In this document: positions 1-64,000 of the stretch, piece after piece
Layout of the letters: every line of letters begins with the position of its first letter
Position numbering within the stretch: position 1 is the first letter of the stretch
From: Novosphingobium sp. CF614
GTDB lineage: Bacteria; Pseudomonadota; Alphaproteobacteria; Sphingomonadales; Sphingomonadaceae
Assembly: GCF_900113255.1 (NCBI RefSeq)
Contig: NZ_FOOR01000010.1
Coordinates: 1-64,000, forward strand
Direction of reading: 5' to 3'
DNA length: 64,000 bases
The notes under the pieces: generated by a model
What the model saw: only the letters and a program-made list of their open reading frames with translations
What the model was told of the DNA's origin: nothing
The model's database searches: none
Translations under genes and position numbers: made by a program

Positions 1-71
1 CTCCCATACAACTGGGTCGATACAAACGCCGGGCAAACCGTGTTCGAAATGAGCAACATCGCCAGCGCTGC

Positions 72-263
72 TTGATCGCCGAAATTACATCGCCACCCCC
101 CACGGCCGCTCCACCGCTACGTGGGGGATTTTTACCGCTTACGATGGCCCGCGAAGCGATCGGCCGGGAGGCGTCACCCTCAGCCGGTGTGATCGACAGC
201 CAGAGCGTCAAAACCACGGAAAGCGGCGGGCCACGGGGTCGCCTTCGCGTCGGCATGCCCTGA
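72..263 (+). pseudogene. IS5-type transposase fragment
   Basis: This short open frame carries a block of about 30 residues (roughly 150-240) reading EASPSAGVIDSQSVKTTESG, followed by GPRG. This is the conserved stretch of IS5-family DDE transposases around the first catalytic Asp. Full transposases are about 250-300 aa, and here only this block remains. The residues before and after it do not continue the family. It is therefore a relic with no activity, and it marks the left edge of the polysaccharide region together with the IS21 relic next door. Confidence 0.7.
97..133 (+). terminator. Hairpin followed by T run
   Basis: CCCCCACG (97-104) pairs perfectly with CGTGGGGG (120-127), with a 15-nt loop. 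The stem is followed at once by ATTTTT (128-133). It has the shape of a rho-independent terminator on the plus strand. It lies within the IS5-type remnant, so it may have belonged to the element. Confidence 0.4.
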
Positions 264-488
264 TGCCGCAACCTTCCGCATCATCGCCGTCGCCCTGAAA
301 CCAGCACCGACATAACCAGCGCGGCTGTGCCGCCGAACGCCTCAAACTTCGTCGATCAACCAACCTCGCAAACCATCGATCATCAGCAGCGCAACAGACG
401 CTACGATGGCGCTCGACCCGCTCACGCTGTCAAGGGAACAAGCCGGTGAAATCGGCAAGCAGCCACACCCCCATGAATACGATGGGTT
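264..488. other. Non-coding IS debris
   Basis: I see no convincing gene here. The bases lie between the IS5-type block and the IS21-type block. The short open frames have no recognisable protein family. It is most simply read as decayed insertion-sequence DNA. Confidence 0.4.
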
Positions 489-602
489 AATCGCCTTGCG
501 TACGACCTTGCGCGACAGCCGCAAATCCCGTGCGACCTTCCTGATCGCCTTGCCGCCCACGTGCTCGCGCCTGATCCGTACAACTGCCTCCACCACCAAC
601 AT
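489..602 (-). pseudogene. IS21-type IstA N-terminal fragment
   Basis: Starting at 602, the minus strand encodes about 38 residues that match the N-terminal helix-turn-helix of IS21-family IstA (key pieces VVRIRREHVGGKAIRKVARD and LRLSRKVVRKAI). At about 489 the homology stops abruptly and unrelated sequence follows. IstA is normally about 400-500 aa and is followed by istB, which is absent. This is therefore an inactive relic. The stretch 603-781 up to rmlA contains no gene that I can support. Confidence 0.75.
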
Positions 603-781
603 CCCGATCTCGCCACCCCTCCCGCGTCAGCGGGTTCGTTCAATCCCCAGCCGAGTCACGGCGTCTGATGATTGGTATGGGAGCAGTTCAGGCGTGTGTT
701 GCCGCGCCGCAAGGTTTTGACGGCGGATATCGATCGCCCATGGCGACCCAAACAGCCGTCAGTCTGGGCCTGTCGGCGCCT

Positions 782-1651
782 TCAGCCTTCCTCCAGGATC
801 CCGCGCAAGTAGCGTCCGTAGTCGGACTTGCCGAGCCGATCGATGACCTGCTCCAGCTGACCCGCGTCGATAAAATCTTCTCGATAGGCGATTTCCTCGG
901 GGCTGGCGATCTTGAAGCCCTGGCGCTTTTCCAACACGCGCACGAACACGGCCGCGTCGAGTAGGCTGTCGGGGGTGCCGGTGTCGAGCCAGGCGAAGCC
1001 GCGGCCCATGATCTCGACCGAAAGCTCACCGCGCTCGAGATAGACGCGGTTGACGTCAGTGATCTCCATCTCTCCGCGCGGGGAAGGCTGAAGGTTCGCG
1101 GCGATGTCCACCACCTGCGCGTCGTAGAAATAGAGGCCGGTCACCGCGCAGTTGGACAGCGGCTTCTCCGGCTTCTCCTCGATCGAGATGGCGCGCTTGT
1201 CCGCGTCGAAGGCGACCACGCCGTAGCGCTCGGGATCGGTAACGTGATAGGCGAAAACGCTCGCCCCGCTGGTGCGAGCGCGGGCGTTGGCGAACAGTTC
1301 GGGCAGACCGTGGCCGTAAAAGATATTGTCGCCCAGGATCAGCGCCGACTGCTCGCCGGCTACGAAGTCCGCGCCGATCACGTAGGCCTGTGCGAGGCCA
1401 TCGGGGCTCGGCTGCTCGGCATATTCGAAGCTCATGCCCCACTGCGATCCATCGCCCAGCAGCGCCTGGAAGGCGGGCAGGTCGCGCGGGGTGGAGATGA
1501 TCAGCACTTCGCGGATCTTCGCCAGCATCAGCGTGCTCAGCGGATAGTAGATCATCGGCTTGTCGTAGACCGACATCAGCTGCTTGGAGGTCGCCAGCGT
1601 CATCGGATAGAGTCGGGAGCCGCTGCCGCCTGCGAGGATGATGCCTTTCAT
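782..1651 (-). CDS. rmlA: Glucose-1-phosphate thymidylyltransferase
   Basis: RmlA joins glucose-1-phosphate and dTTP to give dTDP-glucose, the first step of dTDP-L-rhamnose synthesis in the cytoplasm. The 289-aa product opens with the nucleotidyltransferase signature GGSGSR (residues 8-13), then [10 protein letters not shown] and later [11 protein letters not shown], all typical of RmlA. Its length matches the family (about 290 aa). The reading frame is open further upstream, but homology begins at the ATG at 1651, which I chose as the start. It is the last gene of the minus-strand unit, after rmlC, rmlB and rmlD, so all four rhamnose genes are present and apparently intact. Confidence 0.96.
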
Positions 1652-1680
1652 GTATCTTCGTTCCTCGTCTAGGGAGCTGC

Positions 1681-2571
1681 TCAGGCCGTGGCGGTCTGCA
1701 GGCGGAAGACCACGGTCTCCAGCGAAGCGCGCCAGTCCGGTAGGGCGACGCCGTGGACCTGCATGATGAGGCCGCAGTCTAGCCGCGAGTTCGCGGGCCG
1801 GTTGGCGGGAGTGGAATAGTCGGTGGTGGCGATCCGCCGGACCGCGGCGGAAGGCCCGCCATGTGAGGCGGAGGCGGCGAAGATGTTTTCGGCGAAATCG
1901 GCCCAACTTGCCTCACCGGCGGCGGTCATGTGGAACACGCCGCGCAAGTTCGGGTCTGCGCTGGAGGCTAAGTTTTTCACCACTTTCAGCACGCCGTCGG
2001 CGATATCAAGCGCACTGGTGGGGTTGCCCACTTGGTCGGCCACGACGGAAACCTCGTCGCGGTCGCCGGCAAGCCGCAGCATGGTCTTGACGAAATTGCC
2101 GCTGAAGGGGCTGTAGACCCAGGCTACGCGCAGTACCGCGCTGTTCTGCGGATAAGCGGCGAGCACTGCCCGCTCGCCCGCCAGCTTCGACGCGCCGTAG
2201 GCGCTGGTCGGGCCGATGGGGTCGCTCTCCAGGTAGGGGCGGTTCAGCTTGCCGTCGAAGACATAGTCGGTGGAGAGGTGCACCAACGCCGCGCCCAGCC
2301 TAGCGGCACCCTGCGCCACCGCGCCCGCGCCCGCGCCGTTGACGATATGGGCCAGATCGTTCTCGCTCTCGGCTTTGTCGACCGCAGTATAGGCTGCAGC
2401 CGAGACCACCGCGTCGGGCGCGGCGGTCTCCAGCGTGCGCAGGACCGAAGCGGGATCGGCAAGGTCCAGCTCGGGTCGACCGAGCGCGATCATCTCGTGC
2501 CCGGCGGCGCGCCCGCGCTCTATGAGGCAGGTTGCGACCTGTCCGGCCTTGCCGGTGACGGCAATCCTCAC
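1681..2571 (-). CDS. rmlD: dTDP-4-dehydrorhamnose reductase
   Basis: RmlD reduces dTDP-4-keto-L-rhamnose with NAD(P)H to dTDP-L-rhamnose, the last step of the pathway. The 296-aa protein is an extended short-chain dehydrogenase. It has a variant nucleotide motif GKAGQ (7-11; the family usually has GxxGQLG), STDYVFDG (100-107) and the catalytic YGASK (Tyr125, Lys129). Its ATG overlaps the end of rmlB by 4 bases, which indicates translational coupling, and rmlA follows 29 bases later. Confidence 0.95.
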
Positions 2572-3629
2572 GCGAGGACCTTGGCGGCCGTTAGCCCGAG
2601 CCGCTCACCATCGTAGCGTTCACGCAGCGGCTTCCACCACCATGCGTTGTCGAGGTACCAGCGCACCGTCTTCTCGATGCCGGTGTCAAAGGCTTCCTGC
2701 GCCCGCCAGCCCAGCTCGTTCTCGAGCTTGGTGGCGTCGATGGCGTAGCGCGCATCGTGGCCTGGGCGGTCGGTAACGAACTCGATCAGGTTCTCACGAG
2801 GCGTTTCGCCGGGCACCAGCTGGTCGAGCACGGTGCAGATGCGGCGCACCACGTCGATATTGCGGCGCTCGTTGCGGCCGCCCACGTTGTAGGTCTCGCC
2901 CACCCGGCCCTTCTCGATGATGATGTCGAGCGCCCGGGCATGGTCGTCCACGAACAGCCAGTCGCGCACGTTCTCGCCCTTACCGTAAACCGGGAGGACG
3001 CGCCGTTCGAGCGCGTTGAGGATGCTCAGCGGGATCAGCTTCTCGGGGAAGTGGTAGGCCCCATAGTTGTTCGAACAGTTGGAAACCACCACCGGTAGCC
3101 CGTATGTGCGCTGCCACGCCTTGGCGAGATGGTCCGAGGCGGCCTTTGAGGCCGAATAGGGTGAACTGGGGTCGTAGGGCGTGGTCTCGGTGAACAGACC
3201 CTCGTCGCCGAGCGAGCCGTAGACCTCGTCGGTGGAAACATGGAGGAAGCGGAACGCCTCCTTCGCGGGCGTTTCCAGTCCGCTCCAGTAGTGGTGTGCA
3301 GCTTCCAACAGTGTGAAGGTGCCGACCACGTTGGTCTGGATGAAATCCGCCGCGCTGGTGATCGAGCGGTCGACATGGCTTTCGGCCGCCAGGTGCATGA
3401 TACGGTCGGGGCGGAACCCCACGATCGCCGTGTCCATGGCCGCGCGGTCGCAGATATTTGCCTTGAAGAAGCGGTGATTGGCCTTGCCCTCGACCGCCTT
3501 GAGCGAAGCCTCGCATCCCGCATAAGTCAGGGCGTCGATGGTCAGGACCTCATAGCCCCTATCCAGGATGAGGTAGCGCACGAGCGCCGACCCGATGAAG
3601 CCAGCCCCGCCGGTGACGATTACGCGCAT
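2568..3629 (-). CDS. rmlB: dTDP-glucose 4,6-dehydratase
   Basis: RmlB converts dTDP-glucose to dTDP-4-keto-6-deoxyglucose using bound NAD. The 353-aa product has the Rossmann motif GGAGFIG (7-13), the active-site STDEVYG (Thr133, Asp134, Glu135) and YSASK (Tyr158, Lys162), which together are diagnostic of the family. The frame stays open upstream of the chosen start, but the family N-terminus [10 protein letters not shown] begins at 3629. The start overlaps the end of rmlC by 10 bases, and the 3' end overlaps rmlD by 4. Confidence 0.97.
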
Positions 3630-4198
3630 GAAATGTCTTCGCTCCAGCTGAAAAAGGCAGGAAGATCGGCCAGGAGAGGCTGTCTGCGGTCTTTGGCCGA
3701 GAGGGTTTCGGGGGCGGCGACCTCGGGCCACGCCACGCCGATCGCGGGATCGTCCCAGGCTAGGCCCTTGTCGCACTCGCCATTGTAGTATCCGGTGACC
3801 TTGTAGCTGATGACGGTGTTCGGCTTGAGGGTGCAGAACCCGTGGGCAAAGCCGGGGGGAACCCACAGCTGCTGGCCGTTTTCGGGCGTCAGCACCTCGC
3901 CGACCCACTGCCCGTAGGTCGGCGAACCCTGGCGGATATCCACCGCGACGTCGAACAGCGCACCTGCGGTGCAGCGCACCAGCTTGCCCTGCATGTGCGG
4001 CTTGGACTGGAAGTGCAGGCCGCGCACAGTGCCGAGCCGAACGTTGAAGGACTCGTTGTCCTGCACGAAAACATGCTCGCCGCAGGCCTTGGCGAAGGCA
4101 TCGGCTCGGAAGGTCTCGGCGAAATAGCCGCGCTTGTCGCCGATGTGGCGGGGTGTGAGCAGCTTGACGTCCGGGATGGGGTAGGATCGAATTTCCAT
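3620..4198 (-). CDS. rmlC: dTDP-4-dehydrorhamnose 3,5-epimerase
   Basis: RmlC epimerises C3 and C5 of dTDP-4-keto-6-deoxyglucose, between RmlB and RmlD. The 192-aa cupin protein has the family motif RGLHFQ (59-64, with catalytic His62), and [10 protein letters not shown] (112-121). Its length is normal for the family (about 180-190 aa). It lies 72 bases after the outer membrane lipoprotein gene and overlaps rmlB, so the rhamnose genes appear to be transcribed with the capsule export and glycosyltransferase genes upstream. Confidence 0.96.
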
Positions 4199-4270
4199 GA
4201 CGTGCCTTTCAAAAGCGCTACCCTCGTAACGGGCTCGCCGTCGTTGGCCGACGCGTGGATGGCAAGCGCG

Positions 4271-5410
4271 TCAGTTGTTGTTGTTCTGCACCGTCTGTGC
4301 CGCGCTGGTAACCGTCAAGATCGGCGAAAACAGCTGGCTGATGAGCTGAACAAGCTTGCCGGGCTGATTGGCTTTCGCATTGCCAAAGTACAGCACGTCC
4401 TTGTCCCGCATAGCGAACTTCTGGGCCAGGAAGTACGAGCGCGTTTCCATCATGTTTAGGTGATAAACCACCGGCTCAAGACTACCGTCCTCAGCCGTGA
4501 TATAGCGGAACACGAAGATCGCTGCGGGATCCCCCAGGTTGGGGTTCGACCCACCAGCGCTTGCAACTGCTTCGGCAAGCGCCATCGAGGACCGGGAGAA
4601 GGGCAATTGATCGACCCGCCCGGGCGCACCCAGCACCGAGAAAGTCTGGGGACTTTGCATCAGGGTGATCCGATCTCCCGGATAAACGCCGATGTCGGCC
4701 ACGGGATTGTCGAACAGGTCGCTCAGACGCATATCGACCAGATTCTGACCGCGCGTAATCCGCAGGATCAAGTCCTTGCTGTTGCCGCGCTGGCCGCCCG
4801 CAAGGGCAACTACATCCGAGAGTTTTTCGCGGTTGGTCTGCAGCACCAGGCGGCCGGGCCTGGCGACTTCACCACCGACGATGACCGAGTTGTTAACGAC
4901 CTGGGCCAGGCTGACGAGCACTTGTGGATCCGCCGAAATCCCCCGGAGGGAAGTTCGGATCTGATCCTGCACCTCGAACGCCGTCTTGCCCATCACGCGC
5001 AGCTTGCCGGCATAGGGCACGACAATGTCCCCTGCATCATCGACCCGCGCCGGCGGCAATGCCTGCGCCTTGACTGCCAGGTCGAAGCCGACGGACTTGC
5101 CACCCGTCGCACTGGAGCCACCGCCGAATAGGGGAACGCCGGCCTCGTAGATGGTGATAGACAGCACGTCTCCCGGGCCGATCATGTCGGTCGGGGGGGG
5201 GGGCAACTCTATCAGTGCGGGCTTCGACACCGAGACATCAACGGGCAGCGTCGAAAGATCGTCCACTTCGACGAGACGGATGGGCTTACCGCCTTGCACC
5301 GCCGTCGCACTCTCCCGGATCTGTTTTCCCGTAGGGCCGCTGGAAGGAAGGCTGGCGCAGGCTCCCAGAAGGCTGGACGCTACAAGTGTCAACAATATTT
5401 TACGATGCAT
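4271..5410 (-). CDS. Outer membrane polysaccharide export lipoprotein (CtrA/BexD-like OPX)
   Basis: This is a polysaccharide export protein of the outer membrane. The 379-aa sequence has a signal peptide with lipobox LLGAC (Cys18). A poly-export domain follows (beginning MIGPGDVLSITIYEAG near residue 76), then two SLBB-like segments (VIVGGEVARPG near 172, FSVLGAPGRVD near 255). The size fits CtrA/BexD-type proteins (about 380-390 aa), which pair with KpsE/CtrB and the KpsMT transporter. Those three genes start this same minus-strand unit, so I assign it to the capsule exporter. Codons 70-73 (PPPP) are encoded by a run of eleven C, a potential slippage site. Confidence 0.88.
   Translation of the reverse strand: MHRKILLTLVASSLLGACASLPSSGPTGKQIRESATAVQGGKPIRLVEVDDLSTLPVDVSVSKPALIELPPPPTDMIGPGDVLSITIYEAGVPLFGGGSSATGGKSVGFDLAVKAQALPPARVDDAGDIVVPYAGKLRVMGKTAFEVQDQIRTSLRGISADPQVLVSLAQVVNNSVIVGGEVARPGRLVLQTNREKLSDVVALAGGQRGNSKDLILRITRGQNLVDMRLSDLFDNPVADIGVYPGDRITLMQSPQTFSVLGAPGRVDQLPFSRSSMALAEAVASAGGSNPNLGDPAAIFVFRYITAEDGSLEPVVYHLNMMETRSYFLAQKFAMRDKDVLYFGNAKANQPGKLVQLISQLFSPILTVTSAAQTVQNNNN
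5193..5203 (-). repeat. Homopolymer tract C11 in the export gene
   Basis: Eleven consecutive G on the plus strand (C on the coding strand) lie within the OPX lipoprotein gene at codons 70-73 and the first base region of codon 73. In the sequence given, the tract keeps the frame open. Loss or gain of one base would truncate the exporter shortly after its signal peptide. Confidence 0.95.
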
Positions 5411-5553
5411 TACTCATTCGCCAGTGCGACATATCATGAGCAATGCTGGTTAGCCGCGCGCTCCGCCCGGAACAACTGATAACTTCACAAGCCGGCGCGT
5501 GGAACGGCCGGCGGCGGCAGGGGCGGTGATCCCCTTTCGCCGCAGCATCCAAA

Positions 5554-6432
5554 TCAACCCTTCAGGTGGACGCTACTCCCGGTCGGTTCTTCCGTGGCAT
5601 CGGAGGCGATGTACAGGTCATGGGCCTCGGGATAACGCTCGACGACCCCGCTGACCTTGCGCCCGATGACGTTAATCGTGTCGCGACGCAACTCGGGCAT
5701 GCCGATGGCTGCGAGGATATCATTTATCTGCCCAGTATCGTAGTCCAGGTCGAAGAGAGGGAAGGCGCTGTCCGTCTCCATGATGAAAATCTCGAAGCCG
5801 CCCGCGCGCATCATTTCGCCGATGGTGAACGGATTGTATTCACGATTATGCCGTTCATATAGTCGCGACAGCGGGCGGCGGAAGTGCTGCGCCAGCCCCG
5901 CCGGCACTAGGCGGCCAAGCTTGAGGATGTTCTGGATGCTGGCGGCATTCGGTGTGGAGACGAAGAAGTAGCCACCCGGTTTGATGATCCGGTTGGCGCC
6001 GGCGAACATTGCCATGGGGTCCATCGCTAGATGTTCGACGATCTCGCAGGCCATAACCAGATCGAACGATTCCTCCGGCAATGGCCACGTGTCATGCTCG
6101 ACATTGAAACCATGCTCGGTAAGTTGGTATCGACGCCCTTCGACGAGGATTTCCACCTCGCGGTGGACCGGAGTGTCCGCATAATTCGCCAGCGTGAGGT
6201 TGCAGAAATGCTTCGCCAACCACGCAGACATTCCATAAGGTTCGGCAGCCAGTTCAAGAACGCGCATGTCCAAAGAAAGTGGCAACTTCGCCATTGCCTT
6301 GATAGTGATCGCATAGCGTTCGCTATGTATGTCGTGATATCTCCTTGCGCCTTCTTGCTGCTCCAGGGGGAATGTAACTCTTTGTAAGAAATTTTTGATG
6401 TCTGTGCTATTTATGTTGATGTCGATATCCAC
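5554..6432 (-). CDS. SAM-dependent methyltransferase, class I
   Basis: This 292-aa protein looks like a type-11/23 class I methyltransferase. A hydrophobic strand with VLELAAEPYG (near 58) takes the place of the glycine-rich SAM loop. It is followed by DLVMACEIVEHL (near 125), IIKPGGYFFVSTPN (near 148) and a C-terminal region rich in aromatic residues. The canonical GxGxG is not obvious, so SAM binding is inferred from the later motifs. Its place between the beta-helix protein and the export lipoprotein gene suggests that it methylates a sugar or the chain end of the capsule. The acceptor is unknown. Confidence 0.72.
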   Translation of the reverse strand: MDIDININSTDIKNFLQRVTFPLEQQEGARRYHDIHSERYAITIKAMAKLPLSLDMRVLELAAEPYGMSAWLAKHFCNLTLANYADTPVHREVEILVEGRRYQLTEHGFNVEHDTWPLPEESFDLVMACEIVEHLAMDPMAMFAGANRIIKPGGYFFVSTPNAASIQNILKLGRLVPAGLAQHFRRPLSRLYERHNREYNPFTIGEMMRAGGFEIFIMETDSAFPLFDLDYDTGQINDILAAIGMPELRRDTINVIGRKVSGVVERYPEAHDLYIASDATEEPTGSSVHLKG

Positions 6433-6492
6433 GATACGCCCCCATTACACTCAGTAGATATATAATGGGGATTGAGGTTGCCAACAATAGGT

Positions 6493-8133
6493 CTATGGAG
6501 ACCCTCCCTCAGTTGCCTGACCCGCTGAATTGAGCTTGGCGGATATTATCATCCCGGCAGGAAGGGGGCCATTCAGGCGTCGGATGCTGCTGCCACTGGC
6601 CTCAGATAGGTCGCCGACGATGCGTACGTTGGTGTAATGCGTGAACCCGTCCGCATCGCTTTCCACTCCGACGCCGTAGCGCGTCTTGCTCGCTTGCAGA
6701 TCGAGAAGGCAATTCCTGAAGGTGATGCTGGCCCGGAACGTCACGTTGGCCTCCTTGCCAGCACTGTAGGTCTTTGACGCCGGCCGGTCCAGTGTCACGC
6801 GTTCACCGGATACCGAAACGACTTTGGTGCCGGGAGCCAGATTACCCCCAATAGCGAACTGGCCCGGAACGACGGTGAAGTCTCCTGCGCTCATGATCGT
6901 TACGACGGGAGAACCTGCCTGCATGGAAACCTTGCGGAGTGCGGCTCCCGTCGCGGAAAAGCGGGCGCTTTCATCCGCTCGGTTGCCCTCAACCACAGCC
7001 TTGACTTTGATGTTGGACAAAGTGCCTCCAAGATCGAGGCCGAACTGCACGCCTTGCCGCGCCGGGTAGTGAACCTTGATATCAGCGGACATGTCGCTCG
7101 AAACGTCAAAGCCGAAGAGGCCAGCGTACCAGATCTCCCCCTGCGCGAAGATGTCTGTGCTTTCCTCATCCGCAAGGAGGCCATCCTCGCCGATACCGAA
7201 GCCATCGTATTCGGCGTGCCGGTTGTCGAAAAGGTGAAAGCGGGTCCAGCGCGCATGGCTGGTGCTAAAATGCCCGAAGAGGAACCCCTTTTCCCGGCCA
7301 CCGAAGCTCCCGGGGCCGTCGTAGACCCGATAGGGCGGCCGGGATTTGTCCACGCTGAATCCGTCGCCTCGCACGTTATGCACGTGACCAACGTATATGC
7401 CGTGAAAACCCGTACGGGAAACCTGCAATCCGTCATGAACAAGGCCCTCCACCCCTTCGATGTTCGCGCCGATCCAGCCTACGTTCTCAATCTTAGCGCC
7501 AATGTTGATCTTATGATTGCGCCATGCTCCCGCGTTGCGGCTGACGTCGATACCATCGAAAGACAGGTTGCGGAACGTTGCATTCAGAACGGCGCCGCTG
7601 ACCGACCCTGTATTGCGAGCGCCGGTCAGCCAGAAACCGGCGCGACCGATGCTGTTGCCGTCGAAAACGACACCTTTTCCCAGGTGCAGCCCGTCGACGA
7701 TCCGGATCATCATTTGGAGGCCGTCCGGCTTACCACGATCATCGAAGGCTGGATCTGCCAGAAACATGCCCTTGCCGGTGATGCGGGTCTCGGGCGCCGG
7801 CGACAGGCGGCCCGCGATCCGGTAGGTGAACCCGCCCAGGTCGAAAGCGCCACCGCGCGCGAGGGCGGCGTTGAGGTAAGGAGCTAGGTCCTGTTTATTG
7901 CTGCCGGTACGAACCGCCTGGGCAAGGGGGGCAGGAAGAGCTGCTATCAGAGGCTGGACAATCTTCCGACCAACATCGCCGGACGCTTCGGCCTGCAGGG
8001 CGGAAGCCGTTGCGGAAGCTGCGAACACACCGGGATACTTCGAAGGCTGGGCCGCCGTCAAAAGCAGTAGGATGGCCCATGCCCACCGTCTGGTGACAGG
8101 AGGGCGGGAATGGGCGGCCTTTGGATCGCTCAT
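6493..8133 (-). CDS. Secreted right-handed beta-helix protein (possible polysaccharide lyase)
   Basis: The 546-aa product starts with basic residues and a hydrophobic segment (about 15-32), consistent with a signal peptide ending near an Ala-rich stretch. The body contains many Gly/Asn-rich turns such as FRNLSFDGIDVSRNAGAW and IENVGWIGANIEGVEG, the rung pattern of parallel beta-helix pectate-lyase-fold proteins. I cannot assign catalytic residues. Enzymes of this fold in polysaccharide loci usually cut or modify the polymer in the periplasm or outside. The stop overlaps the next upstream gene boundary (acetyltransferase, 4 bases), so the two are co-translated. Confidence 0.65.
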   Translation of the reverse strand: MSDPKAAHSRPPVTRRWAWAILLLLTAAQPSKYPGVFAASATASALQAEASGDVGRKIVQPLIAALPAPLAQAVRTGSNKQDLAPYLNAALARGGAFDLGGFTYRIAGRLSPAPETRITGKGMFLADPAFDDRGKPDGLQMMIRIVDGLHLGKGVVFDGNSIGRAGFWLTGARNTGSVSGAVLNATFRNLSFDGIDVSRNAGAWRNHKINIGAKIENVGWIGANIEGVEGLVHDGLQVSRTGFHGIYVGHVHNVRGDGFSVDKSRPPYRVYDGPGSFGGREKGFLFGHFSTSHARWTRFHLFDNRHAEYDGFGIGEDGLLADEESTDIFAQGEIWYAGLFGFDVSSDMSADIKVHYPARQGVQFGLDLGGTLSNIKVKAVVEGNRADESARFSATGAALRKVSMQAGSPVVTIMSAGDFTVVPGQFAIGGNLAPGTKVVSVSGERVTLDRPASKTYSAGKEANVTFRASITFRNCLLDLQASKTRYGVGVESDADGFTHYTNVRIVGDLSEASGSSIRRLNGPLPAGMIISAKLNSAGQATEGGSP

Positions 8134-8675
8134 TGAATGTCGGTGTCAAAATGCGGGAAATACTTGGAGCGGTAACGTAGATCGCGGCTGCGCTCACCGA
8201 TCGGCCTGGCGGGAATACCCCCGACGATCGTATAGGGCTGCACGTCCCTGGACACCACAGCCCCGGCCGCAACGACTGCCCCCTCCCCCACCGTCACGCC
8301 TGGCAGGATCACCGCGCGGGCTCCGATCCATGCATGATCCATGATGGCCACCGGTTGTTCCAGGCAGACGAAATCCGGATTCTGGGGATCGTGCGTTAGT
8401 GTCTGGATTAGCGTGTAGTGTGAAATGTTCACGTTGTTGCCGATATAGACCGGAACGCGGCCGTCGATGTAGGTGAAGCGGTTAACGACGGAATTGTCGC
8501 CGATGGTGATGGACGAACCCGTCACGAAGCAGTGCATCGCAATGCTACTGTCCCTGCCGATCTTGAGCCCCAGTTTGCGCCAGTACCAATGGCGCAGGCG
8601 GTAGGACCACTGCTTCATCATCACATTGTTGCCGATGTAGAACAGCAGGGCGGCGAACCGGGTATCCTGTCTCAT
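8130..8675 (-). CDS. Hexapeptide-repeat O-acetyltransferase (WcaF/LacA-like)
   Basis: This 181-aa protein is a left-handed beta-helix acyltransferase. It has imperfect [LIV]-G-x4 hexapeptides (for example SITIGDNSVV, VYIGNNVNIS, AWIGARAVIL, VTVGEGAVVA), the TLTHDPQ loop carrying the likely catalytic His, and the closing IVGGIPARPIG typical of the WcaF/CysE-like family. It probably transfers acetyl from acetyl-CoA to a sugar of the capsule repeat. It directly follows the double glycosyltransferase gene, whose stop is adjacent to its start. Confidence 0.85.
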   Translation of the reverse strand: MRQDTRFAALLFYIGNNVMMKQWSYRLRHWYWRKLGLKIGRDSSIAMHCFVTGSSITIGDNSVVNRFTYIDGRVPVYIGNNVNISHYTLIQTLTHDPQNPDFVCLEQPVAIMDHAWIGARAVILPGVTVGEGAVVAAGAVVSRDVQPYTIVGGIPARPIGERSRDLRYRSKYFPHFDTDIQ

Positions 8676-11009
8676 TTAGAAACCCGCGACTGGAGTCTTG
8701 TGTGCGCTGCGGGTACAGTTAATCACATCCTCGAAGATCGGCAGGTAGGAACGTACGACTTCGACGAAGTCGTAGTTTTCCAGAAGGCGTCGGTGCCCTT
8801 TCAGGCCGGCCTCCCGCCAGCGTCCGGGATCTTCGGCGAAGTCGAACATGGCCCGCGCAAGGAAAGGCGAGGTGCGGAATTGGCGTCGGTTGTAGGCGAT
8901 GTCATCGAGCAGCTCGGAATGCAGGTTACTGACCGGGCCGTACTCGTTGGGTAGCAAGATGCCGATGTCGCCGTCGACGATCACTTCCGAGGAACCGCCG
9001 GTGTCGGACAGGATCATCGGCTTGCCGAAGAACATTGCCTCGTTCATCGCGATGCTCCACCCTTCGATCAGCGAGGGGAGCAGGAAGGCGTCCGCGATGG
9101 CGTGGAAGGGCGCGACGTCGGGAAAGTAACCAGGCAGGAGCATGTGGTCGGCCACACCCGTTGCTTCCAGGTGATCGCGCAGGGCCTGGATATGGTGTGG
9201 GACGATCGTGTTGCCAATGCACACGATCCGGACGCGATCGGTCTTGCGCAACAACATGCGCATCGCATCGGCCATGAGATAATGGTTCTTGTGTAGATTG
9301 TAGGACGCCACGTTGAGGAAGACGTAGTCATCCTCGCGAATGCCGAATTGTGCACGAGTGACTGGCTCCGCTGCTCGAGCCCTGGCCACATGCTCGTCGA
9401 TCAGCAGGCCGTTAGGCATGGTGACGATCTTGCCGCGGTCGATTCCGAGGCGACTGGTAGCGTAATCCGTCGCCTTGGGCGATACGGAAATGTAGCGGTC
9501 GACGAAGGCGTCATCCTGTCGGAAGTTCTCCAGCGCCTCGCCGTTCAGGAAGGCATAAACGTTGTGGATAAAAGTCAGGTTGGGAATGCCCAGCTCGCGG
9601 AAGACCTTGTAGCCCATGCGGGAGAAGTGCGAAATGGCAAGGCTGACGCCGTGATCCCTCAGTATCTTGCGATAGTGCCCGCGCGGGTCGTCTTGCGACA
9701 GCTCGTAGACCGTGAATTCTCTCTCGCGCGCTATCGCGCCCAAGTGGCCGACTTTGCCGCATGAAACGATGATGCTGTCTAACCCCAGGTCACGTAGCAC
9801 CACAGAGGTGTCAAGCACGACCTTCTCCAGTCCGCCCCGGTCGAAAGCGGTAAGTTCGACCACGATCGGCCCGGTCACGCTCTTGTTCAGGGCCGCATCT
9901 TTGTAACTGGAACCGCGCGCCACGTCGTCGAGCAGAGCGTAGAAGTTGGCTAAGCGCCGTTCGGCCGGATTATCGAAAATGTCCTTCGTTGCCGGCGGCG
10001 CCTCGACGCCGGCGCGATAGACCGATCGCGCAGGCAGCGGCTCGAAGGCTTCGGCTGATAAGCTACCCTCGACCTGTTTTAGCAGTACGTCGTTGACCTG
10101 CGGGTCGTTGATCACCCAGTCGAAAAAGGCAGCCCGGTCACCCCCGAACGCAGTCAATCTGGCGGATAGGAACGACACCAGGTTGCCCAGCCCCTTGTCG
10201 GACAGGGCCTTGTCGAACAGCGCAACCGTCCGCGCATCGCATTGGTCCTGCGTGTCCATCAGCAGCCCGCCGTCCAGTGCACAGGCCAGCACGCCGGCGA
10301 TCTCCACGCGCACCTTGTTGACGTATTCCTTGATCGTGTTCGATGCATGGACGCGGTAGCGGATATGCGGAACATTCGCATCATAGAGCACCTGCCCGTT
10401 GCGCAGCGTCGCGAACACAAATTCCAAGTCGTGGCAGTAGCGCAGCGCCTGGAAGGCACCGTTGTGCTCCCAGATCCGTTTGGTAAAAACGAAATTGGAC
10501 GTCGTCACCGCGAAGTTCTCGTTCGCCAGCGCCAGGTCCAGGCGATTAGTGCGCCGGAGAAAGTCGCGCGCGCGACGCAGCCAATCGATGGTCGGACCCT
10601 CATAAACGGGCGCGCCCTCATCGTCGATTAGGTTCACGTCGCCGAAAACGAGATCAAGGTCTGGATCTTCCTCCCACAATCTGGCGCAGCGCTCCAGCTT
10701 GCCCGGCTCGAATTGGTCGTCCGAATTGAGCACCGCCACGAAACGCGAACGGGCCATGCCGATGCACCGGTTGATCGTGTTATGCGCGCCGACATTCGCC
10801 TGCGCAACGACCGTCGCAGCGGGGAATCCGGCCAGAGCCTGCCGGGCGACCTCGAGGCCCTCATCGTGCGATCCGTCGTCGATAACGATGATTTCGCGCG
10901 GCGGGAGTGTTTGGGCCAGGACGCTTTCGATCGCCGGCCTGATGTAGTGCGCATGGTTGTAGAGGGGGATGACGACGCTAACGTCAAAGTCCGTGAGGGA
11001 TCGGGTCAT
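8676..11009 (-). CDS. Bifunctional glycosyltransferase (GT2 + GT4)
   Basis: The 777-aa protein joins two glycosyltransferase domains. The N-terminal GT2 part starts with VSVVIPLYNHAHYI and has the SDDQF metal-binding motif near residue 95. The C-terminal GT4 part (about 395-745) contains IHNVYAFLNGE, FLNVASYNLHKNHYLM and the donor-binding stretch LLPSLIEGWSIAMNEAMFFG. It probably adds two sugars in sequence to the growing capsule chain on the cytoplasmic face. I start at the ATG at 11009, 4 bases after the preceding stop. In-frame ATGs at 11024 and 11057 would overlap that gene. Confidence 0.87.
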   Translation of the reverse strand: MTRSLTDFDVSVVIPLYNHAHYIRPAIESVLAQTLPPREIIVIDDGSHDEGLEVARQALAGFPAATVVAQANVGAHNTINRCIGMARSRFVAVLNSDDQFEPGKLERCARLWEEDPDLDLVFGDVNLIDDEGAPVYEGPTIDWLRRARDFLRRTNRLDLALANENFAVTTSNFVFTKRIWEHNGAFQALRYCHDLEFVFATLRNGQVLYDANVPHIRYRVHASNTIKEYVNKVRVEIAGVLACALDGGLLMDTQDQCDARTVALFDKALSDKGLGNLVSFLSARLTAFGGDRAAFFDWVINDPQVNDVLLKQVEGSLSAEAFEPLPARSVYRAGVEAPPATKDIFDNPAERRLANFYALLDDVARGSSYKDAALNKSVTGPIVVELTAFDRGGLEKVVLDTSVVLRDLGLDSIIVSCGKVGHLGAIAREREFTVYELSQDDPRGHYRKILRDHGVSLAISHFSRMGYKVFRELGIPNLTFIHNVYAFLNGEALENFRQDDAFVDRYISVSPKATDYATSRLGIDRGKIVTMPNGLLIDEHVARARAAEPVTRAQFGIREDDYVFLNVASYNLHKNHYLMADAMRMLLRKTDRVRIVCIGNTIVPHHIQALRDHLEATGVADHMLLPGYFPDVAPFHAIADAFLLPSLIEGWSIAMNEAMFFGKPMILSDTGGSSEVIVDGDIGILLPNEYGPVSNLHSELLDDIAYNRRQFRTSPFLARAMFDFAEDPGRWREAGLKGHRRLLENYDFVEVVRSYLPIFEDVINCTRSAHKTPVAGF

Positions 11010-11013
11010 GGAA

Positions 11014-14000
11014 TCAGCCTGCATCCTTCGTGGGGCGAGTGGCGGCGCGGTCGTCACCAGCGGCCCCGGGCGGCGTCACTCCTACCTGGGCCAGCATTTC
11101 GCGCATGATAGTGAAGCCGACATCGATGGAATAATGCTTGCGGATAAAGGCCGCGCCATTGCGGGAGAGCCGCTGCCACAAGGCTTCGTCGTCATAGAGC
11201 CGGATGATCTTGTCCGCAAACGGGGCGCCCCCATTGGCGACCATGACGGTTTCGCCGTCGACCAACCCCATCCCTTCCGAGGCGATCGCCGAGACGACAG
11301 CGGGAACACCCGCGGCAAGGCTCGACACCAGCTTGCCCTTTGCCCCCGCACCGTAGCGCAGCGGGGCGACGGTCATACGCAAGCGTGCCAGCTCGCCGTC
11401 GAGATCCTTCACGAAGCCGACGAAGGTGACGCCCGGCACTTTGCGACGGGTCCACGCTTCGGGCATGTTGGCGCCAACCACTCGCAGGCCGATGTCGGGG
11501 CGGTGGCGCTGAACGTGCGGCCAAACGTCCTCGAGGAAATGTTCGATCGCATCGACATTTGGCTGGTGATTAAAGCCGCCGACGAACGCGATGTCACGGC
11601 GCTGAGCGAAAGCACTCTCGCGCTGCGCGGCGAACTGGCGGATCAACGGAACCACATGCGTCCGTGCCTCGGGGGCAAGTTCGTCGAGGAGAGCCTTCTC
11701 GCTGCTCGACACCACGATGGTGACGTCGGCTGCCCTGGCAAAGTCGAGTTCCATGTCGCGAGTGCGGCGTGCCCGCACGATGAGTCCGGGATCGTCCTTC
11801 ATGGCGCCCTCACGCTCTTCGCGCACGAAATGCAGATCCACGGTGTTGAAGATGATCCGCGCATCGGGACACAGTCGGCGTAGGGTATCGATTTGCAAAC
11901 CGCCGAAGTGCACCCGCGACACGAAGCACACTTCGATCCGGTCGCTCGCATCGAAGTAGTACTCCTCGAAATACGCATAGGGCCCGCCGGTTACGCAGTG
12001 AACACCCATGGCTTCCATCATCGCGCGATAGTGAGGCGTACGCTCGTCGTGGTCGCGTCCGAATTCTAGCAGGGACAGGTAGTGGACCTCGTATCCCATA
12101 CGCAGGAAAATTCGTGCGAAGTTAACATGATCGAGCGAGCCCGAATCCAGGTCCGGACGGGGATAGAGCGCCTCGACCATCAACGCGATCCGTCCGGATC
12201 GAGCTGGAAGCCCGGGTCGGACGCCGTGCGCCGCTAGACGGGATGGGACGACTGACGGAGCCGTCTCGACCACGAGGGCAGACTTGCCCGATGTCGTGCT
12301 GCGTCCCTCCGTCCGGCCATGCTCGATGTAGTGGCGCAGCGGATCGCAGACCTCGGTCAGATCGGGATCGTTGGCAAGGTAGAACGTCGGATCGAACCGA
12401 GGACCGGGCCGCAACCGCCTGCGCCAGCCTTCCCGGACGTAATGGATCAGCGGATTGACCCCTTCCTGCGCCACGGCAGGATTGTTCGCGAGGTAATAGC
12501 GCGTGTCGAACCAGGGGTTGGGGTCGCGTCCCTCGCGCCAACCGATGTCGAGATAATGTGTCAGCGGGTTACGCCCGGCCTCGGCCACGTCCTGATAGGC
12601 GTCAAGGTAGAACTGGGGGTCAAACAGGACGTCGGCGACGTTTCGGAAATGCTCGATCCAATGCAACAGAGGATTGCTGCCAACGTCTGGATAGCGCTGC
12701 CGATAGCCTCGGGTACTGAACAGGGGATGGGTGTCGTGGCCCTTGTCCACTCCCCATTTCAGGTAATGGACCGCGGGAGACGAAGCGAGTGGCAAAGCTT
12801 CCGGGCATTGCTGGAGGTAGTAGCGGGTGTCGAACAACGGATGCGGATCACGCAACTCGCGCTGTCCGTGCAGAATGAAGTGGACAAGCGGCCTCACGCC
12901 GGATGGCCCAACGTCTGGGTGCATTTCGCCGTATTCCAGATCCTGCACGAGCGGGAAGTCTGGCAGGAAATCGGTCACGCCCTGCAGATAGGCAAGAATG
13001 CGCCGACGGCGCCCTTCGGGGGGCACGCCCACGCGAGGCCAGGGTAAATCGTCCAGGAAAGTTTCGATGACCGTGATGTTCCGCTCGAGCCGGCGAGCAG
13101 CCTTAAAGCCCCAGCCCCGCCGCTTGAGCACACGCGCGAATGGCTTTTCGGCCATCGCGAGATGCCTTTCGCCGCGTGCGATCAGCGCTTTGGCCATGCG
13201 GTCGTTGGCTATCGCGCTGCGCCCCAATTTCAGGCGGGTTTCGAGCAATCCAGCCTGTGCCTGCGTGCCGCGGGCGACGGTCTCGTCGCACCAGGCCTGC
13301 AATTTCGCCACCTCGCCGCGAGTGCTGGTCAGTTCCGCCTGGCGGTCGCGCTCCTGCGCCTTGAGTGCTTCGAGCTGCGAGGACAAGGTCTGCCAGTCCC
13401 GCTCGATGTCCGCATCTGCCTGCTTCTGTTCCTCCTGTCCCCTGACAAGCCGGGCGTTGTGCAGCCGCTGCTGCTCGGCCTCCATCCGGCTCTCGTTCAG
13501 CAACGGCATGAACAGGGCAAGCGCCGCGTCGAGGTTTGCCTGGATACGGTCGAGCTCGCGATGGACGGCATCGCTTTCCCCTTGCCGCGCCAGCTGACCG
13601 AGGGCGGCCTCGCAGCGGCGCACCCAGCTGTTGAAGCCGGAGGCGAGCGGTTCGCAGGGCGGTGACGGTCGTGTCCGGGCGGTCGTCTGTTCGATGGCTG
13701 GATCGGTGCCCGCGCGCCCGGAACCGACCCCGAGCGCCCACGTGGATGTAATCCAATCTGCGACGGCTTCATTCGCTCGATCGCTGTTTGCGGCCTGGAC
13801 AATGATGCGCCGAAGATGCCGCGTGGAACGCTCGGCGATGAGCATGTAGCGCAACCATGAAAGCAGCTGCGCGGCGCCGATTCCCTCGACGAACGGCGAC
13901 GAGACGCCCAGCACCGCGCCAACCTGAGCCCCTTGCTGGATGCTTGCGTCTTCCCAGAACGGCACTAGCGAATATAGCTCGGCTTCTTCCAGCACGGCGA

Positions 14001-14301
14001 TCCGCCCTGTCCCGCGCATGTCCCTCAGCAGCGTTAATGCTTGCCCATAGGGCAAGGCGTCGGTCAGATCGGCAAGGTCGTATGCCGAGAAGAAGAGCGG
14101 CCCCGCCCCGCCCCCGAGGCAGGAGAGCACCTCCCGATTGATCCGTGCAAGCCGCTCGGAATCCTGACTGCCGCTCGCCTTGCTATGACAGAAAGCCTGC
14201 GAGATCGATCTCGCTATCTCGCCAACCTGACGACGGTCCGGCCCAAGGACGAGCACGGCAAGAGCCGGCAAAGACACTGTGGCATTCGGATTTCGAAGCA
14301 A
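11014..14301 (-). CDS. Multidomain protein: coiled coil, PDV/NPLxHY repeats, GT4 glycosyltransferase
   Basis: This 1095-aa protein has four parts. Residues 1-200 weakly resemble a sulfotransferase-type domain without a visible P-loop (ELYSLVPFW, LLSWLRYMLIAERSTR). Residues 240-400 are charged and heptad-like (coiled coil). Residues 450-667 hold about six copies of a roughly 38-residue repeat of form FDxxYYL..PDV...NPLxHYxxxGxxEGR. Residues 700-1080 are a GT4-like glycosyltransferase (ARIIFNTVDLHF, DIAFVGGFNHQPN, APLRYGAGAKGKL, AGVPAVVSAIASEGMG). The repeat is known from very long glycosyltransferases of alphaproteobacteria, but I know of no defined role. A scaffold that binds the chain or a partner is my inference. 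Confidence 0.72.
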   Translation of the reverse strand: MLRNPNATVSLPALAVLVLGPDRRQVGEIARSISQAFCHSKASGSQDSERLARINREVLSCLGGGAGPLFFSAYDLADLTDALPYGQALTLLRDMRGTGRIAVLEEAELYSLVPFWEDASIQQGAQVGAVLGVSSPFVEGIGAAQLLSWLRYMLIAERSTRHLRRIIVQAANSDRANEAVADWITSTWALGVGSGRAGTDPAIEQTTARTRPSPPCEPLASGFNSWVRRCEAALGQLARQGESDAVHRELDRIQANLDAALALFMPLLNESRMEAEQQRLHNARLVRGQEEQKQADADIERDWQTLSSQLEALKAQERDRQAELTSTRGEVAKLQAWCDETVARGTQAQAGLLETRLKLGRSAIANDRMAKALIARGERHLAMAEKPFARVLKRRGWGFKAARRLERNITVIETFLDDLPWPRVGVPPEGRRRRILAYLQGVTDFLPDFPLVQDLEYGEMHPDVGPSGVRPLVHFILHGQRELRDPHPLFDTRYYLQQCPEALPLASSPAVHYLKWGVDKGHDTHPLFSTRGYRQRYPDVGSNPLLHWIEHFRNVADVLFDPQFYLDAYQDVAEAGRNPLTHYLDIGWREGRDPNPWFDTRYYLANNPAVAQEGVNPLIHYVREGWRRRLRPGPRFDPTFYLANDPDLTEVCDPLRHYIEHGRTEGRSTTSGKSALVVETAPSVVPSRLAAHGVRPGLPARSGRIALMVEALYPRPDLDSGSLDHVNFARIFLRMGYEVHYLSLLEFGRDHDERTPHYRAMMEAMGVHCVTGGPYAYFEEYYFDASDRIEVCFVSRVHFGGLQIDTLRRLCPDARIIFNTVDLHFVREEREGAMKDDPGLIVRARRTRDMELDFARAADVTIVVSSSEKALLDELAPEARTHVVPLIRQFAAQRESAFAQRRDIAFVGGFNHQPNVDAIEHFLEDVWPHVQRHRPDIGLRVVGANMPEAWTRRKVPGVTFVGFVKDLDGELARLRMTVAPLRYGAGAKGKLVSSLAAGVPAVVSAIASEGMGLVDGETVMVANGGAPFADKIIRLYDDEALWQRLSRNGAAFIRKHYSIDVGFTIMREMLAQVGVTPPGAAGDDRAATRPTKDAG
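12301..12954 (-). repeat. Tandem protein repeats inside the 1095-aa gene
   Basis: About six diverged units of roughly 38 codons each. Conserved positions are an aromatic pair after FD (FDTRYYL, FDPQFYL, FDTRYYL, FDPTFYL), an acidic PDV/DPDL centre and a closing NPLxHYxxxGxxEGR. One further copy closes the neighbouring 250-aa protein. The DNA copies are not near-identical, so this is old protein-level duplication and not a recent expansion. Confidence 0.8.
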
Positions 14302-14430
14302 ACTTGCCTCCAGTCTTCTAAGGATGGTTCCCAGTGCAGATCGGACGCCTTTCGAAGGCTAAGCCGGTCAGCGCGCCGGTCCTGCCGGGGTGCGGGCGCA
14401 ATACTGCCCCCTCGCTTCGGGATTGGGCGG

Positions 14431-15183
14431 TCATGTTCGCAAGCGCCCTTCCTCCAACCCGTGTGAGACGTAGTGTTGGAGGGGGTCCGCCTTGGCCCGG
14501 GCAACGTCTGGATAGCGCTGGGCATATAACCGGGCATCGAACAGGCCCTTGTTGCGCAGCCGATCGTACTTGATCCGCCGGACTAGAAAGCCCGGGAGCA
14601 GCAACAGCCACCATCTTTCCGGCGCGGCAAGCACCTGGAGCATGCCTTGCAGCAATTTGGCCAGTGAGCGATGCAGTGAGACGTCCTCCTCCGTCGTGCG
14701 CAGCTGGCGCTGAAGAGCGGCAAGCTGCGCACGGGCCTCGCGATCAGTTTCAGCGGACGGGGTCGGATGCTGGCTCGCGGCCGAAAGCCGAGCCGGTGAG
14801 GCCCCGAGCCGAGCTATCATATCGTCGAGCTCGCCCAGGCTCTGCGCCTGGGCCTTGATGGTTGCATCCCGCGCCGCGACGATCTTGCGAAGGCGGTTCA
14901 GATGGGAAGCCATGGCCTCCTGCTCGCTCGCGGCCTCGTGCGCGGCCATCCTCAGCTGTGCGGCTTCGTGCTGCAGGATGGCCAAGCGCATTCCCATGCG
15001 ATCGAGGCGAACGTCGGCCCGAGCCAGATCCTGCCGTGCATGATCAAGTTCGGTCTCCAGCGCACGCACACGCCGCGCGGCCTGCTCCAGCAGCGCCCCG
15101 GTATTCCCCAGCTGTGACCGCATGGCTATGACATCTTTCCTTATCACCCGGATTGCCGCTGTCTCACATTCTTGCCGGACCAC
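14431..15183 (-). CDS. Coiled-coil protein with one C-terminal PDV/NPLxHY-type repeat
   Basis: The 250-aa product is a long charged helix (about 25-115, with regular Leu/Ala heptads, for example ARRVRALETELDHARQDLAR). A hydrophobic stretch near 200 (WWLLLLPGFLVRRI) follows, then a single FDARLYAQRYPDVA...DPLQHYVSHGLEEGR repeat at the end. It has no recognisable enzyme motif. It lies directly after kpsT and before the repeat/GT4 protein that shares its architecture. The frame starts with GTG at 15183, with an in-frame ATG at 15123 as the alternative. It may tether the glycosyltransferase to the exporter (inference). Confidence 0.6.
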   Translation of the reverse strand: MVRQECETAAIRVIRKDVIAMRSQLGNTGALLEQAARRVRALETELDHARQDLARADVRLDRMGMRLAILQHEAAQLRMAAHEAASEQEAMASHLNRLRKIVAARDATIKAQAQSLGELDDMIARLGASPARLSAASQHPTPSAETDREARAQLAALQRQLRTTEEDVSLHRSLAKLLQGMLQVLAAPERWWLLLLPGFLVRRIKYDRLRNKGLFDARLYAQRYPDVARAKADPLQHYVSHGLEEGRLRT

Positions 15184-15204
15184 GCCCGCTGCAGTGCCGA
15201 ATAT

Positions 15205-15852
15205 CTACAGTTGCTGGTATTCCGCAATGGCCTGCGCGACGTCGTGCGTGTCGGTGGCCTGCCCGTCTTTCAAGACGACCGCCCGGTTGCAGAACTCTTG
15301 AATGACGCCCATGTCGTGCGAGGCAAGGATGAAGGCTCGATTCTTGCGTTTTTCAAACAGCTCGCGCTGACATTTTTCGCGAAAGTTGCTGTCTCCTACG
15401 AGGATGATCTCGTCGATCAGATAGCAGTCGAACTCGATGGCCAGCGACAGTGCAAAAGCCAACCTGGCGCGCATGCCCGAAGAGTACGTCTTGACCGGCA
15501 TGCTCAGTTGCCTGCCAAGTTCCGTGAAATCCTCGACGAACTCTTTCATCCAGGCATAGTGTTTGCCATAGATGCGGGAAATAAACCGAGCATTGTCGTA
15601 GCCGGTGAGGCTGCCTTGAAATCCACCATTGAAGCCAAGCGGCCAGGATACGGACATCTGGCGCCGGATTTTGCCGGATGTGGGCATCTCCACGCCGCCG
15701 ATCATCTTTATCAGCGTCGACTTGCCGGCACCGTTGCGCCCGAGAAACGCGATCTTGTCGGCAGGTTCTATGCGCAGGTTAATATCGCGCAGGACGTGCT
15801 TGCGCCCATGCCCCATCCGATAGGATTTGCAGATATCCTTGCAGACAATCAT
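15205..15852 (-). CDS. kpsT: Capsule ABC transporter ATP-binding protein (KpsT/CtrD)
   Basis: This 215-aa ATPase energises export of the finished capsule chain across the inner membrane. It has Walker A GRNGAGKST (38-46), signature YSSGMRAR (123-130), Walker B CYLIDEI (143-149) and the H-loop LASHD. The short length without a C-terminal carbohydrate-binding domain fits KpsT/CtrD and not Wzt. The ATG at 15852 overlaps the stop of kpsM (ATGA). An upstream in-frame ATG at 15885 would overlap kpsM further and lacks homology. Confidence 0.93.
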   Translation of the reverse strand: MIVCKDICKSYRMGHGRKHVLRDINLRIEPADKIAFLGRNGAGKSTLIKMIGGVEMPTSGKIRRQMSVSWPLGFNGGFQGSLTGYDNARFISRIYGKHYAWMKEFVEDFTELGRQLSMPVKTYSSGMRARLAFALSLAIEFDCYLIDEIILVGDSNFREKCQRELFEKRKNRAFILASHDMGVIQEFCNRAVVLKDGQATDTHDVAQAIAEYQQL

Positions 15853-16646
15853 TCGACGACCAAGCCCCGGCGGACGCGACGGCACAGTGCCAACCCGACC
15901 GCGGCAATCACGATGGAGACGCCCAGGGGATACCAGACGTCATAATGTACCTCCAGCTTGGTGCCCCAGATGCCTCCTCTCATCATCTCCGTGCCATGCA
16001 CGAAGGGGGACCATAACACGTACTCGCGCAGGCTTGGCGTCAGCCAGGACACCATGTTGAAGGATCCCGAGAAGGGAATCATGACATAGGTGGTAACCGG
16101 AACAAACTTCTCCAGCACCTCCGACAGTTCGGAAAGCGGGGCGATCACCAGGCACAGCGAGAATGAGAAAATGCAGTAGATCAGCCAGCCCCCGATCATG
16201 AGTCCCGGATCCGCAGGGATCGGGAACGCGTCGAAGCCGATTAGCAGCAGTGCAATGAACACGAAGGCCATCATCGTGCCCAGCATCTCGATGAGGAAGC
16301 GGACCAGGACAAAGTCAAGCACCTGTATCTGCCGGTGGTACATCAGGCTGCTGTTGGCCTGGAAGATGGCCACGCTGCGCGAGACGACGTGGCGAAACAG
16401 TGTGATGGGAATATAGCCCGTCACGACGAAGGCGACGATGCCAACCCCGTGCTCCTCTGGCCCGCGCATGTAACGCCAGATGATCGCCACCAAGCCGGCG
16501 AAGAGCAGCGGCTCCACCATCATCCAGAGAAAGCCGATGTTCTCGCGCCCGAAACGGGTTATGAGCTCACGGATCATCAGTGCGTGGATGACGCGCCGTT
16601 GCGTCTGCAGCCCCTTTCGGAACCGTGAAAGTTTCGCGCGCGCCAT
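15849..16646 (-). CDS. kpsM: Capsule ABC transporter permease (KpsM/CtrC, ABC-2 type)
   Basis: The 265-aa integral membrane protein has about six hydrophobic segments (for example NIGFLWMMVEPLLFAGLVAI, GIVAFVVTGYIPITLF, MMAFVFIALLLIGF). It also has the N-terminal basic region with IRELITRFGRENIGFLW, which is typical of ABC-2 polysaccharide exporters. It forms the channel paired with KpsT, which it overlaps by 4 bases. The gene upstream is the periplasmic adaptor kpsE. Its size matches the family (about 260 aa). Confidence 0.93.
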   Translation of the reverse strand: MARAKLSRFRKGLQTQRRVIHALMIRELITRFGRENIGFLWMMVEPLLFAGLVAIIWRYMRGPEEHGVGIVAFVVTGYIPITLFRHVVSRSVAIFQANSSLMYHRQIQVLDFVLVRFLIEMLGTMMAFVFIALLLIGFDAFPIPADPGLMIGGWLIYCIFSFSLCLVIAPLSELSEVLEKFVPVTTYVMIPFSGSFNMVSWLTPSLREYVLWSPFVHGTEMMRGGIWGTKLEVHYDVWYPLGVSIVIAAVGLALCRRVRRGLVVE

Positions 16647-16650
16647 GATC

Positions 16651-17811
16651 TCAATCCTCAGGCGCGTGTTCGAGAATTCCGATGACGAGCATCCATCCGA
16701 TGAAATACAGACACAAGGCGGAGGCCGCGACCACGATCACCGACCACAAGCGTCTGGGCAGCAAGGGCTCGTCGGGCCGGTTCGGATCAACAATGCGCTC
16801 CAGGTAGAACTTTTGGTGCACGGCGTCGGCGCGCGCCTGAACCAACGCCGCGCTGGCGATGTTCAGGTTCTCCGTCGCAAACTCCTGCTCCACCGTCAAG
16901 GCTTCGTACCCAGAGAGCTTGGAGGCGATGCCATTGCGGTCGCCCACGATGCGACCCTCCTGCTCGGCGATCTCGCTGGACAAGGCCTTCACGCGTGCGC
17001 GCAAGGCGGGAATCGCCGGGTTGCGCGGGGTCATGCTCACCATCTGGTCCAGCTGGGCCTGCAGTGTGGCCCGTTCGCTGACCAGCGAATTGGAGATCTC
17101 CAAGGCACCGCCAGCCTGCTTCACCGGGTCGATGAGCTCGGACGCGTTGCGGTACTGCGCCAGCGCCACACGGGCATCGCGGACCCGCTTGCGCGCCTCG
17201 AACACCCTTACCTCGGCCTCCGAGATACCACGCGTCTGGGCGCGTGCATTGAGCCGATTCACCATGGCTTCGCTCAGATCGAGCAGCCGCGCGTTGATGC
17301 GATAGGCTGCTTCCGGACTGAACGCCTGAACCCGGATAATCACGGAACTGGTCTCGGTGTCGAGTTCGGCGCTGACCTTTTTGCCGTAGAACTTGTAAAG
17401 GCTCTCGAACGTGTTGTTCTGGAAGACGCCAGGGTAGCGCGAAAGAAAATCCGCCTCGGCCGGCGCAAAGGCCTGCGTCACGTCATAGCCCTTCCCTAGG
17501 TCGACCAGGGCATTGCGTGACCGCACGTAATCAAGCACTTCGTTGGCCTGATCCTGACCCGACGACAGGCTCTTGGTCTGAACCAGATTAGCCAATGACG
17601 ACAGCTGCGAACCTTTTTGATCCGGACTCTTCACCACGAATCTGGATTCCGAAATGTACACGTCGGAAGCGATCAGACCATAATATATGGCTGCCACGAC
17701 TGTAGGTGCCAATACAAAAATAAGGAACCACTTCCTCCTCATCACCCAATGCAGCCAGGAGGATCGACTTCTTATAGAATTTTCCGCCAGGATATCACTA
17801 TCAATCTTCAT
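16651..17811 (-). CDS. kpsE: Capsule export inner-membrane/periplasmic adaptor (KpsE/CtrB/BexC)
   Basis: The 386-aa protein has a first membrane helix (about 30-48, KWFLIFVLAPTVVAAIYYGL), a Wzz-like start to its periplasmic region (YISESRFVVKSPDQK), long helical heptads (about 180-315) and a second membrane helix near the C-terminus (VIVVAASALCLYFIGWMLVI). This is the KpsE/CtrB layout that bridges KpsMT to the outer membrane lipoprotein. It is the first gene of the minus-strand capsule unit, so the promoter should lie in 17812-17983, shared with the divergent dioxygenase gene. Confidence 0.9.
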   Translation of the reverse strand: MKIDSDILAENSIRSRSSWLHWVMRRKWFLIFVLAPTVVAAIYYGLIASDVYISESRFVVKSPDQKGSQLSSLANLVQTKSLSSGQDQANEVLDYVRSRNALVDLGKGYDVTQAFAPAEADFLSRYPGVFQNNTFESLYKFYGKKVSAELDTETSSVIIRVQAFSPEAAYRINARLLDLSEAMVNRLNARAQTRGISEAEVRVFEARKRVRDARVALAQYRNASELIDPVKQAGGALEISNSLVSERATLQAQLDQMVSMTPRNPAIPALRARVKALSSEIAEQEGRIVGDRNGIASKLSGYEALTVEQEFATENLNIASAALVQARADAVHQKFYLERIVDPNRPDEPLLPRRLWSVIVVAASALCLYFIGWMLVIGILEHAPED

Positions 17812-17983
17812 TTGAATTTTCCAAGCCGACTTGATTGCGAAAGCACATGTTACACCTGGCGATGTACCAAACAGCCAACGCCGCTAAGCGATACAACCTA
17901 TCAGCGCAAGAGTCCGCATCCTTTTGGACATGCCGAGGCCCGAGTCCTGTCGTTTCGTCGCGCGTGGCACCCGATCATCGGAA

Positions 17984-18997
17984 ATGTTTCCGAGGTACGA
18001 TGCGCTGGCGCGCCAAGATTTTTCTGAGTACGATTTCATCATGTCTGCGATTTTCCCAGGAATTCCCCGGATCGAATCTCCCCTGTTCCGTCCAGACGAT
18101 CCTGCCTATGGTTTCTCGGCTGAGGACCAAGCCACAGGGGCCGACCTGTCCACCCGGGGCTATGCCGTGATCGATTTCCCCGATCCGGACATCGACGCGC
18201 GCATCGAGCGTATCAAGGCGAACCTCGCACCGCGCCTGGGGATCGACCTGATCAATCCCGGGGCAGATAAGACGGCCGCGCATCGGCGTATCCAGGATGC
18301 CTGGACCTTCGACCAGGATGTTCGCGCAATCGCGGGCAACACACAGATCCTAGCGCTGCTGGAGCGCTTATACGGCCGACGGGCCTTCCCGTTCCAGACC
18401 CTCAACTTCCCGCTCGGCACCCAGCAGGCGGCCCACTCGGATTCCGTACACTTTTCGAGCCTGCCCGAACGCTTCATGTGCGGGGTCTGGCTTGCCATGG
18501 AGGACATCCATCCCGACGCTGGGCCCTTATTCTACATCCCGGGATCGCATCGATGGCCGATCGTCTCCAATCTGATGATCGGGCGCCGCGGTCATGGCTC
18601 GGCCTTGTCCTCCGCTCAAGATCCCTACGGGCCTGCCTGGCGGGCCCTGCAGGCCGCCTTCGGCGCTGAAGAAGGGCAGTTCCTCGCACGCAAGGGTCAG
18701 GCGCTGATTTGGTGCGCGAACCTGCTCCACGGCGGCTCGCCTCAGACCAACCCGAGCCTCACCCGGTGGTCGCAGGTGACACACTACTTCTTCGACGACT
18801 GTATCTATTATACGCCCGCCTTCTCGGACGAAGCGGTCGGCCGTCTCGACATGCGTCGCCTCGTCGACATCACTGACGGCGCCCAGCGCGCCAACAGCTT
18901 TCTCGGCGAAATCCTGCCTTTACCTCGCCCCCCTCGACTCGGAAGCATCCGGAAACGGGCCCGAACGCTTTGGCGACAGCTTTCCGCCAAGGCCTGA
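17984..18997 (+). CDS. Phytanoyl-CoA dioxygenase (PhyH) family oxygenase
   Basis: A non-haem Fe(II)/2-oxoglutarate oxygenase of the PhyH type. From the ATG at 17984 it is 337 aa. The iron ligands are HSD (His151, Asp153) and a distal His in NLLHGGSPQTN (His249), with a likely oxoglutarate-binding Arg (Arg261). Other family traits are GPLFYIPGSHRWP and TRGYAVIDFPD. PhyH members in glycan loci are thought to hydroxylate sugars or lipids; the substrate here is unknown. The start is uncertain: ATGs at 17924 and 18041 are in frame and none has a strong ribosome binding site. It diverges from kpsE. Confidence 0.82.
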   Translation: MFPRYDALARQDFSEYDFIMSAIFPGIPRIESPLFRPDDPAYGFSAEDQATGADLSTRGYAVIDFPDPDIDARIERIKANLAPRLGIDLINPGADKTAAHRRIQDAWTFDQDVRAIAGNTQILALLERLYGRRAFPFQTLNFPLGTQQAAHSDSVHFSSLPERFMCGVWLAMEDIHPDAGPLFYIPGSHRWPIVSNLMIGRRGHGSALSSAQDPYGPAWRALQAAFGAEEGQFLARKGQALIWCANLLHGGSPQTNPSLTRWSQVTHYFFDDCIYYTPAFSDEAVGRLDMRRLVDITDGAQRANSFLGEILPLPRPPRLGSIRKRARTLWRQLSAKA

Positions 18998-19078
18998 GCG
19001 ACACCCGCGTCCAAATATCGGCGTGGTTGCGGGTTGGACCGGGCGTAAAGCGGTGCCGGCGCCGTGGTGTTGTCATCT

Positions 19079-19891
19079 CTACCGGACCCACCTCACGCGG
19101 TCGGCGATCATGCGCACGGCGCGCTTGGCGCCGTTGCGCCCGCGGCTCACTGCTCGCAGCAGGCGCCTGAAATCCGGCCGGATCGTGGCGAGATCGTCCA
19201 GTTCCTGGTATATTGTCCAGAACGCGTCCACGCCGATGGCACGCGGCATGTTGAAAACGCCGTGATAGCCGAAAGCGGTTTCGATATCTCCCGTCCGCTC
19301 GGCCGCGAAAAGGTCGGCGAGATCGCGCGGGGCGAAACGCATGCCCTGCCCTTCGAGCCAGTCGCGGTTGGTGCGGCCGATGGCAACGTCCTCGGGGTGC
19401 AGGGGTAGGAACTGCGGCGCGCGGCAGGCTTCCAAGAGGCGCCGACTGCGTAGTGAGAAACCGCCGTTGCCCACGTCGTGCCCGTCACCGAACTGCGGCC
19501 AGCTGGCGCCGATGTAGTCGCAGTCGAGGAACTGCGCCTGCCAGCGGTTCGCATCGAGCAGGTGCCCGTCCCACTGCGTTACGAGGCAATGCGAGGTCTT
19601 CACGTGATCCACCAACTGCGTCAGGAGGAAGTCAGAATAGGCGGCCGAGGAGGCGAGCCGTCCGATCAGCACGACCTCGATCTCAGGATGATGGGGCCGG
19701 ACGGGCACGTCGGTCAGAAGCCTGCAGGCGGCGAAGGCGACCTGCTCCAGGCTTGCCTCCAGTGCACGCACGGTGGCCGCCACGTTCACCGAAGTCACCG
19801 CGCACAGCGTCACCTGCGGCAGGGCGAGCCGGTCGGAGCGGATCTGGGTGTGCGCCTGAGGATGGTTCTCGGCATGGCAATGCATGGTCAT
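19079..19891 (-). CDS. DUF5672-type putative glycosyltransferase
   Basis: The 270-aa protein shows the DUF5672 pattern: LPQVTLCAVTSVN at the start of the domain, TQWDGHLLDANRW, FLDCDYIGASWPQFGD and DVGNGGFSLRSRRLL, then a late Glu/Asp-rich segment (PEDVAIGR). Members are predicted GT-A-like glycosyltransferases, and no acceptor is established. It follows the GT2 gene on the same strand after 11 bases and ends convergently with the dioxygenase gene. Confidence 0.78.
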   Translation of the reverse strand: MTMHCHAENHPQAHTQIRSDRLALPQVTLCAVTSVNVAATVRALEASLEQVAFAACRLLTDVPVRPHHPEIEVVLIGRLASSAAYSDFLLTQLVDHVKTSHCLVTQWDGHLLDANRWQAQFLDCDYIGASWPQFGDGHDVGNGGFSLRSRRLLEACRAPQFLPLHPEDVAIGRTNRDWLEGQGMRFAPRDLADLFAAERTGDIETAFGYHGVFNMPRAIGVDAFWTIYQELDDLATIRPDFRRLLRAVSRGRNGAKRAVRMIADRVRWVR

Positions 19892-19902
19892 CCCTGGGTC
19901 GC

Positions 19903-21483
19903 CTACAACCGCACCACGAAACGCTCACTGAACCGGTTGAGCTGCGGATGATGGTAAGGGTCCACCACCTCGTCCGTGTTCCAGCGGGCCTTGAGCGCCG
20001 CCAATTCGCCAGCAAGCCGCGCCGCGCCCACGGGATCACGGTCCAACCCACGCGAGACGGATTCGTGGTGCACCAGCGTCGCGCGCGGTTCGTAGAGCGA
20101 CTGCCACCCTCTCGCGTTCAGCCGCATGCACAAGTCCACGTCGTTGAAAGCGACTGCGAAGTTCGCCTCATCGAGACCACCCACCGCCTCGAAACGCGCG
20201 CGCTGGACAACCAGGCACGCGGCGGTCACTGCCGAAACGAACTGCGGTAGCGCGTGACGGCGGAAATAGCCTTCCTCGTCCGGATGCAGCAGGCGATGGG
20301 CATGAGCGGCCCCTCCCCCCACTCCCAGCACGACGCCGGCATGCTGAATGCGCCCGTCGGGATAGAGTAGCCGCGCGCCCACAGCACCCACTTCTGGGCG
20401 CAGCGCGTGAGCCGCCATGATCGCCAGCCAGTCTGGCGAAAGGACCTCGATGTCATTGTTGAGCAGGCACAGCAGCTGCCCGCACGCCTCGTGAGCCGCG
20501 CGATTGTTGAGCGTGGAGAAGTTGAACGGCCCGGGCGCGCGCAACACCCGGTGGCAGGCAGGGTCGAGCGCGTCAAGCCAAGCGAGTGTCGCGGGATCGT
20601 CGCTGCCGTTGTCAACGATGATCACCTCCATGTCGGGATAGTCCGTGCGCGCCAGTCCCTTGATGCAGGTGCGCAGCAGGTTGAGCCGGTTGCGCGTGGG
20701 CACGAGCACGCTGACCAGCGGTAACGCGCCGATCATCGCGGGCGTGGGAACCACCCGGGCGGGCACGCGGGGGGCAGGCCGCGACCGGCGATGGTGCAGG
20801 ACATGTGGGAGGCGCTGCGGCGTGCCCTTGCCTTCCACCGCAAAGGCGACGAGCCGTACGGCCCAGTCTGCGCCGGACGCGACGGCAAGATCGGTCGCGC
20901 CGGCGCGCACGATGCAGGCGCCGGTCAGGTAGTCGAAGTGGCGGTAAAGCTCGGCGTTCCATCCCGGCTTGAAATGTGGGGCATGGCGCTGTCCCCCGGC
21001 ATCAAGCAGGTCGTCGTCGGCATAGACGACGTGAGTCCGTGTCCCAGCAACGAAGTCGGTGGCGCGGCGATAGGCTGCAGCAGCGCCCGGTGCCAGCACA
21101 TCCCCGACAGCGACCGGCAGGAGCCAGGCCCCATCGCGCCAGTCGATACGGCGGGCGGCTTCGGCTAGGTCCGGAATGTCTGGTGTGCCCACCGCCAGCG
21201 CGACCACGCCCTCTTGCTCGAGGCTACGCAGCGTTTCGTCCAGTGCGCCCCGCCCTGCCCTGACATCCACTAACGCGAAAATTGGTGGCCCGGCCCTGCC
21301 ATAGTCATAACCCCGAGCGGGCGCTTCGCCGCGCAGCCAGATGCGGTAAGCCAGGGGCGAAACCGCCAACAACGGCGCGAATTGCGCGCGCGCGCGCGCG
21401 CGCTTTCCGAACAGACGCCACCACGCTGCGGTCAAGTAGGCGCGCGGAGCATGGCGCAGGGCATGGAGATGGACTCGTAACAT
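19903..21483 (-). CDS. Glycosyltransferase family 2, two-part
   Basis: The 526-aa protein has an N-terminal region with HVVYADDDLLD and HFKPGWNAELYRHFDYLTGA, then a full GT2 domain (about 255-500). The GT2 domain carries VSVLVPTRNRLNLLRTCI, IIVDNGSDD and LLNNDIEVLSPDWL, and later FAVAFNDVDLCMRL. This layout matches rhamnosyl- and GlcNAc-type chain-building enzymes, but the sugar cannot be read from sequence. I chose the ATG at 21483, which has AGGA about 10 bases upstream; an ATG at 21561 is in frame. Codons 27-33 (KRARARA) are encoded by a (GC)10 tract. Confidence 0.85.
   Translation of the reverse strand: MLRVHLHALRHAPRAYLTAAWWRLFGKRARARAQFAPLLAVSPLAYRIWLRGEAPARGYDYGRAGPPIFALVDVRAGRGALDETLRSLEQEGVVALAVGTPDIPDLAEAARRIDWRDGAWLLPVAVGDVLAPGAAAAYRRATDFVAGTRTHVVYADDDLLDAGGQRHAPHFKPGWNAELYRHFDYLTGACIVRAGATDLAVASGADWAVRLVAFAVEGKGTPQRLPHVLHHRRSRPAPRVPARVVPTPAMIGALPLVSVLVPTRNRLNLLRTCIKGLARTDYPDMEVIIVDNGSDDPATLAWLDALDPACHRVLRAPGPFNFSTLNNRAAHEACGQLLCLLNNDIEVLSPDWLAIMAAHALRPEVGAVGARLLYPDGRIQHAGVVLGVGGGAAHAHRLLHPDEEGYFRRHALPQFVSAVTAACLVVQRARFEAVGGLDEANFAVAFNDVDLCMRLNARGWQSLYEPRATLVHHESVSRGLDRDPVGAARLAGELAALKARWNTDEVVDPYHHPQLNRFSERFVVRL
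21384..21403. repeat. (GC)10 dinucleotide repeat
   Basis: Ten uninterrupted GC dinucleotides lie near the 5' end of the GT2 gene, about 27 codons after its start. Such tracts can slip during replication and can adopt Z-DNA. Loss or gain of a single unit would shift the reading frame near the N-terminus. Confidence 0.95.
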
Positions 21484-21785
21484 GAGCCATGTGTCCTGTG
21501 CCGTCTTCGCGTCAGGCGGGGCATGGGACTGGGCCGAGGATCGAGGACGGATCGTGGGCATAGCGGTTGCCGATAATCATTTGCCGTCACGCGGCCAAGT
21601 GGAAAGCCAGAAAGGACTGCGGAATGGTAGCCTATCGGGTTGCCGCCAATCCAGACCTCCAGGTGGGCGCCGCTCCCGGCACCATCACCCTCGCAAGCAA
21701 TTAGGACACTAATTGATGCTCGTCATTGATTTCGGAACAGGGTTGGTTTTGCAGTGCAACATGGTATGGGCGGATTGGGTGTTCC

Positions 21786-21790
21786 GGAGA
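21786..21790 (+). promoter_or_regulatory. Ribosome binding site that decides the neuB-fusion start
   Basis: GGAGA lies 7 bases before the ATG at 21798. The frame is open back to 21726, but that earlier ATG has no such site and its codons encode no recognisable domain. This supports 21798 as the true start. Confidence 0.7.
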
Positions 21791-21797
21791 TGACACT

Positions 21798-24104
21798 ATG
21801 TGGATTGAACGTAACGTGCAGCGCTTCATGGTCTTCGATGGCGACAGCATCGTCGCGGCGCTGAACAAGATCAGCGAGAACAAATCCGGCTTTGTCGTTG
21901 TGGTCAGCGGCAGCGGGCATGTCGTCGGCATGATGACCGATGGCGACATCCGGCGCTGGCTCATGACTGGCGCATCGATCGATCTCGCCGCCGAATGTGG
22001 TCGGGTAGCCAATCCCGGGTGCCTCACGGTATCGGTGGATACGCCGCATGCCGAAATCGGTGCGCTGTTCAGCGATCGTGTCCGTTCGATCCCGCTGGTA
22101 GATGGACAGGGACGGCTCGTTGCGGTGGCACTGCCGCGCAACCTTGAGTTGTCAATCAATGGCCGACCCGTCGGTAAGGGTCATCCAGCCTACATCATCG
22201 CCGAGATCGGCAACAACCATAATGGCGACGTAGCGCTGGCGAAGGAGCTCGTGCGCCTTGCTCATGATGCGGGAGCCGATTCCGCCAAGTTCCAGTTGCG
22301 CGACATGTCGTCGCTCTACGGCGGGGGCAAAAGTGACGATGCATCGCAGGATCTCGGTGCGCAGTACACCCTCGACCTACTCGCTCGCTTCAATCTCGAG
22401 CCTGAAGCTCTCTTCGAAGTCTTTGACTATGCCAAGGATCTCGGAGTGGAACCGCTGTGCACGCCGTGGGACCTTCCAAGCCTGGAAGCACTTGAGCGCT
22501 ACGGGCTCGCTGGTTACAAGGTCGCATCGGCAGACCTGACCAACCACGAATTCCTGCGGCAACTCGCCGCTACCGGCAAGCCGCTGATCCTTTCGACAGG
22601 CATGTCGGATGAGGCTGAGATCCGCCAAAGCGCCGAGTTGCTGGCGTCCGAAGGCGCACCGTTCTGTATGCTACACTGCAACTCGACCTATCCCACGCCC
22701 TACAAGGACGTGAACATGCGCTACATGTCGCGGCTCGCTGAAGTGGCGCAGTGCCCTGTCGGTTACTCCGGTCACGAGCGCGGGTGGTGGGTGCCGATCT
22801 CGGCCGTGGCGCAGGGCGCGGTGCTGGTTGAGAAGCACTTCACAGTCGATCGCGACATGGAAGGCAACGACCACAAGGTCTCGCTTCTGCCCGGTGAATT
22901 TGCGCAGATGGTTTCCGCGATTCGCAACGTCGAGGAGGCGATGGGCGTCAGCGGCGAACGCGTGATGACGCAGGGCGAGATGATGAACCGCGAGGTTCTC
23001 GCCAAGAGCCTTGTCGCAGTGGAGGACATCGCTGCCGGCACCGTCGTGACCTCTGCCATGGTGATGACCCAAAGCCCTGGGCAAGGCCTCCAACCCAACC
23101 AGATTGATAGCTTGGTCGGTCGCACCATCCGCCGCGACGTCAAGGCGCGCACGCCCTTCTTCCCCTCCGACCTCGCCGACGAGGTCATCGGTCCACGCAC
23201 CTTCCGCTTCGCGCGGCCCTGGGGCCTGCCAGTCCGCTGGCACGATTACAAGGACATGCTCGCCAAGACGAACATGACGCTGCTTGAGTACCACCTGTCT
23301 TACAAGGACATGGATGTGACGCTGGCTGACTGGTTTCCCGAGCCGCTCGCCATCGATTTTGTCGTCCATGCGCCCGAACTGTTCGCGGGCGATCACGTCC
23401 TCGATCTCGCCAGCCCGGACGAGGCCTATCGTAGTCATTCGATCGCCGAATTGCAGCGCGTGATCGATCTAACGCGCGATTTGCGCCAGTATCACAAGGG
23501 TTCGGTCACGCCGCCGCTAATCATCGTCAACATGGGCGGTTTCTCCAAGGCAGCGCCGCTGCCGCTCGACAAACGCCGCGAACTCTACGCGCGGATGGAG
23601 GATAGTCTCTCTCGCCTAGACCGCGAGGGCGCCGAGTTAATCCCGCAGACGATGCCGCCGTTCCCTTGGCACTTCGGCGGGCAGAGCTACCACAACCTGT
23701 TCATCGATGCCGACGAGATAGTGCAATTCTGCGATCGCAACGCAATGCGCATCTGCTTCGACATCTCGCACTCGCAACTAGCCTGCAACCACAATGGCTG
23801 GTCGATGAAGGGCTTCTGCGAGAAGGTCGGGCCTTATTCGGCGCACCTGCATGTGGTTGATGCCAAGGATGTGGATGGAGAAGGGCTGCAGATCGGCGAG
23901 GGCATGGTCGATTTCGACATGATCGCCCAAGTCCTCGACGAGAAGTGCCCGAAGGCCAGTTTCATCCCCGAGATCTGGCAGGGTCACAAGGACGGTGGCG
24001 CCGGTTTCTGGTTCGCGCTCGATAAGCTAGAAGAGTCGTTCGGTCGCAACGCCGCGAGCGGGCCGGCGGTTGGCACCGACATTCGCCTTGCCGCGAGGAC
24101 CTGA
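21798..24104 (+). CDS. CBS-NeuB-SAF-TIM barrel fusion: nonulosonic acid synthase
   Basis: This 768-aa protein fuses four domains. Residues 1-115 form a CBS pair (GMMTDGDIRRWL, RSIPLVDGQGRLVAV). Residues 125-385 are a NeuB-type synthase, which condenses phosphoenolpyruvate with a hexosamine-type sugar: AEIGNNHNG (135-143), KFQ (164-166), LSTGMS (265-270), CNSTYP (294-299) and EKHFTVDRDMEGNDHK (345-360). Residues 395-460 are SAF-like (AKSLVAVEDIAAGTVV, VGRTIRRDVKARTPF). Residues 480-745 form a xylose-isomerase-like barrel with candidate metal ligands (His524, Asp655, His658, His683, His685, Glu725). The last domain may make the sugar substrate, and the CBS pair may sense a nucleotide; both are inference. 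A neuA-like gene follows. Confidence 0.85.
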   Translation: MWIERNVQRFMVFDGDSIVAALNKISENKSGFVVVVSGSGHVVGMMTDGDIRRWLMTGASIDLAAECGRVANPGCLTVSVDTPHAEIGALFSDRVRSIPLVDGQGRLVAVALPRNLELSINGRPVGKGHPAYIIAEIGNNHNGDVALAKELVRLAHDAGADSAKFQLRDMSSLYGGGKSDDASQDLGAQYTLDLLARFNLEPEALFEVFDYAKDLGVEPLCTPWDLPSLEALERYGLAGYKVASADLTNHEFLRQLAATGKPLILSTGMSDEAEIRQSAELLASEGAPFCMLHCNSTYPTPYKDVNMRYMSRLAEVAQCPVGYSGHERGWWVPISAVAQGAVLVEKHFTVDRDMEGNDHKVSLLPGEFAQMVSAIRNVEEAMGVSGERVMTQGEMMNREVLAKSLVAVEDIAAGTVVTSAMVMTQSPGQGLQPNQIDSLVGRTIRRDVKARTPFFPSDLADEVIGPRTFRFARPWGLPVRWHDYKDMLAKTNMTLLEYHLSYKDMDVTLADWFPEPLAIDFVVHAPELFAGDHVLDLASPDEAYRSHSIAELQRVIDLTRDLRQYHKGSVTPPLIIVNMGGFSKAAPLPLDKRRELYARMEDSLSRLDREGAELIPQTMPPFPWHFGGQSYHNLFIDADEIVQFCDRNAMRICFDISHSQLACNHNGWSMKGFCEKVGPYSAHLHVVDAKDVDGEGLQIGEGMVDFDMIAQVLDEKCPKASFIPEIWQGHKDGGAGFWFALDKLEESFGRNAASGPAVGTDIRLAART

Positions 24105-24126
24105 GGCGGCGAGCGAGAGATAGAAT

Positions 24127-24882
24127 ATGACTGGCGTTTGCGCTCTAGTCCTCGCCCGCAGCGGTTCGAAGGGATTGCCGGGCAAGAATATCCGCTCGCT
24201 CGGTGGACACCCGCTGATCGCTTGGTCGATCGCGGCGGCCCGGGCCAGCGGCGCGGTCGACTGTGTGGTGTGCTCGACCGATTGCGAGCAGATCGCGGCG
24301 ATAGCCCGCAGCTATGGTGCCGAGACGCCCTTCTTGCGTCCTGCAGAACTGGCTTCGGACAACGCCACCGACCTCGACGTATTCGAACATGCGCTGAGTT
24401 GGCTGGACGATCATGGCAAATCGCCCGATCTCATCGTGCAACTGCGTCCGACGACGCCGTTCCGCGACCCTGCCTGGATCGACGCGGCGGTCGAGCGGAT
24501 GCGTGCCGATCTGGCGATTACCTGCGTGCGGTCCGTTACTTCGGCAGAACCGACGCCCTACAAGATGTGGTCGCTATCGCACGACGGCGCACGGCTTTCG
24601 CCGCTACTCACGGTGGAAGGCATGTCCGAGCCCTATAACATGCCGCGCCAGAAGCTGCCGCTGGCTTACTGGCACACAGGTCAACTCGACGTAATCCGCA
24701 GCGATACGATCCGCGCCGGATCGATGACGGGCACGCAGATCGCCCCGCTTCACGTGGATCGCGACCTGGCTATCGACATTGACACGCTGCGTGACTTCCA
24801 GCTTGCCGAGTTGGCCTTCGACGAGACGATGCCCGCCATCCTGCGCCATGTCATTGCAGAGCCGGTAGGGGAGGCCTCATGA
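24127..24882 (+). CDS. neuA: CMP-nonulosonate cytidylyltransferase (NeuA family)
   Basis: The 251-aa enzyme activates a sialic-like acid with CTP to give the CMP-sugar donor. It has the family P-loop-like motif ARSGSKGLPGKN (10-21), a CSTDCEQIA segment, QLRPTTPFR (105-113) and the late DRDLAIDIDT that binds metal and nucleotide. Its size matches the catalytic domain of NeuA/PseF/LegF-type enzymes. It starts 22 bases after the synthase fusion. Sequence alone cannot tell whether the product is CMP-Neu5Ac, pseudaminate, legionaminate or another nonulosonate. Confidence 0.9.
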   Translation: MTGVCALVLARSGSKGLPGKNIRSLGGHPLIAWSIAAARASGAVDCVVCSTDCEQIAAIARSYGAETPFLRPAELASDNATDLDVFEHALSWLDDHGKSPDLIVQLRPTTPFRDPAWIDAAVERMRADLAITCVRSVTSAEPTPYKMWSLSHDGARLSPLLTVEGMSEPYNMPRQKLPLAYWHTGQLDVIRSDTIRAGSMTGTQIAPLHVDRDLAIDIDTLRDFQLAELAFDETMPAILRHVIAEPVGEAS

Positions 24883-24919
24883 TGACAGGATGGATGTATA
24901 AGGTAGGCGGTAGACCCGT

Positions 24920-25897
24920 ATGGTAAGGATTGCCATCACCGGCAGTTCGGGCTTCATCGGCACGAACCTTGTCTCGCGTTACAAGCAGCAGGGGGCCGAC
25001 GTCCTCGGGCTGGATATCGTTCCGCCGCGCAATCCGCAGAACGGCGACGTCCATCGCCAGGTCGACCTGCTCGACCGCAAGGCGCTGGGCGATACGCTGG
25101 AGGCGTTTGACCCCGACTATCTTTTCCATCTTGGCGCTCGTACCGACTTGAGAGGACGCAGCGTGGGAGACTATGCTGCGAACGTGGAGGGGGTTGCCAA
25201 CCTCATGGCGGTGGTCGATCGGTGCGAGGCGTTGCGGCGGGTCGTCGTCGCGTCCTCACGCTTGGTCTGCGAAATCGGCTACCAGCCCAAAAGCGACACT
25301 GACTATCGCCCGACCACGCCATATGGCGAAAGCAAGATCGAGACCGAGAAGCTGGTCCGCGCCGCGCAGACGCGCAAGCCCTGGACAATCGTGCGCCCCA
25401 CTTCGATTTGGGGGCCCTGGTTCGCCACGCCCTACGACATGTTCTTCCGCCTCGTTGGCAAAGGGCTGTTCGTGCTGCCGCGCGGACGGGTGATCCACAA
25501 GTCCTTTGGTTTCGTCGGCAACACCGTGCATGAGCTCGATCGGATCGCCCACACGCAGCAGCCGATTGATGGCAACACCTTTTATCTATGTGATTATCCC
25601 CCGCTTGAAGTGGGCGAATGGACCGAGATGATCCGCGCGGCGATGGACGCGCCGAAGGTGCGCAGCGTGCCGTTCGGAGTGCTGAAGCTGGCGGCGGCGG
25701 CGGGTGACTTGATGGAGCGCCTGCACATGCCAGCTGCTCCGCTTACCAGCTTCCGGCTGAACAATCTTGTCGCCGAAATGACTTACGACTCTTCCACAGT
25801 GGCGGCGGTGGCGGGGGAACTGCCGTTCAGCCTGCGCGAGGGGGTCGAGCAGACTGCGGCCTGGATACGGGGCCACGAGCGGATGAGGCCCGCATAA
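24920..25897 (+). CDS. NAD-dependent epimerase/dehydratase
   Basis: The 325-aa extended short-chain dehydrogenase has GSSGFIG (8-14), FHLGARTDL and the catalytic YGESK (Tyr135, Lys139). It lies between the cytidylyltransferase and the pyruvyltransferase. A UDP-sugar 4-epimerase, dehydratase or reductase role in supplying the nonulosonate precursor or a companion sugar is plausible. The substrate cannot be assigned. The chosen start gives the usual family N-terminus (VRIAITGSSG). Confidence 0.85.
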   Translation: MVRIAITGSSGFIGTNLVSRYKQQGADVLGLDIVPPRNPQNGDVHRQVDLLDRKALGDTLEAFDPDYLFHLGARTDLRGRSVGDYAANVEGVANLMAVVDRCEALRRVVVASSRLVCEIGYQPKSDTDYRPTTPYGESKIETEKLVRAAQTRKPWTIVRPTSIWGPWFATPYDMFFRLVGKGLFVLPRGRVIHKSFGFVGNTVHELDRIAHTQQPIDGNTFYLCDYPPLEVGEWTEMIRAAMDAPKVRSVPFGVLKLAAAAGDLMERLHMPAAPLTSFRLNNLVAEMTYDSSTVAAVAGELPFSLREGVEQTAAWIRGHERMRPA

Positions 25898-25899
25898 GC

Positions 25900-25924
25900 C
25901 GCCCTCAAAGGGCGCTTAGCGCCC
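25900..25924. promoter_or_regulatory. Two overlapping, mutually exclusive hairpins
   Basis: CGCCCT (25900-25905) pairs with AGGGCG (25909-25914). Alternatively GGGCGC (25910-25915) pairs with GCGCCC (25919-25924). Both have three-base loops and share bases, so only one can form at a time. They lie in the 53-base gap between the epimerase and pyruvyltransferase genes. No T run follows. An RNA-processing or attenuation role is only a guess. Confidence 0.3.
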
Positions 25925-25950
25925 AGGCAAAAGTAAGGTACGGACGATAT

Positions 25951-27210
25951 ATGGCATCACGCGCGATTTCCCTCACGGCACCCAGCGGCAAGCTCAGGGA
26001 CCGGCCGCTAGCCCGTCTGCGCACGCAGCCGGACGACTTGCTGCCGGCGATGGCGCGTTTTGCCGGATACGCCTTTCGCCGCGGTTCCGATGAGCTTGCC
26101 AACCGGATGCGCGCCGGTTCGGATCATCAGTTCCTTCATTATTCCGTACACGATCCGCGCGGCAACGCTGGAGACACCGTGCTTTACCGCGCGGTGCGCG
26201 AGGTGTTCGACCATCAGCTGGGGCCGCGAAATTGGGTTCGCCGCCAGCTGCGCAAGGAAACCACCGCCGACGACGTCGAACGATACAACAAGCTCGCCAG
26301 CGCCCTGGTCATCGGGGGCGGCGGCCTGATGATGAGCGAGACCTCGAAGCCTACGGCCTCGGGCTGGCAATGGAACGTCACGCGCGAGAACGTCGAGCGG
26401 CTGACGATGCCGATCATCGTCTATGCCATCGGCTATAACCAGTTTCGCGGCAGCCGCAGCTTCGCGGGCGAGTTCGACCGCCACATCGAGACGGTCGTGG
26501 CGAAGAGCGCCTTCTTCGGCGTGCGCAATCGGGGCAGCCAGCAACGTTTGCTCGAACACTTGCCGGCCGAACTGCGCGAGAAGGTGGTGTTCCAACCCTG
26601 CCCGACGACTGTGCTGCGTCGCTTCCATGCTGGAATGCAGCCTGACCATCGCGCACCGTTTCGCAAGGAACTGGCCCTCAACTTGGCGTTCGACCGCGCG
26701 GACAAGCGTTATGGCGGCCAGGCGGAACAGCGACTTGGTAAGGTGGCCAACGCAATGCGCTGGGCGGTGCAGCAGGGCTGGAAGATCAAGCTGGCGGTCC
26801 ACGGCTTCGACGACGATCCGGCGGTGGCTTTCATGCGTAGCACGGACGTGCCGGTCGAGGTGGTACGGCTTAACCTGTTGGACTGGCGCGAGATCGTGGG
26901 GTTCTATGCGAACATGCCGCTCACGATCGGCATGCGCGGCCATGCACAGATGATTCCTTTCGGCGTGGGCAATGCCATCATCTCGCTCATCTCGCACGAC
27001 AAGCTGGGGTTCTTCCTGGAGGACATTGGCCATCCCGAGTGGGGCATCGAGATGGACGATGTCGCACTTGATGACCGGCTGATTGCCGCGATCAAGGCCC
27101 ATGACGACGATCCGGAGGTTGCGCACGCGAACGTTGATATTGCACAGCAGGGTTTATGGGATACGACGGTGCGAAATCTTGATGAAATTCGGGTGAAAAC
27201 GTCAATATAG
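25951..27210 (+). CDS. Polysaccharide pyruvyltransferase family protein
   Basis: Enzymes of this family transfer pyruvate from phosphoenolpyruvate to a sugar as a ketal, which adds a negative charge to the chain. The 419-aa sequence has the family features GNAGDTVLYRA (71-81), ALVIGGGGLMM (118-128) and MPLTIGMRGHAQMIPFGVGN (about 320-345) with the conserved Arg-Gly-His. It is preceded by about 55 low-complexity basic residues. It follows the epimerase by 53 bases and precedes the polymerase gene, so the pyruvate probably decorates the same repeat that contains the nonulosonate. Confidence 0.86.
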   Translation: MASRAISLTAPSGKLRDRPLARLRTQPDDLLPAMARFAGYAFRRGSDELANRMRAGSDHQFLHYSVHDPRGNAGDTVLYRAVREVFDHQLGPRNWVRRQLRKETTADDVERYNKLASALVIGGGGLMMSETSKPTASGWQWNVTRENVERLTMPIIVYAIGYNQFRGSRSFAGEFDRHIETVVAKSAFFGVRNRGSQQRLLEHLPAELREKVVFQPCPTTVLRRFHAGMQPDHRAPFRKELALNLAFDRADKRYGGQAEQRLGKVANAMRWAVQQGWKIKLAVHGFDDDPAVAFMRSTDVPVEVVRLNLLDWREIVGFYANMPLTIGMRGHAQMIPFGVGNAIISLISHDKLGFFLEDIGHPEWGIEMDDVALDDRLIAAIKAHDDDPEVAHANVDIAQQGLWDTTVRNLDEIRVKTSI

Positions 27211-27268
27211 CGTGCAAAAATAGCGACGCAGATGGACGGCTAGCTTAGCCTAGCGCGGAGATAAGAGA

Positions 27269-28561
27269 ATGCGCGCAATTCATATATTGGTTATTAGCGG
27301 CATATTTTTAGGCTTGTATCTAAATTTAGGCTTTTGGATCGGTGGGATATATGTTGGAGGTTTGATCCTCACGATTTTTGGTACAATAGCTTTTGTCCTG
27401 CATGTCGGAACGGGAAAGGATATTCCCGCAGCGCTGACGATGATTGGCGCTGTGTGTCTATGGGGCTTGACTATACCATTCAGCCCAGCTCCTGATAAAT
27501 TTGCGTCTGAAGAAATGAAGTCATTAGTACTCCTCGTTTCAAGCGTCGTTTGTTCTTTGGGCGTATTTTTTGAAATTAGGAGAGTTAAAAGAGTAAATCT
27601 TTCCATAATGATGACAATTATTACCACTATTTTGATTACTTTTTCTTACGCCGAGATTTATATCTCACCCTTTCGCGAACTGTCTGATAGTGTTCGTAAT
27701 TGGCTCTACGCTGGAAGATACTCGTACTCGGCAGATGATCGAGACCTGCTGATTTCTGGCGTCATCCGCCCTAAACTTTTCACGCAAGAGCCATCCCATC
27801 TTGCCAAGGCAATCAGTATAGCTTTGGCTGGCTCAGTGATTTTAAGTCGTAATAGGTTTAGATACGTCTTCGGATTCATTGGATTTATATTGGCATTTCT
27901 AGCCATTCGCAGCCCAACTATGTTGTTGTCACCTGCTGTTGTAATAGCGAGTACGGCGGTGAGGAGGATTAAATTCGGAGAGCGCCAGAAAATCCGATCT
28001 ACGTCTCTTTTCATACTTGTCGTAGGTGCGGTATGTATGTTGTCATTTTTGCCGCAAATAGCGAGCTTATTACCGTTCGAGCGCGCGCAAATGATCGCAA
28101 ACAACGAAGACGTGAGTACTGTTACCAGAAGCACCGGACCGATGCTCGTTGCTTACGAAACTGCAAAAAAATATCCGATTGCAGGGGCAGGAATTGGCGG
28201 CCGTGAGCTAGTTTCAGATATTCAGTTTGATGTTTATTCAAACTTTAAAAGTTATGATCTAGAACGTCTTAAAGACGGCGCTGGTTATATTGGCTGGGGG
28301 AATGCGTTTTTTGAGATGCTCACCTATTGCGGGATCATTATGGGAATTATTATTCTGCCAGCGATGCTAGTTGGGATGAGGATTTTTAATCCATCCATAT
28401 CGTTCTTGTTTCTGATATTTTTTCTTGTTTTCAATTTTGACGGCGGCTTTCCTACCTCTCGGCCTTGGAGCTACTTTTCCATTCTTCTAGCAATGCTGGC
28501 CGTTTCGAGATCGACATCTTCCGTCGTTGTGCCGCGCGCACCTGCACGAGCTAAGACTTGA
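27269..28561 (+). CDS. Wzy-like O-antigen/EPS polymerase
   Basis: This 430-aa multi-spanning membrane protein has about ten to twelve hydrophobic stretches and one longer periplasmic loop (about 285-345, with ...VTRSTGPMLVAYETAKKYPIAGAGIGG), the layout of Wzy/WaaL-type enzymes. It would join repeat units at the periplasmic face. A good ribosome binding site (GGAGA, 7 bases upstream) precedes the ATG. Codon use is far more AT-rich than in the genes before it, a usual trait of wzy genes and a sign of separate acquisition. Primary sequence does not separate polymerase from ligase. Confidence 0.68.
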   Translation: MRAIHILVISGIFLGLYLNLGFWIGGIYVGGLILTIFGTIAFVLHVGTGKDIPAALTMIGAVCLWGLTIPFSPAPDKFASEEMKSLVLLVSSVVCSLGVFFEIRRVKRVNLSIMMTIITTILITFSYAEIYISPFRELSDSVRNWLYAGRYSYSADDRDLLISGVIRPKLFTQEPSHLAKAISIALAGSVILSRNRFRYVFGFIGFILAFLAIRSPTMLLSPAVVIASTAVRRIKFGERQKIRSTSLFILVVGAVCMLSFLPQIASLLPFERAQMIANNEDVSTVTRSTGPMLVAYETAKKYPIAGAGIGGRELVSDIQFDVYSNFKSYDLERLKDGAGYIGWGNAFFEMLTYCGIIMGIIILPAMLVGMRIFNPSISFLFLIFFLVFNFDGGFPTSRPWSYFSILLAMLAVSRSTSSVVVPRAPARAKT

Positions 28562-28607
28562 TCTCACCCTCAAAAAGGAGGCTATCCGCCCCTCATTGAG
28601 GTGAGAT
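28561..28607. terminator. Inverted repeat between convergent genes
   Basis: ATCTCACCCTCAA (28561-28573) and TTGAGGTGAGAT (28596-28607) pair over 12 positions with one bulged base, around a 22-nt loop. It sits in the 52-base gap between the polymerase gene (plus) and the beta-helix gene (minus). It could therefore stop transcription from both sides. Confidence 0.5.
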
Positions 28608-28613
28608 GTTTGA

Positions 28614-29870
28614 TCACTCCAAGGTAATTCTATTTCCTTGTGGCATGGGATAATCAGACAAGTTCCCGCTTTTCAATTGTCGGTTGATTGCTCCAAGTGG
28701 ACTGATACCTCTAATCTTGAACGTGCTGCGTTGTGGCCTGTTCCCGGATGGAAGTAAAATCGCCGAATGCTGGGTGTTTTCCGAGGACGCAGAAAGAAGC
28801 ATAGAAATTGCTAGATTACGCGAGCTAATATCTCGCGGTAAAATAGCTAAATCGAGCGCGGCAACCCCTGGGTTGAGGTCAATCAAACTTCGTGGGTTGG
28901 CGCACTCCAGTATTATGTCAAATCGTGAGTCTCGAAAAGTTCCGCGGAGCGGGGTGACTCCATTTGTTTTATTTCGTATCGTTATGCCAGTAGCAATCAC
29001 CCCGGCTGCCGTTCTTCCGTGGATCACCCCAAAATTTTTGGGATCACTTGTTGCACAATCTTGAAATACAATGTCGCTCAGGTGGGCATCCAAGCTTATT
29101 CGTTTAGAGCTGGGACTCGCAAGGATATACAAGCCAACGAGATGGCAATGTTGACAAGTAACATTTTTAACGTGAATTCCAGTCGTCGAACCGCCGTCAG
29201 CGATTTTGCCTTCAATACTGAAACCGATGTCGCAATCTCGAATTATTATATTCGATATACTAACGTTTTGAGGCCCGTACTGAAGGGTAAATCCTTTGCC
29301 TCCCTTCCGTCCAATATCATTTCGGCCTGTTCCGCTACTTCTGGCGCCTACTAGAGTAAGATTACTCACTGTAATATCGCTCGAATGGCCCCCAAAACTC
29401 TGTAAGCCGGATATCCCAAAGCAATTATCGTTGCCTTGCCTGTTCGAATCAATTGTTCCACCAGACCATGAGATGTTATTTTTAGATCGTATAAGGACTA
29501 CGCCACCGATCGCCGATGCTCCAAAAAAACGGATTGTCCCGTTGCAGATAATATCACTATCAGATCCAACCAAGACGAGATCGGAAACGTTATAGATGCC
29601 TGAGGGGATTAGCCCAAGGCCCTTCGATCCAGTACTCCGGCCCATTGCCGAGACGGCATTGAAGAATTTTCGCAATGAATGCGTGTCGTCGCCAGTGCCG
29701 TCGCCACAGGCCCCATAGTGCTGAGGAATTATTCTTGAGATAGCCTGCGCTGGAACACTTTTGGAGGCGGATAGCGCAGCGAGGCCAGAACCAACGCCAA
29801 GTAGAACTTGTCTTCTCGATCGTTTCAGCAAATTGACCTCCTTGGCCGATCGGCAGATCCTGTTCAACAT
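28614..29870 (-). CDS. Tat-exported pectate-lyase-like beta-helix protein
   Basis: The 418-aa product has a twin-arginine-type leader (KRSRRQVLLGVGSGLAALSAS, about 16-36), then YGACGDGTGDDTHSLRKF, the characteristic opening of the pectate-lyase-3 / tail-spike-like beta-helix family. Rungs such as IRSKNNISWSGGTIDS, VSNLTLVGA and VSISNIIIRDCDIGF follow. It likely binds or cleaves a polysaccharide in the periplasm or outside the cell; no catalytic residues can be named. It is AT-rich like the polymerase gene and lies antisense to the main plus-strand module. Start alternatives lie within the first 15 residues. Confidence 0.7.
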   Translation of the reverse strand: MLNRICRSAKEVNLLKRSRRQVLLGVGSGLAALSASKSVPAQAISRIIPQHYGACGDGTGDDTHSLRKFFNAVSAMGRSTGSKGLGLIPSGIYNVSDLVLVGSDSDIICNGTIRFFGASAIGGVVLIRSKNNISWSGGTIDSNRQGNDNCFGISGLQSFGGHSSDITVSNLTLVGARSSGTGRNDIGRKGGKGFTLQYGPQNVSISNIIIRDCDIGFSIEGKIADGGSTTGIHVKNVTCQHCHLVGLYILASPSSKRISLDAHLSDIVFQDCATSDPKNFGVIHGRTAAGVIATGITIRNKTNGVTPLRGTFRDSRFDIILECANPRSLIDLNPGVAALDLAILPRDISSRNLAISMLLSASSENTQHSAILLPSGNRPQRSTFKIRGISPLGAINRQLKSGNLSDYPMPQGNRITLE

Positions 29871-30201
29871 TTTATCATACGGCTACTTTCGTCAAACAGA
29901 TCTTTCAGATTATTGCAAGCGGGCCGCGACGCTGCGGTGCAGCAAATCGATAGTGGACACTTCAAATGGAAAGGGCTAGTGCGAAATGCCCTGATTAAAT
30001 GAGAGATTGATATGGCGAATGTGTCATTTACCGAAGACCGGGAGGCTGGTGAGTGGAGGACGGGCTATATCATCTTCTCCGGGTGCCCCGGTCCCGCCGA
30101 GGCGTCGCGGCCCGCGAGTGTCTGCTGCGGCAAGTTCGAGTATGATAGATTTTCGGACGATTGAATAAGAGACAGGCTTAGATTAAACTAGGGTCAATGA
30201 A
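29871..30201. other. 331-base gap; possible 50-aa open frame
   Basis: No established gene is present. A 50-codon frame at 30012-30164 (plus) has GAGAG six bases before its ATG and includes a GC-rich patch out of keeping with the AT-rich flanks. The peptide contains three Cys and has no recognisable family. The gap should also hold the promoter of the acyltransferase gene and that of the divergent beta-helix gene. Confidence 0.35.
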
Positions 30202-31353
30202 ATGACTGCCGAAATCTCGGATAAATTTGCAGTCAAGCGCATTTCAGCTCGCGAAAGTGTTGCATTGAATGTGATGCGCGGCGGGGCGGCGCTTTTAGTT
30301 TTATTCGAACACTGCAAGAATCGTGTTTTCGGGGAAAACAGTGATTTTGTGGAATTCGGGCAACTAAGTGTCATCCCGCGCCTCATTTTCAACCTCGGCC
30401 ATGAGGCGGTAATCGTGTTCTTTGTCCTGTCGGGATATTTAGTAGGCCGAAAGCTATTACAAACTCAAAATGCTCAAGAAGCAACTAGGTATTTTATTGA
30501 TCGCATTTCACGCATTTATCTTGTTGCAATTCCTGCGGTAATTTTCTCGGCATTAGTCGCAGCCGCACTGATGGCGACGCTCGGAATAAGTTTTTCACAA
30601 CCAGATAGGCCTGAAAATTGTAATCCTGATCTTATTGACATCGTGGGCAACCTTGTACTTCTGAACAAGACGGTGTTGCCCACAATTTGTTCGAACAGCC
30701 CCTTCTGGTCGATCCAGAATGAAATGACCTATTACGTATTCTTCGGTGTTGTCTTTATGACGCTCTACGTTTGGAAGAGTGTTCGGGCTAAGATAGCTGG
30801 TTTTGGCATTGCTGCACTGATTGTTGGACTTATGGCATTCGAGCCGCTCAACCCTAACAACACTATCCTTTATTCGGGGTTTTGGCTTGCAGGAACTCTC
30901 GCGAGCATGGAAAGTAGGAAGTCTTATCTTGGATTGGTCTGCCTCGGCCTAACTTATGCGGCACTCCTAGCCTTCGGAGTGCGACTGAATGGACAGTTTG
31001 TGATCGATGTAGTGATAATGATTGTGATAGTTGCGGCAGTACTGCTCGCTGGGAAGGTCAAGTTGCCGAGTCAGATATCGCTGCCTGCAAAAAGACTTTC
31101 GGACATCTCGTTTTCCCTATATTTGTTCCACATGCCGGTAGTGAATGCGCTTGTTTCAATTTTTATCTACTTCGGAATTGAGCCTGGTCACTTTTCAATA
31201 AAAGTTTTTTCTGGGTGGTTTATTATATTTTGCTACGCCACGGCGGCGATAATTTTTTCGATTCTTATGTATGTTTGCTTCGAATCTCGAACTAACGATG
31301 TTCGCAAGTGGCTTCTGGGCCATTTAGGAAAGGTTCGTCTCGCCTATGCCTAA
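30202..31353 (+). CDS. Acyltransferase 3 (OafA-like) membrane protein
   Basis: The 383-aa membrane protein belongs to acyltransferase family 3, which moves acetyl or related groups to sugars at the membrane. Near residue 33 it has the typical LLVLFEHCKNR (the usual xxxH motif of the family), then EAVIVFFVLSGYLVGRKLL and a helix-rich body with about ten membrane segments ending in a cationic tail. Its codon use is AT-rich. It resembles the acyltransferase at 56501-57613 more than the one at 41335-42540. Confidence 0.85.
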   Translation: MTAEISDKFAVKRISARESVALNVMRGGAALLVLFEHCKNRVFGENSDFVEFGQLSVIPRLIFNLGHEAVIVFFVLSGYLVGRKLLQTQNAQEATRYFIDRISRIYLVAIPAVIFSALVAAALMATLGISFSQPDRPENCNPDLIDIVGNLVLLNKTVLPTICSNSPFWSIQNEMTYYVFFGVVFMTLYVWKSVRAKIAGFGIAALIVGLMAFEPLNPNNTILYSGFWLAGTLASMESRKSYLGLVCLGLTYAALLAFGVRLNGQFVIDVVIMIVIVAAVLLAGKVKLPSQISLPAKRLSDISFSLYLFHMPVVNALVSIFIYFGIEPGHFSIKVFSGWFIIFCYATAAIIFSILMYVCFESRTNDVRKWLLGHLGKVRLAYA

Positions 31354-31693
31354 GTCAAACATGGGTATTAAATTAATTTAAGCTTGGAAAACGGTCGGTG
31401 TGAACATGGCACAAGATCTACTTTGACTGGGACGGCAGGAGCGAAGCTTGAACTTTACCGATCATCAGACGGCAGGATTGGCGAAGGACGATTATATCAT
31501 CGTGCCCGCTTTTCTCGGGTCCGACTTAAAAAACAAGGGAGATAAGCTTTCCATTTTCTTCACTTACGCCAAGCCGAATGCGCAGACCGACGAGCATATA
31601 GGTGTCATCGTCGATGAACATCGGGCCTGAACGGCACGGATAGCGCGAAACCGCAGCAGTGTAATGTCGCGCACGGCCTTTCCCAGGAGTTCC
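31354..31693. other. 340-base gap before the flippase gene
   Basis: No supported gene. One TTG-started frame (31448-31630, 60 codons) has no ribosome binding site and matches no family known to me. The base composition switches here from AT-rich back to GC-rich, so an old junction may lie in this gap. Confidence 0.4.
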
Positions 31694-33157
31694 ATGAAGC
31701 GATCCTTCGTCGCCAATACCGGCATCTACGTGATCGGCAACACGCTGCAGCGTGCGGTCGCCTACGTCGTCCTGCCGATTTACGCGTGGCTGATGCCGCA
31801 GGACCAGTATGGGCGCTATGCGGTGTTCGTATCGGCCATGGCGGTGGTCAATCTCGTGCTCGACATGGGGCTCAGCAAGGCCGCCTCGCGCCACTACATC
31901 GACTACGAGGAAAGCCCGGGGCGGCTGCGCTATTTCCTGGAGCAACTGGTCTTCCAGCGCCTGGTGCTGACGCTTGGCGTCGGCGTGGCGATCCTGCTGG
32001 CGACCATTCCTTTGTGGCCCGTCCTGACCGCGGGCGCGCTCGACTGGTGGCCCTATGTGCTGCTGCTGCTGTTGATCGCGGCGTCCGATTCCTTCCTGCT
32101 GATCGTGGTGCTGCTGCACCGCATGCGCAACGACGCGGTTGGCTTTACCCTTCTCAAGCTGGGGCAGGCCGGTGGGCAATGCCTGTTCGGTATCGCCATC
32201 GTGGCGCTGTTCCATGGCGGCGCGATCGGTGCCGCCTGCGGCGTGGCGCTGGGCAGCCTGCTCTCCTTCATGGCGGCAGCCGCGGTCTATCGGTTTCGCC
32301 TGCTGCCCCGCGAGCCGGCCGAGCGTGCCGTGGCGCCGGGCGTGCTATGGCGCGAGAACTTGGGATATGGCGCACCGCTGTTGTTCTACGACCTCGCCTT
32401 CTGGTTGCGCACACAGGCGGATCCGTTCATCCTCGTACGCTTCGTCAGTCTGGCGACGGTGGGGACGTATCAGCTGGGCTATGTCAGCGGAATTCTGATG
32501 GGGCTGATCGTAGTTTCGATCGACCTCGCTTACGCGCCGATGTACTATCGCTGGAAGCGATCCAACCCGATGGCGGACCCGATGCACTACAACGCCACGG
32601 CGGTGCAGGCGCTGGGTCTGGGCGCAGTGGCGGTTTGGGCAGTGATGGCTGCGCGGCCGGCGCTGCTGCTGGTGCTGGGCCCCACGCGCGCGCCGGCGGG
32701 GGACGTTGCGCCGTTCCTGATCCTGGCGCACTACATTTATGGGCACTACCTGTCCGACACGCGCAAGCTGTTTTTTCTCAAGCGCGTGCGGCCCATTACG
32801 CTCTATTCGATCATGGTGAGCGCTGCGTGCATCGCTACGACCTTCGCGCTGGTGCCAGTCTACGGCTACATGGCGGCCGCGTGGATGAATGCGGTGACGT
32901 TTACGTTGCTCTGGCTCGGCGGAACCGCAATCGCACGTTACATGGCGCCGCCGCTGACCATACCGCTGATGATGCAGTTGACGGTGAGCGCCATCGTGCT
33001 GGCGCTAGTCCTTCTCGAACCCACCGTGCCCGCGCTAGGCTGGGAGGGCCTAGGCATTCGCGTGCTTGCAGCCGCCGGGATTTCCGCGGTTCTGGCTGCC
33101 TTTGCAGTGCGGTATGCGCGCCAGCTTGTTACAATAACGAAGCCGGCGACGGCGTGA
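31694..33157 (+). CDS. Wzx-type polysaccharide flippase
   Basis: The 487-aa protein has about twelve to fourteen membrane segments. Its N-terminus (KRSFVANTGIYVIGNTLQRAVAYVVLPIYAWLM) is typical of MATE/PST-family flippases, which turn lipid-linked repeat units to the periplasmic side. The ATG at 31694 follows AGGAG by 4 bases and is preferred over the in-frame ATG at 31664. It is followed after 65 bases by the polysialyltransferase-like gene, and it most likely serves the nonulosonate-containing unit. Confidence 0.88.
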   Translation: MKRSFVANTGIYVIGNTLQRAVAYVVLPIYAWLMPQDQYGRYAVFVSAMAVVNLVLDMGLSKAASRHYIDYEESPGRLRYFLEQLVFQRLVLTLGVGVAILLATIPLWPVLTAGALDWWPYVLLLLLIAASDSFLLIVVLLHRMRNDAVGFTLLKLGQAGGQCLFGIAIVALFHGGAIGAACGVALGSLLSFMAAAAVYRFRLLPREPAERAVAPGVLWRENLGYGAPLLFYDLAFWLRTQADPFILVRFVSLATVGTYQLGYVSGILMGLIVVSIDLAYAPMYYRWKRSNPMADPMHYNATAVQALGLGAVAVWAVMAARPALLLVLGPTRAPAGDVAPFLILAHYIYGHYLSDTRKLFFLKRVRPITLYSIMVSAACIATTFALVPVYGYMAAAWMNAVTFTLLWLGGTAIARYMAPPLTIPLMMQLTVSAIVLALVLLEPTVPALGWEGLGIRVLAAAGISAVLAAFAVRYARQLVTITKPATA

Positions 33158-33222
33158 TCGCCGCCCGCTACGGAAGAGGTGTTCTCGCAGGTATGACGAT
33201 GGGACCGACATGAGGCGTGGGC

Positions 33223-34239
33223 ATGATTGATACGATCCTGTGCGTGAACAACGAAATTTCCTCGGTGATGGCGCAGGGCGCCCTCAAGGAAAAAGGCATC
33301 GGCCTCGACCGGGTGGCAGTGATTGTCATGCGCAAGCTTGACGCACCCTGGCTCGACCAATGCACAATGCGCGTCGACTATGGGGTCAAGCCTTCGTTCC
33401 GAATATCCGGACAACTGCGCCTGATCGGTTACTTCCGCCGCGCCTCGCGGATGATCCGGCAGCTTCTGGCAACCGGGAACATTCGTCACGTCCTCCTGGT
33501 CAATAACGACAATGTTCTGAACAACCACTTTTTCTCAGTGGCAAGCGCGCATCCGGAGATGGAAATTTCGGTCCTTGCCGAAGGGATCATGAACTTCCAG
33601 GACATCCAGATGAAGAACCGGGACTGGTGGCGCACAGCTGTTAAGCCGGTTTTTGCGCGTATCTTGGGATTGTCCTGGCGCGAACCGACGCGCCACGTGT
33701 CCGGTTCACTCGAGCCTGAGACTCGTCATGTTTATACGTTCGCTGCGCACGGCGTTGTTGCTCCGCCGGAGAAAATCCGGCTGATCAAATTCCCAGAGGC
33801 GGACCGCGAAGTAGTTCCCGATCCCGGGGCGGCGGTCATTGCGATGACAGGGCTACATCTATGGATGACAGAGGCGAACTACGCCGAGTTTGCGCAGCGG
33901 TTCATCTCCTGGAAGAAGACACTACCATTCACCAAATACTACGTGAAGCGACACCCGCGTGCAACCGACGGTCCGCTCTTCCACGAACTAGCTGATTGCG
34001 AAGTAATCGGCGAGGGACAGTCGATCGAGGATATGGCGGGGAGCATGCCGGGTTCAACAGTCATTGGATTTTGCTGCACCGGCCTTGTGACTCTGTCACT
34101 CATGCGGCCTGACATTCGTTGTCTAGATTTTGGTTCTGATTTCTACTGCGATGCCGCCTATTTCGGAGATCGCTCTGTGGAGCGCTTGCTCGAGGGAAGT
34201 GGTGTCGAGTTGATTTCATCTGCCCCTTTCGCGAATTGA
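33223..34239 (+). CDS. Putative CMP-nonulosonate (polysialyl)transferase-like protein
   Basis: The 338-aa protein has short signatures seen in bacterial sialyl- and polysialyltransferases: an acidic-Gly element (VLAEGIMNF, about 122-130), an HP motif (KYYVKRHPRATDG, about 240-252) and a Ser/Thr element near the end (VIGFCCTGLVTLSL). The overall layout suggests a GT-B fold. With a NeuB fusion and NeuA upstream, a CMP-nonulosonate transferase is expected in this module and this is the best candidate. The assignment is tentative because I rely on motif spacing only. The ATG at 33223 has GAGG upstream; a GTG at 33217 is also in frame. Confidence 0.55.
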   Translation: MIDTILCVNNEISSVMAQGALKEKGIGLDRVAVIVMRKLDAPWLDQCTMRVDYGVKPSFRISGQLRLIGYFRRASRMIRQLLATGNIRHVLLVNNDNVLNNHFFSVASAHPEMEISVLAEGIMNFQDIQMKNRDWWRTAVKPVFARILGLSWREPTRHVSGSLEPETRHVYTFAAHGVVAPPEKIRLIKFPEADREVVPDPGAAVIAMTGLHLWMTEANYAEFAQRFISWKKTLPFTKYYVKRHPRATDGPLFHELADCEVIGEGQSIEDMAGSMPGSTVIGFCCTGLVTLSLMRPDIRCLDFGSDFYCDAAYFGDRSVERLLEGSGVELISSAPFAN

Positions 34240-34264
34240 CGTTGTGGTGTCAATCGGCGTCCAA

Positions 34265-35032
34265 AAGGGACCCAGGCTATGGGTTTACCTTCGCGATAAC
34301 CGACGATGGAGCCACTTGGACAAGCCGGCAGCGTTGTTTCGCTACAGTCCCGATCGGAAGGGTGAGCGACCGCGCGAGCATCTCAAGACCTTTGCGGGTT
34401 TCCTGCAGGCCGATGCCTATGCCGGTTTCGAGCGCCTCTACGCGAGTGACCGTAAACCGGCGCCGATCACGCCTGTTGCCTGTTGGGCCCATGCAAGGCG
34501 CAAGCTGAACGATATCTACAAGGCAGATCCAAACTCGGCGGCACTCGAAGGGCTGCAGATGATCGGAGAGCTTTACGACGTCGAACGGCAGATCGTGCGC
34601 GAGCCTGCGGATTTCCGCCGCAAGGCTCGTAAGCTCTCGAAGCTCAAGGCGCTGGATTTTTTCGCTTGGGCTGATGATGTGCTGTCCAGGGCATCGGCCC
34701 GGTCACCGTTGGCGGAAGCGTTGCGCTATGCCGTGAAGCTGAAGCCGCAACTGCTCGCCTACACCGACGACGGCAGGCTGGAGATCGACAACAATCCGGC
34801 GGAGAATGCCCTTAGGGGCATAGCCGTAGGGCGCAAGAACTGGATGTTTGCCGGCGCCGACTGCGGCGGCGAACGCGCCGCTGCCATGTATTCACTGCTG
34901 GAAACGGCCAAGCTCAATGGCATCAACCCGCAGGAGTGGCTGGCCGATGTGCTCGACCGCATCGGCAAGGGGCATCCGATCAACCGGATCGACGAGCTGC
35001 TGCCTTGGAACTGGGCCACCCCGCAGGCGTGA
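34265..35032 (+). pseudogene. IS66 transposase (TnpC), 5'-truncated
   Basis: About 255 residues of the C-terminal half of an IS66-family transposase remain, beginning around GPRLWVYLRDNRRW. They continue through PVACWAHARRKL and LEIDNNPAENALRGIAVGRKN, and end with the accessory domain (LNGINPQEWLADVLDRI). Full-length TnpC is about 500 aa, so the N-terminal half is missing and tnpA and tnpB are absent. The cut lies just 25 bases after the end of the previous gene, so a deletion or rearrangement joined the two. Confidence 0.9.
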
Positions 35033-35059
35033 ACGCGCATTTTGGGTAGTAAGCTACCG

Positions 35060-35341
35060 TTAGGGCTCGATAGCGAACAAAGCGACACCCACGAAGACGG
35101 AGAGCAGAGACCATGGGACAAGGCAGAAGCCTGTGATGACCCGCCTTCGAGCATCTCGATTAAATGCGTACGAGACAGCGAACGGGACGGCAATCGCCCA
35201 CAGCAGGTTCCATCGCGACCAGAAGCTAGCCTCATTCACCAGTAGCAGCGCGGCACCAACCAGCATGGTCATTGCCGCCAATTGAGCGAGAAGGCGACCG
35301 AGGAACAGAGCGTCGGTTCTGATGATCGATGTGACTTCCAT
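35060..35341 (-). CDS. Small putative membrane protein
   Basis: The 93-aa product has three likely membrane segments (LLAQLAAMTMLVGAALLLV, NLLWAIAVPFAVSYAF and ITGFCLVPWSLLSVFVGVALFAI) and no recognisable domain. It is boxed in between an IS66 remnant and an IS110 remnant. It could be a genuine host gene stranded there or a chance frame. The regular hydrophobic pattern favours a real gene. No strong ribosome binding site is visible. Confidence 0.4.
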   Translation of the reverse strand: MEVTSIIRTDALFLGRLLAQLAAMTMLVGAALLLVNEASFWSRWNLLWAIAVPFAVSYAFNRDARRRVITGFCLVPWSLLSVFVGVALFAIEP

Positions 35342-35681
35342 CCAACCATGCTAACTGCAAGGCGAAGCGTCTGCAAAGGGGCGTTTTCTGCCGCCAACGG
35401 TCCCGGGCGGACGCTCTGATGTCCGTTGTCAACTTAGTAGGCGCGAGGATTGGGCCACGGGTTGTGGCGGCTGAATGTGGCCGCGTACAGGTGGAGGTGG
35501 GATCGTTAGACCGTCGGTGATCAAGCTCTGATGCGCGGATTGGATACCGCAGTTCCGAGTATGCGTCCGGGGCTGATCCGTTCTTACTGCGGGCGTCGGC
35601 GATGCCGGCCACAAAACGTCCGTCGGATGTTCCCCTGCCGATGATCCCACCCCCGCCTGTACGCGGGGTTGGTGGCAGATG
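35342..35681. other. 340-base gap downstream of an IS110 remnant
   Basis: No gene is visible. A small perfect hairpin, CCCCGC (35651-35656) with GCGGGG (35663-35668), lies close to the IS110 remnant and probably belongs to that element's 3' end. The rest shows no coding signal. Confidence 0.35.
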
Positions 35682-35806
35682 TCAGGCTGGTTGGGCTTCG
35701 CGGGCTGCAGCCCACATGAAGCCAACCAGTTCCCTTGCGCCACAGCTACGGCATTCCGGGCTTTTGCGACATCGATACCGACGAAGACTTCTGTACAATG
35801 TTCCAC
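35682..35806 (-). pseudogene. IS110 transposase with internal deletion
   Basis: The minus strand from 35806 reads VEHCTEVFVGIDVAKARNAV, the N-terminus of IS110-type transposases with the first catalytic Asp. After only about 25 codons the sequence jumps, in a shifted frame, to RELVGFMWAAAREAQPA and a stop at 35682, which is the C-terminus of the same family. About 300 central codons are gone. A perfect 12-base palindrome (GGGCTGCAGCCC, 35702-35713) with outer arms at 35687-35699 and 35718-35729 lies in the C-terminal part. The bases 35807-36010 hold no gene. Confidence 0.7.
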
Positions 35807-36010
35807 GGCTCGTCCTCCTGTGATGAGGATCGACTCGGCCCGTCCGAGAAACCCTCGGATGCGCAGTGTAGGGCCAGCCACCCAAGGCGCGCAGATGGAC
35901 ATACGGTCTTACGAACGTCTCACGCAATGTGGGCCGAAAACCGCCCTCTATTGCAGTTCCGGCCGATCATTATTGCGAGCCGCAATAGCTACAGGTGATG
36001 GCGGCCGTTA

Positions 36011-37357
36011 TCAGGCCGGCCAGGCGTGGGGCATCAACGCCCAGGGCACGCCAAGCCCCAGCGATACGCGTATCGTCACCCAGGCTATCAGCAACGCCAG
36101 GAAACCCAGGGTGAAGAGGGCGTCCTGAAGCGCGAAGGTGTTCGGCAGGCCGCGTTGGGCCACCCTGAGGATTCCATAGCGCGCAAGCTCGCTGGCTGGC
36201 AGCGCAAGCACCGCGCCCGGCAGACCGAGCAGCGAGAAGCCTGCGACGAGCCCGCCCATCATGACCGCCAGGCGGATTGCATTGGCGACACCGACGCTTC
36301 GCGGCATCCCATGGCCGAGCATCTTGGCCTCGCCGAACCAGGCGAGCACGGCGAACCAACTGCTCGCGAGCAGCAGGAAAAGCATCCATCCCGCCTGCTC
36401 GTAGCGGACATCGTAGAGCAGGCGCACCGTCCAGTCGGACCAGGCCATCACCGTGGCAATGCCGACCGCAAAAAGCAGCAGGACATAGCGGCGCGTCCGG
36501 GCGAGTCCGGTCCGCGCGGCGGCATCCGCACGGGTTTGATCCTTTGCGACCGTGGGGAACACGATCTGCATCGCCAGTCGTGTCGCGAGCATGGACGGAA
36601 CGTCGGACAGCGCCCGGGCAAGCCCATAGATACCGAGCACGGCCAGGCTCGCGACATGCCCGAGGAACAGCCGGTCGGCATAGACCGCGCCGAACAACAT
36701 CAGCGACGACAGCATGACCCATTTGCTGAACTCGAAGATCGCCTGCCCGAAGGTTCTGTCCAGAAGCAGGCGATGGCGTTGATGCGGTAATAGATAGCTG
36801 GCTGCAGAACGCACTGCGAGCGTGGCGAGGATACCCATAATGGGCGCCCAAACGCTGTGCAGCCACAACGCCAGGGTGACGTTGATAATCAGCCCGGCGG
36901 CCTCGCTCGCAAGCTCGAACAGGTTCTTGGTCTTGACTTCCAAATGCCGCGACAGGCTGAAAATCGACGTCGAGGCCAGCGAATTCAGGAACGGCGCGGC
37001 GCTCATCGCGACCAGTACGGCAGTATCGACGCGGTAGAAGCGCGAGACGGCGTAGGCAGCGAAGATGGTGACTGCTGCAATCGCGATACCGCGCAGGATC
37101 TGCAGCGTCCACACGGTGTTGAGGAAGCGCTCGTCGTCCCCATGGGGGCTGTGGACGACATTCTGCTCCATGCCCATGTCGGTAAGCAACTCCGCCCCGG
37201 TGCGGATCGCTTGCGCAATCACTACCACCCCTAGGATTTCGGGTGCCAGCAGCCGTGTCAGGATGATGTTGGTGAGAAAACGGATCGCCGCTGAAGCGGC
37301 GTAAACCACGATCGTCCACACGCTTTTCCCACCGATCGAGACGCGCGCTTCATGCAC
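36011..37357 (-). CDS. Oligosaccharide flippase (Wzx/PST family)
   Basis: The 448-aa membrane protein opens with the typical flippase start (GGKSVWTIVVYAASAAIRFLTNIILTR), followed by LLAPEILGVVVIAQA and about twelve membrane segments. It is the second flippase in this window; the first (31694) lies in the nonulosonate module. It shares its strand with the GH12-like gene just upstream. It probably moves a different lipid-linked repeat, such as that of the fucose-containing or glucuronate-containing polymer. Confidence 0.86.
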   Translation of the reverse strand: MHEARVSIGGKSVWTIVVYAASAAIRFLTNIILTRLLAPEILGVVVIAQAIRTGAELLTDMGMEQNVVHSPHGDDERFLNTVWTLQILRGIAIAAVTIFAAYAVSRFYRVDTAVLVAMSAAPFLNSLASTSIFSLSRHLEVKTKNLFELASEAAGLIINVTLALWLHSVWAPIMGILATLAVRSAASYLLPHQRHRLLLDRTFGQAIFEFSKWVMLSSLMLFGAVYADRLFLGHVASLAVLGIYGLARALSDVPSMLATRLAMQIVFPTVAKDQTRADAAARTGLARTRRYVLLLFAVGIATVMAWSDWTVRLLYDVRYEQAGWMLFLLLASSWFAVLAWFGEAKMLGHGMPRSVGVANAIRLAVMMGGLVAGFSLLGLPGAVLALPASELARYGILRVAQRGLPNTFALQDALFTLGFLALLIAWVTIRVSLGLGVPWALMPHAWPA

Positions 37358-37473
37358 TACAGGACCGGCCTGGCATCGATTTTAAACGAGATCTGGAAAC
37401 CCAGCATTACCCTGTCCCGGCTGTGGTCGTGTCGCATATGGAAAATGGATCGAAGCAAATGAAACCGACGGGC

Positions 37474-38301
37474 TTATTTCATGACAACCTGCCACCGGTC
37501 GACCTTCAGGCGGCCTGTTCCCTGCACAGGTTCCACTCCAAAAGCCAAGCCGAGGAACATCTCGTCTCCCTTGACCACGCCCTTGACCTGCAGCCACCGC
37601 AGCGCATGCAGCATGTCGATCCTGCCCGACTGGATATCGCCATATCCTTCGGGCGCGAACATGCAGAAGGTGCCGCTCATTCGCACCGTCCAGCGCCGGT
37701 CTTGCGTGTCGACATATTGGCCGACTGAAGTGGGGGCACTTTCGAAGAAACGCCGGGTGTGATCGGGGGTATGAAGGAAAAAGCCGATCTCGATTTTGTG
37801 GGCGGTCACAGGTTTGGTGGGGGGATCAAGGTAGAATTCGGTCAGGACGTTGGCGTCACCGAAGCGATGGGAAAGCGACCATGCAAAAGTCTGGTTCAGC
37901 GCTTTCAGGTTTTTTACCTGAACCGGCGCCACTGGCTTTTCCGGGGCGCCGCCATCGTAGTTGCCATAACTCAAGGCATTGTAACCCCATACGCCGACGC
38001 CGTTGCGCGGAGGAAAAGGCGGCCACCGCCATGAGATGAGCGTGTTCGACGGAAATCGCTTGTGATCGACCACGGCCGCATCGGCATAGCGGCTCCACCA
38101 CCGCGTCAGCCAATAGTCCTCACCACCCCATGGCTGGAGGTAGAGGTAATAATGTCCTTTGGTGAACGGTGTCTTTGCAGGCACCCGCGTTAGCCCAGCG
38201 CCTGCCGATGGGGTGGTTCCCCACATCAATGCTGTGACAAGGAGCACCGCGGCTGCTGTGATGACCGCCGTAATCCGCAATGCTCGCAATATGTCCTCCA
38301 T
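37474..38301 (-). CDS. GH12-like secreted glycoside hydrolase
   Basis: The 275-aa protein has an N-terminal membrane or signal segment (about 9-28). The rest shows a concanavalin-like, GH12-type layout: LISWRWPPFPP, VGVWGYNALSYGNYDGG, a first candidate catalytic Glu in HKIEIGFFLH and a second in LGLAFGVEPVQGTG close to the C-terminus. GH12 enzymes cut beta-1,4 or beta-1,3-1,4 glucans. An EPS-locus hydrolase that trims or releases the polymer would fit. Family assignment is by eye; overall length is slightly above the usual 220-250 aa domain. Confidence 0.6.
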   Translation of the reverse strand: MEDILRALRITAVITAAAVLLVTALMWGTTPSAGAGLTRVPAKTPFTKGHYYLYLQPWGGEDYWLTRWWSRYADAAVVDHKRFPSNTLISWRWPPFPPRNGVGVWGYNALSYGNYDGGAPEKPVAPVQVKNLKALNQTFAWSLSHRFGDANVLTEFYLDPPTKPVTAHKIEIGFFLHTPDHTRRFFESAPTSVGQYVDTQDRRWTVRMSGTFCMFAPEGYGDIQSGRIDMLHALRWLQVKGVVKGDEMFLGLAFGVEPVQGTGRLKVDRWQVVMK

Positions 38302-38469
38302 GCTGGCGCCGCTTCATTAGCAACCAATTTTCCGTCGCGATACTGCCTTCAGACACTGGCCGGGCGGTTCGACACCGCTTGCCATCCCTTGTTCATCGAC
38401 AGGCGCGCAGCTAACAGCAGATGTTTGTGTCTGCTGCCTGCAGCGAGATGGAGCTATGAAAGCTAGGCC

Positions 38470-39237
38470 GTGAAAGCCTTTCGCACCTTTTTGAACCGCC
38501 GCACCGTGCCGGCGACGGCACCAGGCGAGCGGGTCTACGCCGTCGGGGACATCCATGGCCGCACCGATCTGCTCCAGCGGATGCTGGTCGCGATCGGGAA
38601 GCACTCGGCCGAGCTCGGCCCGCCCGAGCGACTGCACATCGTCATCATCGGCGACGTGATCGACCGCGGACGGGACTCGCGCGGGTCGCTGGAAGCGCTC
38701 GACGAGGCGCGCAACCGAATGCCCGAGCTCGTGATCCTGCTCGGCAACCATGAGGAGATGCTGCTGCGCACGCTCGCGGGCGACGAAGGAACATTGCGTG
38801 GGTGGATGCGCGTCGGCGGCGTGGAAACGGTGCAGAGCTTCGGATTGGAACCGTTTGTCGAAGGCGAGGATGCCGTCCCCTGGGTGGCTGCTCTGCGGCG
38901 CGCGGTGCCCAAAGCCTGGGTCGACTGGATCGCGACCTGGCCGCTGACCGCGCGCTCGGGCGACTATCTGTTCGCCCACGCTGGGGTGCGGCCCGGCGTG
39001 GCGCTGAAGCGCCAGGCGCGTCAGCATTTTCTTTGGGGGCACGAGGCGTTCCTGGAGGATACGCGCGATCATGGCGCCGTGATCGTCCATGGCCACACGA
39101 TCTTCCCCGAGGTCGATATTCGCGCCAACCGCATCGGCATCGACACCGGCGCCTATAGCTCAAACACGCTGAGCGCGATTTGCCTCGACGGCACCAGCCA
39201 GACAGTGCTGGCGGTGAGCGGCGATCCGCCCGCGTAA
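38470..39237 (+). CDS. PPP-type serine/threonine phosphatase-like metallophosphoesterase
   Basis: The 255-aa protein has the three metal motifs of the PPP/bacteriophage-lambda-phosphatase family: GDIHGR (about 26-31), GDVIDRG (about 61-67) and GNHEE (about 96-100), then later His residues (FAHAGV, VHGHTIF). It is cytosolic, with no signal peptide. It may dephosphorylate proteins or small molecules. A link to the Wzc-like tyrosine kinase 12 kb away is speculation. The start is GTG at 38470; the ATG 14 bases earlier is out of frame. Confidence 0.88.
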   Translation: MKAFRTFLNRRTVPATAPGERVYAVGDIHGRTDLLQRMLVAIGKHSAELGPPERLHIVIIGDVIDRGRDSRGSLEALDEARNRMPELVILLGNHEEMLLRTLAGDEGTLRGWMRVGGVETVQSFGLEPFVEGEDAVPWVAALRRAVPKAWVDWIATWPLTARSGDYLFAHAGVRPGVALKRQARQHFLWGHEAFLEDTRDHGAVIVHGHTIFPEVDIRANRIGIDTGAYSSNTLSAICLDGTSQTVLAVSGDPPA

Positions 39238-39267
39238 GCGTGCGTCCAATACCTCACGCCTAGTGTG

Positions 39268-40041
39268 TTACTTGCGAGGGCTGGCGATGAAGATGGTCTC
39301 GCCGCGCTCGAGCCCGTAGCGGCTGACCTCGGGTTCTTCGGCGACATAGCGCGTATAGTCGAACCCGGCGCCCACCAACCGGTCATGGAAGTCGCGGCCG
39401 TAGAGCCGCAAGTGATCGTTTTTGTTGAAGTGCAGATCGCGCGCTTCCTCCGTCTCGATCGACGGATCCTCGTAGGTGCGTTCCCACGCCTCTACGAGCG
39501 GCACGGTCAGGATCGTGCGACCGCCCGGCCGCAGCACGCGGGCGATCTCGCTCAGCGCCTTGCGATCGTCGGGCACATGTTCGAGCACGTTGTGATGGAT
39601 GACCGTGTCGAACGCGTTGTCCGCAAATGGAATCGCCTGCATGTCGACCTGTGTCTCACCCTTGCGCGGCACGTAGGCGGCGCGAACGTACTGCCCGCCG
39701 GTCGCCTCGATCCGCTGCCGGTAACGCTGGGCGAAGCAGGGTTCCGGCGCGAAGTGGAGAACCCGGGCGCCTTCGATCCAATCAGGGTGACGGTTCACCA
39801 GCAGCTCCTGCTGGCGGTGCCGGCCGACCGACCGGCATTGCGGGCATTCGCCATCGAACACCATCGGCTGCCGGCCTTTGGCCCAGAACCGGCCGTGATA
39901 GCCGCAGATAGAGCAGTCACGCGGATGCCGCCCCCGCACGTCGCGGAACGCCTGCGCGCCGAGTTCGAGCAGCACGAGCTGGTCGATCAGCTTGCGCGGC
40001 AGCAGTGCCTTCAGCCTGCTTCGCACCATTGTCCCGATCAT
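39268..40041 (-). CDS. Methyltransferase with N-terminal zinc-ribbon-like CxxC pairs
   Basis: This 257-aa class I SAM methyltransferase has a cysteine cluster at its N-terminus, CSIC (43-46) and CPQC (about 66-69), which probably binds zinc. A methyltransferase-11-like core follows: ARVLHFAPEP, FADNAFDTVIHHNVLEHVPD and RVLRPGGRTILTVP. Such Zn-ribbon methyltransferases occur in polysaccharide loci and may methylate sugars. It ends convergently with the phosphatase gene. Confidence 0.75.
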   Translation of the reverse strand: MIGTMVRSRLKALLPRKLIDQLVLLELGAQAFRDVRGRHPRDCSICGYHGRFWAKGRQPMVFDGECPQCRSVGRHRQQELLVNRHPDWIEGARVLHFAPEPCFAQRYRQRIEATGGQYVRAAYVPRKGETQVDMQAIPFADNAFDTVIHHNVLEHVPDDRKALSEIARVLRPGGRTILTVPLVEAWERTYEDPSIETEEARDLHFNKNDHLRLYGRDFHDRLVGAGFDYTRYVAEEPEVSRYGLERGETIFIASPRK

Positions 40042-40158
40042 CTTGTTTCTGCCCCTTCTGCCACGTGCTCACCCATGGCTTTATTTCTCTGCCTGGGCCA
40101 TCGCAACATGCCACTCGCCTGTTGCTGAAAACAGGGAGCGGCCGCTATACCCGCGACG

Positions 40159-40476
40159 ATGAAGACCATCGGCCTGTTCCTGCTGGCGGCGAGTGCCGGA
40201 CAGACATCGGCCGAGGCGCCTGGCGATATCATCGTGCACGCCAAGCATGGACGCTGCGAGATTGTCTATGCCGGCTCGACATTGGACGGGCGCGGGTTGC
40301 GGAAGCTGGCGGATGGTTGGCCGGAAGGCCGTCCGCTGCGGGTCGTGGAGCCGATCGGCGCCGATCGCAAATGCCTGGTTCGCATAACTCTCGATCTCGC
40401 AAAGCAGGGCTTCAACAATCTTGAGTTCGTCGATCCGCCCCTTCCCGATGACACCCGTCCAAAGGTCCGGAAATGA
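40159..40476 (+). CDS. Small exported protein of unknown function
   Basis: The 105-aa product has a short signal peptide (about 1-18, ending ...SAGQTSAEA) and two Cys that could form a disulfide (GRCEIVYAG, RKCLVRIT). The family is not recognised; the pattern of a small alpha/beta domain with GRGLRKLADGWPEG resembles ExbD/TolR-like folds only loosely. Its stop overlaps the start of the metallophosphoesterase gene (ATGA), so the two are probably made together. Confidence 0.55.
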   Translation: MKTIGLFLLAASAGQTSAEAPGDIIVHAKHGRCEIVYAGSTLDGRGLRKLADGWPEGRPLRVVEPIGADRKCLVRITLDLAKQGFNNLEFVDPPLPDDTRPKVRK

Positions 40477-41363
40477 GGCGTTTGCGTGTGTTTCTCGCTG
40501 CGCTGTCCGTGCTCGCGGGAGTGAGTTTGTGGGGGTATTCGAACGCCCGGCAAGATCCGGTGGTCCGCCGCTCGCGGATTGCCATGCCGGAATGGCCGCG
40601 TGGCGCGCCGCCGGTGCACGTGCTGTTGATGAGTGACATTCATCTCGGCAACTGGAGCATGGGCACGGGACGCCTTGAACGAATTGTAGGCGAAGTGAAT
40701 GCGCTTCAGCCTGATCTGGTGGTGATTGCCGGCGATTTTCTGGACGGCTTCGATAACACGTCGGCGCGGGCGGCCCGGTTGGTTCAGCCGCTCTCGCACC
40801 TGAATGCCCCTCTTGGCATCGTGGCGGTGCTTGGAAACCATGATCGCAAGATCGATCCGGCGGTGGTGATACAGGCCCTGGAACGCGCGGGCGTGACGGT
40901 GCTGGTGAACCAGAGCGTCCGGCGCGGGCCGCTGGCGATTGGAGGAGCCGGCGATGGTTTCCGGGTGCGGTCGCTTTCCCTTCTGGCAGAACAGTTGCAC
41001 GGCCTGGGCGGCGTCCCTGTTTTTGTCGCGCACGAGGCTGACAGCGCGCCAAGACGACCCCTCGACATGCCGCTGATGCTGGTCGGCCACACCCATTGCG
41101 GACAGATCGTGTTGCCGCTGATCGGGCCGCTCACGCCCGAGATCGTCAAAGACCAGCGCTATCTGTGCGGCCTGGTTCACGATGCCGCGGGTGAAACGGT
41201 CGTCACCGGCGGATTGGGCACGAGCAATGCTCCCTTTCGCTTCGGTGCGCCGCCTGACATGTGGCTTCTCACGCTTGGCCCGTTTTCGCCAAGCGGTCCC
41301 GGCGATTCTGCGCTGAACACACGGAAAAGGCGCAATGCCGAAGGAAAGGGAAGCGAGCATTGA
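40473..41363 (+). CDS. YkuE/YaeI-type metallophosphoesterase
   Basis: The 296-aa protein has an N-terminal signal or membrane helix (about 6-22) and the calcineurin-like motifs DIHLGNWS (about 55), GDFLDG (about 87), GNHDRK (about 123) and GHTHCGQ (about 207). YkuE/YaeI-type enzymes act at the membrane on phospholipid- or glycolipid-type substrates. Here a substrate linked to the polysaccharide carrier lipid is plausible but unproven. The 5' end overlaps the small exported protein by 4 bases; the 3' end overlaps the acyltransferase gene by 29. Confidence 0.86.
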   Translation: MRRLRVFLAALSVLAGVSLWGYSNARQDPVVRRSRIAMPEWPRGAPPVHVLLMSDIHLGNWSMGTGRLERIVGEVNALQPDLVVIAGDFLDGFDNTSARAARLVQPLSHLNAPLGIVAVLGNHDRKIDPAVVIQALERAGVTVLVNQSVRRGPLAIGGAGDGFRVRSLSLLAEQLHGLGGVPVFVAHEADSAPRRPLDMPLMLVGHTHCGQIVLPLIGPLTPEIVKDQRYLCGLVHDAAGETVVTGGLGTSNAPFRFGAPPDMWLLTLGPFSPSGPGDSALNTRKRRNAEGKGSEH

Positions 41364-42540
41364 CGGACGGATTTCGGTGATGGCGGCAGGCGAGATCGAA
41401 ACCCGACCGAGCCTGGATCGTGCGCCATCGTCTAAGGCCATAGCCGTCGACCGGACCACCGAAAAGCACCTGTTCGCGACGCTGGACGGGCTTCGCGGGA
41501 TCGCCGCTCTGGCAGTGGTGACTTTCCATTACCGACACATGCTGGGGCCGCTAGTGTTTCCCAGCGCCTATCTGGCGGTCGACCTGTTCTTCATGATCAG
41601 CGGTATCGTCATCGCCCATGCCTATGAGCACCGACTGGCAAGCGGCATGACCGCCGTCGGCTTCATGGGAAAGCGGATCGTCCGGCTGCTGCCGCTCTAT
41701 CTCGCGGGGCTGGGCGTGGGAGCTGCGGTGGCGATATTGGGATTGCTGCTCGGAGTGTCGGCCTGGAATTGGGCGGAGCTGCTGCCGGTTGTGCTGTGGG
41801 GTGCGCTGATGCTGCCCAACATCTTCCCCGCTCCGCGCGCCGATCTCTATCCGCTCAACATACCGTGCTGGTCGCTGTTCTGGGAAATGGTCGTCAACCT
41901 TGCCTATGTGCTAGCACTTCGCCGTTTGCGGGGCCGAGCGCTGATTGTGGTGTTCGTGATGGCCCAGATCACACTTGCCTTCGCGGCGCAGCGCGCTGGG
42001 GGGCTGGATTTCGGCTACCGCTGGCAGCATCCAGAGATCGGTCTGCTGCGTGTGATCGCTGGCTTTTCGGGGGGAGTCTTGCTCGCACGGTTCTTCAAGG
42101 CAGGCAGATTGTGGCGGTTGCGCCTGCCGCCGCCGATGATCCTGATTGCGGCAGGCGCGCTGCTCGCGCTGCCCGCCTCGCTCGGGTGGGCCAAGGATGT
42201 GGCGTGCGTCGCGCTGGCCTTCCCGCTGCTGTGCATCGCCGCGCTCGGCAGCGAGCCACGTTCGGCAGCCCCCTATCTATGGCTCGGCACGATATCCTAT
42301 CCGCTCTATGTGATCCATGCGACCTTGCCCTGGGACCGGTTGGCGGAGAGGCTGTTGCACCTGGCGCCGGAGCATTTCGCCCCATGGAGCGGACTAGCGG
42401 CGACGGTCGGCGCGGTGGCTGCCGCATGGGGGCTGGCCCACCTCTATGACACGCCGGTGCGGCGTTGGGTGACAGGGCGCATCGAAGCGCGCAGGATTGG
42501 AAGCGAAACAGTGTCTGCTCGTTTTCTTCCTCCGGTTTGA
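41335..42540 (+). CDS. Acyltransferase 3 (OafA-like) membrane protein
   Basis: The 401-aa protein belongs to acyltransferase family 3: LDGLRGIAALAVVTFHYRHM (about 50-70, with the conserved Arg and His), then AVDLFFMISGIVIAHAYEHR and about ten membrane segments, ending in a cationic tail. It is expected to O-acylate a surface sugar. The ATG at 41335 has AAGG upstream and overlaps the previous gene; a start at 41380 would shorten a hydrophilic leader and cannot be excluded. Confidence 0.86.
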   Translation: MPKEREASIDGRISVMAAGEIETRPSLDRAPSSKAIAVDRTTEKHLFATLDGLRGIAALAVVTFHYRHMLGPLVFPSAYLAVDLFFMISGIVIAHAYEHRLASGMTAVGFMGKRIVRLLPLYLAGLGVGAAVAILGLLLGVSAWNWAELLPVVLWGALMLPNIFPAPRADLYPLNIPCWSLFWEMVVNLAYVLALRRLRGRALIVVFVMAQITLAFAAQRAGGLDFGYRWQHPEIGLLRVIAGFSGGVLLARFFKAGRLWRLRLPPPMILIAAGALLALPASLGWAKDVACVALAFPLLCIAALGSEPRSAAPYLWLGTISYPLYVIHATLPWDRLAERLLHLAPEHFAPWSGLAATVGAVAAAWGLAHLYDTPVRRWVTGRIEARRIGSETVSARFLPPV

Positions 42541-42574
42541 AGGAAATCGCATGTGCCTACGAACTTTCCTTTTT
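42540..42574 (+). terminator. Possible terminator after the acyltransferase gene
   Basis: AAGGAAA (42540-42546) can pair with TTTCCTT (42565-42571) around an 18-nt loop, followed by three more T. The stem is AT-rich and the element overlaps the 3' end of the convergent glycosyltransferase gene, so this is weak evidence. Confidence 0.3.
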
Positions 42575-43831
42575 AGTTCGAGCCGTGCTCTCACCAGAAT
42601 CGGGCGTATTTTCATGCGAACTGCCTCGACGGAGTGCTCGGTCAAACATCCCGATGATGCTGTCGCGTGCCCAGCGTTCCTGCGCACGAACGCGAGCCGA
42701 GGTGGAAAAAACGGCATACCGTTCCTGATCCGCGAACAGGCTTTCGATGGCCGCTGCCATGGCAGCACCGTTCTCCGGCTCGCAGAGCAGGCCACAGCCT
42801 TCGATTTCACGTGCGATTCCCGTCCCTGCCTCCACCCCCGCGACAATCGGCCGGCCAGAAGCCAGCATGTTTGCCATCTTCGAAGGCAGGACGAGATCGG
42901 CCGCGTCCTTGCGCTGGGGAAGGAGATGAACCGTGGCAAGATTGAGCAGTTCGCCCAGTTCCTCCATCGGCTGCAGGTCGTGCAGCTGGATGTTGCTCAA
43001 TCCGGCGGCGGATGCCTCCAGCGTCTTGCGCCGAGGCCCGTTGCCGCAGATGACGAACGTAAGGTCATCGCGGTGAGCAAGTGCCCGGGCCGCGTCGATG
43101 ATGGATTCGATGCCCTGTTTCTGGGCGATAGACCCGGAATAGAGCGCGACATGTGGCGTCCGGATGTTCCATCGCTCCCGGAAAAGCGACGTGGGTTGCG
43201 GGCGGATGTGGTCGATTTCCGCCCAGTTCCGCAATTCGAAGGATCGTTCCGGGACAACGCCTTTCTCGAGCAGTTTACGGACCATTTCCGGGGAAATCGT
43301 GCTGGCTTTGTCAAAAGCGCGCAGGACGGCCTTCTCAAACCATCGCGCGAGCCGCGCTGCCGCGCCCTGTCCGGATAGGTGTTCGGTTGCGAAGGCGGCC
43401 TCGACTTCAAAGTCCTGAATGTGGATCTGCGAAGTCGCACCGGACAACTTGGCTGCAATCAGGCCGGCGGGGGCCGCGATCAACGAAGGCGCAACGCAGA
43501 ATACCAGGTCAGGCTTAAAACTGAAAGCTGATCTAACCATCGGAAAAATGGAGCTAGCAAAAAAAGTAAAGTAATGGGCGACACGCCTAGCACCAGAAGG
43601 ATTGGTCGGTACATAGATCGGACAGCGAACCACTTCGACTCCCTGTTCGCGAGTCTTTTTCCAACCTTGTCGAAACCCTTCGAAAACTTTCCATTGCGGA
43701 AAATGAGGAACCGCACATACGACTCGGACTTCATGCCCGAGACCGGCGAGTGACTGTGCGAGGCCGCCGCTATACAGCCCTATGCCAGTCGGCTCGGGAA
43801 CATAGTTGAGGCTGTAGAGCAAGATGCGCAT
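42557..43831 (-). CDS. wcaI: WcaI-family glycosyltransferase (GT4)
   Basis: The 424-aa protein matches the WcaI type of colanic-acid-like loci: RILLYSLNYVPEPTGIGLYS at the N-terminus, VVCAVPHFPQWKV, IHIQDFEVEAA, then VALYSGSIAQKQGIESI and PSKMANMLASGRPIVAG in the donor-binding half. WcaI is thought to add fucose or a related sugar. It follows fcl by 10 bases and gmd is next upstream, so the GDP-fucose made by those two is the likely donor. The ATG at 43831 is chosen; the in-frame ATG at 43888 overlaps fcl. Confidence 0.85.
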   Translation of the reverse strand: MRILLYSLNYVPEPTGIGLYSGGLAQSLAGLGHEVRVVCAVPHFPQWKVFEGFRQGWKKTREQGVEVVRCPIYVPTNPSGARRVAHYFTFFASSIFPMVRSAFSFKPDLVFCVAPSLIAAPAGLIAAKLSGATSQIHIQDFEVEAAFATEHLSGQGAAARLARWFEKAVLRAFDKASTISPEMVRKLLEKGVVPERSFELRNWAEIDHIRPQPTSLFRERWNIRTPHVALYSGSIAQKQGIESIIDAARALAHRDDLTFVICGNGPRRKTLEASAAGLSNIQLHDLQPMEELGELLNLATVHLLPQRKDAADLVLPSKMANMLASGRPIVAGVEAGTGIAREIEGCGLLCEPENGAAMAAAIESLFADQERYAVFSTSARVRAQERWARDSIIGMFDRALRRGSSHENTPDSGESTARTKKESS

Positions 43832-43841
43832 GACGTGCTGC

Positions 43842-44783
43842 TTAGGCCTTGCTATCGAGGAACCAGTCGTAGGTCTCCTTGATGCCATCAGCCAAGGCTA
43901 TCCGCGGCTTCCAGCCCATTGCCAAAAGGCGGCCTGAATCCATGAGCTTGCGCATGGTTCCGTCAGGTTTGCTGGCGTCGAATGCGATCTCGCCTTCGAA
44001 GCCGATCACTTGAGCAATGAGTTCCGCCAGATCCCGGATCGAGACGTCTTCGCCATAGCCCACGTTGATGTGGCTGAGCATCGGCTCGGTGTTGGCCGCG
44101 TACTGTTCCGGCGGCAGATCGAGGACAAAAAGCGAAGCCTCGGCCATGTCGTCGACATGAAGGAACTCCCGCTTCGGCGTTCCCGTGCCCCAGATCACGA
44201 CCTGCTTAGCCCCGTCGCGGACGGCCTCGTGGAATCGCCGGATCAACGCCGGCATCACATGCGAGTTTTCCGGGTGGAAGTTGTCCCCGGGACCGTAGAG
44301 GTTGGTCGGCATCACGCTGCGATAGTCAGTGCCATACTGGCGATTGTAGCTCTCGCATAACTTGATTCCCGCGATCTTTGCGATTGCGTAGGGCTCATTG
44401 GTTGGCTCGAGAATGCCGGTCAGCAGCGCATCCTCGCGCATGGGCTGCGCCACCGCGCGAGGATAGATGCACGAGGAGCCGAGAAACAACAGCTTCTGCA
44501 CCCCCGCAGCATAGGCCTGATGCACGACATTGGCCTCGATCATCAGGTTCTCGTAGATGAATTCGGCCGGATAAGTGTTGTTCGCATGGATCCCGCCGAC
44601 TTTCGCGGCGGCGAGAACGACCGCGTCGACTTTCTCCGCAGCGAAGAAGTCGCGCACCGCAGTTTGATCGGTCAGATCGAGCTGGGCGTGTGTGCGCGTC
44701 ACCACTTCGGCGCCGCGCTCGATCAGCTTGCGGCTGATCGCTCCACCCACCATGCCCCGGTGGCCTGCTACATAGACGCGCAT
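43842..44783 (-). CDS. fcl: GDP-L-fucose synthase
   Basis: Fcl (WcaG) epimerises and reduces GDP-4-keto-6-deoxymannose to GDP-L-fucose with NADPH. The 313-aa product has the cofactor motif GHRGMVG (7-13), the SSCIYPR segment and YAIAK with the catalytic Tyr and Lys, then [20 protein letters not shown], all diagnostic. The ATG at 44783 has GAGGAGG seven bases upstream (44791-44797). The reading frame extends to 44819 without homology. It lies between gmd and wcaI in one unit. Confidence 0.96.
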
Positions 44784-44808
44784 CGCGTGTCCTCCTCGCC
44801 CGGGACGA

Positions 44809-45936
44809 TCAGGATTCAAGCGAGACCGGCATATTGTAACCGTGTTCCTTCAGCAGTGCATGCCGCTTGGCAACCTTGAGATCCTCGGCCACCATCTCCT
44901 CGCACATCGCCTGGACGCTGATCTCGGGGACCCAGCTCAGCACCTCCTTTGCCTTGGTTGGATCACCGAGCAGCGTATCGACCTCGGCCGGACGGAAATA
45001 GCGCGGATCGATGCGCACGATCACGTCGCCCACCTCTATGGCAGGGGCGTCTCCGCCGCTGATGGTCTCGACGATGCCCACTTCCTCAAGGCCCTCACCT
45101 TCGAAGCGCAGCGTGATACCAAGGTGGCGAGCCGACCATGCGATGAACTCGCGTACCGAGAACTGCACCCCAGTTGCAATGACGAAGTCTTGAGGCTGTT
45201 CCTGCTGTAGCATCATCCACTGCATGCGCACGTAATCTTTGGCATGACCCCAGTCGCGCAGGGAATCGATATTCCCCATGTAAAGGCAAGGCTCAAGACC
45301 CTGCGCGATGTTCGCAAGGCCACGCGTGATCTTTCGAGTCACGAAGGTTTCGCCGCGGCGAGGACTTTCATGATTGAACAGAATGCCATTGCAGGCATAC
45401 ATGCCGTAAGCTTCACGGTAGTTAACGGTAATCCAGTAGGCGTAAAGCTTGGCTACTGCATACGGAGAACGAGGATAGAAAGGAGTTGTCTCCCGCTGAG
45501 GAGTTTCCTGCACGAGGCCATAGAGTTCGGATGTTGAAGCCTGATAGAATCGCGTCTTCTTCTCAAGACCGAGAAAGCGAATCGCCTCCAGCAAGCGCAG
45601 CGTGCCGATAGCATCGACGTCGGCAGTATATTCAGGCGCCTCGAAGCTGACCGCAACGTGGCTCTGTGCACCAAGGTTATAAACCTCGTCGGGCTGGATT
45701 TCTTGAATGATGCGCGTCAGATTCGAGGTGTCTGACAAATCGCCGTAATGCAGTTTCAGATCCGGCGAAGGAGCGTGGGGATCCTGGTAAATGTGGTCGA
45801 TGCGTTGGGTGTTGAACAACGAAGCCCGGCGCTTTATGCCATGAACTTCATAACCCTTCTCCAACAGGAATTCGGCAAGATAAGAGCCATCCTGCCCTGT
45901 TACGCCCGTAATAAGGGCAACCTTCTTACCGATCAA
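44809..45936 (-). CDS. gmd: GDP-mannose 4,6-dehydratase
   Basis: Gmd converts GDP-D-mannose to GDP-4-keto-6-deoxymannose, the precursor of GDP-fucose, GDP-rhamnose and others. The 375-aa protein has GVTGQDG (11-17), [29 protein letters not shown] and the catalytic YAVAK, and its length is typical. The start codon is TTG at 45936, preceded by GGAGG at 45946-45950. No in-frame ATG with a better site is visible. With fcl and wcaI it forms a GDP-fucose cassette. Confidence 0.97.
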
Positions 45937-46507
45937 TGCTTTCTTCCTCCGAAAGAAAATGTGTCCGCTCGTGGTGTCAAGTCTTATCTGAATAAATCTT
46001 GCGCGAAGACCGTTTACTTCTGCATTCGATCGTCACAGCCAATCGATTTACAAGATTGATGTCGCATTTTCATTCAACGGCCCCACCCTTGCTCCGATTT
46101 CATTATACCGCGCCAGGAGGATGACGCTGATAGCCCGACACGGCCGAGGCCGGAAATGGCGATCTTCATATGCAGTCACTCACCCAGCCACAGGCAGCGC
46201 ATGGAGGAAATCTGTGACATCCGCAATCCGCGCGTTTTGCTGATGCCCTAGCAACCCAGCTACGGGTTCCTACTGTCTCCTTAATCTGCTTTGAAACAGA
46301 CGCAGTCAACGGGTTTATGCTGCGACTGCACAGTGGTGCGGAATGGCAAAGCCGATGAAATATTGCAGATGAAGCACCCTACGCAGCCTTTATCGATAGA
46401 GACCTGACAAGATAAAGCGCAAGGCATGGCGCTGTGGCGCCCCATCCTGCCGCCAACGGTGAGCCTGCCTAGCCGCCGATAACACTAATGTGGTGATAGG
46501 CGCGATG
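45937..46507. other. 571-base non-coding stretch
   Basis: I find no gene and no RNA family that I can name. It separates the fucose cassette from the PssD/PssE arm. It should hold the gmd promoter: TTGACA at 45974-45979 on the minus strand resembles a -35 box, but no good -10 follows at the usual distance. Its composition is less GC-rich than the flanking genes. Confidence 0.4.
45946..45950 (-). promoter_or_regulatory. Ribosome binding site of gmd
   Basis: GGAGG lies nine bases before a TTG codon. This supports TTG as the start of gmd, since no in-frame ATG gives the conserved N-terminus. Confidence 0.7.
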
Positions 46508-47602
46508 TCAAAGTACACGTGGCTTTCGGCTCGCGAGCGCAGCCTCGGCTGCGCCCATCACGCGCGCGACGCCGCTCTCCCATGCCTGCTCGCGGCGGAC
46601 CCGCTCGACGAGCTCGGCTGCGTGATGCCGCAGGTCGGAAAGATTCCGTGCAGCGAGCCAATCGGCCGCCACCGCGACGCCGCCATCCGTCCCGCTAGCG
46701 ACCAGTCCGTCATACTGCTCCACCATGGTGCGAGCGCCGGTCATGTCGGCGACAATCGGTATCGTGCCCACTGCCAGCGCCTCGAGCACGATCAGCGGGA
46801 AGCTGTCGAGCTCAGACAAGTGGACGAGTACGTCCGCTTCATCAAGCGCAGCGATCAGCGCGGTCTCGTCCATCCAGTCGGCCAGTGTGAGTGATCCACC
46901 CAGTTCCGCGGTCGCGATCGCCTGACCCAGTTCCGCCATTGTCTGTGCATCGGCGCGGCCGACGATACGTGCACTGAACGGCACGCCTTGCGCGCGCAGC
47001 GCAGCGCAGAGCGCAACCATACGAAACGTGCCCTTGCCGTGGCCAAGTCGGCCCGCATGGATCAGCCTGAGTGGTCCCGGAGCCGCTGCTGCGGAACGCT
47101 GGGACAGCGCAATCTCTGGGAGAAAAGTACCAACCACTGTGCCGGGCACGTGAAGGGGAAGAGCGATCTCCTTCTCTTGCCCAGGAAACAGCAGTGCCAA
47201 GCAGTTGGCGCGTTCAAGCAGGCGGATGCAGAGTGCTCGCAGCGCCGGGATTCGCTGCAGGCGGGCATTCGCCCCGAGGTGCGGCGTCACCATCACCGGC
47301 AGGCCGAGCGCCACGGCACGCTGCAGGAATAGGAGGTCAGCGAACGTGCTCCATTGCAACCAGACAAGGTCGGGCGCATGGTCCTGGGGCCCGCCCAGTC
47401 GTCGCCACGCGTTCATTGCCGCGCCGAGCCGGCCAGGGGTGAGATAGGCGGTGTCGGTCGTCCACCAGGTGGCACGCCAGCCCTGGGCATGGCGGTTGAC
47501 CGCAGTCGTCGCGCGTTCGCAGAACGCCTCCAGACCGCCACGGTGGTGCAGTGACCCGCCTAATACGAGCATATGCCGGTGCGGCGACAACTCTGCGGCC
47601 AT
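46508..47602 (-). CDS. Glycosyltransferase family 4
   Basis: The 364-aa GT-B enzyme has the GT4 features LRLIHAGRLGHGKGTFRMV (about 190), DVLVHLSELDSFPLIVLEAL (about 267-287, with the donor-binding Glu) and VGTIPIVADMTGA. The N-terminal acceptor domain includes GGSLHHRGGLEAF. It lies 5 bases after the polymerase gene in the PssD/PssE unit and should add one sugar of that repeat. The sugar is unknown. Confidence 0.85.
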   Translation of the reverse strand: MAAELSPHRHMLVLGGSLHHRGGLEAFCERATTAVNRHAQGWRATWWTTDTAYLTPGRLGAAMNAWRRLGGPQDHAPDLVWLQWSTFADLLFLQRAVALGLPVMVTPHLGANARLQRIPALRALCIRLLERANCLALLFPGQEKEIALPLHVPGTVVGTFLPEIALSQRSAAAAPGPLRLIHAGRLGHGKGTFRMVALCAALRAQGVPFSARIVGRADAQTMAELGQAIATAELGGSLTLADWMDETALIAALDEADVLVHLSELDSFPLIVLEALAVGTIPIVADMTGARTMVEQYDGLVASGTDGGVAVAADWLAARNLSDLRHHAAELVERVRREQAWESGVARVMGAAEAALASRKPRVL

Positions 47603-47607
47603 TTTGG

Positions 47608-48969
47608 TCAGAGGCGAAGCGGCGCGCGTGGCCTGATCGGCTTGGCAGGGCGTGCGGGGATGGCCGTGGTCGATCCACCGACAGGTGCCGCAGTCACCGC
47701 CCAGAGGAGTGCGATCGCAACCATCAGGAATACTTGCACCAGCGCGTCGCGGTCGAACAGTGTCGATTCGGTGAAATTGTGACCGAAAGAGAAGACCACC
47801 AACGCCGCGGCCAGCGTGCGTGCCGGATGGTCGCCGCCGTAGAGCAATCGCCGCGCCGGCCAGACCAACGTCGCGTAGAGCGCCAGCAGCGTGCCGATAC
47901 CGCCGATCTGCACGAGCAGATCGAGATAACCATCATGCCCTTCGCTCATGTTGGTGACCCAGCCTGTCGCATATTTAAAGATCGGCCCCGCCGGCCCGAG
48001 ATCCCAGAAGGATCCGTAACCGACCCCCAGCCAGGGACGGTCTGCATATGCCTTGATGAGCGCTGCCCAAATCTGCGTGCGGCCGGTGAAGGCCGCAGGG
48101 TCGCTTACCAAGGCGAGATAGGGCACGTTGTCGATCGCCATGCTGACGAAGATCAGAACAGGCCCGACAAGTAACAGCCAGGAGAGCGCAGGCAGCGCCA
48201 GTTGTCGCTGCCCCAAGCGCTTCGCGAGCAGTCCAAAGACAACGCCCGCCACTACGCTCGCCGCACAGATGCCCATCGATGTCTTCGACTCGCTCATCAC
48301 CAGGAAGATCACAGCGCCAGCGCACACAGCGATCCTGACAATCCAATGCACGCGGCCAGTGTCGAACAGGAAAAACAGGATCGCCATCGCGCAGGGAACG
48401 CCAGCGAAGTTCTTTTGGCCCATTAACCCGCGCCAGGTGCCCGTCAGGCCTTCGCCACCACCGGAATCCCGGCCAATCTCCGGGTAGAAGACGGCGAAAA
48501 CGAAGTTCACCATCAGCATGATTGCAAGCATCGTCCGCAGGATCGACACTGTCCGTTCGGGACCAAGCTGGCGGACGAGTGCGAACAGCGACCAGGCGAT
48601 GATTGTCGTCAGCACCAGCCGCCGGATCCCCACCGAGGGATCGATCATCCACAGGGTGGACAGCCAGCACCAGGCCAGCACCATCAGGATGGGCCAGGGA
48701 ACCACCAGCAGCCGCTCAGGGTGCTGCCAGGGGCGCGTGGCGATCAGTGCGAGGACCAAGATCGCGCCGTAACCCGCCTGGCGGATCGCGTTCTGCGTGT
48801 TCTCGTTGTTGACGGTCATCCATGGGCCGAGCAGCGCAAGCGTGATCAGCGCCACGAAGGCCGACATTGCGAGATGCTGGCTCCAGCTTGGATTGGTCTC
48901 GCGCAATCGGGTGTTGACCCGCGACAGATAGGGCAGGCTAAACGAAGGGGCGCGTGAAGTTTCGCTCAC
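47608..48969 (-). CDS. Wzy-type polymerase / O-antigen ligase family
   Basis: The 453-aa membrane protein has about ten to twelve membrane segments and the Wzy_C-type central loop with GTWRGLMGQKNFAGVP (about 178-193), then WLGVGYGSFWDLGP (about 311-324) and the EGHDGYLDLL segment. These are typical of ExoQ/Wzy-type EPS polymerases. Such proteins link lipid-bound repeats at the periplasmic face. It lies between PssE and the GT4 gene. Confidence 0.85.
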   Translation of the reverse strand: MSETSRAPSFSLPYLSRVNTRLRETNPSWSQHLAMSAFVALITLALLGPWMTVNNENTQNAIRQAGYGAILVLALIATRPWQHPERLLVVPWPILMVLAWCWLSTLWMIDPSVGIRRLVLTTIIAWSLFALVRQLGPERTVSILRTMLAIMLMVNFVFAVFYPEIGRDSGGGEGLTGTWRGLMGQKNFAGVPCAMAILFFLFDTGRVHWIVRIAVCAGAVIFLVMSESKTSMGICAASVVAGVVFGLLAKRLGQRQLALPALSWLLLVGPVLIFVSMAIDNVPYLALVSDPAAFTGRTQIWAALIKAYADRPWLGVGYGSFWDLGPAGPIFKYATGWVTNMSEGHDGYLDLLVQIGGIGTLLALYATLVWPARRLLYGGDHPARTLAAALVVFSFGHNFTESTLFDRDALVQVFLMVAIALLWAVTAAPVGGSTTAIPARPAKPIRPRAPLRL

Positions 48970-48975
48970 GACTGA

Positions 48976-49470
48976 TCAGAACCTCAACAGGCGGCGGCGT
49001 TCGGTGTCGATAAGCTTGGCGATGGCGCCACGCAAGCGATCGCGGTCGGGAAGCGGATCGACGGGATTGGGTGCCGGATGCCGTTCGGCGGTCAGCCGGA
49101 CGAGATCATCCTCGTCATGGGCAATGTAGACGCCGGGCCGTCCTTCCAGGACACGCACGGTCGCCAATTGATGGTCGTTGCGATGCTCGTTGAGTACGGC
49201 CAGGCGCGGAAACAGGATCATCGGTTTGCAATGCTTCTGCGCCATCACGAACGTGCCGATGCCGGCATGCGAGATCAGATAGCTGCAGTCCTCGATGCGC
49301 TGCTCGAATTCGATCGGGCCGACGAAGGGCTGCCACTCCATATTGATGGGGCGGTACTGGCAATGCCCGACTTGTGCGAAAATCGGCTCAGGCAACGTCG
49401 GCGCCAGGCGGTCGACGATCTCGACAAGGCGATCGAACGGCAGCTGTGTTCCAACCGTCAGCAGGATCAC
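48976..49470 (-). CDS. PssE/Alg13-like glycosyltransferase subunit (donor-binding half)
   Basis: The 164-aa protein corresponds to the C-terminal half of a GT28-type enzyme: VTVGTQLPFDRLVEIVD at the start and YLISHAGIGTFVMAQKHCKP with NEHRNDHQ later, which bind the UDP-sugar. In rhizobia PssD and PssE are two such halves, and in sphingans SpsK is the fused equivalent, a glucuronosyl-glucosyl transferase. By analogy this pair transfers glucuronic acid from UDP-GlcA. It overlaps its partner gene by 4 bases. Confidence 0.85.
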   Translation of the reverse strand: MILLTVGTQLPFDRLVEIVDRLAPTLPEPIFAQVGHCQYRPINMEWQPFVGPIEFEQRIEDCSYLISHAGIGTFVMAQKHCKPMILFPRLAVLNEHRNDHQLATVRVLEGRPGVYIAHDEDDLVRLTAERHPAPNPVDPLPDRDRLRGAIAKLIDTERRRLLRF

Positions 49471-49943
49471 AGCAACGCGCCATCATAGCGCCGCCCTGCC
49501 CCCGCCAGATGCGCCCACTGCGTAAACCATTCGTGCGCGAAAAGGCGAGCCACCCGACCGCTCAGCGAGGGCTGGTCCGAATTGGCGATGCTGTCGACCC
49601 ACACCGTACGCGCGCCCATAAACCGTGCCGCGATGAGGCAGAACAGGCCCGGCAGAGCGCCCGTGGTGATCAGCATTTTAGGCTGCACGCGCAACACCAG
49701 TCGGAGCGAGGCAGCGAAACAGACTGCCGCTCGTCGCGGCTCGTCGCGGTTGGCGTCGGGCAGAACGTGGAAGCGCTTGATGCCGTCGCGCTCGGCAAGC
49801 TCCGGGTCGGTGGTCGCGAACACGGGGTCGACATCGGCAAACGCGGGGCAGAGCAGCATTAGTTCTTCCCAATGCCCGCCACCTGACGAAACCGCCAACA
49901 CCGTAAAATCGCGCTTTCGTCTTCTCGGCACTCGTCCGCTCAT
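49467..49943 (-). CDS. PssD/Alg14-like glycosyltransferase subunit (membrane/acceptor half)
   Basis: The 158-aa product matches the N-terminal half of the PssD/PssE enzyme: FTVLAVSSGGGHWEELMLL (about 13-31), DPVFATTDPE, ITTGALPGLFCLIAARFMGARTVWVDSIAN and a C-terminal FTQWAHL. The acceptor half anchors the complex at the membrane in Alg13/Alg14-like fashion. The frame is open to 50297, but homology starts with the ATG at 49943. The next gene is divergent, so a promoter should lie in 49944-50158. Confidence 0.85.
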   Translation of the reverse strand: MSGRVPRRRKRDFTVLAVSSGGGHWEELMLLCPAFADVDPVFATTDPELAERDGIKRFHVLPDANRDEPRRAAVCFAASLRLVLRVQPKMLITTGALPGLFCLIAARFMGARTVWVDSIANSDQPSLSGRVARLFAHEWFTQWAHLAGAGRRYDGALL

Positions 49944-50158
49944 CTTCCCCAACGCGGTGACGACTTGCCTGTCGCAGCCGATCAAAGTTCCCCGACCAAC
50001 TATTTCAGAAGTCCATGCGTTTTGGCTAGTCGATGCAGGGCATTTCCGCAAGCGCGCGTATGTGCCAAGCAGCGAAGAATGAAATGTAACTCGTCCCCTC
50101 CTTTCGCAGCCGAGCATGCGGGCAGCGTCCTCGGTGGATTGCCCGCACGGTCTAGCAC

Positions 50159-51079
50159 ATGCAGTTGAGGAAGGACTTCTGGCGGTGCGCAATCGTGCCC
50201 GCGCCAGCGGATCGCATCCTAGCGCGCGGATCGCTCGGCGACTGGCCGCTGACCTGGATACCTGGATCGGGCGGCATGCGCTATCTCGCTGATCCATTCG
50301 GCCTGTGGCGTGAAGGCAGGCTATATGTCTTCGCCGAGCACTTCGATTACCGCGACGCGGTCGGATGCATCGCGGTGACAGTGTTCGACGAAAGGCTTGT
50401 TCCGGTTAAGCAGGCGATCGTTCTGCGCGAGCCGTGGCACCTGTCTTATCCGTTCGTGTTCGAAGCCGAGGGTGAGACTTGGCTCCTGCCTGAAGCGTTC
50501 GAGTCCGGCGGACTGTGGCTCTACCGCGCGGCGGCCTTTCCGTATCGGTGGGAGCGGGCCCACCGAATCGCGCTCGACCATGTTCCTCTCGACACGACGC
50601 CGGTCCACGATGGGGAGCGCTGGTGGCTGTTCTATGCGCCTGCCTGGCCCGAAACGGCGCGGCTTACCCGGCTATGTGCGGCTTACTCCGATCGACTGGA
50701 AGGACCGTGGACCGCCCATCCTGGCAATCCGATCCTGGTCGATCCACACGGCGCGCGGCCGGGCGGCACACCGGTGTGGCACGCGGGCGTGCTGCATCTG
50801 CCGCTGCAGGATTGTCGCGGCACTTACGGCGCGGCGCTCCGCCTGCTGCGTGTCGACAGGCTGACGCCCGACGAGATCGCGGCAACTGTGAGCATGACGC
50901 TGCGGGCGCCGCCTACCGCCGCGCCGTTCGTCGATGGTTGCCACACTTTGTCGGCTGCAGGGCCGGTTACGCTAATCGATGTCAAGCAGACGCGCATTTC
51001 ACCGCGCGGACTGCTGATGCGGCCGTTACGCGACTTACGCCGCATCTTGGGCAAGGCCGGACAGCAGCCGCGGGGATAA
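50159..51079 (+). CDS. Beta-propeller GINT1-like protein (glycosidase/glycosyltransferase-associated)
   Basis: The 306-aa protein shows the pattern of the N-terminal domain of glucosamine inositolphosphorylceramide transferase-like proteins and GH43-like propellers: MRYLADPFGLWREGRLYVFAEHFD, HLSYPFVFEAEGETWLLPEAF and DTTPVHDGERWWLFYAPAW, three similar blades of about 45 residues each. No catalytic triad is certain. The role is unknown; it sits divergent from the PssD gene and convergent with the Wzc-like kinase gene. No signal peptide is obvious. Confidence 0.7.
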   Translation: MQLRKDFWRCAIVPAPADRILARGSLGDWPLTWIPGSGGMRYLADPFGLWREGRLYVFAEHFDYRDAVGCIAVTVFDERLVPVKQAIVLREPWHLSYPFVFEAEGETWLLPEAFESGGLWLYRAAAFPYRWERAHRIALDHVPLDTTPVHDGERWWLFYAPAWPETARLTRLCAAYSDRLEGPWTAHPGNPILVDPHGARPGGTPVWHAGVLHLPLQDCRGTYGAALRLLRVDRLTPDEIAATVSMTLRAPPTAAPFVDGCHTLSAAGPVTLIDVKQTRISPRGLLMRPLRDLRRILGKAGQQPRG

Positions 51080-51102
51080 GGCCGAAGGACTGCCAGGCCG
51101 CG

Positions 51103-53241
51103 TCAAGCCGCCTGGTAATAGTCCGAATATTGTTTTGAATAGTAATAGAGACTGCCGACCGAGTGCGCGGAAGGATCGATTTGGGTATAAATCACGCCCA
51201 CAGGGTTACTGCCATCCTTGCGCAGCCAACCGAGCGCCGCGGTGACGGCTGAAACCGGCGTGCTTTTCCATTTGACTATCAGCATCGTCACGTCAGCATA
51301 CGCGGCCAGGAAGCGGCCATCGGCAAGACCCATCAGCGGCGGGAGGTCGAGCACGATATAGTCGTAGCGCGCACGCAGCGCGCCGAGCAGCTGCTCAATC
51401 CGGCCTTCGCCGAACAGGTTTTCTGCCGAGAAATAGGGCGCCGTAACCAGAATCTGGTCAAGGTTCGGCACATCGCCCGGCTGAATCGCCTCATCGAGCG
51501 AGATTTCGCCATGCAGCAGCTCGACAAGGCCTGCCTTAGCCACGCCGCCGCGGATGATCCCCCTCACCGCCGCGCGGCGCACGTCGCATTCCAGCAGCAG
51601 CACGCGTGCGTTGGCAATCGCCAGCGTACGCGCGAAAGCAACCGCCGAAGTGGTCTTGCCCTCGGCCGGCAAAGAGGAGGTGACTGCAATCACCTTCATA
51701 TTCGCTTCGTCGCGCGCACCCAGGACCGCTGTACGCGCGATGCGGAAGGCTTCGGCGAACATCGAGGTCGGGCGTTCCAGCATGAGTTCGGCGGGTGCCT
51801 GCCCCTTGGTCACCTTGGGCACGACCGCCAGCACCGGGATCCCGAGTTGCGCCTCCAGATCCTCTATGGAACGGAACCCGCCGCTCAGCATCTCCTGCCC
51901 GGCGACAGTGGCGGTGCCGGCCATGAGTGCAATCATCAGCGTGAGCGCGTAGAGCAGCGGCTTGTTGGGGAAGCTCGGCTTTGCGGGCACGTCAGCCTTG
52001 TTGACGATGACCGCGAGCGCGATATCGGCAGTCGCCGTCTGCATACTATCGAGCGACATCGCCGACATCTTGTCGTACAATGCCCGTTTCGCCTCCGCTT
52101 CACGCGCCAGCCCGTCGGCGGCGGAAGATGCCACCACGCTTCGTTCGCGCTGGGCTTCGAGGTGGCTCAGGGACTGGCGCAGGCTGTCGACGCGTTCCTG
52201 GGTCGCGTTCACATTGGCGCGAAGCGAGGCAATGATTCGATTCGATTCGCGGTTTAGCTGTGCATCGATGGCCGCAAGCTGCTGCTGCACCTTGATGCTC
52301 TCAGGATGGCGCGGGCCGTAATGCGCTTCGATTTCTTGTTCGCTGCTAAGAATCGCTGCCCGCTGAGTGCTGAGCTCTTGGATGAGAGGTGAGCCCAGCA
52401 CTTCCGTGACGGCGTCGAGGCGGCCCCGCGCGATCTGCGCTTCCGCCGCGGAGAGGCTCGCCTTGGCGCTGGCTGCGTCCGAGAGGGCCTGCGCCAACGA
52501 ACCGGAGAGCGGCGCTACCTGCTGGTCGACGATGGTCCCCCCGCCGCCGCCCTCGGCGCTGCTCTCGAGGATGCCGGCGTGGGCGCGGAATTGGGCCGCG
52601 CGCCCCTCAGCCTCGGTTGCGTCGCGGTTGAGGTTAGCCAGCTGCTGTTGATACCATGCATTCTGCTCGCGTGCGGTGTCGGCACGGTTTTTGGTTCGAG
52701 TCTCGATGTAAGCGGAGGCGAATGCGTTCGCGAGGTTCGCTGCCTTGATCGGATCGATTGATTCGACCGTCACGCCCAGCACGTAAGTGGTCTGCTCGCG
52801 CGCAATGGTGACATGCTGGAGGAGTTCGTTGGCAACTACTGTCTCGCGCGCTTCGGTGGTATGGAGCGGCGTGTTGGTGGTGGCGGCGAGCACCTTGGTG
52901 AACTCAGGGTCGTCCATCAGTCTTTGCGACTTCACAATTGCGCGCGCGACATCGAGCGAGCCGGCGGCTTTTACCTCGGTTTCGATTGCCTCGTCCGAAA
53001 GCTCGGCGCGCGCCTGCTGCCCGTTGCTGCTTGCGAGAGGGTTGCGATTGGGATCAAGCCGCACCTTGGCTGTAGCACTGTAATGCGGCGTCATCAGCGA
53101 GATAAGCACCACGCCGAGCAGGAAGACACCAACAGTGACCGCGAGTAGCACCAGCCAGCGCCGCCGGATGGTGTCACTGACGACGTTGACGACGTCGGCA
53201 AGCCGGGCCTCATACTCGTCGGCTTCGTGTCTAACTTCCAT
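51103..53241 (-). CDS. Polysaccharide co-polymerase with BY-kinase (Wzc-like)
   Basis: The 712-aa protein controls chain length and export in Wzx/Wzy systems. It has a Wzz part with membrane helices (about 30-50 and 429-449) and the proline motif KPSFPNKP (421-428), a long coiled-coil periplasmic domain, and a cytoplasmic tyrosine kinase. Kinase motifs are Walker A SLPAEGKTT (523-531), Walker A' VLLLECDVRR (547-556; the family usually has an Asp where Glu551 stands) and Walker B YIVLDLPP (628-635). The C-terminus carries a tyrosine cluster (Tyr699-701, 705, 708, 709), the autophosphorylation site. It closes the long minus-strand operon. Confidence 0.93.
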   Translation of the reverse strand: MEVRHEADEYEARLADVVNVVSDTIRRRWLVLLAVTVGVFLLGVVLISLMTPHYSATAKVRLDPNRNPLASSNGQQARAELSDEAIETEVKAAGSLDVARAIVKSQRLMDDPEFTKVLAATTNTPLHTTEARETVVANELLQHVTIAREQTTYVLGVTVESIDPIKAANLANAFASAYIETRTKNRADTAREQNAWYQQQLANLNRDATEAEGRAAQFRAHAGILESSAEGGGGGTIVDQQVAPLSGSLAQALSDAASAKASLSAAEAQIARGRLDAVTEVLGSPLIQELSTQRAAILSSEQEIEAHYGPRHPESIKVQQQLAAIDAQLNRESNRIIASLRANVNATQERVDSLRQSLSHLEAQRERSVVASSAADGLAREAEAKRALYDKMSAMSLDSMQTATADIALAVIVNKADVPAKPSFPNKPLLYALTLMIALMAGTATVAGQEMLSGGFRSIEDLEAQLGIPVLAVVPKVTKGQAPAELMLERPTSMFAEAFRIARTAVLGARDEANMKVIAVTSSLPAEGKTTSAVAFARTLAIANARVLLLECDVRRAAVRGIIRGGVAKAGLVELLHGEISLDEAIQPGDVPNLDQILVTAPYFSAENLFGEGRIEQLLGALRARYDYIVLDLPPLMGLADGRFLAAYADVTMLIVKWKSTPVSAVTAALGWLRKDGSNPVGVIYTQIDPSAHSVGSLYYYSKQYSDYYQAA

Positions 53242-53293
53242 GTTCTCGACTTTCCCTGTTCGGCCCCGCGCGGCTGTTGATGTCCCGATTGCG

Positions 53294-54592
53294 CTACAGC
53301 TGATATGCTATGCCCGCCTCGATGCGAGCCTCATTTGCCGATCCTAAGTCCGCGTTGTTGCTGGACGAACGCTGACTATAACTAATCGCCCCCCTTAGGC
53401 TCATCCGCCGGGATACAGAATAGCGCGCGGCAGTGCCCATTCTGTATATGTTGTTTTTCCGTGAGCTATCCAGATAGCTTTGCCTCGAATATTCACCCGT
53501 GGCGGTAATGATGCAATTGCGAAGCAACTCATAGTCGACGCGCAGCCCGAACTCCGAATTCCAGTAGGGCGCCCGTGAACCGACCGTCGAATCCTCGATC
53601 GTGCGTTCGCTTGACAGGCCGATAGTAAGGCGGTCCGTGGGAAAAGCCTCAAGCTGGGCCTCTACGGAAAGTCCACGCACCGGTCGGTAGACGCTCGCGT
53701 CGTAATCGCGGATACTGTAGCCTAGGCCGATCGTGCCTCGGACACGCCCGGCGATATCGACATTGGTGCCAACGAGCAAGCGTGCCTCCTTCGAATTGGT
53801 TCTCGGGAGGCCAGATAGCGGATCGTGGTCATAGACCGTGCGGGCTCCGCCCAGCTGAGCGAACAGCGAGACGGAAGGAGACCGCGCATATTCCAGCTGG
53901 CCAGTCAGCCGGACGACGTGTCGGTTCCGGCTGCTTGCGTCAAATATGTCGCCCGTCAGCAGTGGTGCGTTGGAGTAGCTGAGGTTGGTGTAATCGAGTA
54001 ACGCGAACGTGCGCAAGCGGCCCTGCGTGTAGGTGGTCTTAAGCGACGCGAAATTCCTCCGGTAATGGGACAGCGCCGCCACCGTCGAGGTGACCGCTCC
54101 CGAGAAGAGGTTTTCGGTCTGCCGGGAGGCCTTCGCGTCGGCCTCGATCGTGAGCGAATGGTACACGTCCAGCCGTCCGAACGCATCGAGGGACCACTGG
54201 TTCTCGTTGCGTCTGGACTCGCCAATGTAGTCGCGCTGCGTCGCCGTGGCCGTGATTCGCAGCAAGTGCCGCGACCATGAGGAAGCCAGTCTTGCAGAGC
54301 CTTGCACATACAGGAAGGGCGAGGCGATTTTGTCCTGCAATGTGTAGTAGGTGTTGCTCGTGCCGCCCGCCCCGGTTTCGATGCGCGGATAGAGCTTGAA
54401 CCCGCCAAGGGGCACGCCAAGAGGGCTGTAGTCAGGTTGAGGCCGCTCGGTTACGCTGACGTTGCGGTCACGATTGAAGTCTTGGGGGATGGCGGGCTGA
54501 ACGATCAGATCGCCATCGACCTGCGCCGAGGCCGGTACCACCACCACTACTATCCCGATCGGCGCGGCCAGTATCGTCCATAGCCGTGTCAT
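53294..54592 (-). CDS. Outer membrane beta-barrel protein of EPS export
   Basis: The 432-aa product has a signal peptide (about 1-24, ending PASAQ). A domain of alternating hydrophobic strands with Gly/Tyr turns follows (for example LYPRIETGAGGTSNTYY, LLVGTNVDIAGRVRGTIGLGYSIRDYD), ending with a C-terminal aromatic/leucine (YQL). This is the layout of BBP2-type outer membrane barrels found in exopolysaccharide loci. It lies between the short Wza-like lipoprotein and the Wzc-like kinase, so it may form the outer membrane pore. The ATG at 54592 has AGGAG upstream. Confidence 0.8.
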   Translation of the reverse strand: MTRLWTILAAPIGIVVVVVPASAQVDGDLIVQPAIPQDFNRDRNVSVTERPQPDYSPLGVPLGGFKLYPRIETGAGGTSNTYYTLQDKIASPFLYVQGSARLASSWSRHLLRITATATQRDYIGESRRNENQWSLDAFGRLDVYHSLTIEADAKASRQTENLFSGAVTSTVAALSHYRRNFASLKTTYTQGRLRTFALLDYTNLSYSNAPLLTGDIFDASSRNRHVVRLTGQLEYARSPSVSLFAQLGGARTVYDHDPLSGLPRTNSKEARLLVGTNVDIAGRVRGTIGLGYSIRDYDASVYRPVRGLSVEAQLEAFPTDRLTIGLSSERTIEDSTVGSRAPYWNSEFGLRVDYELLRNCIITATGEYSRQSYLDSSRKNNIYRMGTAARYSVSRRMSLRGAISYSQRSSSNNADLGSANEARIEAGIAYQL

Positions 54593-54623
54593 GGCGCTCT
54601 CCTGCGACCCGTCGCCGTTGCGA

Positions 54624-55202
54624 TCAGAAGTATCGCTCGCCAACGCGAATGGTATCGCCAGGATATACGAGCAATTCGGGGGTGAGGCGGTATCGAACTT
54701 CTTCCGTCTCGCCCTGTCGGCGGATCAGCACCACGTCGTGATCGGCTCGCGGGGTGAAGCCCTTGGCAGTGGCGATGGCATTCATCGCGGATAGCCCGAC
54801 AGCATAGGGATAACTGCCCGGCGCCTCTACTTCTCCGAGAATGAAGAATGGGCGCAGGACGCTGACTTCTCCGCTTAGCTTAGGGTTGCGCAGCAAGCCA
54901 TCGGCGTAACGGGCTTGCGCATCAGCGATAACCTCGCTCACCGTGCGTCCCGATGCCGGAACGGGTCCGATCAGCGGCAACGACACCGAGCCGTCCGCTG
55001 CCACTCCAAAATCGCCGGATAGCGTCGGTTCATTAAATACAATTACCTTAATCCGGTCACCTGTGGCCAGCCGGTATTCAGACACATCGGCGTTATTGGC
55101 AACGTAGCGGCTCCCGGAGGAGACGATCGGGCCCCTGCCCGTTTCGGCGCAAGCCGTAAGCAGCAGCAGCAGAGCAAACGAGAGCTTCAGTCGGTTATGC
55201 AT
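54624..55202 (-). CDS. Short Wza-like polysaccharide export lipoprotein
   Basis: The 192-aa product has a lipoprotein signal (LLLLTAC, Cys18), a poly-export domain (YRLATGDRIKVIVFNEPTLSG, near 45) and a single SLBB domain (FFILGEVEAPGSYPYAVGLS, near 130). It ends with PGDTIRVGERYF and no further part. Wza proteins are about 380 aa and continue with more SLBB repeats and a C-terminal helix that crosses the outer membrane. The chosen start (55202) gives the signal peptide. Without its own membrane-spanning helix it should need a partner pore, probably the neighbouring beta-barrel. Confidence 0.88.
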   Translation of the reverse strand: MHNRLKLSFALLLLLTACAETGRGPIVSSGSRYVANNADVSEYRLATGDRIKVIVFNEPTLSGDFGVAADGSVSLPLIGPVPASGRTVSEVIADAQARYADGLLRNPKLSGEVSVLRPFFILGEVEAPGSYPYAVGLSAMNAIATAKGFTPRADHDVVLIRRQGETEEVRYRLTPELLVYPGDTIRVGERYF

Positions 55203-55364
55203 AGACGAGAGTATGCCCCAGGTTGCAATCGGTAATGGCCATCTCGCATAATGGTAGGCTGGAAGCAATCTGTGATCGTGTCCCGGTATGATATCCTTCG
55301 ATTTCACTCAGAAGGAACGAGCGCCCGCCAGCCTGGCATTGCCGACACGCCGCATTGGCGGCAT

Positions 55365-56237
55365 CTAGCAAGCGCTGCGCTCCCGCCAGGCGACACCGTG
55401 CGTCCCGAACAAGGCCGCACAGCGATCGAGTTCGTCAGAGAACCAGCCACGAACAGCGTCACGCACCCCTGGCGAAGGGGTGAACGCCACACGAGCCTGC
55501 TTGCGGTTGCGGTCGGGTGCCAGTCCAGGAAGGCGCTTGCTCCAATCCGCCCCGATCATGTGGACGATTTGGCGCAGCGTCCTCTCGGGGTGGGTGACAA
55601 TGTCGTCGAAATACAGGATGCCGAGCTTGTTCGCGCCGATAGCATCCCGCCATCGCTCGACGATACCGCTGAGAAAATGCTGCTTCTGCCGCTCGGGGTC
55701 ATCGAAGAAGGCTCGTGCGACTTCGTAGGTGCCATAGTCGATGGTTCCGAACGTCTGCTTGCGTGCATGCATCGATAGTTCGGACCAGAAACGATCTATC
55801 GGATTTCGCGCCAGCAAAAAGACGCGGGCTTCCGCCAGCGCCGGCAGTGCTTGGGCGATCTCGGCCGCAGTCATCGACGCGTACATAGGGGAGATGTCGC
55901 CTGTCACTCGCGATCCGGCAGGGCCGAAAAGCGCGCGATAGCCATCGAGGTCGAACGCGGGATCGGCGGCCAGCTGTCGCGCGGTACGCAGGAAGGCGCG
56001 GTCGGCGGCGATGCCCGGGCCCTTGTTGCGGATGATCCGCTTCGTGATCTCCCAGCGCGTCCAGCGCATCGTCATATAAGGCTTGTCGGCATGTGCAGGA
56101 AAACCGCCGCTCAGGTAGCTGAGCTCCTGGATCGGCGGCAGCCAGATGTCGCGGTGGAACTTCAACTGATCGGCCAGCCAGGTGGTGGCAGACCGCTTGG
56201 GGCCGATACAGATAAAGTTCGGGCGATGCGCGTTCAT
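55365..56237 (-). CDS. Sulfotransferase family protein
   Basis: The 290-aa protein has the 5'-phosphosulfate loop GPKRSATTWL (12-21; usual form RSGTTWL) and the 3'-phosphate-binding strand VFLLARNPIDRFWSE (about 145-160). These fit PAPS-dependent sulfotransferases. It would add sulfate to a sugar of the EPS. Sulfation of EPS by sphingomonads is not common knowledge. The ATG at 56237 is chosen; the frame continues upstream over the glycosyltransferase remnant. Confidence 0.82.
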   Translation of the reverse strand: MNAHRPNFICIGPKRSATTWLADQLKFHRDIWLPPIQELSYLSGGFPAHADKPYMTMRWTRWEITKRIIRNKGPGIAADRAFLRTARQLAADPAFDLDGYRALFGPAGSRVTGDISPMYASMTAAEIAQALPALAEARVFLLARNPIDRFWSELSMHARKQTFGTIDYGTYEVARAFFDDPERQKQHFLSGIVERWRDAIGANKLGILYFDDIVTHPERTLRQIVHMIGADWSKRLPGLAPDRNRKQARVAFTPSPGVRDAVRGWFSDELDRCAALFGTHGVAWRERSAC

Positions 56238-56491
56238 GCTGGAGCTTGCTCGCGGCCGGCAAGCCCTAGCAGGCTGAAATGCCGCGCCAGCACGACCGTG
56301 CCACAGCGGCCGCGTGTCCCAGCACCACCAGCTTCGCCGCGCCGAGATCTGGCAGCTGCGTCTGTGAAGGTACATGGCCAAAAACGAGATCGACGTCGTG
56401 TCCCCCGCGCGGCAAGCGCGCGCGCAAAGCGGATCTGGGTCAGGGGCACCCCCGTGAACGAGAAGCGTGCAACGACGACGCAGATTTTCAT
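56234..56491 (-). pseudogene. Truncated, frameshifted GT4 glycosyltransferase
   Basis: From the ATG at 56491 the first 32 codons (MKICVVVARFSFTGVPLTQI, then RFARALAARG) read as the N-terminus of a GT4 enzyme. A base too many at the G run near 56401-56405 shifts the frame. In the shifted frame the text continues as HDVDLVFGHVPSQTQLPDL and AAKLVVLGH, then stops near 56275. A whole enzyme would be about 380 aa, so the rest has been lost. It sits between the acyltransferase and sulfotransferase genes. Confidence 0.72.
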
Positions 56492-56500
56492 TCCTGATCT

Positions 56501-57613
56501 CTACAAAATGTGGCGGCGTGCAAACCATGCACGGATTGTCTCCGTCCGCCGCTCAGTAAACTCGGCGAAGAAATAGGCAACAATATAGGCTGCCAAGATA
56601 AGAAGCGCTATGGCGAGATAGGCTGTCCCTCCTGCAGTTAGTCTTTGCCTGATCCATCCAAGTTTCTGTTCACATGCGACTACGAGAAGCATTACCGGCC
56701 AGTGCGTGGCATAAAGCGAATAAGAGAAGGCGGAGAGCCTGGCGCCCATTTCCGGGGCGATGCGCCAATCCTGAAAAGACCTGTCTGCGAGCAGGATCGC
56801 CGTCGCGATCGCCACGGCGGCATCCTTGCCCGCCATCTCGCCGCCGAAGCGCGAGAGCAGCAGCACAATGAGAAACAGCGCACCGGACAGTAGCGGGTGC
56901 CTCCATTTCGTTACCCGGGAGGCAGCTGCCCCAGCGAACCAGAATGCCATCATCCAGATCAGTTGGGGCTGCCGCCACGCACTGAGCCCAAGGAGCAAGA
57001 GCGCATAGACGATGATGCCCAAACTCAAAGCGGAACGGTCCCTGGCGGCGATGAAGACCAGGGCCGCCGCGATCACATAATAGGTCCACTCATAGGCCAG
57101 GGACCAGAGCGGGCCATTAAACGGAATGGTCGGAACCGCCATTTCGTTGAGCAGCAGTCCAGTCGCCGCCCACTCGATGGGCCGGGAAGCCTCGATGATG
57201 TTGGGCAGATCCGCGCTCCAACCGGCCGTCGAAAGAACGGGCGAGGCAGGAGCGACCATTGCGACGACCGCACTCAATGCCACCGCCGGCCAGAGAACCG
57301 CCCCGATGCGGGTCAGCCGATCGACAACGAAACGCGTTCGGCGCGCGCGCTCCGATCCTTCAAGGATCATCCGCAAGGCGCTTCCGCCAACCAAATGTCC
57401 GCTCAGCACGAAAAATATGATGACCGCCTGATGGCTGAAACCGGTCGCGAAGAATACCGCCTTGGCGAACAGGTCCGCGCGAGGATCATAATCCACCATC
57501 ACCATGCCGCGAGCATGCTGGACAACGACGGCAAGCGCCGCGATCCATCGTAGATGATCGAGGCCTGGGCGCGTGGCTTTGCCCGAGATGGAGGCCTGCG
57601 TCGCTTGTATCAT
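56501..57613 (-). CDS. Acyltransferase 3 (OafA-like) membrane protein
   Basis: The 370-aa protein has the family motif LDHLRWIAALAVVVQHARGM (about 18-37), then HQAVIIFFVLSGHLVGGSAL and about ten membrane helices. Its closest relative in the window by eye is the one at 30202-31353, which shares the VFFVLSGxLVG arrangement after a Phe-rich helix and the same NxPLWSLxxExTYY-like block. The start overlaps the stop of the next upstream gene by 4 bases. It probably O-acylates the EPS. Confidence 0.87.
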   Translation of the reverse strand: MIQATQASISGKATRPGLDHLRWIAALAVVVQHARGMVMVDYDPRADLFAKAVFFATGFSHQAVIIFFVLSGHLVGGSALRMILEGSERARRTRFVVDRLTRIGAVLWPAVALSAVVAMVAPASPVLSTAGWSADLPNIIEASRPIEWAATGLLLNEMAVPTIPFNGPLWSLAYEWTYYVIAAALVFIAARDRSALSLGIIVYALLLLGLSAWRQPQLIWMMAFWFAGAAASRVTKWRHPLLSGALFLIVLLLSRFGGEMAGKDAAVAIATAILLADRSFQDWRIAPEMGARLSAFSYSLYATHWPVMLLVVACEQKLGWIRQRLTAGGTAYLAIALLILAAYIVAYFFAEFTERRTETIRAWFARRHIL

Positions 57614-58731
57614 CTGCGTGCGCCTATCGCGGCAGTGACGCGCTCAAGATAGATGTCGATCACCCGCTGCTCGGCATAGTCGCGTTCGACGCGCGCGCGC
57701 GCCGCCTGGCCCATTGCATGGCGTTCAGCGGGAGTGAGGGCGATCATTCGGCGCATCGCCTCGGCAAGCGAGCTCACATCCTTCGCTCGGCAAAGCAGCC
57801 CGGCGACGCCGTCCTCGACCACGTCGCGGCATCCTGGGACGTCGGTGGTGATCATCGGCCGGGCGAGCGCGGAAGCTTCCAGGAGCACCCGCGATGTGCC
57901 TTCGCGATAGGATGGGAGGACAATCACGTCCGCGTCAGCCATCGGCATGCGGACATCTTCGACGTGCGGGTAATGGTCGACCACACCCTCACCCACCCAT
58001 TCCTCGACCGTACGCGCGGGAATGGCGGTGCGGTTTGCCGCGCCAATTCCACCGAGCAGGCCGAAACACACGTCCGGATATTCGCGGCGCACGATTCGCG
58101 CCGCTTCCACATATTCGCCAATTCCCTTGTCCCACAGCATCCGTGCGACCAGCAGAAAACGGAGCGGTCGCGCCGGGTCGGCGGGCGGCGCGGCGGCGAA
58201 ACGGGTCAGATCGATGCCCGAACCGGGGAGCAGTACCGCCTGCCTCGCGTGGACGAGTCCCAGCGCCTCGAACTGCAAGAGGTCGTCATTGTTCTGAAAG
58301 AAGACGGTATGGGCCCCTGCGAGGCCGACGCGATACAGGCCCCGGACAATGCGGTTCAGTGCTCCCTTGCGCATGAAACCGGTGCCCAGGCCCGATATGT
58401 TGTTGAGGGTCGGAATACCCAGACTTCGTGCTGCGATCGAACCATAGACGTTGGGCTTGATCGTGTAGCCGAGCATGGCCGAGGGCCGTTCCCGGCTCAG
58501 CACGCGCCGATAGCCGGCCAGCAGCGCAAGATCGCGCACCGGCGACAGTCCCGCACTATCCATCGGCAGTGCTACCAGGCGGATACCCGCGTTAGCCAGC
58601 GTGGGGCGTGCCGCAGTGTCTTCCGGCGTAACCGCCACGATCTCAAAGCCCTGCGCCATCAATGCGCGCAGAACGCCCATGCGAAAATTGACGAGGTTCC
58701 ATGCCGCATTGACGGTGGCGACGATCTTCAT
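57610..58731 (-). CDS. Glycosyltransferase family 4 (PglA/Bac-like)
   Basis: The 373-aa GT4 enzyme begins KIVATVNAAWNLVNFRMGVL and has the acceptor-side TIKPNVYGSIAARSLGIPTLNNISGLG, typical of PglA-like enzymes. The donor-binding half contains LRFLLVARMLWDKGIGEYVEAA and VIVLPSYREGTSRVLLEASALARP. It should add a HexNAc or hexose to the lipid-linked unit. It overlaps its neighbours by 4 bases at both ends, as expected for a tightly coupled operon. Confidence 0.9.
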   Translation of the reverse strand: MKIVATVNAAWNLVNFRMGVLRALMAQGFEIVAVTPEDTAARPTLANAGIRLVALPMDSAGLSPVRDLALLAGYRRVLSRERPSAMLGYTIKPNVYGSIAARSLGIPTLNNISGLGTGFMRKGALNRIVRGLYRVGLAGAHTVFFQNNDDLLQFEALGLVHARQAVLLPGSGIDLTRFAAAPPADPARPLRFLLVARMLWDKGIGEYVEAARIVRREYPDVCFGLLGGIGAANRTAIPARTVEEWVGEGVVDHYPHVEDVRMPMADADVIVLPSYREGTSRVLLEASALARPMITTDVPGCRDVVEDGVAGLLCRAKDVSSLAEAMRRMIALTPAERHAMGQAARARVERDYAEQRVIDIYLERVTAAIGARR

Positions 58732-59855
58732 CGGACCGCTTCACCCTGGCTGGCGGCGAGTCCCGCGCATGCCGCCAGAAACTCGTCCCGGTAGAGGGGG
58801 GAGTCGCGCCAGGTTCGCACCGACGCCTCGCGCATGTTACAAAATGCACTGACATCGGCCAGCACCTGCTCGACCCTGTGGCGCGCCTGCTCAGGATTGC
58901 TGAACCAGATTCCGTTGCGGCCATCCTCGACATACTTGCCAATCTCGCCGACGGGCGTCACGATCGGGATCAATCCCAGTTGCATTGCCTCCACCACGGC
59001 CATGCCCATGCCCTCAAACCGACTGGTCTGGACGAAGAACGTTGCGGCCGCCGCATGGCGCGCGATCTCGGCTTGGTCGGCGGGGCCCACAAACCGTACG
59101 GCATCCGTCAACGCGAGTTGCGCGACTTTCGCCTCGAGCATCGGTTGCTCGCCCCGATCGGGACCGATGATCGTGAAGCGTGCTTCCGCGCGGTGGGCAT
59201 GAACGAGTGCGAAAAACTCCAGTGCCAAATCGATGCGCTTGCGTGGGTGCAGGCGCCCCCATGTGATGAACTGCGCGGCCGGCTGCTCGCTGGTGACCGG
59301 GCCAAGACGCGCGGTCAGGAAGGAAATCTGCCGCGCGCGAGAGGCCAGAGTGGGGCCGAGCCGCTGCGCGGCAGTAGAGGCCGAATCGGCCCAGATGGCA
59401 TCGGAGACCCGCGCCGTCAGTTGCGTGAGCAGCGCATCCACACGGTTGGCATGACGGGTATTATGGAGAAAGATGACGAGCTGCGTGCGCGGGCGCAGCG
59501 CCTTTACGGCCAATCCCACGATGCACGACCGCCACAGCGACAGCACCAATGCGGCCGGCCGCAGGTGCAGCAGGTGCCCGATCGTGCGGGCGAAGGCCAA
59601 TGGGTTGTTCTCCGGCCCGATGCCCGATTCGTAGACGTAAGGGCGCGGCTCTGGCTGGCGTTTGCTGGCAACATAGGCTTTGCGCAGGATGAAGCCGGGA
59701 TAACGTCCGGCGGGGACGCTGGACGCCGCGGTTTCGACACCGCCAATGTCGTCATAAGGGATGACGTGGACGATTTGCGGTAGCGTCTGTTCATCCGCCA
59801 TTGCGGCGGCAGAAGAACTGGAGGCGCCGCTGTCGGCGGGTCTGACGCGGCTCAT
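58728..59855 (-). CDS. Glycosyltransferase family 4
   Basis: The 375-aa GT4 enzyme has IVHVIPYDDIGGVETAA near residue 28, FITWGRLHPRKRIDLALEFF near 205 and FVQTSRFEGMGMAVVEAMQLGLIPIV near 285-312, including the donor-binding Glu pair. The first 20 residues are low-complexity, so a later in-frame start is possible. It overlaps the GT2 gene upstream and the GT4 gene downstream by 4 bases each. Donor and acceptor are unknown. Confidence 0.88.
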   Translation of the reverse strand: MSRVRPADSGASSSSAAAMADEQTLPQIVHVIPYDDIGGVETAASSVPAGRYPGFILRKAYVASKRQPEPRPYVYESGIGPENNPLAFARTIGHLLHLRPAALVLSLWRSCIVGLAVKALRPRTQLVIFLHNTRHANRVDALLTQLTARVSDAIWADSASTAAQRLGPTLASRARQISFLTARLGPVTSEQPAAQFITWGRLHPRKRIDLALEFFALVHAHRAEARFTIIGPDRGEQPMLEAKVAQLALTDAVRFVGPADQAEIARHAAAATFFVQTSRFEGMGMAVVEAMQLGLIPIVTPVGEIGKYVEDGRNGIWFSNPEQARHRVEQVLADVSAFCNMREASVRTWRDSPLYRDEFLAACAGLAASQGEAVR

Positions 59856-60769
59856 CGTCGCGCCCTCAATAGCCGATGGAGAGGAATCGCCAGGCCGAGC
59901 TGTGCCGCCAACACCATCGCGGTACTGCCCCAGCGCTCGCCCGGAAGGGGATCGAGCTCAAGCAGAGCATCGCGAAACCGGCGGGCGGCGGCAACGTCAC
60001 CGAGACGAAGGCTGGTGCGTAGGCGGCCCAGCAGGAAGCGACGGCGGTTCGCCGCGCTTCGCAGTTGATCGCGCGCGAAGGCGAGGCTTGCATCGACGTT
60101 GGAGCGCGCGCTCATCCGCGTGTTGCCCACAAGGCTGATTGTCGCGCCGGGTACGGGATCGAACCCGATCCGCTCACCGTTTCGCGAAGCGGCGAGAAGG
60201 AAACCCCAATCTTGATGCTTTGCCAGGCGCGCGTCGAAGGTGGTGCCGCGCAGCGCGGGCTTGTACACGGAGATCGTCGACGAGCGCGCGTCGCCGCCTC
60301 CCGCGAACAGATAGTCTTCAAAGTCCCTGTCGTCATAGGCGGCCATCGGGCCGTCCCACTCCCGTACGCCGTCGCTCAGCCGGAAGCGGCCAATGGCGAC
60401 GCTTGCTTGCTGCGTAGCATGAAGCGCGCGGCGCCGGGCGACATGGCCAGGCAGAAAATAATCGTCCGAATCGAGGAACAACACCACATCGCCCGCCGCG
60501 CGTGCAAGTCCAAGGGCGCGCGAATGCGCCGCGTTGCTTCGCTCCAGCTTGCCGATCAGAGTGACACGCGGATCGAGGGCGACGATCGTCTGCAACGCCT
60601 CTGCGTCATCGGAGGCGTCATCCACAACAAGAATTTCGGCGGCGCAATCATCGATCGACGCAAGGGCGCGGAGCAGAGTGGAAGAACTGTTATAGGTCGG
60701 AATGACAACGGTCGCGGCCGGCGTGGCCGACCGCAACGGGCCGTCCTGGGTCGCGGAAGACCCCGTCAT
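59852..60769 (-). CDS. Glycosyltransferase family 2
   Basis: The 305-aa GT-A enzyme has ATVVIPTYNSSSTLLRALAS (about 18-37), ILVVDDASDD (about 46-55) and the metal-binding VLFLDSDDYFLPGHV (about 96-110). The short helical C-terminus is typical of soluble GT2 enzymes that add hexoses. It is part of the coupled minus-strand operon (4-base overlaps with the ABC transporter gene and the next GT4 gene). Confidence 0.88.
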   Translation of the reverse strand: MTGSSATQDGPLRSATPAATVVIPTYNSSSTLLRALASIDDCAAEILVVDDASDDAEALQTIVALDPRVTLIGKLERSNAAHSRALGLARAAGDVVLFLDSDDYFLPGHVARRRALHATQQASVAIGRFRLSDGVREWDGPMAAYDDRDFEDYLFAGGGDARSSTISVYKPALRGTTFDARLAKHQDWGFLLAASRNGERIGFDPVPGATISLVGNTRMSARSNVDASLAFARDQLRSAANRRRFLLGRLRTSLRLGDVAAARRFRDALLELDPLPGERWGSTAMVLAAQLGLAIPLHRLLRARR

Positions 60770-62631
60770 GCCTTCACTGTCCTCACGCCGTGCCCGCCAG
60801 CGTCACTGCCGATCATTTCCTCGAACGACCCCTCGGCAACGATCCGCCCGGCATCGATGCGGATGATCGTGGAGCAATGCCGCAGCGTGCTCAGCCGGTG
60901 GGCAACAATGATGATCGTCAGGTCCTGGTCGAGCCGCCGAATAGCCTCCATGACCGTGTCCTCGGTTGCCGCATCGAGTGCACTGGTCGCTTCGTCGAGT
61001 ACCAGCAAAGGACGGGGTGCATAAAGCGCGCGCGCCAGCCCGATCCGCTGGCGCTGCCCGCCCGACAGGCGGACGCCCTGCTCACCGACGCGGGTCGCAT
61101 AGCCTTCCGGAAGCGTCGCGATGAACTCGTCCGCGTGCGCAGCCTCGGCCGCCGCGCGCACCCGGACCATGTCGATGGCGCTGGCTTCCTGTCCGAAGGC
61201 AATATTGGCGGCCAAGGTGTCGTCGGACAGGAAGATCGCTTGCGGGACATGGTTGATATTGGCCTGCCAGCGAAAGCGGTCTTGCGCATTGGCAAGCGAT
61301 ATCCCGTCGACCGTCACCGTACCTTGCTGCGGCTGAAGCAAGCCCATCATCGTGTCGAGAATGGTGCTCTTGCCGCTGCCGGTGCGGCCCACCACGCCGA
61401 CGCGCGCTCCTTTGGGGATGGCGAACGAGATATCGTGCAGCACCGGCCCCGCGGCGCCATAGGCGACGGAAACGCCGCGCAGTTCGATCGCCCGCGCGAA
61501 AGCGAGAGGCGGCGCATCTCGATGCGGGCGCTCCACCGGTTGATCCAGCACGTCGAGGACATTGGTAAGATTGGCGTAATTGGTCATCATCTGCGACCAG
61601 CCAAAATAGACCTGCTGGAGGAGCGGCATCAGCCGTTGCCCACCGACCGCGAGGGCACCCAGCACGGGTAACGCCGCCGTCAGTCCTCCGGGCTGTCGCG
61701 AAGCGACGGCCGCGAGCCCGGCAATCAGGATCATGCCGACGCCCTCGACCAGATAGCGCGGTGCGTTGGCAAGGAAGGTCGTCACCGATTGAGCGTTGCG
61801 AAAGGACTGGTCGAGGTGCGCGAACTTGCGCAGATAGAGCGGTTGCGCCCGCTCGATCAGCACGTTGCGGATAGATCCCATGCCTTCCTGAATTGCCTGG
61901 ATGCGCCGCGTGACAAGGCCGGAGAGCCGATTGCTGTTGCGCTGGAGCACACGCCGCACGGTCAGTGAGATACCAACATAGACGCCGCCGAAGCTTACGA
62001 TGGCCGCCGCCGCGAGTGCGGGATCGATGGCCGCGAGCGCGGCAATGATGAAGACCATTACGGTGAGCGAGATCAGTCCCTGCATGAGCGGCTGCAGGAA
62101 CAAGTTGGTGATGTTGTTCACCTTCTGGATGCCCGCCTGCAATTCCGCGCTGTTATGGAGCGTGTGGTAGAGGTAGCTCTGGTGCAGCAGGTGGTCGTAG
62201 AGGCTCATGCCGAGGTCGTGGCCAACGGCGAAAACGAAGCGCTGCGAGGCACGCAGCAACAGCAACCGAAGGACCATGGATATGATCGCGGCGGCGACGA
62301 ACAGCATCGTCGCGGCGAACAGAAGACGATCGGACGGCAGGCCCAGCCAGGCGACGATACGACCAAACAGGGGATAGCGCTGAACGCGCTCGGGCGCGGC
62401 AAGCAGCGTCAGGAACGGCAGCAATGCGCCGATGCTTGCCATCTCTGCGAAGGCGCCCACGAGCATGAACAGCCAGATACGCGCCGCTTGGCGCCGCCGC
62501 TGGACGGACAGATGGGCGAACAGGCGGCGCACTGCGGTCGATACGCGGTGCGCCTTGGCGTCATGCAGACTGGCCTTTGCAACCGGCGTCAGCGGCACGA
62601 GCGTGCTCGGCAATGGGTCGCGGCCGGTCAT
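60766..62631 (-). CDS. ABC transporter with fused membrane and ATPase domains (MsbA/PglK-like)
   Basis: The 621-aa half-transporter has about six membrane helices in residues 30-330, then an ATPase domain with Walker A GRTGSGKST, signature LSGGQRQRIGLARAL and Walker B LLVLDEATSALD. PglK-like proteins flip lipid-linked oligosaccharides, so it may be a third route for repeat-unit translocation in this window, or export a lipid or peptide. The ATG at 62631 begins the recognisable N-terminus; the frame is open as far as 63072 over the preceding polymerase gene. A 79-base gap separates it from that gene. Confidence 0.88.
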   Translation of the reverse strand: MTGRDPLPSTLVPLTPVAKASLHDAKAHRVSTAVRRLFAHLSVQRRRQAARIWLFMLVGAFAEMASIGALLPFLTLLAAPERVQRYPLFGRIVAWLGLPSDRLLFAATMLFVAAAIISMVLRLLLLRASQRFVFAVGHDLGMSLYDHLLHQSYLYHTLHNSAELQAGIQKVNNITNLFLQPLMQGLISLTVMVFIIAALAAIDPALAAAAIVSFGGVYVGISLTVRRVLQRNSNRLSGLVTRRIQAIQEGMGSIRNVLIERAQPLYLRKFAHLDQSFRNAQSVTTFLANAPRYLVEGVGMILIAGLAAVASRQPGGLTAALPVLGALAVGGQRLMPLLQQVYFGWSQMMTNYANLTNVLDVLDQPVERPHRDAPPLAFARAIELRGVSVAYGAAGPVLHDISFAIPKGARVGVVGRTGSGKSTILDTMMGLLQPQQGTVTVDGISLANAQDRFRWQANINHVPQAIFLSDDTLAANIAFGQEASAIDMVRVRAAAEAAHADEFIATLPEGYATRVGEQGVRLSGGQRQRIGLARALYAPRPLLVLDEATSALDAATEDTVMEAIRRLDQDLTIIIVAHRLSTLRHCSTIIRIDAGRIVAEGSFEEMIGSDAGGHGVRTVKA

Positions 62632-62710
62632 GCTCGGTCTTGCTCCTGCTGCGGGATTGTCAGGCCCGGCATCACCACTCGGGTTGCAGCGAAGGTTGCT
62701 ATCGAGCGCA

Positions 62711-63811
62711 TCAGTAGGATTTGTCCGGACCGCCGCACTCGAGGCATATGCCATTTTCAAACAAGTAGAAGCGATAGGGCAACCACGCGGCGGCATGATC
62801 GCTATAGTTGATGAAGATGAAGAACACGACGAGGTAGAGGAGGAGGATGCCGAGGGCGAAAAGCTGGCGCTGCTGATTCGAGCGCGCCAGGGCATCGGGC
62901 GCGCGTGCGTAGACGAAACATTGGACGGGCAGCAAATACAGACCGAGCCGGTCGACCACGGTCGACGACGAGTAAAGGAGCGTCGCCGGCACGCTGGCCA
63001 CCGCCGCCGCACTGAGCGCCATCCACGCGAGGCGGGAGCTCCCTTCCAATTTGAACTGTTTGCGAAAGACAAGGAAAATCGCGCCTGGTAGCGCGGCCAT
63101 CAAGGCACGGACCAACGCGCCGGACGAACTGGCATCCACGTCGACATAGCTGGAAACGAGGACATCCGCGCGTGAACCGATCAGCGTGCGAAACCCGATG
63201 ATGGTCACTGCGGCTATAAGCGCGATGACAAGCAGACGGTTGCGGCGGCTCACAACCGCACCGAGCGGAACCATCCCCAGTGCGGTGGCATGAAACAGTG
63301 CCCCGATCGCCACCCAAAGCGTGTATCGTCCGATTTTCTCGCGACCCAGCGCCAACAGCCCCATCAGGATGAACGATATGGCGATACCCTGGCGAATATA
63401 TCCCATGCCGCAGACCACGACCAGGTAAGGGTACGCCACCGTCATGCAAAGCCACGGCCGTGGCTGGGCAAGGCAGAAGAACAGCAATGCCACCGCCATG
63501 ACGATACCGCTGAACATGGTGATGACGACTATCCCGGTAGTGAACTGGGAGGCGATGATCGAGAGCAGGGTGAAGCCGAGGTCCTTGGAGGTTACCGCGG
63601 CATTGTCGACAGTCAGCCAGTAGAATGGCTCGAGGTTGAGATAGTAATTGCCCCAGTCCCCGCCGGTTTTCCAACGCCCCCCAATGAACAGCGCCAGCGC
63701 GATCGTATACAGGATCCACACGAAGTTGACGCGCGGGTTCACCTTCTCGACGCCTTGCTCAAGCAGTGCCATGAAGGCGGCGAAACCGAGAAAAATCCAA
63801 TATATCAGCAC
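62711..63811 (-). CDS. EpsG-like polysaccharide polymerase
   Basis: The product (about 366 aa) has ten or more membrane helices and the EpsG pattern: GGRWKTGGDWGNYYLNLEPF (about 45-64) followed by DLGFTLLSIIAS and CGMGYIRQGIAISFILMGLLAL (about 133-155). EpsG proteins are Wzy-type EPS polymerases. The start is uncertain: GTG at 63811 overlaps the AsnB stop by 7 bases and gives the family-like opening LIYWIFLGF, whereas the longer frame begins at 63862. Confidence 0.82.
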   Translation of the reverse strand: MLIYWIFLGFAAFMALLEQGVEKVNPRVNFVWILYTIALALFIGGRWKTGGDWGNYYLNLEPFYWLTVDNAAVTSKDLGFTLLSIIASQFTTGIVVITMFSGIVMAVALLFFCLAQPRPWLCMTVAYPYLVVVCGMGYIRQGIAISFILMGLLALGREKIGRYTLWVAIGALFHATALGMVPLGAVVSRRNRLLVIALIAAVTIIGFRTLIGSRADVLVSSYVDVDASSSGALVRALMAALPGAIFLVFRKQFKLEGSSRLAWMALSAAAVASVPATLLYSSSTVVDRLGLYLLPVQCFVYARAPDALARSNQQRQLFALGILLLYLVVFFIFINYSDHAAAWLPYRFYLFENGICLECGGPDKSY

Positions 63812-64000
63812 TGAGCTTGCCACCCGATCAGCATGAGGACAGACCACAAGGCGGCGGTCCAATCATGGGTGCCGCGCAGGTGTTGCTGCCAACGAAGCTG
63901 CACTGCCGCACTATCCAGACCCTCTATTCCCGCCAATGATGACGGTGCAAGCTGCGTCTCGGCCCAGTCGCGCAGCGGTCCGCGCAACCACCGGTCCAGC
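63805..64000 (-). CDS. asnB: Asparagine synthase (glutamine-hydrolysing), C-terminal end, cut by the window edge
   Basis: Only the last 65 residues are in the window. The sequence RWLRGPLRDWAETQL, then LRWQQHLRGTHDWTAALWSV, is the end of the synthetase domain of AsnB-type proteins, which are common in EPS loci. The rest of the gene runs past the window end. It is the first gene of the operon as far as can be seen, just upstream of the EpsG-like gene. Confidence 0.85.
   Translation of the reverse strand, partial: LDRWLRGPLRDWAETQLAPSSLAGIEGLDSAAVQLRWQQHLRGTHDWTAALWSVLMLIGWQAQC

Follow-up and report, generated by a model that had tools for sequence, protein, structure and literature searches.

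A recurrent cassette of a nonulosonate synthase fusion, a CMP-synthetase and a ketal-pyruvyltransferase-family protein in a putative surface-polysaccharide islet of Novosphingobium sp. CF614

Introduction

Which surface glycan would be built by a bacterium that carries a nonulosonate synthase fused to a sugar-epimerase-like barrel, close to a ketal-pyruvyltransferase-family gene? This question is raised by nine genes at positions 21798-34239 of a 64,000-nucleotide stretch of Novosphingobium sp. CF614 (contig NZ_FOOR01000010.1, positions 1 to 64,000; the window). A sequence-only reading had listed eight of these genes as a self-contained module for an acidic polymer with both nonulosonate and pyruvate. 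Reading the chemistry from what was directly observed, namely gene content, domain make-up, a residue change, five precursor families without a match over the cut-off and gene linkage, we lean somewhat towards a surface-polysaccharide islet of Wzx/Wzy type that would have arrived by horizontal transfer and is centred on a recurrent trio of genes, for the synthase fusion, the CMP-synthetase and the ketal-pyruvyltransferase. Its glycan would carry a Kdn-like nonulosonate and a pyruvate ketal. The islet would be incomplete, its nonulosonate being probably non-N-acylated and the pyruvate perhaps located on the nonulosonate.

Results

Layout of the islet

The eight genes listed in the sequence-only reading are all open frames, six of them with a fitting Pfam family over the cut-off, and neither Pfam nor NCBIfam gives a family for two (27269-28561, Wzy-like, and 33217-34239, the putative transferase). 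The statement that almost all lie on the plus strand also stands, eight of the nine genes being so oriented. The exception is 28614-29870, absent from that reading and open like the others, which divides the set into a run of five genes, with spacers of 22-58 bp, and a run of three. The count of promoter-like sites matches chance expectation (8, with 7.8 expected), and that of terminator-like sites is lower than chance would give (6, with 14.2 expected). The term self-contained, on the other hand, has to be given up: Pfam and NCBIfam recognise no initiating transferase among the nine islet genes and no glycosyltransferase except the candidate at 33217-34239, and no precursor family scores over its cut-off anywhere in the genome. 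PADLOC gave no family for the three window proteins tried.

Domains and active site of the synthase fusion

The synthase fusion (21798-24104, plus strand, 768 aa) has CBS, NeuB, SAF and AP_endonuc_2 domains over the Pfam cut-offs; its frame opens at a TTG at 21726, and the match to homologues starts with the ATG at 21798. A CBS region (residues ~1-110) is followed by a NeuB barrel and then a SAF domain (~111-460; PF03102, 255.2 bits; PF08666, 35.6 bits) and by a ketose-3-epimerase-like barrel (~472-756). The AlphaFold model (mean pLDDT 88.0) superposes with VIA-align on NeuB (2wqp/1xuu) with a Z of 37 and an rmsd of 3.9 over 339 residues; since most matches of that list concern the NeuB barrel, it barely probes the remaining parts. 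Residues 472-756 show the ketose 3-epimerase fold, with the D-tagatose 3-epimerase-like 3wqo_A (Z 24.4, rmsd 3.0, 250 residues) and 5h1w_A (Z 23.9, rmsd 2.8, 246 residues) as matches. Ketose 3-epimerases use Glu-Asp-His-Glu as metal and catalytic residues; in the aligned fusions Asp655, His685 and Glu725 are invariant, and Gln617 presumably occupies the place of the expected first catalytic Glu, a position judged by eye.

An initial idea, that only this genome carries the fusion, failed on the finding of 146 relatives, of which the best 80 were kept. The family was delimited by connected components, Louvain clustering not having returned it as a cluster. The 48 members aligned with the window fusion are 50-68% identical to it, and by sequence this four-domain family (CBS, NeuB, SAF and ketose-epimerase-like barrel) is widespread among many phyla. 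A second, stand-alone NeuB is present in some fusion loci.

Ten residues of Neisseria meningitidis NeuB (E25, K53, Q55, S132, Y186, S213, H215, E234, H236 and D247) are unchanged in all 49 aligned fusions, and among them we take K53, S132, H236 and D247 to be residues with known active-site roles. E134 is replaced by Asp in all 49, Asn74 becomes Gln or Glu, Asn184 becomes Ser, and Phe288 is also different. The position of Arg314 holds Ser in 48 and Cys in one of the aligned fusions (Ser426 in the window), and neither Arg nor Lys is found there in any of the 88 fusion-length proteins fetched (87 Ser, 1 Cys; 85 proteins after removal of three probable duplicate contigs). Among eleven stand-alone NeuBs, the ten that can be aligned at this position have Arg (nine) or Lys (one), the eleventh being unalignable there. 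A passage of PMC6795526 says that Arg314 places the N-acetyl group of ManNAc. As judged from the alignment, Ser at 314 is an altered site, which does not tell which sugar binds.

Precursor genes

Precursor genes were sought in 23 carrier genomes of the fusion, that of the window included. NeuC (three genomes), PseB (three) and PseG (four) score over the cut-off in six carriers in all, and in none of the other 17, among them the genome of the window; LegB and LegC are over the cut-off in 0 of these 17. None of the five families passes its cut-off anywhere in the window's genome, where the best PseB match reaches 38.9 bits and an epimerase matches NeuC with 85.8 bits (cut-off 235.9). With Arg314 exchanged for Ser in the family and all five precursor families under their cut-offs in the genome, the aldose would most likely not be N-acylated, and the product would then be a Kdn-like nonulosonate. 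If the precursor were a pool sugar, precursor genes would not be required. On the opposing side, Neu5Ac and Kdn are said to use the same enzymes (in the passage available of PMC8053191), so that an ordinary synthase might do for a Kdn-like product.

An ordinary sialic, legionaminic or pseudaminic acid locus, with precursor genes too divergent to be recognised, Ser314 tolerated and pyruvate on a neutral hexose, would be consistent with several of the same data, although we regard it as unlikely. The best NCBIfam match of the fusion is NeuB_NnaB (305.5 bits, under the cut-off of 399.65; PseI follows with 229.6, under 340.25), six carriers do have NeuC, PseB or PseG, and others have proteins under the cut-offs, PseB-like up to 330 bits (cut-off 407.75) and LegC-like up to 415 (cut-off 420), so a divergent route may be missed by family models. 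Also, pyruvate is said to be found most often at 2,3-, 4,6- or 3,4-positions (PMC6801904, in part). Against this stand the window's genome and 16 further carriers without NeuC, PseB or PseG over the cut-off, LegB and LegC being equally absent at that threshold, and the replacement of the Arg in 88 of 88 fusions.

CMP-synthetase and SDR epimerase

The gene after the fusion (24127-24882, plus strand, 251 aa) encodes a probable CMP-nonulosonate (ulosonate) cytidylyltransferase (PF02348, 2.7e-23, over the cut-off), with PseF as its best NCBIfam match (147.1 bits, under the cut-off of 205.7). Of the loci of the best 80 of the 146 fusion relatives, 47 have a CMP-synthetase no more than 300 bp from the fusion and 65 have one no more than 5 kb away; the 15 without one within 5 kb include several near a contig end. 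These counts supersede an earlier one with greedily chosen frames (45 of 76 adjoining, 58 of 76 within five frames), in which overlapping frames hid genes, as in locus L004. The following gene (24920-25897, plus strand, 325 aa) encodes an extended SDR of the NAD-dependent epimerase/dehydratase type (PF01370, 6.1e-26), whose relatives near other fusions are weak matches alone.

The product could also be another CMP-activated 3-deoxy-ulosonate, for example a C8 (Kdo-like) one made from an unphosphorylated pentose, since the CBS region is closest to the CBS domains of KpsF/arabinose-5-phosphate isomerase (NCBIfam; PDB 4o9k) and the synthetase has weak matches to KdsB-type models as well. However, the synthase resembles NeuB and PseI far more than it does Kdo8P synthase and the synthetase is nearest to PseF, and a C8 product seems to us quite improbable.

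The pyruvyltransferase-family protein and its linkage to nonulosonate genes

A ketal-pyruvyltransferase-family protein of 419 aa is encoded at 25951-27210 on the plus strand (PF04230, 46.8 bits, cut-off 25.3); with the NCBIfam CsaB equivalog it scores 28.2 bits, far under the cut-off of 213.1. R192, R329, H331 and K351 are shared by all 11 aligned members. The PEP site of CsaB is given as R148, R306, H308 and K328 in a passage of PMC10435577. Single-sequence and profile searches of the PDB returned nothing relevant, Pvg1p not being matched, and so the two sets of residues were equated by motif only and not by alignment to CsaB.

A search of 310 cyanobacterial genomes with the window protein found the subfamily in seven. 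In six of six assessable loci a CMP-synthetase is immediately downstream, and in five of these six an intact synthase fusion comes next; locus L114 has a decayed fusion, with a remnant of only 90 aa. In the fusion-anchored loci (best 80 of 146 relatives), a pyruvyltransferase relative is near the fusion in only six, which speaks against the preferred reading, a first count of five loci with strong matches having left out L041. The three genes are also found together in Xanthobacter, Methylovorus, Hydrogenophaga and Ruegeria. The link between nonulosonate and pyruvate drawn in the sequence-only reading is thereby borne out, as the pairing recurs in other phyla, and its presence in bacteria that are not related to each other points to the nonulosonate as a possible site of the pyruvate. 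Pairwise identities of pyruvyltransferase and fusion are correlated (r = 0.82; 36 pairs from nine loci), in a set dominated by cyanobacteria that we do not count as evidence. Among the literature matches listed, no title or abstract opening concerns a synthase of this architecture or an enzyme that pyruvylates nonulosonates.

If the PF04230 protein were itself the CMP-nonulosonate transferase, its linkage to the CMP-synthetase in the cyanobacterial loci would be accounted for, and different candidate glycosyltransferases (DUF6716) are present in some of the fusion loci that lack it. Nonetheless, the CsaB-like residues in 11 of 11 members, equated by motif, and the separate sialyltransferase-like gene of the window make this assignment very doubtful.

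The putative transferase and the remaining genes

The protein encoded at 33217-34239 (plus strand, 340 aa) has no Pfam family and no match among PDB sequences, and only two members were found, the other being a Sphingobium homologue of 347 aa that aligns end to end with 37% identity. A-E-G (121-123) and H-P (246-247) are invariant between them, the latter within VKxHP in both. The best Foldseek match is the polysialyltransferase 5wcn_A (E 4.4e-08, from a low-confidence model, with pLDDT 53.2 and TM 0.27), followed by 2yk4/2yk7 (Neisseria LOS sialyltransferase), with UDP-GlcNAc 2-epimerases ranking close behind. The HP and E-G motifs and the sialyltransferase-type matches of that low-confidence model support its earlier designation as a putative CMP-nonulosonate transferase; it would be a sialyltransferase-like protein of GT-B type.

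The product of 27269-28561 (plus strand, 430 aa) is a polytopic membrane protein with 10 hydrophobic segments in a simple hydropathy count; it matches no NCBIfam family, nor any Pfam family up to E 0.8, and by hydropathy alone it is probably a Wzy polymerase. The minus-strand gene 28614-29870 encodes a pectate-lyase-like protein of 418 aa (PF12708, 4.8e-05, 23.7 bits, under the cut-off of 27.0) with a twin-arginine-type N-terminus (KRSRRQVLL), which may cleave the polymer as a lyase or hydrolase. A membrane O-acyltransferase (acyltransferase 3; 30202-31353, plus strand, 383 aa; PF01757, 1.3e-22) and a Wzx-like flippase (31664-33157, plus strand, 497 aa; PF01943, 4.3e-18) complete the islet.

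Origin and integrity

Among the matches listed, the closest fusion is from Xanthobacter (68%), ahead of Sphingobium (65%). Of 396 genomes from the order (Sphingomonadales), seven have a full-length fusion, and the transferase and the pyruvyltransferase are each seen in the window's own genome only. The GC content of a low-GC core of three genes is 43.7, 47.7 and 45.3%, compared with 61.0% for the whole window. An IS66 transposase fragment (34244-35032, plus strand; PF03050; NF033517, positions 170-387 of 387 only) begins 4 bp past the last gene and delimits the islet on its 3' side. From the Xanthobacter match, the rarity in the order, the IS66 remnant and the GC dip, horizontal acquisition appears to be the best reading.

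That the islet is instead decaying and makes no polymer, as the minus-strand gene, the adjacent IS66 remnant, a transferase seen in no other genome among the 396 and the decay at cyanobacterial L114 might indicate, is hardly probable given nine open frames and the end-to-end alignment of the transferase.

Discussion

For the preferred islet with a Kdn-like nonulosonate and a pyruvate ketal, the following sequence of events can be proposed. The C-terminal barrel, with its D-tagatose/ketose 3-epimerase fold, would prepare the sugar, and the NeuB-SAF part would condense this aldose with PEP to a 3-deoxy-ulosonate. The CMP-synthetase would then make the CMP-sugar, which the CBS region may sense as feedback. 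The candidate transferase at 33.2 kb would move the nonulosonate onto a lipid-linked repeat started by glycosyltransferases from outside the islet, and the pyruvyltransferase would place a PEP-derived pyruvate ketal on the repeat, possibly on the nonulosonate itself. O-acylation, flipping by Wzx and polymerisation by Wzy would come last.

More tentatively, and with distinctly less confidence, the cassette might represent a second route to bacterial nonulosonates, in which preparation of a non-N-acylated aldose, its condensation with PEP and perhaps sensing of the CMP-sugar are all functions of a single polypeptide. The linked pyruvyltransferase would then act on the nonulosonate and supply the kind of gene so far lacking for 7,9-pyruvylated Kdn. 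If true, this would explain how nonulosonates could be made by environmental bacteria that have no genes for sialic-acid precursors, predict a substrate class for a four-domain enzyme family of many phyla, and put forward a gene for the pyruvylation of nonulosonic acids, a known modification that is unassigned as far as the literature passages tell. The annotation "sialic acid synthase" in this family would then be no evidence of Neu5Ac.

Compared with NeuB/SiaC from N. meningitidis and PseI from Campylobacter jejuni, the fusion shares the fold over 339 and 333 residues with 29-30% identity and keeps the ten active-site residues, but adds the N-terminal CBS region and the C-terminal ketose-epimerase-like barrel, differs at the positions of Arg314 (Ser/Cys), Asn74 and Asn184, and falls under both equivalog cut-offs. 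In the Kdn-9-phosphate synthase/CMP-Kdn synthetase route of Prymnesium and Bacteroides, a passage of PMC6200933 describes a start from mannose-6-phosphate via phosphorylated intermediates; a deaminated nonulosonate is also proposed here, whereas no phosphatase family of Pfam or NCBIfam was matched among the islet genes. For the bacterial sialyltransferases of GT38, GT52 and GT80, D/E-D/E-G and HP motifs are described in the part available of PMC2169525. The window transferase shares HP, the E-G of the first motif and its best fold matches (from the low-confidence model) with them, but has Ala in place of the first acidic residue, in addition to lacking a Pfam family and a PDB sequence match.

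Finally, the passages available of a 2019 review (PMC6801904) give CsaB, WcfO and Pvg1p as the characterised ketal-pyruvyltransferases and name none for nonulosonates. The window protein shares PF04230 and, at motif level, the PEP-site residues with these enzymes, but is tied to CMP-nonulosonate genes and lies far under the CsaB cut-off. According to the same passages, the mix of nonulosonate and pyruvate is not new to chemistry, being known from two actinomycetes: 7,9-pyruvylated Kdn in the Kdn teichulosonic acid of Promicromonospora citrea, and 7,9-pyruvylated rhodaminic acid, an amino nonulosonate, in the capsule of Rhodococcus equi serotype 4. A pyruvate ketal on a nonulosonate, placed at 7,9 in these polymers, may also be a feature of the one proposed here, a likeness that is chemical and carries no claim of gene homology.

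Synthase fusion and its altered active site

The 768-aa nonulosonate synthase encoded in the islet at 21798-34239, the only NeuB copy in the genome, is composed of four parts, namely a CBS region, a NeuB barrel, a SAF domain and a second, xylose-isomerase-like barrel. In an AlphaFold model built with 49 family members as input (mean pLDDT of 88.0), VIA-align superimposes the middle of the protein on NeuB (PDB codes: 2wqp and 1xuu) with a Z of 37 and an rmsd of 3.9 over 339 residues, PseI being also matched. Residues 472-756 are matched to the D-tagatose 3-epimerase-like 3wqo_A (Z 24.4, rmsd 3.0, 250 residues) and the L-ketose 3-epimerase from Thermotoga 5h1w_A (Z 23.9, rmsd 2.8, 246 residues). 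PDB 4o9k, whose CBS pair binds CMP-Kdo, was matched in addition.

A single scan of a genome collection found 146 relatives of the fusion, and the best 80 were retained. These come from Alpha-, Beta- and Gammaproteobacteria, Cyanobacteria, Bacillota, Bacteroidota, Nitrospirales, Verrucomicrobia and others, with identities of 50-68% to the fusion of the window across 48 aligned relatives. By tblastn, 47 of these best 80 loci have a CMP-synthetase no more than 300 bp away from the fusion, and 65 have one within 5 kb.

Ten active-site residues of the N. meningitidis NeuB are retained in all 49 aligned fusions. Arg314, however, is replaced by Ser in 48 of the 49 and by Cys in the other, and the same is observed for all the fusion-length proteins of the fetched loci (87 Ser and 1 Cys among 88, or 85 proteins once three probable duplicates are removed). 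For comparison, this position is Arg in 9 and Lys in 1 of the 10 stand-alone NeuBs that could be aligned there, the eleventh being unalignable at this point. Moreover, Asn74 is changed to Gln (45) or Glu (4), Asn184 to Ser and Glu134 to Asp in all 49, and Phe288 is not kept. According to PMC6795526, Arg314 is the sole residue of its domain contributing directly to the active site, and the N-acetyl group of ManNAc is positioned by the two interactions that it makes with this sugar. The Ala and Lys mutants of this residue, 4ipi and 4ipj, are both in the VIA-align list for the fusion model.

Six loci (L023, L034, L057, L069, L078 and L096) encode the fusion together with a second, ordinary NeuB of the Arg or Lys type; in some of them, a further CMP-synthetase and a Gfo/Idh/MocA oxidoreductase are encoded as well. 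Loci with both synthases may place two nonulosonates within a single glycan.

Precursor genes and the likely product

Among 23 fusion-bearing genomes, NeuC exceeds its curated cut-off in 3, PseB in 3 and PseG in 4, with at least one of them in 6 and none in 17, including the genome of the window; the other 22 carriers are a non-random set, hand-picked from the 80 loci and mostly named isolates. In the genome of the window, the top PseB match reaches 38.9 bits and the top NeuC match 85.8 bits against a cut-off of 235.9. LegB and LegC are also absent over cut-off from the 17 carriers without NeuC, PseB or PseG. The lack of precursor families over cut-off, along with the Arg-to-Ser change, suggests a sugar without an N-acyl group, and the product would in the simplest case be a Kdn-like acid. 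On the contrary side, LegC-like aminotransferases fall barely under the cut-off in 2 of these 17 genomes (415 and 399 against 420 bits), and a PseB-like protein is present in 1 (326 bits against 407.75). Alternatively, the product may be a C8 acid, or another precursor route may operate.

Linkage of the pyruvyltransferase to nonulosonate genes

The protein encoded at 25951-27210 is over the PF04230 cut-off and far below the CsaB equivalog. Residues R192, R329, H331 and K351, identical in 11 of 11 members, were equated by motif with R148, R306, H308 and K328 of CsaB, which form its PEP site (PMC10435577). This identity favours true pyruvyl transfer by the PF04230 protein.

Homologues near fusions were first found in Xanthobacter, two cyanobacteria, Methylovorus and Ruegeria, and Hydrogenophaga was added by tblastn, giving 6 of the 80 best loci. 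Because these loci had been chosen by the fusion, a reverse search anchored on the pyruvyltransferase was run. Only the genome of the window carries it among 396 genomes sampled from its order (E 1e-20) and among 385 from its class (E 1e-25), although its presence in Xanthobacter and Ruegeria, which lie outside both samples, shows that other members of the class have it too. Among 310 genomes of the Crocosphaera order, 7 carry it. One of these seven loci is at a contig end, and two are contigs already in the fusion scan. In the six loci other than the one at the contig end, a CMP-synthetase is directly downstream of the pyruvyltransferase, and the fusion comes next in five. The sixth (L114) retains both frames and only a 90-residue remnant of the fusion (L114:11733-12005). 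Thus, in that sample, the pyruvyltransferase implies nonulosonate genes, while most fusions lack a pyruvyltransferase.

A methyltransferase gene follows the pyruvyltransferase in Methylovorus, Hydrogenophaga and Ruegeria. In some cyanobacteria both are fused (L010, tested with Pfam, and L110 and L112, by similarity; grouped as L010/L112 and L110), and in L031, L041 and L060 they are separate neighbouring genes.

The sequence-only reading had proposed a polymer carrying both nonulosonate and pyruvate, a mix of which it knew no sphingomonad example. This combination, the most interesting part of that interpretation, is sustained by the recurrent gene linkage and not by its uniqueness. Nonulosonates that carry pyruvate have already been described: PMC6801904 reports 7,9-pyruvylated Kdn for Promicromonospora citrea and the rhodaminic acid counterpart, also 7,9-pyruvylated, for Rhodococcus equi serotype 4.

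Islet organization and surroundings

All nine genes have open frames, with the domains described for each gene. Five of them form a plus-strand run (synthase fusion, CMP-synthetase, SDR, pyruvyltransferase and Wzy-like protein) with intergenic gaps of 22 to 58 bp, followed by one minus-strand gene and then by the acyltransferase, Wzx and putative transferase genes, separated by 310 and 59 bp. The minus-strand gene (28614-29870), convergent with the Wzy-like gene, encodes a protein whose N-terminus is of the Tat type and which weakly resembles pectate lyases; it may depolymerise the islet's own polymer. The GC content of the Wzy-like, lyase-like and acyltransferase genes is 43.7, 47.7 and 45.3%, respectively, against 61.0% for the window. 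An IS66 transposase fragment (34244-35032, plus strand), missing the first 169 model positions (its N-terminal part), starts 4 bp past the putative transferase gene.

The sequence-only observation is correct, and its proposal of a glycan module is right in kind, but not that of a self-contained one: one glycosyltransferase candidate and no initiating transferase were recognised in the islet, which must therefore rely on the flanking polysaccharide genes or on genes elsewhere. The flanking genes, many and on the minus strand, include an ABC exporter, Wzz/Wzc-type proteins, Poly_export/SLBB, an outer-membrane BBP2_2 barrel, a second Wzx-type protein, several glycosyltransferases and a GDP-mannose dehydratase. 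The ABC-2 type exporter pair at 15205-16646 (minus strand), beside a Wzz-like protein (16651-17811), is a second, ABC-dependent export system neighbouring the Wzx/Wzy islet. Also, two very large glycosyltransferases are encoded at 8676-14301 (minus strand), one of 793 aa with Glycos_transf_2 and Glycos_transf_1 in a single chain and the other a 1095-aa frame with a Glycos_transf_1-type domain at its C-terminus.

Putative nonulosonate transferase

In marine Synechococcus (L033, L046, L047 and L065), tandem DUF6716-type putative glycosyltransferases lie between the CMP-synthetase and the fusion and are candidate transferases for the same sugar.

No family was found for the 340-aa protein of the islet (33217-34239), and among 396 genomes of the order only that of the window encodes it. 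It shares 37% identity with a protein of Sphingobium arseniciresistens whose gene lies 5.4 kb from the fusion. Its model is of low confidence (pLDDT of 53.2), and the best Foldseek matches of this model are the polysialyltransferase 5wcn_A (E 4.4e-08) and the Neisseria LOS sialyltransferase, with UDP-GlcNAc 2-epimerases and other GT-B proteins close behind. Bacterial sialyltransferases carry D/E-D/E-G and HP motifs (PMC2169525), where both the islet protein and its Sphingobium homologue have A-E-G and H-P. A CMP-nonulosonate transferase, as first suggested, is the best guess for the function of the islet protein.
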